Shown here: piece by piece, positions 1 to 38,094 of the stretch
Numbering within the stretch: position 1 is the first letter of the stretch
Layout of the letters: each line of letters starts with the position of its first letter
Assembly (NCBI GenBank): GCA_026645735.1
Contig: JAPKMT010000033.1
Location: 1 to 38,094, forward strand
Direction of reading: 5' to 3'
Source: Flexilinea sp.
GTDB taxonomy: Bacteria > Chloroflexota > Anaerolineae > Anaerolineales > Anaerolineaceae
DNA: 38,094 nucleotides
Position numbers and translations under genes: made by a program
Notes under the pieces: model-generated
Told to the model about the DNA's origin: nothing
Database searches by the model: none
What the model saw: only the letters and a program-made list of their open reading frames with translations

Positions 1-59
1 GCTTCCACGATTCTGGCATATTCATTTCCCCGACTGTTATATACCTGTAAGCTGCTCAT
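1..59 (-). CDS. N-terminal fragment of an unknown protein (runs off the window edge)
   Basis: A minus-strand reading frame starts at an ATG at 59-57 and stays open to the window edge, giving about 19 residues that include LQVYNSRGNEYARIVE. An AGGAG ribosome binding site sits about 8-12 bases upstream (around 68-74), which supports this start. Too little is visible to name a family. It lies downstream of the SdpR-like gene on the same strand, but a terminator-like hairpin and about 250 bases separate them, so it is probably its own transcription unit. Confidence 0.5.
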   Translation of the reverse strand, partial: MSSLQVYNSRGNEYARIVE

Positions 60-127
60 CTGTTTTTCTCCTGTGGTATTCCATATATAGTATAACAGAT
101 TACTATTAGATATACATTATCTTACAA

Positions 128-178
128 CAAAAAAGTGACTTTTTTCTCGTTTTTATGAGTAAATGTCACCTTTTTTTG
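128..178 (-). terminator. Probable intrinsic terminator after the SdpR-like gene
   Basis: Read on the minus strand, GGTGAC at about 164-169 pairs with GTCAC at 135-139. An A-run precedes the stem and a T-run (T6) follows it, with a long loop between. It lies about 130 bases beyond the stop of the SdpR-like gene. The stem is short, so this is a moderate call. Confidence 0.4.
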
Positions 179-307
179 ATTTCTTATCTGTCAAACTCGG
201 GAAAAACCAAAATGTGTTGGAACAATTTCTTTTTTGCTGAAAAAAATCGCTGCGACCAAAATAACGAGGTTAATTCCACAAAAAAAATATATCCATTTCT
301 TCATTTT

Positions 308-571
308 TTATTTCCTTTTTTCAATTAAAACAGCAAGCATATTCATAACATCTTCCAGAACACTTGTACTAATAGAGTAGATCACGTTTTGGCCACGTTT
401 TTCAGATCGGACAAGTCCGGCATTTCTTAATATATTCAGATGATGACTGATGGATGGTTTTGACATATCAAATTTTTCAGATATTTCCCCTGCATTCATA
501 TCATTCTTTTTCAACATCATCAGTATCTCTCGTCTTGTAGGATCAGTTAACGCGTCCCAAACATCACTCAT
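308..571 (-). CDS. SdpR-like ArsR-family winged-helix repressor
   Basis: An 87-residue winged-helix DNA-binding protein covering the whole ArsR/SmtB fold. The opening VWDALTDPTRREIL and the recognition-helix stretch MSKPSISHHLNIL (about residues 35-47) match the autorepressor SdpR group. No Cys/His metal-sensing motif is visible. In Bacillus SdpR represses an operon with the immunity membrane protein SdpI, but no SdpI-like gene lies beside this copy, so its target is unknown. An AAGG ribosome site five bases before the ATG and a good promoter upstream suggest it is transcribed alone and may repress itself. Confidence 0.85.
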   Translation of the reverse strand: MSDVWDALTDPTRREILMMLKKNDMNAGEISEKFDMSKPSISHHLNILRNAGLVRSEKRGQNVIYSISTSVLEDVMNMLAVLIEKRK

Positions 572-586
572 ATTCGCCTTTATTAT

Positions 587-602
587 TTAGATATTTTTCT
601 AA
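587..602. promoter_or_regulatory. Candidate operator: small inverted repeat before the SdpR-like gene
   Basis: TTAGA (587-591) and TCTAA (598-602) form an inverted repeat separated by six A/T bases, between the promoter and the start codon of the winged-helix repressor. ArsR-family regulators commonly bind such AT-rich dyads in their own leader. Position is the main support, since short AT-rich dyads arise often by chance. Confidence 0.25.
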
Positions 603-627
603 TTATCTTATAATTTAATTTTGTAGT

Positions 628-656
628 ATTATGAGCGATTGTTCATTTTTTGTCAA
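628..656 (-). promoter_or_regulatory. Sigma-70-type promoter of the SdpR-like gene
   Basis: On the minus strand a perfect -35 TTGACA (656-651) is followed after 17 bases by the -10 CATAAT (633-628), a near-consensus housekeeping promoter. The start codon at 571 lies about 50 bases downstream of the expected start point. Confidence 0.65.
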
Positions 657-866
657 TCACAGTAGATTTTTTTATTACTTATGAATCAGTTTTAAAAAAT
701 TTCGGGTTTTCCAGGGATTCGATGCTTTCAGCGATTTTTGTGTCTTGAATGGTCGTTCAGGCAATATAAAATCAACACCAGAAGCTTTTATTAAGGGGAT
801 ACTTGAAAAGATTCTGATGGGTGATTCGAGCTTTATTATCAGCGTGGAAAGTTATGCTCTTCAGAA

Positions 867-1082
867 TTACGGGTTTCTGACAACCACATTTTTTGCACGT
901 GGTCCCTTATTTCCAACTTCGATGAAAAAATCTACGATCTGTCCTTCACTTAGATTTTTAAACCCTTCTGATTGAATATCCGAATAATGCACAAAAATGT
1001 CTCCCTTTTCAGGGACTGTGATAAAACCAAAGCCTTTATTTGAATTAAACCATTTTACAGTTCCAGAGACTTTTTCTTCCAT
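867..1082 (-). CDS. Cold-shock-domain protein (CspA family)
   Basis: A 71-residue single cold-shock domain that binds single-stranded RNA or DNA. The RNP1-like motif KGFGFI and an RNP2-like DIFVHYSDI are both present, along with the usual opening G-TVKWFN. The ATG at 1082 is chosen because GGAG lies about ten bases upstream and the protein then begins at the normal family position. An upstream in-frame ATG at 1121 would add 13 unrelated residues and overlap the preceding gene. It follows the small membrane-protein gene by 14 bases and is probably the last gene of the desulfurase-mnmA operon. Confidence 0.9.
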
Positions 1083-1096
1083 ATAAATTCTCCAAT

Positions 1097-1357
1097 TTAT
1101 TTTATTGAATGGCTGATCCATCCACTTAGTAATAAAAGAACAATGCTGAAAAACGATCCTGTCCCAAAATTGATCGTTCCGATTTGATAAAAATGAAAAT
1201 TGAGAAGGTTATCCAGATATTGACCGACAAAAAAACCCACAATTGCAACAAATAGATATACGAACAAATGGAAAGCACTATCACCACGAATAAAATGATA
1301 AAGTGTCGCATATAAGGATGAAATAATAATGGAGAATATTAGTGCCGGGAAAGTCAT
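1097..1357 (-). CDS. Small three-helix membrane protein, translationally coupled to mnmA
   Basis: An 86-residue hydrophobic protein with three likely membrane segments at about residues 3-23, 31-49 and 68-83, joined by short polar loops. Its ATG overlaps the mnmA stop by four bases (ATGA), a standard sign of translational coupling and good evidence that it is a real gene. I do not recognise the family. A function in sulfur transfer is not implied by its sequence, only by its neighbours. A shorter frame on the same strand (1126-1311) overlaps it and is a shadow. Confidence 0.65.
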
Positions 1358-2436
1358 AACCGATGTCCTGTTTGTTTTATTCTGCCGCTGACAAGAACTT
1401 CATTTTCTTCTGTATATAATACCGCAATCTGTCCACAAGCGATATCATTTGCAGTTTCTTTTAAATTGATTTTCATCAAATTATCGGATAGAGATTCTGC
1501 AAACACCGGTTTGGGTATTGCCTTATATCGAAACTGTGCAAAGGCATCGATCGGTTTCCGAATTGGATCACCTGATGTCCATATAATATCATCCATCATA
1601 ACTTCATTGATAGACAGGTCATTTTTTTTCCCGACAAGTATTTCATTATTCGCAAGATTTTTGGCCAGAACATAGTATGGCTCCGGTGCAGATATTTTCA
1701 AGCCTTTTCTTTGACCTATTGTATAAAATGGAAGTCCGGAGTGACTTCCCAGAATATTTCTGTGTTGATCGATAATACAACCACGCTGAATCAGTTTTCC
1801 ATAATTTCTGAGAAGAAAATTCCGATAATCACCATCTCCGATAAAACAAATATCCTGACTATCCGGTTTTAATGCGGAAGGCAATTCAAAATCAGCTGCA
1901 ATTTTTCGTACTTCTTTTTTTGTATAAGATCCGAGTGGAAACAAAGAGCGTTTCAGTTGTTCTTGATTCAACCGGCTGATAATATAGGATTGATCTTTTT
2001 GCGCATCACGCCCACGGAATAGATGGAACCGATTTTCAGAATCAATGTTTATTTGAGCATAATGCCCGGTCGCAACAAATTGCGCATTCAAGGCATCCGC
2101 ATAATCTAAAAGCATTTTCCATCGTACCAACGGATTGCAGAGTGAACAGGGATTTGGGGTTTGTCCATTCAAATAGGAGTCCACAAAGGGTTCAACAACC
2201 GAATTATAAAATAATTTTGATGCATCAATAAGATAAAATGGAATTCCAATTTTTGAGGCAATAATACGAGCTTGCTGAGCAGATTCTAAGGAACAACACT
2301 GATTATCTCTGTCAAAACCATCTTCAGACCAGAGTTTCAGCATAACACCAACAACCTGATAGCCTTGCTGCTTCAACAGCAAAGCAGCAACGGAACTGTC
2401 CACACCACCACTCATGCCAACAACAACTTTTCTCAT
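1354..2436 (-). CDS. mnmA: tRNA-specific 2-thiouridylase MnmA
   Basis: A 360-residue cytoplasmic enzyme that adds sulfur to uridine 34 of tRNAs for Lys, Glu and Gln, using ATP and a persulfide sulfur donor. The PP-loop SGGVDSS (residues 9-15) binds ATP. The two catalytic cysteines are in place: Cys97 in NPCSLCN and Cys197 in SQDICFIGDGDYRNFL. The length is normal for the family. It starts 11 bases after the cysteine desulfurase gene, its likely sulfur supplier. Its stop overlaps the start of a small membrane-protein gene. Confidence 0.97.
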   Translation of the reverse strand: MRKVVVGMSGGVDSSVAALLLKQQGYQVVGVMLKLWSEDGFDRDNQCCSLESAQQARIIASKIGIPFYLIDASKLFYNSVVEPFVDSYLNGQTPNPCSLCNPLVRWKMLLDYADALNAQFVATGHYAQINIDSENRFHLFRGRDAQKDQSYIISRLNQEQLKRSLFPLGSYTKKEVRKIAADFELPSALKPDSQDICFIGDGDYRNFLLRNYGKLIQRGCIIDQHRNILGSHSGLPFYTIGQRKGLKISAPEPYYVLAKNLANNEILVGKKNDLSINEVMMDDIIWTSGDPIRKPIDAFAQFRYKAIPKPVFAESLSDNLMKINLKETANDIACGQIAVLYTEENEVLVSGRIKQTGHRL

Positions 2437-2447
2437 TGATTTGATCC

Positions 2448-3611
2448 TCAGTGATACTTTCGAAGAAAAGAAACATGTCGTGCCAATGTAATTATTAATT
2501 CATCAACGGCTCGGTCGGTTGTGAAAGCACCAACCGTGATACGAATGCCACCATTGATCCATTCATCACTCAATCCAATGTCACGAAGTTGCTGCTGGCC
2601 TTTAATCAATGTCGATCTGCATGCAGAACCGATCGAAACCGCAAAACCACTTTGATCCATCAGAGCAAGAAGCGATAATCCATCAATATAACGAAAAGCA
2701 AAACTTGTGTGATTTGAAAGGCGATTCTCAGGATGTCCTGTGACGATGGAATCTGGTATTGTTGTCAGGATTTGGTGAATAATCCGATCCCGAAAGTACT
2801 TTTCAGTAGTTGATCGATCTTGATATTCGGATTTCAATATGGCATAAGCTCTTGCCATGCCAACAATATACGGGACGTTATGAGTTCCAGCCCGCTGAGT
2901 ATTTTCCTGCCTGCCGCCATAAATAAGCGGTAAAATTTTATTCTTTGAGCTGCTGATTAACGCTCCGATTCCCTTTGGTCCATAACATTTATGCGCAGCA
3001 ATGCTGACAAAATCTACCGGCAAATTCTGCAAATCCATCATATGATGCGCAGCATATTGCGTCGCATCGGAATGAAACGGAATATTCTTCGATCGGCAAA
3101 TCATACCTAAATCAGAAATTGGATTAATACTTCCAATTTCATTGTTGCCATAAATGATCGAAACCAGAACCGTATCTTTTTGAATCATACCGGCTAAATC
3201 ATTCGGATTTACAATCCCATGATGATTGACCGGTAGATAATCCACAACACAAAATCCGGAATCCTGCAGATGCTTGGCTGTCTGTCCAACTGCATTATGT
3301 TCCAAAGGAGAAATAATAAGATGTCCTGGTTTCTTATTTTCATTCCAGTAGGACATCACAAAATGATTAAGGATCGAATTGTTGGATTCAGTTGAGGAGC
3401 CGGTAAAGCATATATTTTCCGGACCAGTGTGAAAATGCTTTGAAAGGCTCTCTCTGGCTTCTTCGACAGCAGCAAATGCTTGCTGCCCCCATTGATGTGC
3501 TGAGGAGGGATTTCCAAAAGACTCTGAAAAGTAAGGGATCATTGCCTCAGCAACGTGCGGATGAACCGGTGTTGTAGCAGCATAATCAAAATAATTAGAG
3601 ATGTCGGACAT
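2448..3611 (-). CDS. Cysteine desulfurase, NifS/IscS family
   Basis: A 387-residue PLP enzyme that takes sulfur from L-cysteine as an enzyme-bound persulfide. Lys208 in AAHKCYGPKG is the PLP lysine, His105 in EHNA is the PLP-stacking histidine, and Cys331 in GSACRS is the persulfide cysteine on a short class-I-like loop. No iscU, iscR or suf gene is adjacent. Because mnmA follows after 11 bases, the enzyme probably serves tRNA thiolation, though a wider role in Fe-S assembly is possible. There is no clear ribosome binding site before the ATG. A TATAAT six bases ahead of it raises the possibility of a very short leader. Confidence 0.95.
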   Translation of the reverse strand: MSDISNYFDYAATTPVHPHVAEAMIPYFSESFGNPSSAHQWGQQAFAAVEEARESLSKHFHTGPENICFTGSSTESNNSILNHFVMSYWNENKKPGHLIISPLEHNAVGQTAKHLQDSGFCVVDYLPVNHHGIVNPNDLAGMIQKDTVLVSIIYGNNEIGSINPISDLGMICRSKNIPFHSDATQYAAHHMMDLQNLPVDFVSIAAHKCYGPKGIGALISSSKNKILPLIYGGRQENTQRAGTHNVPYIVGMARAYAILKSEYQDRSTTEKYFRDRIIHQILTTIPDSIVTGHPENRLSNHTSFAFRYIDGLSLLALMDQSGFAVSIGSACRSTLIKGQQQLRDIGLSDEWINGGIRITVGAFTTDRAVDELIITLARHVSFLRKYH

Positions 3612-3959
3612 AATCCAGAATTATATCTCTGACGAGATTTTTATTAAAAATTTGTGGCTAAATTGACCAATTTCAATTAATCTTTTAAACTATAAAGCTT
3701 CCCTATATATTTATTGATCCCCTTGCTCGAGAACAAATTACAGGAATTGCATACAGAATCAACAAATCAAATTATTGATGAACCTCCTGAAAGATAGATA
3801 GCAGCTTTCTGATAATCCTCTTGATGAAGTAATATTTTAAGACACAGACCCAGCTTTTCGAAATCTGGTGAGTAATCGATTAAATATTTTGAATTGCGGA
3901 CATAATTAACCTGTGACTTTCGAATTCGTTATATAATAATCTCAACCGGAGGGACTTTT
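3612..3959. other. Intergenic region between divergent genes; only promoter-like fragments seen
   Basis: This 348-base AT-rich gap separates the minus-strand desulfurase operon from a plus-strand gene. On the plus strand TATAAT at 3932-3937 is a plausible -10 for the 3960 gene, but no good -35 is found 16-18 bases upstream. On the minus strand a TATAAT sits just before the desulfurase ATG. No RNA gene, convincing small gene or hairpin was found. Confidence 0.35.
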
Positions 3960-4529
3960 ATGGATCAAATTGGATTATTTTTCCAGGGAATTTTCAATTG
4001 GTTTTCATCTTTAAATATAGCCGATCTTCTTGGAGTAATAGGCTTTTTCCTTTCCACAATGATTTTTATTATTTCAATCTACAGGTTTCTAGCCAGATTA
4101 TTGAAACGTGAAAAAGCTGTTTCCCAGTTTCAAATTCGAATTGAAGACGTTACACATCAGATGTTTAAGAAAAAAGGATTTGTTACTTTTGATCTGTATA
4201 TCCAGAATGAAAGCCATTTCCCTGTTGAAATTTCAAGAACTGGTTTTGTCTTATCCGATGGTTCAGAAAAGACGTTGTATGAAGAGGATAATAAATTGAA
4301 ACTTCCAGACATATCGCTCCTTGAACCTGGAAGAAAGGCGTTTTATAATGATTGCGACCTTTTCTATACACTCAATAATCAAGGTATTTGTTATAAAAAG
4401 ATCACGGGCTTTTTTATAGATATTAAAGACAAACCGCGTTTTGTGGGTAAGGCTGACATTCATCCTTTTCTAAACGATTTAACAATTCGCAGTATTTTAA
4501 CCGACAAAAAGGGCATGAATGGTTTTTGA
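3960..4529 (+). CDS. Membrane-anchored protein of unknown function
   Basis: A 189-residue protein with a GGAGGG ribosome site just upstream. Residues 1-20 are amphipathic, and one clear membrane helix spans about residues 23-47 (LLGVIGFFLSTMIFIISIY), followed by a basic stretch LARLLKREK that should stay in the cytoplasm. The remaining ~140 residues have alternating hydrophobic strands, such as FVTFDLYIQNESHFPVEI, and look like a small beta-rich domain. I do not recognise a family. It is probably transcribed alone, since flanking genes are divergent or 84 bases away. Confidence 0.7.
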   Translation: MDQIGLFFQGIFNWFSSLNIADLLGVIGFFLSTMIFIISIYRFLARLLKREKAVSQFQIRIEDVTHQMFKKKGFVTFDLYIQNESHFPVEISRTGFVLSDGSEKTLYEEDNKLKLPDISLLEPGRKAFYNDCDLFYTLNNQGICYKKITGFFIDIKDKPRFVGKADIHPFLNDLTIRSILTDKKGMNGF

Positions 4530-4613
4530 AATTTTAAAAATCGTCATTTGTTCTGTTCCTTAATATATTGAAAAAAGACTTTTTTACCAACTAGAAAGAC
4601 AGGATATCCAAAT

Positions 4614-5477
4614 ATGAAATTTGTAAATTTTTATTCCGGAGAAAAAATTCATTTAGGTCTAAAGACTGATCGGGGAATCATCGACATCCAAGCTGAAGAA
4701 GCAAACAACAATTCTCTGAATCATTATTCTATGGAACAGGTAATTCAATCCTGGGAAAAAATGCAACCTTTTTTCGAAGAAATCCTGACAAATCATTCAA
4801 AAATAATTCCGGAAGAAAGCATCCATTTTGCGCCAACTATTTGTCATCCTGAAAAAATATTATGTGTTGGATTAAATTATCAGAGCCACATTGAGGAATC
4901 GAAAATGGATGTCCCGAAATTTCCGGTAATTTTCAGCAAATTCAACAATGCACTGGCAGCCCACAAAGAAAAAATCGCTCTTCCGACATCCGCTCAAAAA
5001 TTTGATTATGAAGCGGAATTAGTCATTATCATCGGGAAAGAAGCGATGAATATCGCAAAGGACGATGCACTCTCATATGTGTTTGGATATACAATCGGAA
5101 ATGATTTGAGTGCTCGTGATCTTCAGATGCGCACAAGCCAGTGGCTTATTGGAAAATCGTGTGATGGTTTTGCTCCAATCGGACCTTATCTGGTCACTGC
5201 TGACGAAATTGATCCAGGTCATCTCAATATTCAATGCGAAGTCAATGGCGAAATCCGCCAACAGTCCAACACAAAACACATGATTTTTAGCTGCGCTGAG
5301 ATCATCAGTTATATTTCTCATTTCATGACACTGAAACCGGGAGATTTAATATTCACTGGCACGCCAGAAGGCGTCATCCTGGGCTTTCCGGAAAAGAAAC
5401 AGTTCTGGCTGAAATCGGGAGACAATATACGGATTTCGATAGAAAATTTGGGAGAGCTATTCAATAAGATTTCTTAA
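4614..5477 (+). CDS. Fumarylacetoacetate hydrolase-family protein
   Basis: A 287-residue enzyme of the FAH fold, which uses Mg2+ or Mn2+ to hydrolyse, decarboxylate or isomerise beta-keto and enol acids. A small N-terminal domain (about residues 1-75) precedes the catalytic domain. Metal ligands are seen as Glu133 and Glu135 in YEAEL and Asp164 in [33 protein letters not shown] and FTGTPEGV are typical family signatures. AGGA lies about ten bases before the ATG. The family covers oxaloacetate decarboxylases, acylpyruvases and sugar-acid enzymes, and nothing here fixes the substrate. It is not next to other sugar genes. Confidence 0.9.
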
Positions 5478-5542
5478 TTGGATTTGTTAAAAAAATCGTA
5501 TTTATTAAGAAATGAACCATATCTCAAATAATGGGCAACTGC

Positions 5543-5572
5543 TTCATAAATTTTCGAATCCTATGATATAAT
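5543..5572 (+). promoter_or_regulatory. Promoter of tRNA-Gly
   Basis: A perfect -10 TATAAT (5567-5572) lies 18 bases after a weak -35 TTCATA (5543-5548). The expected start point is about seven bases before the mature tRNA 5' end, typical for a monocistronic tRNA gene. Confidence 0.55.
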
Positions 5573-5585
5573 TTTTTGTCGCCAG

Positions 5586-5657
5586 GCGGGAGTCGCCAAG
5601 TGGTAAGGCATTAGCTTCCCAAGCTAATATTCGCGAGTTCGAATCTCGTCTCCCGCT
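5586..5657 (+). tRNA. tRNA-Gly (anticodon CCC)
   Basis: A complete cloverleaf of 72 bases including the discriminator base. The acceptor stem pairs GCGGGAG (5586-5592) with CTCCCGC (5650-5656), with discriminator T at 5657 as usual for bacterial glycine tRNA. The D arm closes GCC with GGC. The anticodon stem TTAGC/GCTAA encloses the loop TTCCCAA, placing the anticodon CCC at 5618-5620, which reads GGG. The T arm is present with a GTTCGAATC loop region. The 3' CCA is not encoded. Confidence 0.95.
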
Positions 5658-5826
5658 CAAAAATCCTCAATTTTCAGCAATATTTTAATTAATCGTGTAT
5701 TTATTATTCCGATTTGAATAAAAACTATTTGACTCAGTGTGATTTTTGGATGAATTGCTGAATTTTTATTAAATATTTACTACTGTGTCTCAAAATTCAT
5801 TTTCTTTCTCAATCTCATAAAATCGG

Positions 5827-5856
5827 TTGATCATCATGAAGTTTATACACTATAAT
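5827..5856 (+). promoter_or_regulatory. Promoter of the 39-residue lysine-rich protein gene
   Basis: -35 TTGATC (5827-5832), an 18-base spacer and a perfect -10 TATAAT (5851-5856) are followed about 65 bases later by the strong ribosome site of the small gene at 5930. The stretch between the tRNA and this promoter (5658-5826) is AT-rich and holds nothing else I can support. Confidence 0.65.
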
Positions 5857-5929
5857 AATATTTAAATTTATGACTGGTTCATTATTTCAAAGCAATTATT
5901 AGAAATATATGTATTACAAGGAGGATATT

Positions 5930-6049
5930 ATGGGTGATTCCGGGAAAAAAGATAAAGGTAAAAAGGAAGAAAGAAAAAAGCCTAAATTGACCATTAAGGA
6001 AAAACGAAAGCAGAAAAATGAAAAAGAGAAAAACACAGGTGTTGTCTAA
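5930..6049 (+). CDS. Small lysine/glutamate-rich protein, 39 residues
   Basis: A short open frame with an excellent ribosome site (AAGGAGG, six bases before the ATG), its own promoter upstream and an intrinsic terminator downstream, so it is very likely expressed. The protein begins MGDSGKKDKGKKEERKK and is almost wholly charged: many Lys and Glu, no Cys, no Trp, no hydrophobic core. It should be disordered or a single charged helix and could bind nucleic acid or ribosomes. I recall similar short lysine-rich proteins in Chloroflexota genomes, but this is memory rather than a search result. Function unknown. Confidence 0.75.
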   Translation: MGDSGKKDKGKKEERKKPKLTIKEKRKQKNEKEKNTGVV

Positions 6050-6175
6050 AATATTTTTTAGATAAAGCGCTGTTTTTCAATTTATACAGTGACAAAATTT
6101 AACGGTAGTTAAATAAGGTTGTATAGATTTTTTGGGACTTAATTTTATTGATAATAATTCATTCACTATTTAAGA

Positions 6176-6205
6176 ATGGTCTGTTATGTACAGATCATTT
6201 TTTTA
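6176..6205 (+). terminator. Intrinsic terminator of the small lysine-rich gene
   Basis: ATGGTCTGT (6176-6184) pairs with ACAGATCAT (6190-6198) around a five-base loop, with one G-T pair, followed directly by a run of seven T residues. It lies about 125 bases beyond the stop codon of the 39-residue gene. From here to the kinase-like gene at 6361 I see nothing further. Confidence 0.75.
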
Positions 6206-6360
6206 TTCGGATTGGAATGTCGTATCAAACATCTCGTTCATTTTTTTTACTGATTGATGATGCCATAATCTGATAGTAAAATTGCGTCATAAGACATTTC
6301 AACCTCAAAATTTCTTTTCTAGGCAATTCTGAGGGATCATTGTTAGAATGAGGTTTTCAA

Positions 6361-7764
6361 ATGAAAAAAGATATTTTCGGAATTCAGGTCGAATATCAGT
6401 TTGAGCCAAAGTTGGATCCGGATTTTTTGCCTTTCGCTCCTTTCATTGATTCATATTTAAAAACAGCCAGACTCCCATTCGCAATTGCATTGGAACGGGA
6501 AAATCAGCAAATTCAAGTTTTTGAAACTTTTATCCATGGAAGCGAATTTTATCAATTAGCTGATCATCTTTTTGTGGAACGCCTCATAAAGTTTTTCCTC
6601 TGGGCACGTGGTGGATTCCGTTTATACATCTGCGGAAGTAAAGAAATTTATGAATTCATCACCAAGGTTTATTCCAGTTCCGGCCAGCGAAGTTTTGATG
6701 CCAATTTCATGAGCAAAGTCTATGACCAACCGTTTGAGGTTGTGTATCGTGATTATGACCAAAGACCTAAGCCAAATCAAGATTCAGTTTCCATTGGGAG
6801 AAATCTGGATGGATGCAGAATCGGATTTGATGCCGGTGGCAGTGATCGGAAAGTTTCTGCAGTGATCAATGGAGAGCCTGTTTACAGTGAAGAGACGATC
6901 TGGAACCCAAAAATAACTTCTGATCCAACGTACCATTTGGAAGGAATTATGGATTCTTTCAGAAAAGCAGCAGCGCATTTACCGCGTGTTGATGCTATTG
7001 GAATTTCTTCCGCTGGTATTTATGTTGCCAATCAGACGAAAGTGGCGTCCCTGTTTCTGAAAGTCTCCGATGAAGATTTTCAGAAAACCATCAAAAATAT
7101 CTACATTGATGCAGCGAAAGCGATTGGACCGGATATTCCGATCGTTGTCGCAAATGACGGCGATGTAACAGCGCTTGCAGGTGCAATGAGCTTACAAAAA
7201 AATGGTGTGCTGGGAATTGCCATGGGAACCAGCGAAGCGGGCGGTTATGTGGACCCTGCCGGGAAAATTACAGGTTGGTTGAATGAATTTGCCTTTACTC
7301 CAGTTGATTTGTCGCCACATGCAACCATTGATGAATGGTCGGGTGATATTGGCTGTGGTGTAAAATATTTCAGTCAGGATGGCGTAATAAAATTGTGTCA
7401 GGCTGCAGGAATTGATCTGCCTGAAAAAGCAACGCCCGCAGAAAAGCTAAAAGTCGTGCAAACGCTGATCGAACAAAAAGATCAGGGAGCAACAGCGATT
7501 TTTGAAACCATCGGTATATGGCTTGGATATACCATGAAACTATATCGTATGTTTTATGATGCGGAAGAAGTGCTTCTGCTTGGAAGAGTCGTCTCTGGTG
7601 AAGGAGGAAATATTATCTTGCATAAAACGAAAGAAATATTAGCCAAAGAATATCCGAATCTGCCAATGAATATTTCACTTCCTTCTGAAAAAAGCCGCAG
7701 GATCGGACAATCTGTTGCAGCTGCCAGCCTGCCATCCATCAAGAAGCTAAAGTGTAGCGACTGA
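6361..7764 (+). CDS. ROK-like ASKHA-fold sugar kinase homologue with an N-terminal extension
   Basis: A 467-residue protein whose C-terminal part (from about residue 150) has the actin/hexokinase ATPase layout. It shows a phosphate-1 loop GFDAGGSDRKVSAV (Asp157), a central AIGISSAGI strand, a catalytic-type VANDGDVTALAG (Asp266/Asp268) and a phosphate-2 loop MGTSEAGG. The usual ROK zinc motif CGxxGCxE is not seen; only a loose DIGCG is present. The first ~150 residues are an extension I do not recognise. The fold predicts sugar or sugar-acid phosphorylation, but the substrate is open; gluconate or N-acetylglucosamine would fit the neighbourhood. It converges with the LarA-family gene and is not in the large operon. 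Confidence 0.75.
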   Translation: MKKDIFGIQVEYQFEPKLDPDFLPFAPFIDSYLKTARLPFAIALERENQQIQVFETFIHGSEFYQLADHLFVERLIKFFLWARGGFRLYICGSKEIYEFITKVYSSSGQRSFDANFMSKVYDQPFEVVYRDYDQRPKPNQDSVSIGRNLDGCRIGFDAGGSDRKVSAVINGEPVYSEETIWNPKITSDPTYHLEGIMDSFRKAAAHLPRVDAIGISSAGIYVANQTKVASLFLKVSDEDFQKTIKNIYIDAAKAIGPDIPIVVANDGDVTALAGAMSLQKNGVLGIAMGTSEAGGYVDPAGKITGWLNEFAFTPVDLSPHATIDEWSGDIGCGVKYFSQDGVIKLCQAAGIDLPEKATPAEKLKVVQTLIEQKDQGATAIFETIGIWLGYTMKLYRMFYDAEEVLLLGRVVSGEGGNIILHKTKEILAKEYPNLPMNISLPSEKSRRIGQSVAAASLPSIKKLKCSD

Positions 7765-7884
7765 ATCGAATGATGAGTTAAATATACCGTCGAGGATTGC
7801 CTGGAATCATTTTTTCGGAATGCAAACAGACAAACCTCTATTCATTTATTTTCGAAAATGACTCCATTTTTTTCGTGTGTCTCT

Positions 7885-9141
7885 CTAAATAAATGGAATC
7901 GTTAAAGGACCTTCCGGTAAAATGCAGATCTTCCCTTGCGGTTTAATTTTCTTCACTGTCGCAGCAATCGAGTGAATAGGATCTAAAAAAGCTTTTCGGA
8001 TCAAATCATCATTCAATCCATCTGAATAAAAGAAAACCTTTGCCTTATGCAAAACTTCAGTGAGAATAATAACCTGCCATTCATCCTGTTCGGTTTGATG
8101 TGGCGAATTAATCCAATCGAACAAATCAGCAAGATTTTTTTCTTTAAATAATCTTTCTTTAAATAATCCATGATCAGGGAATCCTTCGCAGCATTCTGCT
8201 GCCATAATGATTGAACCGCCCGGTTTAACAATCTTGGCGGCTGCACTCATTCCTTTAACGGATTGATAAAGATTTAAATCCAGAGGATATCCTGAATTAG
8301 AAGTAATGACGCAGTCATAAGCTTCCGATACTTGAACCATCGATGTTTCTTTTGCGAATTTGCATCCCGCATCATGTGCTGTTTCCGGATCTCCGCAGAA
8401 AATACCGGTGATTTCCTGCCTGTTATTTGTAGTGACATTGACCAGAAATACTTTCCCGCAGTGCTTAATTATTTCATTCACTTCTTCATAAAAAGGATTC
8501 CCCTTCGTAATACCCCAGGTTGCATCGGACTGGGTGATCATTTCTCCGGAGTGATTGGCATAAATCGTTTTCCACCCTGCCATTCCAGGCATAATGGCTT
8601 TTCCGCCACCCGAAAAGCCTGCAAAAAAATGCGGCTCGATGAATCCAGTCAGTATCTTCAGATCGCATTCATAAAATTCACGATTGATCCAGATTTCATG
8701 ATGAAAAGAATCGTCTCCCAGGTAAATTTGAGATTCCATATTGTCGCTTTGATTTTGAATGATACGAAAGTTATCGACGATTTCCTCACCAAGCATTTTT
8801 CTTAATTCCTCTTGAGAGTTGGCCCTATGGGTTCCTAACGCATTAAATAGCCGGATATTTTCTTTGGGAATCATTTTTAACTGTTCCAAAATGACCGGAA
8901 GCAAGATTTTTGAAGGAGATGCGCGAGTGATATCACTGAATACAATTCCGACAGTCATATTTGCATCAACAATCAACGATGAAAGCGGTTTTGCATGAAT
9001 CGGATTTTCAAGTGCTTTCTTCAATTCTGCTTCGGGATGAACCATCCCTGGTCTGTCCTTCGTAGAAATTACGTCAACCTGAAACGAATCATCCAATTCA
9101 AAAAAAAGTTTTCCTTTTCCATATGCCAGTGAATATTCCAT
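7885..9141 (-). CDS. Nickel-dependent lactate racemase family protein (LarA homologue 1)
   Basis: A 418-residue protein of the LarA superfamily, which racemises or epimerises 2-hydroxyacids by hydride transfer on a nickel-pincer nucleotide. The key residues of Lactiplantibacillus LarA are present with matching spacing: His105 (GTHR), His171 (EPHFFAGFSGGGK), Lys181 and the Ni-ligand-position His197. DITR near residue 70 matches the substrate-arginine region. Family members act on lactate, malate, phenyllactate or aldonates, so the substrate cannot be read from this alone. The cofactor genes larB, larC and larE are not in the window. A strong GGAGGAG precedes the ATG. It is divergent from the RACo-type activator, with 660 bases between. 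Confidence 0.9.
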   Translation of the reverse strand: MEYSLAYGKGKLFFELDDSFQVDVISTKDRPGMVHPEAELKKALENPIHAKPLSSLIVDANMTVGIVFSDITRASPSKILLPVILEQLKMIPKENIRLFNALGTHRANSQEELRKMLGEEIVDNFRIIQNQSDNMESQIYLGDDSFHHEIWINREFYECDLKILTGFIEPHFFAGFSGGGKAIMPGMAGWKTIYANHSGEMITQSDATWGITKGNPFYEEVNEIIKHCGKVFLVNVTTNNRQEITGIFCGDPETAHDAGCKFAKETSMVQVSEAYDCVITSNSGYPLDLNLYQSVKGMSAAAKIVKPGGSIIMAAECCEGFPDHGLFKERLFKEKNLADLFDWINSPHQTEQDEWQVIILTEVLHKAKVFFYSDGLNDDLIRKAFLDPIHSIAATVKKIKPQGKICILPEGPLTIPFI

Positions 9142-9409
9142 CTTTCTCCTCCAATATCAATAAGATGAATTATTTCTCATTTTTTTCCCAGAAATCGTGA
9201 GGTGTTAATTTAATAATAATCCAGATATTTCAGCGATTCGAAATATGATAGGATCATGTGAAGTTTTTGGCAAGTGTTATAACCAAACGCATTTTTCTGA
9301 TCGGGAAAAAAGTTGGGATGATTGGTAAAATTCAGTTCATCTTAGCAGTATTCAATGTTCTTGTTTGGTATTTTTTATCTGCCTTATAATATTTCACTTA
9401 CAATAAAAA

Positions 9410-9444
9410 TGAGGAAACTATCCAAATACGATAGTTTCCTCATC
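9410..9444 (-). terminator. Perfect 14-bp hairpin, terminator-like on the minus strand
   Basis: Bases 9410-9423 and 9431-9444 are exact reverse complements around a seven-base loop. On the minus strand the stem is followed by TTTTTATT, which makes an intrinsic terminator. No gene of normal size lies upstream on that strand. The only frame is about 19 codons (roughly 9467-9523) without a ribosome site, so the terminator looks orphaned or belongs to a small RNA or decayed gene. Confidence 0.55.
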
Positions 9445-9550
9445 TGAAAACAGGCTGATCGATTCCTTAGGAGGTAATTTTATCATTCAACCTGATAATC
9501 ACAATTAAAACAATATAACACATTTTTTTTTCGATTCTTAACGATAATGA

Positions 9551-9673
9551 TCAGCGATTCGAAAAATGGGGAGAATTATTTGTTGTTTTGTTTTTGCGCG
9601 GAGCGTAAAAACAACACAACAACAAATTTTCTCTTTTTTCTCAAAAGGCTTTTCCAAATTTCGAATTACTGGA
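9551..9673 (-). repeat. Palindromic repeat element, copy 1 (inverted relative to copy 2)
   Basis: About 123 bases whose reverse complement closely matches 11729-11854. Its outer ends carry ATTCGAAA and TTTCGAAT. The centre is a long imperfect hairpin with core TTTTTGCGC (9591-9599), loop GGA and GCGTAAAAA (9603-9611), flanked by TTGTTG-rich arms. The two copies are almost identical over about 65 bases of the half next to RACo. The form resembles a small non-autonomous mobile element or a dispersed palindromic repeat. It holds no gene. Confidence 0.75.
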
Positions 9674-9803
9674 TAATGATCTGAAACAAGAATTTTGCAA
9701 TCATCTATCCACCAAATGAAGTTTTCTCTTGTCTAAAGTCCTTTTCATAGGATGGTAAAAATGGAGTACAGATTCTGATTTTTTAGAAAGAAAAATATAA
9801 AAA

Positions 9804-11645
9804 ATGATTCATTCTTTTGAAACCAACAAACCGTTATTTAGCATCGATTGGCAGCCCATCGGTTTAAAAACGGCCGGACAAACACAGCAGACGCTCCTTG
9901 CCGCCGCCCAATCAGCAGGAATTCATCTGGTCGCATTCTGTGGCGGTAGCGGTAATTGCGGATCCTGCAGAATTCGACTGATAAAAGGGATTTTGACACC
10001 AGTCACTGATACAGAACGATCCCATCTCTCCGCGGAAGAATTTGCACTTGGTTTCCGTTTGGCATGTCAGGTGTACCCATTGTCCGATTTGAAAATCGAT
10101 ATTCCCCCATCAACACTCACGACAGAACAAAGGCTGCAGTTGGAAGGAGAAGATAAGAATTCTGCGTATAATCCTCTGACCTGTCCAGTTCAATCGATTA
10201 ATCTTCAATTGGATGAACCTACCATTGCAGATAATTGTGCAGATTCAATCCGTTTAAAACAGATGCTCAAGAAGCATGGTATCCACATCTCCTGTATCCA
10301 CCATCAGCTCCTGCATTCGATATCGGACATCATAAGGGAACTGAAATGGGATTTACAGGTGATTCTGCGAGAATCGGAAGTCGTCGCCCTCCTGAAAAAA
10401 GACTCAGCTTCACTCGGGTTAGCAATCGATATCGGCACAACAAAAATTGCCGCATATTTGATCGATCTGAAAACCGGTTTTATCCTGTCAAAAAAAGGAG
10501 AAATGAATCCGCAGATCAGCTATGGTGAAGATATTATCAGCAGAATCGCTTATGCCAATATGAATGTTGATGGCAGAGCAGTCCTTCATAAATGCTTAAT
10601 TCAGACCATTAATCAAATGATCCGGAATTTGTGTGCAGAAATTCATGCCATTCCTGATCAAATTATCGAAATTGTCTTTGTCGGTAACACGGTAATTCAT
10701 CATTTAGTCTGCAATTTTCCAGTTCGGCAATTGGGACGTTATCCATTTGTGGCTGCTGTTTCAGATCCGCTCAATCTCTCAGCTTTGGATCTTGGTTTGG
10801 AAACATCACCCGGCGCTGCTGTTTATCTTCCTCCAAATATTGCCGGTTACGTTGGGTCAGATCATATTTCCATGCTGATTGGTACCAATAGTGATCTATG
10901 TCATAAAACCAGAATCGCTCTCGACATCGGTACTAATACAGAAATCAGTTTGATTCACCAAGGGAAAATCTACTCCTGTTCATGCGCTTCCGGGCCTGCA
11001 TTTGAAGGTGCTCACATCAGTTGCGGAATGAGAGCTGCTGAAGGTGCAATCGAAAGAGTCCAAATATCAGATGATATGCTTCAATATAAAACTATTTCTG
11101 ACAAACCTCCTATTGGTTTCTGTGGATCAGGAATTTTAGATATTGTTGCGGCATTAAGAAAAGCAGGAGTAATTAGCACACGTGGGAATTTCGATCCACA
11201 ATGTAGCGGTGTTCAAAAAGCAGAACGCAATTATGAATACGTTGTCATATCCAAAGAGAATTCGATTTCCGGAAAAGCAATAACGGTTACCAGGGCGGAT
11301 ATCAATGAGATTATTTTAGCAAAAAGTGCAATAAGAACAGGTATTGAAATACTTCTCATGACAGCAGGCATTCAATATGATCAAATCGAAGAATTTATTG
11401 TAGCCGGTGCCTTTGGTACTTTTCTCGACATAAATAGTGCTGTGACCATCGGAATGTTTCCTGAAATTAATCCGGAAAAATTTCAACAGGTAGGAAATGC
11501 TGCAGGAACAGGTGCCCGCGCATTATTGTTATCTACTGATATTCGAAAGCGCTGCGAGCAATTATCACAGCGAATTAAATATGTGGAACTATCCACTTTT
11601 CCAAATTTCAATGATATTCTTGTATCCTGGATGCATCTCACTTGA
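9804..11645 (+). CDS. RACo-type reductive activator of corrinoid proteins
   Basis: A 613-residue protein. The N-terminal ~100 residues form a [2Fe-2S] ferredoxin domain with Cys46, Cys52, Cys55 and Cys88 (FCGGSGNCGSC then LACQV). A linker leads to an ASKHA ATPase domain with LGLAIDIGTTKIAAY (about residue 210) and ALDIGTNTEISLI (about 372), plus GPAFEGAHISCGMRAAEGAIERV. Such proteins use ATP to drive low-potential electrons onto inactive Co(II) corrinoid and restore Co(I). Its likely client is the corrinoid protein at 37406-38041, some 26 kb away, as no other is in the window. It is a single gene between two inverted repeat copies. The ribosome site is weak (AGAAAG). Confidence 0.92.
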   Translation: MIHSFETNKPLFSIDWQPIGLKTAGQTQQTLLAAAQSAGIHLVAFCGGSGNCGSCRIRLIKGILTPVTDTERSHLSAEEFALGFRLACQVYPLSDLKIDIPPSTLTTEQRLQLEGEDKNSAYNPLTCPVQSINLQLDEPTIADNCADSIRLKQMLKKHGIHISCIHHQLLHSISDIIRELKWDLQVILRESEVVALLKKDSASLGLAIDIGTTKIAAYLIDLKTGFILSKKGEMNPQISYGEDIISRIAYANMNVDGRAVLHKCLIQTINQMIRNLCAEIHAIPDQIIEIVFVGNTVIHHLVCNFPVRQLGRYPFVAAVSDPLNLSALDLGLETSPGAAVYLPPNIAGYVGSDHISMLIGTNSDLCHKTRIALDIGTNTEISLIHQGKIYSCSCASGPAFEGAHISCGMRAAEGAIERVQISDDMLQYKTISDKPPIGFCGSGILDIVAALRKAGVISTRGNFDPQCSGVQKAERNYEYVVISKENSISGKAITVTRADINEIILAKSAIRTGIEILLMTAGIQYDQIEEFIVAGAFGTFLDINSAVTIGMFPEINPEKFQQVGNAAGTGARALLLSTDIRKRCEQLSQRIKYVELSTFPNFNDILVSWMHLT

Positions 11646-11663
11646 CTTGACATATGAAAAAAA

Positions 11664-11695
11664 GTGAACTCTTTGATAATAATCAAGATGTTCAC
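11664..11695 (-). terminator. Hairpin just after the RACo-type gene, terminator-like on the minus strand
   Basis: GTGAAC (11664-11669) pairs with GTTCAC (11690-11695), and an inner TTGAT/ATCAA pairing continues the stem past a three-base internal loop. The T-run needed for intrinsic termination follows on the minus strand, so it would stop transcripts entering the RACo-type gene in antisense. On the plus strand it may only stabilise the mRNA end. Confidence 0.35.
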
Positions 11696-11728
11696 AAAAT
11701 TTTCTGAATACAAGTTTGCAGATTCATT

Positions 11729-11854
11729 TCCAGTAATTCGAAATTTGGAAAAGTCTTTTGAGGAAAAAGAGAAAAATTGTTGTTGAGTTGTTTTTGCGCG
11801 GAGCGCAAAAACAACTCAACAACAATTAATCCCTCTCATATTTCGAATTGTTGA
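11729..11854 (+). repeat. Palindromic repeat element, copy 2
   Basis: About 126 bases matching the reverse complement of 9551-9673. The ends carry AATTCGAAAT and ATTTCGAATT as terminal inverted repeats. The centre is a perfect hairpin: 24 bases at 11776-11799 pair exactly with 11803-11826 around the loop GGA. Together the copies bracket the RACo-type gene in inverted orientation. The hairpin could also act as a bidirectional terminator, with T-runs on both strands, but the shared sequence extends well beyond the hairpin, which favours a repeat family. Confidence 0.8.
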
Positions 11855-11890
11855 TTCATTTCTTATGACAAAAGGTCAATAAACATTCTC

Positions 11891-12820
11891 ATGGAATTTT
11901 CAGAAATCTTTAAAACAACATTTTCTTTATTTTTACTGATTACTGTCGGTTACCTCTCAAGAAAAAAGAAAGTAATCAATGACCAGGCAACTATCGATTT
12001 TTCTCGATTTTTAATAAAAATACTGTTTCCTATTTATCTTTTTCAAGCTGCAAGTACTTATATGACGCGAGCTTATGTCTTAACCGCTCCGATTTATTTC
12101 CTTGTCAATTTTGTTTTATTAATCATTCTGTATTTTCTTTCAAAACCGCTGGCAAAATTTTTCCGGATCAGTCCGGAAAGAGAATCCACGTTTCGATTAT
12201 GTTCAATCATGGGCAACACTGGATTTTTTGGATTGATTTTTGCTGCAAGTTTTTATGGACCGCAAGGTATTGTTGCAGCCACGCTTTATGATTTCGGTGG
12301 AACAATTCCATTTTTCCTGATTCTCATTCCATCGCTCTTCCAAAAAGAACATCATGGAAATATTTTGAAAATATTCAAAGAACCAAATATAATCGCTGTA
12401 ATATTTGGAATGATCATTGGAATCCTTGGTTTTAAAATACCAGAATTTTTATCACCGGCATTTGAGATGGTCAGCCGAATCACATTGCCGCTCGCTTTGA
12501 TTATGTGCGGATCCCAATTGGCTGGAATCCGGACTTTCTCCGGTCATAAATACTCACAAGTTTGGTCCCTTATTTTTATTAAAATGTTTCTTTCGCCATT
12601 AATTATTTTCGGATTGGTTTGGTTCCTTCCACTTGAACCCTTAATGAAACAATTTGTCATTCTGGATGCTGCGATGCCAACCGGTATTTCCATGGTAAAT
12701 TTTTCAAAAGCCTTTGATCAAGATTCAGATTTCGCTGCAATCAGTATCTTCAGCACTACGACAATTGCCCTACTGTGGCTTCCTGCATTAATGATTGGAC
12801 TCTCATCATTAATTCTTTAA
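11891..12820 (+). CDS. AEC-family (auxin efflux carrier-like) permease
   Basis: A 309-residue very hydrophobic protein with about ten membrane helices. The first is at roughly residues 5-22 and is followed by a SRKKK cytoplasmic loop. The mid-protein stretch SIMGNTGFFGLIFAASFYG and the C-terminal LDAAMPTGISMVNFSKAF are characteristic of the AEC family, which moves small organic acids such as malate or malonate in bacteria. Export or uptake of a carboxylate would suit the sugar-acid genes nearby, but direction and substrate are unknown. The ribosome site is poor. It ends about 230 bases before the LacI-type regulator. Confidence 0.85.
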   Translation: MEFSEIFKTTFSLFLLITVGYLSRKKKVINDQATIDFSRFLIKILFPIYLFQAASTYMTRAYVLTAPIYFLVNFVLLIILYFLSKPLAKFFRISPERESTFRLCSIMGNTGFFGLIFAASFYGPQGIVAATLYDFGGTIPFFLILIPSLFQKEHHGNILKIFKEPNIIAVIFGMIIGILGFKIPEFLSPAFEMVSRITLPLALIMCGSQLAGIRTFSGHKYSQVWSLIFIKMFLSPLIIFGLVWFLPLEPLMKQFVILDAAMPTGISMVNFSKAFDQDSDFAAISIFSTTTIALLWLPALMIGLSSLIL

Positions 12821-12841
12821 TTAATTCCAATATTTCTGATA

Positions 12842-12888
12842 TTTGAAATTTTCAAACAATTATTTGAAATATTTCAAAATATTGTTTG
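12842..12888. promoter_or_regulatory. Tandem TTTGAAA palindromes: candidate operator of the LacI-type regulator
   Basis: A 15-base palindrome TTTGAAATTTTCAAA (12842-12856) is followed by a 36-base near-perfect palindrome (12853-12888). The centre of the latter, TTTGAAATATTTCAAA (12863-12878), is exact, and its arms start CAAACAAT and end ATTGTTTG. It lies between the AEC permease and the LacI-type gene. It is not followed by a T-run on the plus strand, so it is not a normal terminator. A regulator site fits the position, but the lack of the usual central CG of LacI operators argues for caution. Confidence 0.45.
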
Positions 12889-12995
12889 ACCATTTACTCC
12901 TGATTTCTCTAAATTTATGTGCTCAATTTGATGTAAGATTCAATTTCATGAAGGAATTGTGATGAAAGTCACATCCATTAATCTGATTATTTCGC

Positions 12996-13001
12996 TATAA
13001 T
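12996..13001 (+). promoter_or_regulatory. Possible -10 element of the regulator/operon promoter
   Basis: A perfect TATAAT lies about 50 bases before the LacI-type start codon and downstream of the palindromes at 12842-12888. I could not find a good -35 16-18 bases upstream, so an activator or a weak promoter is possible. Confidence 0.3.
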
Positions 13002-13051
13002 AATTTTGAAGAGAATTTCTGAAATTGTCTGAAATTTTCAAAATGGATTTT

Positions 13052-14080
13052 ATGAAAATCACACTGAAGGAAATAGCAAAAGAAGCTGGTGTCTCCCAAT
13101 CAACGATTTCCAGGATGGTTACTGGAAATGCGACTGTCAGCTATGAATTGGAACAAAAAGTATTACTGGCATCTCAAAAATTAGGTGTTGAATTTCCAAA
13201 AAAAACCGATCATCGGAACAACCATCGCGAATTTTCAAAAGTAATCGGTCTTCTTGTAGCGGATTTGTCGAATCCATATTTTCTTGAAATCATGCGCGGT
13301 GTCACCAGTGAAGCAAAAATTTTGGATTATGGTGTACAGATCTTTGAAACAAATGAAGATATTCAGTTCGAAGAGGAAACTTTTCGTTCCATCGGAAATT
13401 TCGATTTATCAGGTTTGATTTTATGCGCTTCGAGAATTTCTGACACACGTTTATTGAATTTTTATCATCAATGCAATCTGCCTATGGTACTCGTCAATCG
13501 ATACATCAAAGATCCATCAATCTGCTGTATAACGGTTGATTATCACAAATCGATGTTCCAGGCTACAACTCACCTTATTAATTTAGGACATAAAAAAATA
13601 GCCTATCTATCCGGACCTTCCAAGAGTGATACTTCGCTTAATCGAAGAAGCGGCGTTGAGGATGCTCTGACACAAGTAAATCTTAATCTGGATCCGGATT
13701 TATGCCCTGGCAGTTTTCCAAACGTTGAAGGCGGTTTTCAGGCAATGATATCTTTATTGACATTGCCAGAGACAAAACGTCCCACTGCTATCTTAGCCTA
13801 TAATGATCTGATAGCAGTCGGCGCATTGAGGGCTATACGCATGAAAGGTCTGAGAGTACCTGAAGATATATCCGTAATTGGCATCGATAATATTTATCTG
13901 ACGACCCACACGAACCCACCATTAACGACGATTTCCCCTCCGAAAGTGCAAATTGGCGCATTAGCTATGCGAACTATTTACCGTATGAATATCGGTGATT
14001 ATGAAAAAGGGGAGGGTTATATGGAAATCGATGCACCTTTGACCTTGAGATATTCAACGGGTCCAGTCCCTGTAACTTGA
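13052..14080 (+). CDS. LacI-family transcriptional regulator
   Basis: A 342-residue regulator. The N-terminal helix-turn-helix LKEIAKEAGVSQSTISRMVTG is followed by the hinge helix region and, from about residue 60, a periplasmic-binding-protein-like sensor domain (VIGLLVADLSNPYFLEIMRGV, then AILAYNDLIAVGALRA and DISVIGIDN). The ATG at 13052 puts MKITLKEIA at the family's usual start and has TGGA close upstream. In-frame starts at 13043 (ATG) and 13025 (TTG) would add 3 or 9 residues and cannot be excluded. As first gene of the 25-kb cluster, it most likely responds to a sugar or sugar-acid inducer and controls the importer and catabolic genes. Confidence 0.93.
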   Translation: MKITLKEIAKEAGVSQSTISRMVTGNATVSYELEQKVLLASQKLGVEFPKKTDHRNNHREFSKVIGLLVADLSNPYFLEIMRGVTSEAKILDYGVQIFETNEDIQFEEETFRSIGNFDLSGLILCASRISDTRLLNFYHQCNLPMVLVNRYIKDPSICCITVDYHKSMFQATTHLINLGHKKIAYLSGPSKSDTSLNRRSGVEDALTQVNLNLDPDLCPGSFPNVEGGFQAMISLLTLPETKRPTAILAYNDLIAVGALRAIRMKGLRVPEDISVIGIDNIYLTTHTNPPLTTISPPKVQIGALAMRTIYRMNIGDYEKGEGYMEIDAPLTLRYSTGPVPVT

Positions 14081-14143
14081 TTGCTTTCCTTTGAAATCAA
14101 TTTTATAAAAATATAGTCTGTTTTTTTTATTTTGGAGAAAAAA

Positions 14144-14599
14144 ATGGGAAAGAAAAAATTTGTTTTTGAAACTGATGGAAAAATTATTCGTTATCGCTAT
14201 CCAACACACATCAATGACCTGGCAATACCCCGAGAGGAAACGGCGTGTTCAGAGGTTTTCATGGTTCTACTGGATGAAAATGAAGCTCCTCCTTTTCATA
14301 AACATGATGATGCTGAACAAATATTTTTTATGATCCAGGGAAAAGGAAAATTAGAAGTTAAAGAGGATGGTTCCACTGAGTCCCTTTTTTATGAAATCAA
14401 CCCCGGACAAGTTATTCGAATTCCACCACACACCTGGCATCGCGTTACAGCGATCCAAAAAGAAGGTGTACGATATTTGTGTGTGGATTGCTTTCCAAAC
14501 GGGTTTAATGCGGATGAACCGACCTGGGATTCTCATGTAAGAAATTTGTGTGATCAACAAGGCTGGGATTTTAATTCAATTCGTGAGGATAGACGGTGA
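14144..14599 (+). CDS. Single-domain cupin protein
   Basis: A 151-residue small beta-barrel. The two cupin motifs are visible: HKHDDAEQIFFMIQGKG (metal-ligand type His, His, Glu) and PGQVIRIPPHTWHRV (the last metal His). The ATG at 14144 is chosen because GGAG at 14134-14137 lies six bases upstream; an apparent TTG start at 14132 overlaps that ribosome site. Cupins in sugar-acid clusters include isomerases, lyase-product converters and binding proteins. The substrate cannot be told. It sits between the regulator and the importer, so it probably acts on the imported sugar or its first product. Confidence 0.85.
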   Translation: MGKKKFVFETDGKIIRYRYPTHINDLAIPREETACSEVFMVLLDENEAPPFHKHDDAEQIFFMIQGKGKLEVKEDGSTESLFYEINPGQVIRIPPHTWHRVTAIQKEGVRYLCVDCFPNGFNADEPTWDSHVRNLCDQQGWDFNSIREDRR

Positions 14600-14668
14600 T
14601 TCAAAATCACGTCTTTAATAATTTGAAGTCGCACTTGACTTTAATAAAAGTTTTTTAGGAGGAAAAAA

Positions 14669-16597
14669 ATGACTCGAAGAAGTATTGTTATCGGATTACT
14701 ATTGACTTTTGTCTTAGTAATCGCTGCTGTCGGCGTCGTCTCCGCTGTTGAATACAGTGAAGCACCCATGCTGGCAGAAAAAGTCGCTGCCGGCGAGTTG
14801 CCCGCTCTCAAAGATCGTCTTCCGGAAGAACCACTTGTCGAAACCCCGCTTGAATCAGTCGGTGTTTATGGCGGTACGCTTCGTCGTGGAATTACCGGCC
14901 CGAATGATCACAACAGTTATGTCCGATGGATGTATGACTCACTCGTTCGTTTTTCACAGGACGGAACATCCACCTATCCTCATTTACTTAAAGCGCTGAC
15001 CCCCAGTGAGGATTATAAAGTCTGGACATTTGAAATGCTGAAAGGCGCGAAATGGTCTGACGGTTCACCTTTCACTTCAGCAGATATATTATTCTGGTTC
15101 AATGATGTATACAACAATCCGGAATTAAAACCCGCGAAATTACCCTGGTTATACAACTCGGATGGTTCGCTGGTCGAAGTAACGGCTCCGGATGATTATA
15201 CTGCGGTCTTTACCTGGAAAGATCCCATTACAACGGTTCCGATGGAAGTTGCAGCCATGGATAATCGTGACAACCTCATCCCGATGTTCCTTCCCTCTGC
15301 ATATTTAAAACAATTCCATGCGTCTTATACCGACGTTAATGCATTGAATGAAATGGCGAAAAAAGAATCCTTCGAAACCTGGAAACAATTATTCGAAAAT
15401 CGCCAGGCACCTTTTCGCAATCCTGCTCGCCCGGTTATGGCAGCCTGGATGTCGGTCACAACCATCAATGACCCGATTTATACGCTTGTCCGCAATCCGT
15501 ATTATCCGATTGTCGACACAGATGGTCAGCAGCTCCCTTACATTGATCAAATCAACTTCATTACCTATCAAAGTATCGATGCCCTGAACATGTCTGTAAT
15601 TCAAGGTGAATTGGATATGCAGGATCGCCATGTGATCATGCAAAACTACCCGGCATTGGTTGAAGAAGCTGAAAAGTCCGGGAAATACGATGTTCGCTTG
15701 TGGCCAACTTTTGGTGGCAATGACGCAGCACTGTCCATCAACTACTACTATGACAAAGATCCGGAATACATGAAACTGTTCCAAAACCATGACTTCCGTG
15801 TTGCTTTATCCATTGGTATTGATCGCGAAGAGATCATTCAGAGCGCTTTCCTGGGTGTTGGTGAAGCGAGACAACCAGTCCCAAGAAATACCAGCCCATA
15901 CTATCCGGGTGATGAGTATGCCTTCAAATATACAGAATACGATCAGGCGAAATCCAATGAGCTGCTCGATGGCCTTGGTCTGACAAAACGGGATGCCGAA
16001 GGATACCGTTTGATGCCGGATGGATCACGCTGTATGATTGAAATTGCCTATGCTCCGCAGTTCGCAAATTGGGGCGATATTGCCCAGATGGTTGCCGAGG
16101 ACTGGAAAGGAATCGGTATTGAGGGTGTCGTTGTAGAAAATGAACGAACCAACCATTTTGCAAAACGAGATTCCAATGAACTCATGACAGAAATTTGGAA
16201 TGAGGACACAACCGGATTCCCATTCACCGGAGCACCAAAATTTGATCCTCGTACAAGCCCGGGTGTCTGTATTGCAACTGCAGCCAGAACCTGGTTAAAT
16301 TCGAATGGTGCGGAAGGATATGAACCGAATGCTGATTTCAAACGCGTTATGGAAATTATCGATGAGGCGAAACATGTCGATCCGGAAAAACAGGCTGAAT
16401 TAGGAAAAGAATTATTCAGACTTTGGTCTGAAGGATGCTATGAAATCGGTCTTGTTGGTTTGACTCCATTGATCCAGGGTGTAGCAGTGATTAATGTGAA
16501 CCTGGTCAACGTTCCAGCAGCTGATACGCTTGGAAACGACTGGCCGCTCCGCACTCCGGGGAATGGTCGAACTGAACAATTCTATTTTGCAAAATAG
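14669..16597 (+). CDS. ABC transporter substrate-binding protein, OppA/DppA class (SBP family 5)
   Basis: A 642-residue exported binding protein. A signal peptide occupies about residues 1-27 (basic MTRRS, hydrophobic core, VVSA before the mature VEYSE). There is no lipobox cysteine, so it is not a lipoprotein. GGTLRRGI, the core pattern FEMLKGAKWSDGSPFTSADILFW and a late FRVALSIGIDREEI identify family 5. In Thermotogae and Chloroflexota such proteins often bind plant oligosaccharides rather than peptides. The downstream sugar genes suggest the same here, but ligand residues cannot be judged by eye. A very strong AGGAGG site precedes the ATG. A strong hairpin follows the stop, as often after highly expressed binding-protein genes. 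Confidence 0.93.
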   Translation: MTRRSIVIGLLLTFVLVIAAVGVVSAVEYSEAPMLAEKVAAGELPALKDRLPEEPLVETPLESVGVYGGTLRRGITGPNDHNSYVRWMYDSLVRFSQDGTSTYPHLLKALTPSEDYKVWTFEMLKGAKWSDGSPFTSADILFWFNDVYNNPELKPAKLPWLYNSDGSLVEVTAPDDYTAVFTWKDPITTVPMEVAAMDNRDNLIPMFLPSAYLKQFHASYTDVNALNEMAKKESFETWKQLFENRQAPFRNPARPVMAAWMSVTTINDPIYTLVRNPYYPIVDTDGQQLPYIDQINFITYQSIDALNMSVIQGELDMQDRHVIMQNYPALVEEAEKSGKYDVRLWPTFGGNDAALSINYYYDKDPEYMKLFQNHDFRVALSIGIDREEIIQSAFLGVGEARQPVPRNTSPYYPGDEYAFKYTEYDQAKSNELLDGLGLTKRDAEGYRLMPDGSRCMIEIAYAPQFANWGDIAQMVAEDWKGIGIEGVVVENERTNHFAKRDSNELMTEIWNEDTTGFPFTGAPKFDPRTSPGVCIATAARTWLNSNGAEGYEPNADFKRVMEIIDEAKHVDPEKQAELGKELFRLWSEGCYEIGLVGLTPLIQGVAVINVNLVNVPAADTLGNDWPLRTPGNGRTEQFYFAK

Positions 16598-16612
16598 AAA
16601 TTCCTGGTTATC

Positions 16613-16645
16613 ACACAGGTGGGTGGATCCCTCGCCCACCTGTGT
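16613..16645 (+). terminator. GC-rich hairpin between binding-protein and permease genes
   Basis: ACACAGGTGGG (16613-16623) pairs exactly with CCCACCTGTGT (16635-16645), an 11-bp stem only 15 bases after the binding-protein stop. The following bases are CTTTC rather than a full T-run. It is probably a partial terminator or an mRNA-stabilising stem that keeps binding-protein expression above that of the membrane subunits. Confidence 0.65.
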
Positions 16646-16720
16646 CTTTCTGAAAACATATTTTTTGATAATCCTGGAAAACAAGTCCCAAAATTAATCA
16701 ATTCGAAATTCAGGAAGGTT

Positions 16721-16812
16721 TTGTTGTTAATAATTTCTTTTTTTATCGACTCTATTTATAAAACAAACCGGATAGAATCTTATTTCTCAGAAAAAGAAAT
16801 TATCAACAACAG
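16721..16812. repeat. Long inverted repeat in the leader of the permease gene
   Basis: Bases 16721-16744 and 16789-16812 are near-perfect reverse complements (about 22 of 24 match) separated by about 44 bases, ending 40 bases before the permease ATG. An ATTCGAAATT at about 16701-16710 recalls the ends of the repeats around the RACo-type gene, so this may be a diverged relative. As RNA it could fold into a large stem that affects permease expression. No convincing gene lies in the 254-base gap 16598-16851. Confidence 0.5.
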
Positions 16813-16851
16813 AATGATTCATCATCGTTAAATCATTTTGAAGGAGGACTA

Positions 16852-17835
16852 ATGGCAAGCTACATCGCAAAAAGATTACTCGTCATTCCATTATTGTTAC
16901 TCGTTTTTTCCATCGTCATTTTCTTCTTGATCCAGGCGCCTCCAGGTGATTTTATGACTACCTATTCAGCCATCCTTGCCGGTTCAGGATCTTCCATGGA
17001 TAATGAACAGTTGAATTTAATGCGCGTCGATTATGGTTTGGACAAACCGATGCATATTCAATATTTTCGTTGGATGGGTAAACTGCTGCATGGAGATATG
17101 GGATTGTCGCTTTTGTATATGCTTCCTAATACAAAACTGATTGGTGATAGAATTGGCCTGACCGTTCTGTTAGCATTTTTTTCTTTTATACTCTCCTGGT
17201 TAATTGCAATTCCAGCGGGAATCTTTTCGGCAACTCATAAAAATTCTATAGGTGATTATTTCTTCACAGTTATTAACTATATTGGTGTAGCAATCCCCAA
17301 TTTTTTTCTGGCGTTGTTGCTCATGTGGATTTGCTATGACCTTTGGGGATTAAATCTGGTCGGCTTATTTTCACCAAAATATGAAATGGCTCCCTGGAGC
17401 TGGGCAAAAATTGGCGATTTATTGAGTCATATCTGGCTGCCTTCATTAATATTAGCCTTAGGAGGATCTGCCAGACTGACTCGAATTATGAGAGCCAATC
17501 TTCTGGACGAACTCGGGAAACCATATATGATTACCGGCAGAGCAAAAGGAATGTCCGAATGGGCTCTTGTGATGAAATACCCGGTCCGTCTGGCAATTAA
17601 CCCGCTGGTAAGCACCATCGGTAATTACATTCCTCAGCTTTTTTCTGGATCCCTGGTCGTTGCGACTGTCATGAATCTGCAAAATATCGGTCCGTTGCTG
17701 TTACAGGCACTTTCCATGCAGGATATGTATCTCTCGGGATCCATTTTGCTTGTTTATTGTCTTTTGGCAATTGTCGGAACGATTCTTTCTGATATGTTAT
17801 TGGTATGGGTTGATCCCCGTATTCGAATGGAGTAG
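16852..17835 (+). CDS. ABC transporter permease, DppB/OppB type
   Basis: A 327-residue inner-membrane subunit with six likely membrane helices. The first is at about residues 8-27, followed by a long extracellular loop rich in charged residues. The cytoplasmic coupling (EAA-type) loop is GRAKGMSEWALVMKYPVRLAINP, which contacts the ATPases. A GAAGGAGG site lies six bases before the ATG. It forms the importer channel with the next gene, and the stop lies just ahead of that gene's start. Confidence 0.95.
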   Translation: MASYIAKRLLVIPLLLLVFSIVIFFLIQAPPGDFMTTYSAILAGSGSSMDNEQLNLMRVDYGLDKPMHIQYFRWMGKLLHGDMGLSLLYMLPNTKLIGDRIGLTVLLAFFSFILSWLIAIPAGIFSATHKNSIGDYFFTVINYIGVAIPNFFLALLLMWICYDLWGLNLVGLFSPKYEMAPWSWAKIGDLLSHIWLPSLILALGGSARLTRIMRANLLDELGKPYMITGRAKGMSEWALVMKYPVRLAINPLVSTIGNYIPQLFSGSLVVATVMNLQNIGPLLLQALSMQDMYLSGSILLVYCLLAIVGTILSDMLLVWVDPRIRME

Positions 17836-17839
17836 AAAA

Positions 17840-19012
17840 ATGACCGAAAACAAAGGATCCTCATACAAAGAAAACCCAATTACATTGATTCCCGATAAAG
17901 AAGTGAGTGAAGAGTTTTCATCCACTGCAAGTGAAGAAAAAGTATCTGTTGCATCGAATTGGAAGCTTGTCTGGTGGCGGTATCGCAAAAATCGTCTGGC
18001 AGTTGTCAGTTTATTCCTGCTATTTTTTGTTCTGACCATAATTATTTTTCCTGATTTTTATGCGAACCAATATTCTGAAAAGACAAATGCCCGTGAAGCT
18101 TATATACCGATCCAAAAAATACATTTTCTACGGGACGGTAAAGTAGATATGTGGGCAGAAAAACTGGTCGGTAAGAGAAACATGAAGACGTTGGCGATGG
18201 AATGGGTTTCTGATCCTGCTCAACCGGTAGATATAAAATTTTTTGGAAAAGGCTTCCAGTGGAAATTTCTTTTCTGGAAGACGGAACGTCATTTAATCGT
18301 TCCAGTCGATACATCGGAGCGGATTTTCATTTTAGGCTCCGATCGAATGGGCAGAGATCAATGGTCGCGCCTGATGTACGCAACCAAAACATCCTTGACC
18401 GTTGGCATGGTTTCAGTTTTGATCAGTGTGCTGTTAGGCGTTCTGCTCGGCGGAATCAGCGGTTATTTTGGCGGAACCGCTGACATGATTATTCAGCGGC
18501 TTATTGAAATCCTAAATTCTGTCCCCTATGTTCCGATTTGGATGGCAATGACAGCTGCTTTGCCGCGTGACTGGTCATCGGAACAACGTTTTTTCGCGAT
18601 TACTGTGATTCTCTCCTTATTAGGCTGGACTACTCTGGGACGAGAAGTACGAGGAAAGTTTTTATCCATTCGGGAAGAAGATTATGTTTTGGCAGCAGAG
18701 TTAATTGGATGCAGCAAATTTCGCATCATCACCAGTCATATGGTACCGACTTTCCTGAGTCACATCATCGCTACTGGAACTTTAATGATTCCTCAAATGA
18801 TTGTCAATGAGACTTCTCTAAGCTTTCTCGGTCTGGGGCTTCGTCCGCCGGCAATTAGTTACGGTGTGATGCTTCAGGAAGCTCAAAATGTAAAAACGAT
18901 GGCTCAGGCACCCTGGCTGATGATTCCGGGTCTCGTTGTTGTGATCACAGTATTAATGTTCAACCTAGCCGGGGATGGTCTGCGTGATGCAGCGGATCCG
19001 TACAGTAAATAG
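17840..19012 (+). CDS. ABC transporter permease, DppC/OppC type, with an enlarged first loop
   Basis: A 390-residue second permease. The ATG at 17840 is chosen because GGAG lies seven bases upstream; the frame is open further back but then overlaps the previous gene. A ~45-residue polar N-terminus, the WWRYRKNRLAVVSLFLL entry and the first helix are followed by a ~110-residue extracellular loop before the core (SDRMGRDQWSRLMYATKTSL). The coupling loop is AELIGCSKFRIITSHMVP, and FLGLGLRPPAISYGVML is typical of DppC. The long loop is common in OppC-like sugar importers of Thermotogae and Chloroflexota and may contact the large binding protein. Confidence 0.94.
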   Translation: MTENKGSSYKENPITLIPDKEVSEEFSSTASEEKVSVASNWKLVWWRYRKNRLAVVSLFLLFFVLTIIIFPDFYANQYSEKTNAREAYIPIQKIHFLRDGKVDMWAEKLVGKRNMKTLAMEWVSDPAQPVDIKFFGKGFQWKFLFWKTERHLIVPVDTSERIFILGSDRMGRDQWSRLMYATKTSLTVGMVSVLISVLLGVLLGGISGYFGGTADMIIQRLIEILNSVPYVPIWMAMTAALPRDWSSEQRFFAITVILSLLGWTTLGREVRGKFLSIREEDYVLAAELIGCSKFRIITSHMVPTFLSHIIATGTLMIPQMIVNETSLSFLGLGLRPPAISYGVMLQEAQNVKTMAQAPWLMIPGLVVVITVLMFNLAGDGLRDAADPYSK

Positions 19013-19020
19013 GAGCGGAA

Positions 19021-20046
19021 ATGACAGATCAAAAACCATTATTATCTGTACGTGATATAAAAGTCTATTTCAATCTGGATGAAGGAACTGTAAAATCGGT
19101 CGATGGTGTTTCGTTTGACGCTTACGAAGGTCAAGTTCTGGGTATCGTCGGTGAATCCGGTTGCGGGAAATCTGTAACCATGAAATCCATTCTCAGAATT
19201 GTTGAACCGCCCGGAAAAATTATGGAAGGACAGGTTCTACTAAGTAAACGCGATCATCCGGATGAATACCTCGATCTGACTTCGATGAATGAAAAAGGAA
19301 AAGAAATCCGGGCTGTACGCGGTGGAGAAATCGCACTGATTCCCCAAGAGCCCATGGCAGCGTTTAGCCCGGTTCACACGATTGGTAACCAGATTATCGA
19401 AGCGATCATGCTTCACTGCGATGTCAATAAGAAAGAAGCGCGTGAAATCTGTATCCAATCGCTCAAATCTGTCGGGATGTCCATGCCGGAGAAAAGAGTT
19501 GATTCGTACTCTTGGCAATTGTCCGGAGGACTTCGTCAAAGAGCAATTATAGCAATGGCAATTGCAGGGAATCCGCGCCTGCTGATTGCAGATGAACCAA
19601 CAACAGCTATCGATGTCACAACCCAGGCGCAAATATTGAAGTTATTGAAGGATCTGCAGCGTGAGAGAGGAATGTCTATCTTGTTTATCACGCATGATCT
19701 GGGTGTTATTGCTCAGATGGCGCAATATGTCGTAGTAATGTACCTCGGTCGTGTCATGGAAAAAGGACCGGTCGATTCCATTTTCCATGATCCAAAACAT
19801 CCATATACTCAAGCGCTCCTGCGATCGATTCCCTCAGCACAAAAAACAACGAAGATAAAATTGCCAACCATCAGCGGATCGATTCCTCATCCCTTTAATA
19901 AACCCAAAGGTTGTCCATTCCATCCGCGCTGTGCGTATGCGATCAAAGGGAAATGCAACGTCAATTTGCCTTCCGAGTATATCGTAGGAGACCAGCAGTA
20001 TGTCAGCTGCTTTCGTTATGAAAAAAGCGAGGTAAATATCAGATGA
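19021..20046 (+). CDS. ABC transporter ATPase, DppD/OppD type
   Basis: A 341-residue cytoplasmic ATPase. Walker A is GESGCGKS (about residues 44-51), the Q-loop is ALIPQEPM, the signature is LSGGLRQR and Walker B is [12 protein letters not shown], followed by the switch histidine in FITHD. The C-terminal oligopeptide-ABC extension contains the cysteine cluster [16 protein letters not shown], which in relatives can bind an Fe-S cluster. GGAG lies just before the ATG, and the stop overlaps the next ATPase start (ATGA). Confidence 0.95.
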
Positions 20047-21086
20047 GCGATATCACTCTTAACCCTAAAAACATTCCTGCTGAAAGGCTTCTGCATGTCA
20101 GTCATCTGAAAAAATATTTTCCCATCACCAGTGGAATCTTTAAAAAACATGTTGGAGATATCAAGGCAGTTGATGATCTGAATCTGTATATTAATGAGGG
20201 AGAGACGCTCGGTCTTGTCGGTGAGTCGGGTTGTGGAAAAACAACCGCGGCACGCTGTATTTTGCGAGCTTATGAACCAACAGAAGGAGAAATTCTCTTT
20301 CGGAATAAAAAACAGGAATATGTTGATCTCGCTCACATGTCGGATAAAGATCTGCGGCCATTGAGAACGGAAATGCAGATGATTTTTCAGGATCCATTTG
20401 GTTCTCTGAATCCACGCATGAACATCTTTGACATTGTCAGCGAACCTATGCTGGTGAACGGAATTCGTAATCGCAAAGAGAGAGAAGAACGAGTAGTGGA
20501 TTTACTGAAAAAGGTTGGACTAAGGCCAGAATATATGGTCAGATATCCTCATTCTTTCAGCGGCGGTCAAAGACAGCGAATTGGTATTGCGCGAGCTTTG
20601 GCGCTTCAACCCAGGTTAGTAGTAGCCGATGAGCCTGTTTCTGCTTTGGATGTTTCTGTTCAGGCGCAAGTATTAAATTTATTGATGGAATTAATGGAAG
20701 ACATGGGTCTAACATACTTGTTTGTTGCACATGATCTTTCCGTTGTCCGTCATATTTGCGATCGAGTTACCGTTATGTACGTCGGAAAAATTGTTGAAAC
20801 GGCCCCTACAGAAGAACTATATTATAATCCGCGCCATCCTTATACAGAAGCGTTGATGGCAGCAGTCCCGATAGCAGATCCACGATTGCAGCAGGATCGC
20901 AAAGGTCTACCAGGTGAAGTGCCCAGTCCTGCCAAACCACCAAGCGGTTGTTATTTCCATCCCAGATGCAGTTATTGTGAAGATCGATGCAAAACAGAGG
21001 TGCCGGAACTGCGCGAAATCTCTCCGAACCATTGGACCGCCTGTCACAGAGCAGAAGTATTATCTCTCGAAGGATTAAAAACATGA
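20043..21086 (+). CDS. ABC transporter ATPase, DppF/OppF type
   Basis: A 347-residue ATPase pairing with the preceding gene. It shows the F-subunit entry [15 protein letters not shown], Walker [11 protein letters not shown]-loop [14 protein letters not shown], signature FSGGQRQR and Walker [15 protein letters not shown]. The C-terminal [15 protein letters not shown] cysteine motif is also present. It overlaps its neighbours by four bases on both sides, so the importer and the NagA-like gene are translationally linked. Confidence 0.96.
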
Positions 21087-22273
21087 CTGCCTCCAATAAA
21101 CCAATAGCAATCATCCATGGGAAAATCATCCTCTCCGATACAATTGTTGAAGGAAAAACAATTTTAATTGCCGATGGAAAAATTAAAGCCGTCGATCAAA
21201 TTAATACTTTAAATAGTGATGAATTTGAAATCATTGATGCAAAACAGAAATATATCACACCAGGATTGATTGATTTACACATTCACGGCTGCCTGCATCA
21301 TACGTTCAATGAAGCAGATCCTGCTGCTTTTCACGTCATCCTGGCAAAAACGCTTTTGAGCGGCGTTACAACGCTCCAGCCAACTCTTGTGTCTGCCCCA
21401 ATACAGGAACTATGTAATTCACTTGATTTTATTGGTAGATGGAGAAAATCGCAAAAAAACGGCCAATCAAAAATTACCGGTGCCTATCTGGAAAGTCCGT
21501 ATATCTCACCGGCTGCAAATGGAGCCATCCCTGCTTCCACATTGCGGTCACCAGATGATGGATCAATTGACGCACTTCTGGATATTCCTGATGCCCTTTC
21601 GATGTTCATGATCGCACCGGAATTGCCCGATGCTGTTAATGCAATCAAAAAGATTTCTGCAAAAGGGATCATCGCAGCATTAGGTCATTCCATGGCTATT
21701 GAGAAGGAAATAATACCGGCAATCGATGCAGGTGCTTCGCACGTAACACACCTGTGGAGCGCCATGTCCAGCGTTGTCAGGTATGGTCCCTGGCGACAAC
21801 CGGGTTTACTGGAAGTTACACTGACAAACCAATCGCTAACAGCAGAAATCATAGCCGATAATCGACACCTTCCACCTACGTTAATGAAACTTGCCGTGCA
21901 GTCGAAGAAAGGATTGCTATGCGCAGTTTCAGATGCATTAAATGGAGCCGGATTGCCGGAAGGTTCACATTTTTCTGTGGGAGATCAAATCTACGAAGTT
22001 GCTGATGGGGTCGGAATGGTGCCTGACCGGAGTTGTTTTGCCGGTAGCACAACACTATTAAATCAAGAAATTCCAATCCTCATTCAAGAAGTCGGACTTT
22101 CAATACCGGATGCAATTCGAATGGTCACTGAAATACCGGCAAAGATTATCCGCATTAATCAGGAGACCGGCAGCATAAAGGCAGGCCTTGCTGCTGATTT
22201 GGTTATTTTTAATGACGAATTCACACCTTTACATGTTTTTCAAAATGGTATTTCCGTTTATTCAATGAATTGA
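21083..22273 (+). CDS. N-acetylglucosamine-6-phosphate deacetylase-like amidohydrolase (NagA family)
   Basis: A 396-residue TIM-barrel amidohydrolase that in NagA releases acetate from GlcNAc-6-phosphate. Seen are the metal HxH at His66/His68 ([10 protein letters not shown]), the metal Glu137 in LESPYIS, the ALGHS and HVTHLWSAM histidines, and the catalytic Asp in VSDALNGAG. Two signatures differ from the common NagA form: LESPY for LEGPF, and IADNRHLPP for IADGxHxxP. This hints at a shifted substrate, such as another N-acetylated sugar. The ATG at 21083 overlaps the ATPase stop and has AGGA upstream. With the NagB-like gene it would give fructose-6-phosphate, acetate and ammonium. Confidence 0.85.
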
Positions 22274-22284
22274 CAGGGGACATT

Positions 22285-22635
22285 ATGAATCATGATTATA
22301 TGAAAACATTTGATGAATTAGAACAATATACACAAGAGAGCGGTCCGAATATTGTTTATAAACATTTGCTGCCGAAAGGTATTGCGGGAGATAATATTTC
22401 AATGGGACTTGTTACGCTCGAAGGGCCAACTGAAACAGAAATAAATGCTCATTCCGAATGGCTGCAGGCGTATGTCGTCTTATCGGGATCCGGCACAATA
22501 ATTCTTGGAAACCAGGAAATTCACATCAGCCAACCATCGATTGTAAACATTCCGATAAACACCATGCATGGTGTCCGATTGAACGCCGGAGAAAAAATGC
22601 AATACATTTATGTAAATAACTATTCATGTAAATAA
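22285..22635 (+). CDS. Small single-domain cupin
   Basis: A 116-residue beta-barrel protein. AHSEWLQAYVVLSGSGTIIL covers the first cupin motif in a weak form, because the usual HxH is reduced to one His. INTMHGVRLN supplies the second-motif His. The metal site may be absent or altered. The start at 22285 has AGGGGA five bases upstream; an earlier ATG at 22270 would put that ribosome site inside the gene. It is wedged between NagA-like and NagB-like genes and is probably a sugar-binding or isomerase-type accessory. Confidence 0.75.
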   Translation: MNHDYMKTFDELEQYTQESGPNIVYKHLLPKGIAGDNISMGLVTLEGPTETEINAHSEWLQAYVVLSGSGTIILGNQEIHISQPSIVNIPINTMHGVRLNAGEKMQYIYVNNYSCK

Positions 22636-22648
22636 AGGAAATTAAACA

Positions 22649-23434
22649 ATGAAACCTATTTTTCAAGATGTTTGGGGGAAACTTCCCGTCTTTGTTTATG
22701 AAACAAATGAGGAAATGGGAAAAGCAGCAGCATATGAAGCTCGTCAGATCATTAATCAGGCTATTCAGACTAATGGATTTGCGAATATTATTATTGCGAC
22801 AGGCAATTCTCAGCTTTCTTTCTTAAAAGTGCTGCGTGACCTCGACAATATTGACTGGGGAAAAGTAAATGTCTTCCATATGGATGAATATGTGGGTCTG
22901 CCTGCCGGTCACACAGCCAGTTTTCCCTACTTTTTAAAAATACATTTTCTGGATTACATCGGCAAAGTTAATAAGTTTTATCCGGTTCCCGGAAATCCGG
23001 ATACTCTAAGAGAAGACATGCTGGAATACGAAAAATTACTGCGCGAAAATCCAGCGGATTTATGTGCTCTGGGAATTGGTGAGAATGGTCATATTGCATT
23101 CAATGATCCGCCATTTGCAGATTTTAATGATCCGGTTTTTATAAAGAAAGTTAGGTTGGCTGAAAAATCACGACGTCAGCAAGTCGGAGAAGGTCATTTC
23201 CATTTTTTGGATGAAGTACCAACTTTTGCGCTCTCTTTGACAATTCCCGCATTGCGATCAGCAAAGAGAATGCTCTGTATGGTTCCGGAATCGAGAAAAG
23301 CTGATGCTGTTGAAAAGACAAAATTACAGGAAATCAATGATGATTGCCCGGCAACGATTTTAAAAGACACGCCCTGGTGTACACTCTTCATGGACAAAGA
23401 TGCGGCTGCTAGAGTTCTCCCTTCAAATCTTTGA
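22649..23434 (+). CDS. Glucosamine-6-phosphate deaminase-like protein (NagB family)
   Basis: A 261-residue cytoplasmic protein of the NagB/6-phosphogluconolactonase fold. IIIATGNSQLSFLKVL forms the phosphate loop, FHMDEYVGL carries the catalytic Asp, and LGIGENGHIAFNDPP carries the catalytic His loop; the last is diagnostic for NagB rather than the lactonase. The reaction is glucosamine-6-phosphate to fructose-6-phosphate plus ammonium. AAGGAA precedes the ATG. Many carbohydrate clusters carry divergent NagB-like genes of uncertain substrate, but its pairing with a NagA-like gene makes an amino-sugar role likely. Confidence 0.88.
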   Translation: MKPIFQDVWGKLPVFVYETNEEMGKAAAYEARQIINQAIQTNGFANIIIATGNSQLSFLKVLRDLDNIDWGKVNVFHMDEYVGLPAGHTASFPYFLKIHFLDYIGKVNKFYPVPGNPDTLREDMLEYEKLLRENPADLCALGIGENGHIAFNDPPFADFNDPVFIKKVRLAEKSRRQQVGEGHFHFLDEVPTFALSLTIPALRSAKRMLCMVPESRKADAVEKTKLQEINDDCPATILKDTPWCTLFMDKDAAARVLPSNL

Positions 23435-23467
23435 ATTGTAGCTATCCGGAATTATGAGAAACTTCTG

Positions 23468-24085
23468 ATGACAAATGAATTGTTTATTCTTGGAGACAGT
23501 ATCTCCATTCATTACACGCCATATCTGCGATCTTTTTTAAGTCCGGATTGGAAAGTGATGCGAAAAGGAGATATTGCTGCACCGGATATTCCTGGAGAAT
23601 TGGACAAAGAGAATGGAACTGACTCAGGCGTTGTTTTGCGCTTCCTGCAAGCTGTTTTATCCCAAATTGCAGCCAAGACCATCCTGTTGAATGCAGGGCT
23701 TCATGATGTGAAACATCAACCGGCAGCCGATAATCCATGTCAAGTATCTTTGCAGCAATATAGTTCCAATCTGAAGAAAATTATTGATCTGGTTGCGGAA
23801 TCAGAAAAAACAATCGTCTGGGTCACTACCACCCCAGTGGACAATGAACAACATCGAAAATTTGAAAAAGACTTTTTTCGCTTCGATCAGGATGTTCTTC
23901 GATACAACCAGGCATCATCAGAAATCATGAAAAGACATGGGATTCAAATCATCGATTTGGGCGGTTTTACAAAAAAACTGGAACCACCGCTGTATCTCGA
24001 TCATGTCCATTTCAATGAAAGAATTCGCGCCTTACAAGCTTCTTTTTTAGCTGGATCTTTATGTATGTTATCTTCAATCAAATAA
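23468..24085 (+). CDS. SGNH/GDSL-family hydrolase, cytoplasmic
   Basis: A 205-residue esterase-type protein with no signal peptide. The nucleophile block GDSIS (Ser11) is at the N-terminus. The oxyanion block appears as LNAGLHDV, with Asn in the position of the usual GxND. The Asp-x-x-His pair is DHVHF near the C-terminus. SGNH enzymes of this size often remove acetyl groups from sugars. Because it should stay inside the cell, its target is likely an imported acetylated sugar or a phosphorylated intermediate. Five bases separate its stop from an alternative start of the next gene. Confidence 0.85.
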   Translation: MTNELFILGDSISIHYTPYLRSFLSPDWKVMRKGDIAAPDIPGELDKENGTDSGVVLRFLQAVLSQIAAKTILLNAGLHDVKHQPAADNPCQVSLQQYSSNLKKIIDLVAESEKTIVWVTTTPVDNEQHRKFEKDFFRFDQDVLRYNQASSEIMKRHGIQIIDLGGFTKKLEPPLYLDHVHFNERIRALQASFLAGSLCMLSSIK

Positions 24086-24101
24086 ACAAATGGTGCTCAG
24101 A

Positions 24102-25253
24102 ATGAATTCAAGAGAACGATTATTAACCACAATGAATTTTCAGGAACCGGATCGAGTCCCGTTCGACTTGGGGAGTACACAAGTAACCGGAATCAATGAA
24201 ATCGCTTATCGCAACCTTCGGAAAGCATATGGGCTGCCGGATAAAGAAGTCGTCTATTCAGACCAAGTCCAGGGACTGGCATTGCCGGATGAAGATTTTC
24301 TTAATCTTATCTGTGCAGATACAAGAGGTCTGTTTCCACTCAATGCTCATAACTGGAATGTTCAGGTCACAGATGGAGGAGATTATTGGCTATACCACGA
24401 TGAATGGGGTATTACCTACCGGAAGCCGAAAACGAATGGTCTATATTTTTCCATTGTTCAGGAACCTCTAAAAAACGAAAAATTGACACCAGACTCCATC
24501 AAAAATTATCAGTGGCCAAATTTTAAAGACCCGGTCCGAATACAGGGTTTCAAAGAGCTTGCAGAAGAATTTCATTCAAAAGGTTTGGCGGTCGTAATAA
24601 AAGATCCATTTGCCGGTATTTTTGAAATGGCACAGCGAATATGCGGCATGGATTATCTACTCATGCTGATGGCAAGCGAACCGGAAATTGCAGGGCTTCT
24701 TTTTGACAAAATGCTGGAACTGAAAATCGATTTTTTCTCATCTGCGCTACCGTCACTAGGAGATTCCATTGATGTGATCGGATTAATGGATGATTATGGT
24801 ACGCAGGTTTCACAGTTGATTTCCCCGCGGATGTTCCGCAATCAAATTAAACCCAGACTAAAAGAGGTATTTAATTGCATTAAAACCTTAGCTCCAAATG
24901 CAAAACGATTTTTCCATTCCTGTGGGAATGTCCGACCATTAATTCCCGATTTTCTGGAAATTGGCGTTCAAATTTTAAATCCAATTCATATCAAAGCAAC
25001 AGGAATGGATCCATCTGAATTGAAGAAAGATTATGGTGACAAAATAGTCTTTTGGGGCGGGGGAATTGATACGCAAGGTATTCTGCCGATGGGGACACCA
25101 CAAGAAGTTCGAGAGGACGTAAAACGGAATCTCGAAGCTTTAATGCCTGGTGGCGGTTATATTTTCAATACGATCCATAACATTCAGGCGGATGTTCCTC
25201 CTGAGAACCTGGTTGCAATGATTGAAACACTACATATCTATGGAGTTTATTAA
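24102..25253 (+). CDS. UroD-fold methyltransferase-like protein 1
   Basis: A 383-residue protein of the uroporphyrinogen decarboxylase/cobalamin methyltransferase superfamily. The entry MNSRERLLTTMNFQEPDRVPFDLG, the zinc-site motif FFHSCGNVRPLIPDF and the ending GGGIDTQ...GGGYIFNTIHNIQADVPPENL fit the corrinoid methyltransferase branch rather than haem-synthesis HemE. There is no nearby haem operon. MNSRER at 24102 is the family-typical start; an ATG 12 bases earlier is possible, and neither has a clear ribosome site. It would transfer a methyl group between an O- or N-methylated compound and a corrinoid protein. First of three consecutive UroD-like genes. Confidence 0.9.
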   Translation: MNSRERLLTTMNFQEPDRVPFDLGSTQVTGINEIAYRNLRKAYGLPDKEVVYSDQVQGLALPDEDFLNLICADTRGLFPLNAHNWNVQVTDGGDYWLYHDEWGITYRKPKTNGLYFSIVQEPLKNEKLTPDSIKNYQWPNFKDPVRIQGFKELAEEFHSKGLAVVIKDPFAGIFEMAQRICGMDYLLMLMASEPEIAGLLFDKMLELKIDFFSSALPSLGDSIDVIGLMDDYGTQVSQLISPRMFRNQIKPRLKEVFNCIKTLAPNAKRFFHSCGNVRPLIPDFLEIGVQILNPIHIKATGMDPSELKKDYGDKIVFWGGGIDTQGILPMGTPQEVREDVKRNLEALMPGGGYIFNTIHNIQADVPPENLVAMIETLHIYGVY

Positions 25254-25257
25254 AGAT

Positions 25258-26328
25258 ATGATACTCACAACAGATCAATTTCTACCTCTAGAATTTATTT
25301 TTAATCCGAATTGGTGGAATAAAACTGCTGGAATCAAGTTTAATGCTCCTTTTTATATGGATGCGGATACCCGTGAAAAAAATGACGTGTTGATGCGGCG
25401 TGTTCTTTATGAAAAATTCGGTTGTTTTGGATTTGGAGAACAAGACCCGCAGCCTCGACCCGTTATCGGTTCTTCTTTTGTAGCAGGGGGATTTATTATT
25501 CCCGCTATGTTGGGAGCAGAAATCCGTTTTTCTGATGCAGAAGCGCCTCAACCGCTGCCTGTTGCTTTGACAAAGCAGGAAATTGAATCCTTTCGACGAC
25601 CCGATTTTCGTAATATGTGGCCGATGTCGGAACTGATCCGGAGCTGGGATGCGCAGGAAAAAAAATACGGGTTTCTGGTTGGAGATTTAAATACCGATGG
25701 TTTGTTGAATGCTGCCTATCATTTTTATGGTGCGGATCTTTTTGCTGATTTATTAGAAGAACCAGACCGTCCCGTCAGATTTATGCAGGAAATTGCAGAT
25801 TTAATTGTAGATACAACCTCTTATATTCAGCGCCGCACCGGAAGTTACTCGATTTCAGTCAATCGAATGGCAGCACATTTGAATCCAACTCCGTTTATTC
25901 ACGCAAATTGTTCTGTTCAAATGATTTCCCCCCGCATTTATTCCCGATGCCAACTTGCGATCGAGCAAAAAATGGCGGAAAAAATTCAGCCGTTTGGAAT
26001 TCATCATTGCGGCGTACAGATGGAACGATACGCAGCAGAATATGTGAAAGTCCCAATAGATTTTTGTGATGTCGGATGGGGTTCGGATCCTTTAAAATGC
26101 CGTGAAGCGCTGCCGGACACCTTTTTAAATTTACGTCTCAGCCCAATCCGCATGCTTCGTAATAATCGGGAAGAAATCATTGCGGATACGGAATACTTAT
26201 TAAATCGTGTCGGGTCTTTAGATCATATTGGAATTTGTTGTATCAATATGGATTATGGCACACCGGAAGAGAATTTGATTGCAGTCTGTAAGGTCGTAGA
26301 AAAATACAGAAAGTCGTCAGGTAAATAA
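25258..26328 (+). CDS. UroD-fold methyltransferase-like protein 2
   Basis: A 356-residue protein of the same superfamily but clearly diverged from its neighbour. The putative zinc motif is FGIHHCGVQMERY, followed by VPIDFCDVGWGSDP. The C-terminus CCINMDYGTPEENL parallels the usual GTPEE-type ending. The ATG at 25258 is the first after the upstream stop, with GGAG 12 bases ahead; an earlier in-frame ATG would overlap that gene. FNPNWWNKTAGIKFNAPFYMDADTR near the N-terminus is distinctive. Close packing (four bases from the previous stop, zero to the next start) suggests co-translation, perhaps of a complex. Confidence 0.82.
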   Translation: MILTTDQFLPLEFIFNPNWWNKTAGIKFNAPFYMDADTREKNDVLMRRVLYEKFGCFGFGEQDPQPRPVIGSSFVAGGFIIPAMLGAEIRFSDAEAPQPLPVALTKQEIESFRRPDFRNMWPMSELIRSWDAQEKKYGFLVGDLNTDGLLNAAYHFYGADLFADLLEEPDRPVRFMQEIADLIVDTTSYIQRRTGSYSISVNRMAAHLNPTPFIHANCSVQMISPRIYSRCQLAIEQKMAEKIQPFGIHHCGVQMERYAAEYVKVPIDFCDVGWGSDPLKCREALPDTFLNLRLSPIRMLRNNREEIIADTEYLLNRVGSLDHIGICCINMDYGTPEENLIAVCKVVEKYRKSSGK

Positions 26329-27372
26329 ATGAATAAACAATGGGAACTCTTTAAAAAAGCAGCAAGAGGGGAAAAAACAGATCAGGTTTTACTGGGATTG
26401 ATCGTTGACAGCCCATGGATCCCGGGATATGCAGGAATTGACACACTGGATTATTATCTTGACGAAAATTTATGGTTCGATGTTAATATGAAGCTGCGTG
26501 ATCGTTTTCCAGAAGCTGTCATGATCCCCGGCTTTTGGTGGGAATATGGCATGGCGATTGAAGCATCTGCATTTGGGGGACATATTCTTTTCCATCATGA
26601 TCAGCCACCTTCTGTCGAACCTTTCAGCACTGATTTGCTGTTCTGGGCGACTCATATTAAGAAACAGAATCCGGAGTCTTCCGGATTTATGCCGCTGGTA
26701 TTAAGGCAAATTGAACGTATGGATCGACGACTTGAACCTTATGGATTAGGACAGCATATCGCCTGCGCCCGTGGAATTCTGACAGTGACTTCCTGGTTCA
26801 TGGGTGTTACAACATTGATGGAATCATTGATTTCCGATCCGGATTCGATCACCCCAATTTTGGAGAAAGTAACCGACACAATTATCGACTGGCTTGATGC
26901 ACAGTTGAAACGAATGCGTGAACCGGATGGCGTCATGGTTTTGGATGATTTGGTTGGAATGATTTCCAAACGACAATATCAGAAAATGGTAGAACCCCAT
27001 TTTAAACGGATTTGGGATCATTTTAAAGGGAAAATTCGAATTTATCATAATGATACGCCTTGTGAGCATCTCTATCCTGTTTTAAAGGATGCCGGTTTTG
27101 ATGTTTTCAATTTTTCTCACAAAGCTGAAATTTCACAAACCAGACAACTGATGGGTGACTGCATTGTTTTATTGGGGAATGTTGCTCCACGAGATCTGGG
27201 AGTTTATGGAACACCGGATCAGGTATATCAGGCCGCGTGGCGTTGCTTGGAACAATCCAAAAATGACGGCAAATTAATTCTTTCTTTTGGCGGTGGCGTA
27301 TCTCCGGATACACCCTCAGAAAATATTGATGCCATGTGCAATGCAGTTAAAGATTGGAATAATCAAAGTTGA
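26329..27372 (+). CDS. UroD-fold methyltransferase-like protein 3
   Basis: A 347-residue third UroD-superfamily protein, starting directly after the previous stop. The metal-site region is IYHNDTPCEHLYPVLKDAGFDVFNFSH: the His and Cys are three residues further apart than in the standard H-x-C-G motif, as in some substrate-binding (MT1-type) methyltransferases. The end is LSFGGGVSPDTPSENIDAM. Three adjacent, mutually diverged paralogues imply different partners or substrates rather than simple duplication. Confidence 0.85.
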   Translation: MNKQWELFKKAARGEKTDQVLLGLIVDSPWIPGYAGIDTLDYYLDENLWFDVNMKLRDRFPEAVMIPGFWWEYGMAIEASAFGGHILFHHDQPPSVEPFSTDLLFWATHIKKQNPESSGFMPLVLRQIERMDRRLEPYGLGQHIACARGILTVTSWFMGVTTLMESLISDPDSITPILEKVTDTIIDWLDAQLKRMREPDGVMVLDDLVGMISKRQYQKMVEPHFKRIWDHFKGKIRIYHNDTPCEHLYPVLKDAGFDVFNFSHKAEISQTRQLMGDCIVLLGNVAPRDLGVYGTPDQVYQAAWRCLEQSKNDGKLILSFGGGVSPDTPSENIDAMCNAVKDWNNQS

Positions 27373-27409
27373 TAAACAGGGAATGGAATTCTTTTTATAA
27401 GAGGACGAG

Positions 27410-28834
27410 ATGATAAAAAAATGGAATTTTCCAGAGGATCGTTTTTTTGATCCGGATGCATCGCAGAAGAAAATTGCAATGGAATTATATGAATCAGTAA
27501 AAGATCTACCCATTGTCAGCCCCCATGGACATGTTGATCCCAAACTGTTTAGCCGAGATTCAAAAGGTTTTGGTACTCCTGCTGATTTATTAATCATTCC
27601 GGATCATTATGTCTTCCGCCTTTTTTATTCTCAAGGACTCCCTCTCGAGGATTTTGGAATTCAACGGAAAGATGGTTCCAAAGAAGGAATCGAACAGGAT
27701 CATCGGAAAATTTGGCAGCGTTTTGCTGACCATTTTTATCTGCTCAGAACAACAGCATCGTACAGCTGGCTGGCATACGAATTTAAAGTGGTTTTGGGAA
27801 TCGAAGAAATTCCTGACACTGAAAATGCTCAGAATATATATGATGAAATACAGGAAAAATTAAATTCGCCCGAATTTAAGCCAAGAAATCTATTCGATCG
27901 ATTTCAGATAGAAGTTTTGAGCACTACGGATGGTGCTGCTGATCCGTTGTCAATCCATCAGGAAATTAAAAATTCCGAATGGAAAGGAAACATCATTCCT
28001 GCTTTCCGTCCAGATGCAGTAATGAATTTGGGCTCACCTGATTTTAAAAAAGAAATTAATCAACTGTCTGGAATCAGCGGAGTAGATATCATTGATTTCA
28101 AATCCTATATTCAAGCGCTTGAATCACGTCGTCGGTTTTTCAAGACAATGGGAGCAGTTTCAACGGATCATGCTGTTGTCAGCCCTTTGACTTCAGAACT
28201 CACCGAGTCAGAGTTGGATAGACTTTTCCAAAAAGCACTGAAAGGCGAATCAACTGAAGCTGATCAGGCTGCATTTTCCGGTCATATGTTGAATGAGATG
28301 GCACGAATGAGCTGTGAAGATGGCATGGTAATGCAGCTTCACTCCGGGGTTTTCAGAAACCACAATCATATGATTTATGATCGATTTGGTGCCGATAAAG
28401 GTTGCGATATTCCGATAACAACAGAATTTACACGCAATTTACAGCCTTTGTTGACGAAATATGGCAATGATCCACGTTTTACCCTGTGTTTATTTACTGT
28501 AGATGAATATACCTATTCACGCGAATTAGCGCCGCTTGCCGGACATTACCCCGCCATCCGTCTCGGACCTCCCTGGTGGTTTAACGATAGTTGGAATGGA
28601 ATGTCGCGCTTTTTTGACTCTGTTACTGAAACTGCCGGATTGTATAATCTGAGCGGATTTATCGATGATACCAGAGCATTTCCCAGTATCCCTGCAAGAC
28701 ATGATGTGTGGAGAAGAGTGGTATCCAACTGGTTGGCAAAAATGGTCGTTCGATCTTTTATCGATATGACTGATGCGTTTGAGTTGGCGAATATGCTCGT
28801 CTATCAACAACCAAAGGCTGTATATAAACTCTGA
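27410..28834 (+). CDS. uxaC: Uronate isomerase UxaC
   Basis: A 474-residue amidohydrolase-fold enzyme that converts D-glucuronate to D-fructuronate and D-galacturonate to D-tagaturonate. The metal HxH is His39/His41 in SPHGHVDP. LHSGVFRNHNH and the late WWFNDSWNGM and GFIDDTRAFPSIPARHDVWRRV are characteristic, and the length is normal. GAGG precedes the ATG. It opens the uronate module, immediately after the three UroD-like genes, and its product would pass to the next enzyme. Confidence 0.95.
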   Translation: MIKKWNFPEDRFFDPDASQKKIAMELYESVKDLPIVSPHGHVDPKLFSRDSKGFGTPADLLIIPDHYVFRLFYSQGLPLEDFGIQRKDGSKEGIEQDHRKIWQRFADHFYLLRTTASYSWLAYEFKVVLGIEEIPDTENAQNIYDEIQEKLNSPEFKPRNLFDRFQIEVLSTTDGAADPLSIHQEIKNSEWKGNIIPAFRPDAVMNLGSPDFKKEINQLSGISGVDIIDFKSYIQALESRRRFFKTMGAVSTDHAVVSPLTSELTESELDRLFQKALKGESTEADQAAFSGHMLNEMARMSCEDGMVMQLHSGVFRNHNHMIYDRFGADKGCDIPITTEFTRNLQPLLTKYGNDPRFTLCLFTVDEYTYSRELAPLAGHYPAIRLGPPWWFNDSWNGMSRFFDSVTETAGLYNLSGFIDDTRAFPSIPARHDVWRRVVSNWLAKMVVRSFIDMTDAFELANMLVYQQPKAVYKL

Positions 28835-28865
28835 TGATTTGCCTGGAAAACGAGAAGGAACAGAT

Positions 28866-30269
28866 ATGACTTATCAAAAAATTGAAAAATCAACCGTATC
28901 TCTTGATGGAACCGATTTATCGTTATGGAAAGACGAAAATGGGGATCGATTTCTAAGTTACTCAGGTAATTCCATGGAACTACGGGATCAAATTAACCCA
29001 GGGATATTCGCACTTTCATCTTCCAATGCAGCATTGTTGCGGGAAAAATTTACTTGGTTAAACCCACAACCGCTTGGATTGCAGACCAGCGCAGGAACTG
29101 GTGATCGGCTTGGCCTGGCAACTTCGGGTCATATTCTGGCCTTTGAAGGATCAGGTATTGCTCCGGTTTTTGCTCAGCAATCTGTGCGAGAGAATATTAG
29201 GACACATCGAACTCCTCAACAAGTGATGGATGATGCCATGTGGGGTATTTTTGAAATGGGATGGAAATTGCCATGGGGTGCTGACGGTGATCATCTAAAA
29301 AATTCAGAAGATATCAAAAGTTTTGTTGATGCCGGTTACACCTTTTTCACAATCGACCCTGGAGCTTATGTCTGCAATGTAGATCCAGAATCCAGTGAAG
29401 CCAAATTAAAAGAATCATTAAAAGAATTTGATTTTGAAGCATTCCAAATTTCACTGGAGTCTTTGCTAATATCCTACAATACAACAAAGATTCCTGTTGA
29501 GAATATTCATTGCAGCGATTATGATGTTTTGACCGCATTGATCAAATACGGTAAAGCGATCCTGCATGTTAAAGAAATGTATTCCGATGTCAGTCAGCGC
29601 ATGGCTTCGAAACCATTTGATTTTGAAGTTTCTGTGGATGAAACTGACTGGCCAACCTCCGTTTTCGAACATTTTTTCATCGCAAATGAGATGAGTCGCC
29701 TTGGAATTCAATGGACATCTCTGGCACCCCGATTTATTGGCAGATTTGAAAAAGGTGTCGATTATATCGGGGAACTATGCCGATTCGAAACTGAGTATAA
29801 AAACCATGCAGCCATCCAAAAATATTTTGGGAATTACAAGATAAGTCTGCACTCTGGCAGTGATAAATTTAGCATTTACCGGATCTGTGCAATTAATAGC
29901 GATTACAAAATCCATCTAAAAACAGCCGGAACGAGCTATCTGGAAGCCCTGCGTGTGCTGGCAGCGACTGAGCCAAAATTATTTCGAGAAATATATGCCT
30001 TCAGCAGAAAACAATATGAAATCGATAAAGTCTCTTATCATGTTTCTGCGGAATTTGCGAAAATGCGGGCACCTGAAGATTTATCAGACGATCAACTGCC
30101 AGATTTGCTGAATGATTTCCACGCCAGACAAGCACTGCATGTTTGTTTTGGCTCGGTTTTAGACCATTTTGGAAAAGAATTTTTAGTGATTCTCAAGAAA
30201 AACAGGGACCTTTATGATGCTCAGATAAAAACTCATTTTGATCGGCATCTGGCAGATTTTATTCATTGA
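28866..30269 (+). CDS. uxaE: Tagaturonate/fructuronate epimerase UxaE
   Basis: A 467-residue protein resembling the Thermotoga UxaE family, which interconverts D-tagaturonate and D-fructuronate by C3/C4-type epimerisation and joins galacturonate and glucuronate breakdown. Seen are HTGKT-like TAGTSYLEALRVLAATEPKLFREI, LHSGSDKFSIY and the N-terminal WGADGDHLKN. The start at 28866 has AGGA eight bases upstream; the open frame extends back over uxaC and that part should be ignored. It lies 31 bases after uxaC. Presence of UxaC, UxaE and a mannonate-forming reductase, but no altronate enzymes, suggests all uronate flows through fructuronate. Confidence 0.88.
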   Translation: MTYQKIEKSTVSLDGTDLSLWKDENGDRFLSYSGNSMELRDQINPGIFALSSSNAALLREKFTWLNPQPLGLQTSAGTGDRLGLATSGHILAFEGSGIAPVFAQQSVRENIRTHRTPQQVMDDAMWGIFEMGWKLPWGADGDHLKNSEDIKSFVDAGYTFFTIDPGAYVCNVDPESSEAKLKESLKEFDFEAFQISLESLLISYNTTKIPVENIHCSDYDVLTALIKYGKAILHVKEMYSDVSQRMASKPFDFEVSVDETDWPTSVFEHFFIANEMSRLGIQWTSLAPRFIGRFEKGVDYIGELCRFETEYKNHAAIQKYFGNYKISLHSGSDKFSIYRICAINSDYKIHLKTAGTSYLEALRVLAATEPKLFREIYAFSRKQYEIDKVSYHVSAEFAKMRAPEDLSDDQLPDLLNDFHARQALHVCFGSVLDHFGKEFLVILKKNRDLYDAQIKTHFDRHLADFIH

Positions 30270-30409
30270 TGGAAAACGGGGTAAAGTCTGACTGAATGTG
30301 ATAATTATTGTTATAACAAGCGAAATAAAAATATCTCGGTTTAACCAAATATATAAGATCGATCTGGGTAAAAAAGAATATTCAAGTAAGAACAAGAAAA
30401 AGGTGAAAA

Positions 30410-31681
30410 ATGGAAGTATCAAAAGCAGTTTTTGGTTATGGGAGTTCGGATTCAGATGCGCTTCTTACAAATCAGGAAGTTTTTGACATTCTGAATGGTG
30501 TTTTTACTGCGAATGATCTTACCGGACAACGTGTATTGGTGGTCATTCCTGACAGTACACGCACGATGCCGCTGCCAGTTTTTTTTCAGTTTTTTGTAAA
30601 ACTTTTACGCGGAAAAGTGGCAAAAATGGATTTCATCATCGCTCTTGGTACGCATCTTCCCATGAGCGATGAAGCTATTTGCCATCATCTTGGAATTTCA
30701 GTAAATGAAATGAACAGCACCTATCAGGATATCCATTTTTTTAATCACGAGTGGAACCAAGAAGAAACATTTATCGATTTGGGTAGATTTGAGGCAGATG
30801 AAATCAGCCGTTTGACATATGGAACAATTCAAAAAGATGTGACCGTTCAAATCAATAAGATTATTCTTGATTATGATCTCCTGATTGTTTGCGGCCCAAT
30901 TTTTCCACATGAAGTCATGGGATTTTCCGGAGGAACCAAATACTTCTTTCCAGGAATCAGCGGTCCTGAGTTTATTAATACAACTCATTGGATCGGGGCC
31001 ATGAACACATGTATTAAAACGATCGGAGTCCGTGATACACCGCAGCGGGATTTGTTGGAGAGAGCTGCATCATGGATACCGGTTCCTCGTTTATATTGTT
31101 GTCCAGTAGTCAAATCAGAAGGCATTTATGGGTTATTTGCCGGCGATCCGTATGAGACCTGGAAAAAAGCGGCGGATCTGTCTGCTGAAGTCCATGTGGA
31201 ATATAAATCAAAAACATTTCACACCGTTCTGTCTGTGATGCCTTATCTGTATGACGATATATGGACTGCAGCCAAAGGAATGTATAAACTGGAAGCTGTC
31301 GTAGAAGACAATGGAGAACTCATTATTTACGCACCGCATATCGATGAGATCAGCTATACGCATGGGAAAATATTGGACAGAATTGGATATCATTGCCGGG
31401 ATTATTTTGTACATCAATGGGAAAAATTCAAAGATGAACCATGGGGTGTTTTGGCTCATTCCACACACCTTACAGGACTAGGAACTTTTGAAAATGGTGT
31501 TGAAAAAAAACGAATTCGAGTGACATTAGCCACACGAATTCCAAAAGGACGCTGCGAAATGCTGGGATTGGGATATATCAATCCATCCGATGTGATACCG
31601 GAATCCTATCAAAACAAGGAAAATGAAGGCATTCTCTTTGTCCCGCACGCAGGAGAAACGCTTTATAAAATTCGACAATGA
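30410..31681 (+). CDS. LarA-family hydroxyacid racemase/epimerase (homologue 2); candidate aldonate C2 epimerase
   Basis: A 423-residue member of the nickel-dependent lactate racemase superfamily, well diverged from the copy at 7885-9141. The key residues remain: His82 in GTHLPM, His167 and Lys177 in PHEVMGFSGGTK, and His193 at the Ni-ligand spacing of +26 from His167. PDSTRTMP matches the substrate-arginine region. The superfamily includes, to my knowledge, a D-gluconate 2-epimerase (GntE), whose reaction links gluconate and mannonate. Its place between uronate epimerase, mannonate-forming reductase and 6-phosphogluconate dehydrogenase makes that activity a good inference. AAGGTG lies just before the ATG. 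Cofactor genes larBCE are absent here. Confidence 0.85.
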   Translation: MEVSKAVFGYGSSDSDALLTNQEVFDILNGVFTANDLTGQRVLVVIPDSTRTMPLPVFFQFFVKLLRGKVAKMDFIIALGTHLPMSDEAICHHLGISVNEMNSTYQDIHFFNHEWNQEETFIDLGRFEADEISRLTYGTIQKDVTVQINKIILDYDLLIVCGPIFPHEVMGFSGGTKYFFPGISGPEFINTTHWIGAMNTCIKTIGVRDTPQRDLLERAASWIPVPRLYCCPVVKSEGIYGLFAGDPYETWKKAADLSAEVHVEYKSKTFHTVLSVMPYLYDDIWTAAKGMYKLEAVVEDNGELIIYAPHIDEISYTHGKILDRIGYHCRDYFVHQWEKFKDEPWGVLAHSTHLTGLGTFENGVEKKRIRVTLATRIPKGRCEMLGLGYINPSDVIPESYQNKENEGILFVPHAGETLYKIRQ

Positions 31682-31732
31682 TCGATTCGATTTTTTGTAC
31701 ATTTCTTTCGAATTATCTAATAAGGAGAAATT

Positions 31733-32551
31733 ATGATACCTGATTTTTGCATTAAAGAGAAAGTAATTGTTGTAACAGGTGGAGCCGGAGCAATATGCGG
31801 TACCATGTGCCGGACATTTGGAGAAGCCGGAGCAAAAGTTGCAGTTCTGGATCTGCGTCAGGATTTTGCTCAAAAAATTGCCGATGAAATTAATGAAAAA
31901 GGGGGTGAAGCGATTGGTGTCGCTTGCAATGTTCTTGAAAAAGACAGCATCGAAGCTGCATCTGAAATCGTTATGCAGCAATGGGGTCGGGTCGACATAT
32001 TGATCAATGGAGCAGGCGGGAACAAACCTCAGGCAACAACCAATCAACAGGTTTCTTTTTTTGATCTTCCGGCCGATGCAATTCAGTGGGTTTTTAATCT
32101 AAATTGTCTCGGAGCAATGCTTCCAAGTCAGGTCTTTGGAAAGATTATGGCAAAAACCGGCGAAGGTTGTATTTTAAATATCTCCAGTATGAATGCATTT
32201 CGCCCGTTAACAAGAATCCCGGCATATAGCGCTGCCAAAGCGGGAATTAATAATTTTACACAGTGGCTGGCAGTAGATATGGCCAAAAATGTCTCACCAA
32301 AAATTCGTGTAAATGCGATCGCTCCCGGATTTTTTATCGGCAATCAAAATCGTGATCTGCTGATCGATAAAGAGACTGGTGGATTAACGGAACGTGGGCA
32401 ATCCATCATCAATCTGACACCGATGAACAGATTCGGCGAGTTTGAAGAACTGATGGGAGCAACTTTATTCCTGATATCGCCCGCTTCAGAATTCATAACA
32501 GGCGTAGTGATTCCGGTAGATGGTGGATTTTCGTCATTTTCCGGTGTTTAA
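31733..32551 (+). CDS. SDR-family fructuronate reductase/D-mannonate oxidoreductase-like
   Basis: A 272-residue short-chain dehydrogenase. It shows TGGAGAICGTM as the nucleotide-binding glycine motif, LDLR after the second strand (favouring NADH through Asp), INGAGGNKPQATT, the catalytic Ser in SSMNAF and YSAAK with Tyr and Lys. NGAGGN-P-ATT is characteristic of the SDR-type D-mannonate oxidoreductases (Bacillus YjmF/UxuB-like), which reduce D-fructuronate to D-mannonate. GGAG precedes the ATG. No mannonate dehydratase follows, so the fate of mannonate is open. Confidence 0.88.
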   Translation: MIPDFCIKEKVIVVTGGAGAICGTMCRTFGEAGAKVAVLDLRQDFAQKIADEINEKGGEAIGVACNVLEKDSIEAASEIVMQQWGRVDILINGAGGNKPQATTNQQVSFFDLPADAIQWVFNLNCLGAMLPSQVFGKIMAKTGEGCILNISSMNAFRPLTRIPAYSAAKAGINNFTQWLAVDMAKNVSPKIRVNAIAPGFFIGNQNRDLLIDKETGGLTERGQSIINLTPMNRFGEFEELMGATLFLISPASEFITGVVIPVDGGFSSFSGV

Positions 32552-32578
32552 AAATTTGACAATTCAGAGGTATTTGCC

Positions 32579-33505
32579 ATGAGTGAAAGCTCAGAACTAA
32601 CAAAAAAATTATTATCTTTGCAACCACAACATAAATTTTTTGTCGGAATTGATTCGGATGGCTGTGTTTACGATGCAATGGAGATTAAACAGAAAGAATG
32701 TTTTTGCCCAAATACGATCCGGGTATGGGAACTGCAGCCAATTTCGAAATATGCAAGAGAAGCGGTGGAATTTGTTAATCTTTATTCGAAATGGCGCGGA
32801 ATTAATCGCTGGCCTGCTTTAATCAAAGTATTTGAACTTCTTAAAGAACGACCGGAAGTAATTCGCAGAAAAGCGTATATCCCAACAGGCGATGATATTC
32901 GTGCTTTTATCGCAAGCGGTTTGCCAACAAGCGATTCGGGTTTAAAAAAATATATGCAAATGCAAAGCAGTCGTGAATTAGATCAGGCGTGGGAATGGAC
33001 TACGTCGGTCAATGAAACGATCAAGAAAATTGTTCATGGATTAATGCCGTTCCCATTTTCAAAAGATAGTATGGAAGCGCTTCAAAATGATGCTGATGTC
33101 TTTTGTGTTTCAGCAACTCCGACCGAAGCATTGGAGCGGGAATGGCAGTCAGGCAGTATTGATCATTTAGTCCGGATGATTTGTGGACAGGAAATAGGAA
33201 CCAAAGAGGATATCCTGCGACATGGTGCGCTTGGCAAGTATGAGCCGAATCATGTCTTGATGATGGGAGATGCTCCCGGTGACCTCAAAGCAGCTCGCGC
33301 GGTGAATGCACTTTTCTTCCCGATCAACCCCGGCCATGAAGAGGAATCCTGGGAACAGTTTTATACAGAAGGATACAAAAAATTTTTAGATGGATCTTTC
33401 CATGGTTCTTATGAAAAGATGTTAATCGATGAATTTGAAAAATTGCTCCCTGAAATTCCACCCTGGAATCTGAAGCAAACTGATGAAAACGGAAAATCAC
33501 ATTGA
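32579..33505 (+). CDS. HAD-superfamily phosphatase-like protein
   Basis: A 308-residue cytoplasmic HAD enzyme. Motif I is GIDSDGCVYDAM (nucleophile and acid Asp), motif II the CVSATPTE stretch and motif IV GDAPGDLKAA. A large helical cap (about residues 40-180) lies between motifs I and II. It probably hydrolyses a phosphorylated sugar or sugar acid, or cleans up a damaged metabolite. Being in the middle of the uronate/gluconate genes it may relate to 6-phosphogluconate or a side product. The substrate cannot be inferred. Confidence 0.8.
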   Translation: MSESSELTKKLLSLQPQHKFFVGIDSDGCVYDAMEIKQKECFCPNTIRVWELQPISKYAREAVEFVNLYSKWRGINRWPALIKVFELLKERPEVIRRKAYIPTGDDIRAFIASGLPTSDSGLKKYMQMQSSRELDQAWEWTTSVNETIKKIVHGLMPFPFSKDSMEALQNDADVFCVSATPTEALEREWQSGSIDHLVRMICGQEIGTKEDILRHGALGKYEPNHVLMMGDAPGDLKAARAVNALFFPINPGHEEESWEQFYTEGYKKFLDGSFHGSYEKMLIDEFEKLLPEIPPWNLKQTDENGKSH

Positions 33506-33537
33506 TTTCGATTGATACGTTGAAAGGAGAGAACACT

Positions 33538-34950
33538 ATGTCTAAGGCAAAAATTGGTCTGATTGGGCTGGGTGTGATGGGTACAAACCTGGCGTTAAAT
33601 ATTGAACGAAATGGTTTTCCAATTGCAGTCTACAATCGGACTTTAGAAAAAACAAAAGAATTCTTAAAAGGTGAAGCCTCCGGCAAACAGGTTTTCGGAG
33701 CTGAAACGATTGAAGAAATGATAGTCATGCTCGAAAAACCGCGCAGAATCATCATGTTGGTAAAAGCAGGCAGCGCAGTTGACGAAACAATTGAACTGGT
33801 TAAACCATTTCTGGAAAAGGGAGATATTTTGATAGATGCCGGAAATTCTTTCTTCCAAGATACGGAAAGAAGAAGTGAATATCTGTCAAAAAGCGGTCTG
33901 AATTTCTTCGGGATGGGAGTCAGCGGCGGAGAAGAAGGAGCTCTTTGGGGGCCCAGCATTATGCCTGGCGGTCAGAAAGATTGTTGGGAAGCGCTACGTC
34001 CCATACTAAAATCGATCGCAGCAAAATATACGGACGGTGAACCTTGTGTCGAATATATTGGACCACGAGGCAGCGGCCACTACGTCAAGATGGTCCACAA
34101 CGGCATTGAATATGGGGATATGCAGTTGATTGCAGAAACGTATGATCTGCTTCACAGAGGTCTCAATCTGCAACAGAATGAACTGCATAAAATTTTCTCA
34201 AAATGGAATCACGGAGTTTTGAAATCATATTTGATCGAGATAACTGAACATATTCTCACGAAATATGATCCGGAAACCGGTAAACCGATGGTAGATATTA
34301 TTCTGGATGAGGCACAGCAAAAGGGAACCGGTAAATGGACAGCGCAGAATGCCCTGGATATCGGAGCTCCTACACCAACTTTAAACAGTGGGGTCGAATG
34401 TCGTATTTTATCATCACTGAAAGAGGAACGTGTTCATGCCAGCGAAATTCTCACAGGACCCAATTCAAAATATGAGGGCAATAAAGAAAAACTGATCAGC
34501 GCAGCAGAAAATTCACTGTATTGTGCAAAAATCGCATCGTATGCGCAGGGATTGGGATTATTGAAGATAGCCAGTAAAGAATACGGCTACGAATTGAATC
34601 TGGGAGAAATTGCAAAGATTTGGCGGGCCGGTTGTATTATTCGGGCTGATTTTCTCAATGATATTACACGGGCATATGAAGTGAATCCGGAATTACAGAA
34701 TTTGATGCTGGACGATTTTTTTCATCAGGCGATTGAATCCCGTCAGTCGGATTGGCGATTTATTGTAAAAACATCCGTTGATCTGGGTATTCCCATGTTA
34801 GCCACTTCCTCAGCATTATCTTATTATGACAGTTACCGAAGCGAAGTTCTTCCTGCAAATCTGACGCAGGCACAGCGAGATTTCTTCGGTGCCCATACGT
34901 ATCGCAGAATTGATAAGGAAGGAAGTTTCCACACCATTTGGGAAAGTTAG
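33538..34950 (+). CDS. gnd: 6-Phosphogluconate dehydrogenase, decarboxylating
   Basis: A 470-residue enzyme converting 6-phosphogluconate to ribulose-5-phosphate, CO2 and NAD(P)H. GLGVMGTN is the nucleotide motif, with YNRT following the second strand. Further signatures are GMGVSGGEEGALWGPSIMPGG, KMVHNGIEYGDMQ with the catalytic Lys, and FFGAHTYRR near the end. The ATG at 33538 has AGGAGA seven bases upstream; the open frame before it overlaps the HAD gene. Full length (470) is typical of the long decarboxylating form. Its presence in a uronate module, where a KDG pathway would be expected, is the main clue that carbon enters as gluconate/6-phosphogluconate. Confidence 0.95.
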   Translation: MSKAKIGLIGLGVMGTNLALNIERNGFPIAVYNRTLEKTKEFLKGEASGKQVFGAETIEEMIVMLEKPRRIIMLVKAGSAVDETIELVKPFLEKGDILIDAGNSFFQDTERRSEYLSKSGLNFFGMGVSGGEEGALWGPSIMPGGQKDCWEALRPILKSIAAKYTDGEPCVEYIGPRGSGHYVKMVHNGIEYGDMQLIAETYDLLHRGLNLQQNELHKIFSKWNHGVLKSYLIEITEHILTKYDPETGKPMVDIILDEAQQKGTGKWTAQNALDIGAPTPTLNSGVECRILSSLKEERVHASEILTGPNSKYEGNKEKLISAAENSLYCAKIASYAQGLGLLKIASKEYGYELNLGEIAKIWRAGCIIRADFLNDITRAYEVNPELQNLMLDDFFHQAIESRQSDWRFIVKTSVDLGIPMLATSSALSYYDSYRSEVLPANLTQAQRDFFGAHTYRRIDKEGSFHTIWES

Positions 34951-34959
34951 GAGTGAATC

Positions 34960-36243
34960 ATGAAAAAGAACGTGATTGTCGCTCAATCAGGGGGGCCAAG
35001 TCCGGTCATCAATAGTACGCTGCGCGGAATCTTTGATTTCTGTCACAGCATGCCGGACATTTTCGGTGATATTTACGCGGGTTTCCACGGGATTGAAGGT
35101 GTCCTGAAAGAGGAATTGATCAATCTCAGTGCACAAAAAGAAGAGGAAATTCAATATTTGAGTGTCACTCCTGCTGCTGGCGGGATCGGAACCTGTCGTT
35201 ATAAATTACGCTCAAGCCAACTTGAAGATTTTAACCGGGTAATTGATGTGTTTAAAGCCCACGACATTGGCTATTTCTTCTATATCGGCGGCAACGATTC
35301 GATGGATACGGCGAACAAAGTCGCCAAGCTGGCAGTAGAAAAAGGACTGGACCTGATTGGCGTGGGCGGTCCCAAGACAATTGATAACGATGTAGGAGAC
35401 AGTGAATTTAAAATTATCGACCATACTCCCGGGTATGGGAGTGTGGCGCGCTATTGGGCACTCAATGTCCAAAATGCAAACGAAGAAAATGAAGGATCAT
35501 ATCCAGCCGATCCGGTTCTCGTCCTACAGGCGATGGGTCGGAAAATCGGATTTATCCCTGCTGCTGCCAGACTCGCCGATCCGAAACGCGAAATGCCGCT
35601 TCAAATTTACTTGACGGAGTCAAAAATCACCCTGCCGGAATTGGCAGATAATGTAAATGATGAACTCCGTAAAAGTAAACGTTGTATTGTTGTTGTATCG
35701 GAAGGTTTTGATGTTGGAGACATCGGTGCCAGAAAGGACAATTTCGGACATGTAGCTTTTGGCGCCAGTCAAATTACAGTAACGCAAGCCGTTGTCAACT
35801 ATCTCAATGAGCATGGTTTGAAAGCTAAGGGTTTAGCGCGTGGTGATACACCTGGCACTGATCAGCGCCGTAATATGATTTATGCTTCTACGGTAGATAT
35901 CGAAGAAGCTTACAAGTTGGGACAAGAGGCGGCTTTAATTGCTTCAAGAGGTGAATCCGGATTTATGAGTACGATTCTAAGAAACGTGGGACCGATTTAT
36001 AGCGTACGCTATGACAAAGTTCCGCTGGATGTAGTTGCAAATTCAGAGCGATTTTTCCCGGAATCCTGGATATCTCCAAACCGGATTGATGTCACTGATG
36101 ACTTTATCAATTATGCCAGACCATTAATTGGAGATAACTGGCCTGCAATTCCTCTGGTGAACGGAATCCAACGGTATGCAAGGATTGAACCGATTTTTGT
36201 TTCTCAGGTTCTCCCAAATTATATTCCCCAGGGCTTGCGGTAA
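34960..36243 (+). CDS. 6-Phosphofructokinase family, pyrophosphate-type
   Basis: A 427-residue phosphofructokinase-fold enzyme. QSGGPSPVIN begins the fold, GGNDSMDTANK has Asp where ATP-dependent enzymes have Gly, and GGPKTIDND has the Lys of pyrophosphate-dependent forms; together these indicate pyrophosphate as donor. RLADPKREMP and the long C-terminus match the larger PPi type. It would act reversibly on fructose-6-phosphate and, in relatives, on sedoheptulose-7-phosphate. Next to 6-phosphogluconate dehydrogenase (nine bases away) it may serve pentose-phosphate recycling. AGGAG precedes the ATG. Confidence 0.92.
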   Translation: MKKNVIVAQSGGPSPVINSTLRGIFDFCHSMPDIFGDIYAGFHGIEGVLKEELINLSAQKEEEIQYLSVTPAAGGIGTCRYKLRSSQLEDFNRVIDVFKAHDIGYFFYIGGNDSMDTANKVAKLAVEKGLDLIGVGGPKTIDNDVGDSEFKIIDHTPGYGSVARYWALNVQNANEENEGSYPADPVLVLQAMGRKIGFIPAAARLADPKREMPLQIYLTESKITLPELADNVNDELRKSKRCIVVVSEGFDVGDIGARKDNFGHVAFGASQITVTQAVVNYLNEHGLKAKGLARGDTPGTDQRRNMIYASTVDIEEAYKLGQEAALIASRGESGFMSTILRNVGPIYSVRYDKVPLDVVANSERFFPESWISPNRIDVTDDFINYARPLIGDNWPAIPLVNGIQRYARIEPIFVSQVLPNYIPQGLR

Positions 36244-36348
36244 GACAAACAGAGGTGTTCTTTCGAAACATGGGTAGCGTCATTTAATAATTTTTCCATA
36301 ATTCGTGAGTCCGCTTATCTTTTCGAATTGATAGATCGGAGTTGAAAA

Positions 36349-37401
36349 TTGACACAAAATATGTTGAAATGGTTGGATGACTTGCGCAGATCACCAGTGA
36401 AAAAGGCAATGCCTGTTTTATCTTTTCCAGCGATTCAATTATTGGGAATCACGGTTTTGGATTTGATTAATGACAGTGATCTTCAGGCAAAAGCCATGAA
36501 AATGATTTCAGAGCGCGTTGATTCTGCGGCATCCCTCAGTTTGATGGATCTTTCCGTAGAAGCGGAATGTTTCGGTTCTGAAATTCGAAAGTCGGATTAC
36601 GAAGTCCCGACTGTGACAGGCAACATTGTTTCCGATATGCAGAGTGCAGAGCAATTACGGATTCCAGAAATTCGTACGGGCAGAACAGGAATTTACATCG
36701 ATGCTGTAAAGAAAGCGAAAAAAATGATTCAGGATCGTCCCGTCTTTGCCGGTATGATCGGTCCATTTTCGCTGTCTGGAAGACTATTGAATGTCACAGA
36801 AATAATGGTTCATTGTTATGATGATCCGGAATTAGTTCATGCAGTCATGAAAAAATCTACTGAATTCTTAATCAACTATGCGAAAGCTTACAAAGAAGCA
36901 GGAGCAGACGGTGTCATTATGGCAGAACCGTTGACTGGCATACTATCTCCGATCCTGGCAAAAAAATTTTCTTCTCCGTATGTAAAAAGAATCGTTGATG
37001 AAATTCAGGATGAGAATTTTCTCGTGATTTATCATAATTGCGGAAACAATACGATTCAGATGATCGATTCGATTCTCTCTACCAAAGCGGCTGCGTTTCA
37101 TTTTGGTAATAGCATCGATATGTCCGTAATGCTTCAAAAAATACCTGAAGACATAATCGTGATGGGAAATATTGATCCCGCAAAAGAAATCAAAGGTGGC
37201 ACTCCAGAATCTGTTCGAAAAGCAACGCTTGAAACATTAGAGAAATGCGCACATCATCCGAATTATGTGATTTCATCAGGATGCGATATCCCTCCGCTCT
37301 CGAAATGGGAAAACATAGATGCGTTCTTCGGAGCCGTTAAAGAGTTTTATGATAAAATCAAGAAAAATGATAATGAATCAACTTTTTTAGAGAAGGAATA
37401 A
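36349..37401 (+). CDS. UroD-fold corrinoid methyltransferase (MtaA/MtbA/MtvB-like), protein 4
   Basis: A 350-residue UroD-superfamily protein. IYHNCGNNT is the zinc-site H-x-C-G motif, preceded by a TIM-barrel with ADGVIMAEPLTGILSP and followed by FHFGNSIDMSVML, VMGNIDPA and YVISSGCDIPPLSKWENIDAF. These are typical of MtaA/MtbA-type cobalamin methyltransferases and their bacterial O-demethylase relatives. The likely start is TTG at 36349, because GGAG lies seven bases before it, whereas the next ATG (36361) is 19 bases away. It is four bases ahead of the corrinoid protein gene, its probable partner. Confidence 0.9.
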   Translation: MTQNMLKWLDDLRRSPVKKAMPVLSFPAIQLLGITVLDLINDSDLQAKAMKMISERVDSAASLSLMDLSVEAECFGSEIRKSDYEVPTVTGNIVSDMQSAEQLRIPEIRTGRTGIYIDAVKKAKKMIQDRPVFAGMIGPFSLSGRLLNVTEIMVHCYDDPELVHAVMKKSTEFLINYAKAYKEAGADGVIMAEPLTGILSPILAKKFSSPYVKRIVDEIQDENFLVIYHNCGNNTIQMIDSILSTKAAAFHFGNSIDMSVMLQKIPEDIIVMGNIDPAKEIKGGTPESVRKATLETLEKCAHHPNYVISSGCDIPPLSKWENIDAFFGAVKEFYDKIKKNDNESTFLEKE

Positions 37402-37405
37402 TCGC

Positions 37406-38041
37406 ATGGCAGATCTACTTAATGAAATTAAAGAAGCCGTAATTGACGGTTTGCAGAAAGTTGTTCCTGGAAAAGTTCAGACAGCTTTGGATGCTGGAAT
37501 TGATCCTGAAACCATCTTAAATGAAGCAATGATTAAAGGGATGGCAGAAGTTGGTCAATTATTTGAAGATGGGGAATTCTTTGTTCCGGAAATGCTGGTT
37601 GCCGCGCGGGCGATGGCTTCCGGAATGGAAATCCTGAAACCGCGATTAATTCAGGCGGATGTAAAATCTGCCGGGAAAGTGATTATTGGAACAGTACAGG
37701 GAGACCTGCACGATATCGGAAAAAATTTAGTCGGGATGATGCTGGAAGGAGCAGCATTCGAAGTCGTTGACTTAGGAGCTGATGTTTCTCCCGAAAAATT
37801 TGTGGAAGCAGTGAAAGAAAATGGTGCTCAGATTGTTGCGATGTCCGCATTGTTAACCACCACCATGCCAAGTATGAAGACGACAATTGAAGCGTTGGAA
37901 ACAGCCGGTCTGCGAGATAGAGTGAAGGTTATGGTTGGAGGCGCTCCCCTTTCCGATCAATATGCAAAAGAAATTCGAGCAGATGGTTACTCGCCAGATG
38001 CAAATCGGGCAGTTGCATTAGCAAAATCACTCATTCTCTGA
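37406..38041 (+). CDS. Corrinoid (B12-binding) methyl-carrier protein
   Basis: A 211-residue two-domain protein. The N-terminal helical cap (about residues 1-88) contains the family motif LFEDGEFFVPEMLVAARAM. The C-terminal Rossmann-like domain has GDLHDIGKN (Asp100, His102, Gly105), where His102 is the lower cobalt ligand. MSALLTTTM and VMVGGAPLS are the other cobalamin-loop motifs. It carries the methyl group between methyltransferases and is normally reactivated by a RACo protein when oxidised. It is coupled to the fourth UroD-like gene. The operon may continue beyond the window; the last 50 bases contain only a possible short stem (GTAGCA/TGCTAC). Confidence 0.96.
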   Translation: MADLLNEIKEAVIDGLQKVVPGKVQTALDAGIDPETILNEAMIKGMAEVGQLFEDGEFFVPEMLVAARAMASGMEILKPRLIQADVKSAGKVIIGTVQGDLHDIGKNLVGMMLEGAAFEVVDLGADVSPEKFVEAVKENGAQIVAMSALLTTTMPSMKTTIEALETAGLRDRVKVMVGGAPLSDQYAKEIRADGYSPDANRAVALAKSLIL

Positions 38042-38094
38042 AAAAATAATTGTAGCATGCTGTAAAGTAAAATCAAAAAAAACTGCTACGGGTA

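Follow-up and report, generated by a model that had tools for sequence, protein, structure and literature searches.

What a corrinoid methyl-transfer system might be doing among genes for the breakdown of sugar acids and amino sugars is the question raised by this contig of Flexilinea sp., a congener of Flexilinea flocculi. The window analysed here is the whole contig, 38,094 nucleotides in length. Analysis of open reading frames (ORFs) and Pfam domains confirmed the initial annotation in that four UroD-fold genes (UroD-A to UroD-D) and one corrinoid protein gene lie amid uronate and amino-sugar genes, with the gene for a corrinoid reductive activase (RACo) at 9804-11645 (Table 1). According to the ORF list, 23 genes, all on the forward strand, span 13025-38041 as one same-strand run with intergene gaps of -100 to 254 bases, where the extent of overlap varies with the choice of start codon. 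Since the contig ends 53 bases 3' of the corrinoid gene, the run may extend further. The importer, annotated at first as being of the sugar type, is indeed present, but its class is different: SBP_bac_5 together with OppBCDF indicates an oligopeptide/oligosaccharide transporter and not a classical sugar ABC transporter.

No forward-strand terminator-like site was found within any gap of the run. On both strands together, 21 such sites are located between 20900 and 38094 (14.6 in shuffled sequences, sd 3.8) and 10 between 9000 and 21000 (10.3 in shuffled sequences). At the Rfam gathering thresholds the single match in the window is a tRNA (5586-5657), and the window therefore contains no cobalamin riboswitch of known type. 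A perfect 16-base palindrome at 12863-12878 was examined as an operator for the LacI-family regulator; with 4 matches (up to 3 mismatches) vs. 2.2 in shuffled sequences, it is not a clear candidate. No gene of the run was recognised as a glycoside hydrolase.

Table 1 Features of the corrinoid and sugar-catabolic gene run and the separately encoded activase (bits are model scores)
Feature	Position	Strand	Evidence
RACo corrinoid reductive activase (Fer2 and RACo domains)	9804..11645	+	RACo_C_ter 281.5 bits
LacI-family regulator	13025..14080	+	Pfam
Cupin 1	14132..14599	+	Pfam
SBP_bac_5 solute-binding protein of importer	14669..16597	+	Pfam
OppBCDF permeases and ATPases (four genes)	16852..21086	+	Pfam
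NagA-like amidohydrolase	20987..22273	+	219.9 bits (nagA cut-off 225.65)
Cupin 2	22270..22635	+	Cupin_2 26.6 bits, under cut-off of 27.2
NagB-like isomerase/deaminase	22649..23434	+	Below NCBIfam nagB cut-offs
GDSL/SGNH hydrolase	23468..24085	+	Pfam
UroD-A	24090..25253	+	Pfam PF01208 81.6 bits
UroD-B	25222..26328	+	Pfam PF01208 28.6 bits (cut-off 23.9)
UroD-C	26329..27372	+	Pfam PF01208 131.7 bits
UxaC, glucuronate isomerase family	27410..28834	+	Pfam 269.8 bits
UxaE, tagaturonate epimerase	28773..30269	+	Pfam 473.1 bits
LarA-like nickel enzyme	30410..31681	+	Nearest to a putative hexonate epimerase model
SDR, D-mannonate oxidoreductase subfamily	31733..32551	+	PRK08277 382.5 bits (cut-off 281)
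HAD-like protein	32579..33505	+	21.9 bits, under cut-off of 23.8
6-phosphogluconate dehydrogenase (6PGDH)	33502..34950	+	Pfam
Phosphofructokinase (PFK) family	34960..36243	+	Pfam
UroD-D	36349..37401	+	Pfam PF01208 193.1 bits
Stand-alone corrinoid methyl-carrier protein	37406..38041	+	B12-binding 99.5 bits, B12-binding_2 78.6 bits

The nearest solved structures to the UroD-A and UroD-B models in a fold search were those of MtaA (4ay7/4ay8), a likeness of fold only; the predicted structure of UroD-B has a pLDDT of 94.3. UroD-D is closest to the MtaA/MtbA-type models and 4ay7. The cut-off of the MtaA/CmuA family TIGR01463 (235.4 bits) was not reached by UroD-D (146.1), UroD-C (88.7) or UroD-A (63.8), and UroD-B, a member of a UroD-fold family spread over many phylum names, had no match to it at an E value of 1e-10, nor to any NCBIfam model at the threshold used. 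Conserved residues in UroD-B are Cys230, His261-His262-Cys263 and Cys340 (alignment A4, 46 of 66 full-length UroD-B ORFs plus the window). Cys230 is present in 81 of 81 sequences and Cys340 in 74 of the 79 rows with letters at that position; the HHCG motif is likewise found in 81 of 81, partly by construction, as it was one of the two locus search patterns, which the two other cysteines were not. The conserved positions are His276, Cys/Asp278 and His363 in UroD-A (A5, 26 of 31 sequences plus the window) and His240 and Asp242 in UroD-C (A6, 19 of 21 plus the window), where glycines 321-323 replace the Cys of the MtaA chain in alignment with 4ay7. UroD-D has His229, Cys231 and Cys312. The His-Cys-Cys set is thus found in UroD-B and UroD-D and is absent from UroD-A, with its Cys or Asp, and from UroD-C, which has Asp and is missing the third Cys.

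The corrinoid protein, with a DLHDIG motif at residue 100 and a match to 1y80 at 2.7e-63, is the sole stand-alone example detected in the genome; a second B12-domain match, on contig C55, was judged by eye to be a MerR-like regulator. RACo is encoded 12.4 kb upstream of UroD-A. The genome thus holds three parts of a corrinoid demethylase system: UroD-fold protein, stand-alone corrinoid protein and RACo. No acceptor methyltransferase is encoded within the window. In the genome as a whole (92% complete) there is no match to a stand-alone homocysteine S-methyltransferase (PF02574), and Pterin_bind is confined to MetH and one protein on C9 (matches on C9 and C21 only). The best of five LarA models listed for the LarA-like gene is NF052594 (nickel-dependent putative hexonate epimerase), with 169.1 bits, under its curated cut-off of 500.

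Among 14 genomes of the genus, the corrinoid protein, UroD-B and RACo are all present in eight and all absent from six, and the gene content of the run recurs in eight, by ORF calls that were incomplete for GC-rich loci. G000, G001 and G010 each have a contig that holds both UroD-B and the corrinoid gene, whereas the corrinoid gene of G002, G009 and G011 is accompanied by all or part of the genes from UxaC/UxaE to PFK. A MetH tree covering 12 of the 14 genomes (all but G003 and G009) implies two changes for the presence pattern; the decisive row, G004, sits on a long branch with its placement flagged as unsure. UroD-D does not adjoin the corrinoid gene in four of the eight genomes, and a core role for it in the system is not supported. 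Of the readable genomes of the genus, only that of F. flocculi has a PF02574 homocysteine S-methyltransferase gene directly after the corrinoid gene. The corresponding place is taken by an EamA transporter in G008 and by an ORF on the opposite strand in G001, G002, G009 and G011; in G003 a PF02574 ORF lies on the corrinoid contig with other ORFs between. RACo may serve other systems too, because in G001 it lies less than 500 bases from another corrinoid-protein match (35% identity).

In a wider survey we kept 80 of 156 confirmed UroD-B loci, in which genes were labelled by their top BLAST hit among the proteins of the window or of the loci instead of by model scores. A corrinoid gene is near UroD-B in 11 of these, vs. 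0.7 expected under a Poisson model that ignores kinship; ten of the 11 are on the UroD-B strand and six within 400 bases, with varying gene order. Together with the recurrence of gene content and order in the genus, this enrichment argues for more than chance grouping. The corrinoid gene, UroD-B and UxaC are found on one contig outside the genus in L082, L086, L090 and L093. The 47 closest loci contain UroD-A in 30 cases, UxaC or UxaE in 24, NagA or NagB in 27 and sulfatases in seven, 21 of the 33 more distant ones are without any sugar label used, and the long Anaerolineae loci L098, L104, L105, L107, L110 and L118 have sugar genes without a corrinoid gene. In L134 a single run reads NagA-NagB-UroD-A-UroD-B-corrinoid-Pterin_bind-RACo-like, and L147 and L154 combine Opp, UroDs, UroD-B, a regulator, corrinoid, MTHFR and Etf genes in that order, L154 with Pterin_bind as well. 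One genome carries both L140 (UroDs, Opp, UxaC and UxaE) and L193, which by BLAST label reads RACo-Pterin_bind-Etf-MTHFR-corrinoid. A corrinoid-protein match occurs somewhere in 47 of 50 UroD-B genomes searched (50 of the 80 loci, L080 being G001 again; of the other 30, eight are in genus genomes and 22 were omitted by choice), compared with 58 of 91 relatives from the order that lack UroD-B in a Fisher comparison that ignores kinship, spans differing taxa and scores six MetH-only genus members as lacking the protein.

From the co-distribution in the genus, the UroD-B loci with a corrinoid gene, the run in L134 and the neighbour in F. flocculi, we consider a tie between corrinoid methyl transfer and sugar-acid/amino-sugar catabolism to be well supported. 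This much of the corrinoid demethylation of methylated sugars envisaged in the initial annotation stands. As for the donor, O-methyl ethers of those sugar acids and amino sugars are the likeliest, and the run probably serves to import a methylated uronate/amino-sugar saccharide that is demethylated by corrinoid chemistry. The particular donor suggested at the outset, 4-O-methylglucuronate released from xylan, is highly improbable. The UxaC of the run would accept the resulting glucuronate, but UxaE indicates galacturonate as much as glucuronate, and GH67 and GH115 had no match in the 14 genus genomes, most of which are drafts. Since the amino-sugar genes of the run and the sulfatases in relatives suggest another polymer, one containing amino sugars, the xylan example is further weakened; free 4-O-methylglucuronate supplied by other species is a possible donor. 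GH4, tried as the missing glycosidase, was without a match in G000, G001, G009 and G010.

Methylated sulfur or selenium compounds are unlikely donors, even though the His-Cys-Cys set of UroD-B and UroD-D is the one tied to such methyltransferases in PMC10418091 and UroD-D most resembles MtaA/MtbA-type proteins. The set is missing from UroD-A and UroD-C, RACo is not beside the UroD genes, UroD-D is often away from the corrinoid gene, and the genes that recur nearby are those for uronates, amino sugars and transport. As a selenium trait, selD is uninformative: it is above cut-off in this genome and in 11 of the 14 genus genomes, but its frequency hardly differs between carriers (6 of 8) and non-carriers (5 of 6). 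A comparably low probability is given to a split methionine synthase, in which the corrinoid protein and RACo would be fed by methyl-tetrahydrofolate, with the UroD proteins performing non-corrinoid sugar chemistry and only loosely linked. Such split enzymes are described in PMC12478193, and in its favour are the PF02574 neighbour in F. flocculi and the Anaerolineaceae stretches L210, L214 and L217, which pair corrinoid, PF02574-type (model-tested on L210) and RACo genes without UroD-B. However, PF02574 matches are present in all 14 genus genomes, carriers or not, and in 11 of the genomes within a frame of MetH length (795-822 residues), so that a second methionine synthase is not needed; with the corrinoid protein, UroD-B and RACo in only eight, membership of the MetH system was rejected as the sole explanation of the corrinoid gene. 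Against a split synthase also speak the lack of a separate Pterin_bind partner in this genome, the six loci of differing order that keep the corrinoid gene close to UroD-B, and L134 and L154, in which UroD-B and the corrinoid protein are combined with a Pterin_bind protein.

Returning to corrinoid demethylation of methylated sugars, what the data establish directly is the identity of the gene families, their order, recurrence and co-distribution, the UroD fold and the conservation of metal-site residues; the reactions, donor, acceptor and division of labour among the UroD proteins that we infer would be as follows. The Opp importer would take up a methylated saccharide holding a uronate and an amino sugar, and UroD-A, UroD-B and UroD-C would form the substrate side (methyltransferase 1), aligning the sugar methyl ether with Co(I) in the corrinoid protein, to which the methyl group would move. 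RACo, encoded apart, would re-reduce any corrinoid that had slipped to Co(II). The neighbours in relatives suggest homocysteine or tetrahydrofolate as the acceptor: methyl-Co(III) may pass its methyl group to homocysteine by way of a PF02574 enzyme (as beside the corrinoid gene of F. flocculi), MetH or UroD-D, with tetrahydrofolate as the recipient in other hosts. Once demethylated, the uronate would proceed through UxaC/UxaE and the mannonate oxidoreductase to the LarA-like epimerase, giving gluconate for the route to 6PGDH, and NagA-like, NagB-like and PFK enzymes would process the amino sugar.

The methoxyaromatic O-demethylases (MtvB, OdmB/VdmB, MtoB) and the CdmBCA chloromethane system have in common with the Flexilinea genes a UroD-superfamily methyltransferase, a small corrinoid protein and a reductive activase, to which the relatives L134, L154 and L193 add a Pterin_bind acceptor enzyme. 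In contrast to those systems, three or four divergent UroD families are embedded here in a carbohydrate run, and the acceptor may be homocysteine. Type 1 mlp clusters, according to PMC10418091, consist of at least two Mlps, a corrinoid protein and a Ram protein in one direction and no more than 2 kb apart, with zinc ligands His-Cys-Cys that are invariable except in several Mlp1 and are linked to sulfur or selenium substrates. The present genome resembles this arrangement in having several MtaA-like proteins together with a corrinoid protein and RACo, and in the absence of a tetrahydrofolate methylase within 20 kb, as far as the contig reaches, whereas RACo ends at 11645 and the nearest UroD starts at 24090, two of the four UroD proteins depart from the ligand set, the neighbours are sugar genes and UroD-B is outside the NCBIfam models. 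UxaC, UxaE, the mannonate oxidoreductase and a putative LarA-family hexonate epimerase resemble the Thermotoga-type uronate route with UxaE and GntE (cf. PMC7583248), but here the same run also holds UroD, corrinoid and amino-sugar genes. PMC12478193 describes a split methionine synthase that operates alongside glycine betaine demethylation, with one corrinoid protein serving both demethylase and homocysteine methyltransferase; the donor-side enzyme there is of pfam06253, here of the UroD family.

More broadly, and tentatively, with the chances slightly against it, there may be a dedicated anaerobic pathway in which one corrinoid protein works with three divergent enzymes of the UroD fold to demethylate polysaccharide-derived sugar acids or amino sugars, widespread in Anaerolineae and present in related versions among Atribacterota and further phyla. 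If true, it would be to carbohydrates what methoxyaromatic demethylation is to aromatics. Plant, algal and microbial polysaccharides often contain methylated sugars, and a route for removal of sugar methyl ethers is the oxygen-dependent one by cytochrome P450 acting on porphyran. Among the open-licence PubMed Central matches listed, none was devoted by title to the demethylation of sugars by corrinoid enzymes, and no anaerobic route of this kind emerged from them. As the run recurs in a genus of which a member is in culture, anaerobic sugar demethylation becomes testable. The run could offer a role for UroD families so far without assignment, and would connect the degradation of glycans with methionine or one-carbon metabolism in bacteria of sludge and sediment.

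The host genome comprises 3.35 Mb in 86 contigs, and the window is one complete contig of 38,094 bases. It carries a run of 23 genes with intergenic gaps of -100 to 254 bases, and 53 bases separate the end of the corrinoid protein gene from the contig end. The gene families and their order given in the initial annotation were correct by Pfam and NCBIfam, except that the importer described there as sugar-type is of the Opp class (SBP_bac_5 and OppBCDF) and not a classical sugar transporter. Inverted repeat arms of 118 bases (83% complementary) lie on either side of the gene for RACo (corrinoid reductive activase). Each contains a palindromic hairpin, and they look like paired MITE-like elements. 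Upstream of the LacI gene there are two palindromes that resemble each other, one of them perfect across 16 bases, which may be an operator of the LacI-family regulator.

Features of the gene run and its surroundings
Feature	Position	Strand	Basis
Inverted repeat arms	9569-9686 and 11716-11833		
RACo	9804-11645		
Palindromes upstream of LacI gene	12840-12889		
Whole run, 23 genes	13025-38041	+	
First part, in order: LacI, cupin, SBP_bac_5, OppBCDF, NagA-like amidohydrolase, cupin, NagB-like, GDSL		+	Pfam, NCBIfam
Second part, in order: UroD-A, UroD-B, UroD-C, UxaC, UxaE, LarA-like		+	Pfam, NCBIfam
Last part, in order: SDR (D-mannonate oxidoreductase subfamily), HAD-like, 6PGDH, PFK, UroD-D, corrinoid protein		+	Pfam, NCBIfam
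Genes of the suggested gluconate route (LarA-like, mannonate oxidoreductase, 6PGDH)	30410-36243		

Flexilinea is a genus of the Anaerolineaceae, and 8 of its 14 analyzed genomes (G-handles) encode the corrinoid protein (75-100% identity), the same eight that have UroD-B and RACo. The other six have a MetH-type protein as their best corrinoid match, with frames of 796-822 residues in five of them; in G007 the frame has 359 residues and lies on the same contig as that genome's PF02574 match. On a MetH tree of 12 rows (six carriers, six non-carriers) two changes are needed to explain the pattern, since G004, a single contig that is 99% complete and lacks the corrinoid protein, UroD-B and RACo, nests with G001, G002 and G011 at 98/96, on a long branch whose placement the tree program flags as unsure. 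The order RACo to corrinoid gene is the same in F. flocculi as in the window, and the corrinoid gene lies directly after UxaE in G001, after UxaE also in G009, and after PFK in G002 and G011. UroD-B and the corrinoid gene share a contig only in G000, G001 and F. flocculi, with contig breaks elsewhere. UroD-D adjoins the corrinoid gene in G000, G003, G008 and F. flocculi and not in G001, G002, G009 and G011, so the core seems to consist of UroD-A, -B and -C and the corrinoid protein, with UroD-D as an extra. In G001 RACo lies less than 500 bases from a second, distant corrinoid-protein match of 35% identity (region G001:C3:16411-19255), which speaks against RACo being closely bound to this system; G001 may have another corrinoid system that shares the activase.

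Scanning genome contigs with the UroD-B alignment yielded 156 confirmed relatives, and the 80 kept for analysis carry record names such as Chloroflexi, Acidobacteria, Atribacteria, Clostridia and Planctomycetes. The 47 loci with at least 50% UroD-B identity include UroD-A in 30, NagA or NagB in 27, UxaC or UxaE in 24, UroD-C in 20, a sulfatase in 7 and a corrinoid gene in 6; five of the remaining 33 have a corrinoid gene and 21 have none of the sugar labels. Corrinoid genes at 11 of the 80 loci (10 on the UroD-B strand, 6 within 400 bases) compare with 0.7 expected in 1.12 Mb from their density in 50 UroD-B genomes (Poisson 3e-10, kinship ignored). At relatives' loci L082, L086, L090 and L093 the corrinoid gene is on the same contig as UroD-B and UxaC, and at L076 it is placed between Opp genes and NagB, UroD-A and UxaC. 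A corrinoid-protein match (E 1e-30 or better) occurs anywhere in the genome in 47 of the 50 UroD-B genomes vs. 58 of 91 order relatives without UroD-B, which is indicative only, as the taxa differ. Recurrence in the genus and enrichment around UroD-B support the proposal that corrinoid methyl transfer is tied to this sugar gene run, a link we regard as well supported.

Five UroD-B loci (L119, L123, L124, L131 and L152) have MalF/MalG-type transporters in the same stretch, together with conserved proteins of ~388 and ~357 residues that gave no Pfam match in L131, and some add amidohydrolase-like, AAT-like and SIS or NagA genes. In other Anaerolineaceae (L219, L213 and L223), a corrinoid gene and genes with a UroD-like label (24-39% identity) occur near MalF/MalG-type transporters, with RACo also present in L219; here corrinoid and sugar-type transport genes are paired independently.

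The structure models of UroD-B (pLDDT 94.3) and UroD-A (85.0) have as nearest solved structures MtaA (4ay7/4ay8), followed by uroporphyrinogen decarboxylases. In the UroD-B alignment (47 rows) Cys230, His261, His262 and Cys263 are invariant and Cys340 is found in 46. In UroD-D, His229, Cys231 and Cys312 align with HxC and GC segments in MtaA 4ay7; in MtaA these residues bind zinc. UroD-A has His276 and His363 in 27 of 27 rows, with Cys (20) or Asp (7) at position 278, and UroD-C has His240 and Asp242 in 20 of 20, with glycines at the third-Cys position. PMC10418091 makes the case that S/Se substrates are favoured by a His-Cys-Cys set and that O-methyltransferases carry carboxylate or non-coordinating replacements; on this criterion the sites of UroD-B and -D resemble the thiol type, and those of UroD-C and some UroD-A proteins the oxygen type. 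The pattern calls for caution in regarding UroD-B as the O-demethylase, and the sugar-side enzyme could instead be UroD-A or -C.

Gene context makes an O-methyl sugar the likely donor. The example put forward in the initial annotation, 4-O-methylglucuronate from xylan, is unlikely in that form: GH67 and GH115 gave no match in the 14 genus genomes, and relatives' loci add SGSH-like sulfatases, GlcNAc 2-epimerase-like and Gfo/Idh-like proteins and aldo/keto reductases. These additions suggest that the polymer, instead of being xylan, is sulfated and made up of uronic acid and amino sugar. The SDR scores over the mannonate oxidoreductase cut-off, and the LarA-like protein is nearest to a putative hexonate epimerase model, under that model's cut-off. 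The LarA-like, SDR and 6PGDH genes suggest a route from uronates through gluconate to ribulose 5-phosphate, in which UxaC, UxaE, SDR, LarA-like and 6PGDH would lead from uronate via fructuronate, mannonate and gluconate to 6-phosphogluconate; no gluconate kinase was identified here. PMC7583248 demonstrates that LarA groups 19 and 20 epimerise mannonate to gluconate, and proposes hexonate epimerisation for group 18. An amino-sugar branch would run via NagA-like, NagB-like and PFK.

A B12-binding_2 search of this genome returned three proteins (the window corrinoid protein, MetH and, by reading, one MerR-like regulator), and a Pterin_bind search two matches, one in MetH and one on contig C9, taken as dihydropteroate synthase. 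These results point to a single stand-alone corrinoid carrier; no separate enzyme for transfer to tetrahydrofolate was found, as far as Pterin_bind would detect one. Extra UroD-like genes lie on other contigs (L013 7738-10027, L004 and L007) despite only one stand-alone corrinoid protein being found, and one on C19 has 45% identity to UroD-A.

The methyl acceptor may differ among hosts. In L134 (Chloroflexi) NagA, NagB, UroD-A, UroD-B and the corrinoid protein are encoded in a single run along with a Pterin_bind protein and a RACo-like one (31% identity). In L147 and L154, MTHFR (identified by Pfam on L147) and Etf genes (EtfA by Pfam on L154, EtfB by eye) come after the corrinoid gene, and in L154 so does a Pterin_bind protein. 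L193 has a group of genes labelled by BLAST as RACo, Pterin_bind, Etf, MTHFR and corrinoid protein, in the same genome as L140 with its UroDs, Opp genes, UxaC and UxaE. In these hosts tetrahydrofolate very likely receives the methyl group. A stand-alone PF02574 homocysteine S-methyltransferase directly follows the corrinoid gene in F. flocculi, and corrinoid, PF02574-type and RACo genes occur together in other Anaerolineaceae (L210, L214 and L217; Pfam confirmed on L210), so homocysteine is our best guess, and no more, for the acceptor here. In this genome PF02574 was found in MetH only, with no stand-alone gene; in G008 an EamA transporter follows the corrinoid gene and the stand-alone PF02574 gene is on a different contig, in G003 other ORFs intervene on the shared contig, and in G001, G002, G009 and G011 the next ORF has the opposite direction. 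A corrinoid protein common to a demethylase and methionine synthesis has precedent in PMC12478193.

Among the matches listed in open-licence literature there was no report of corrinoid-dependent demethylation of sugars. The parts and logic match those of known corrinoid demethylases, which makes this system a variant of that kind.
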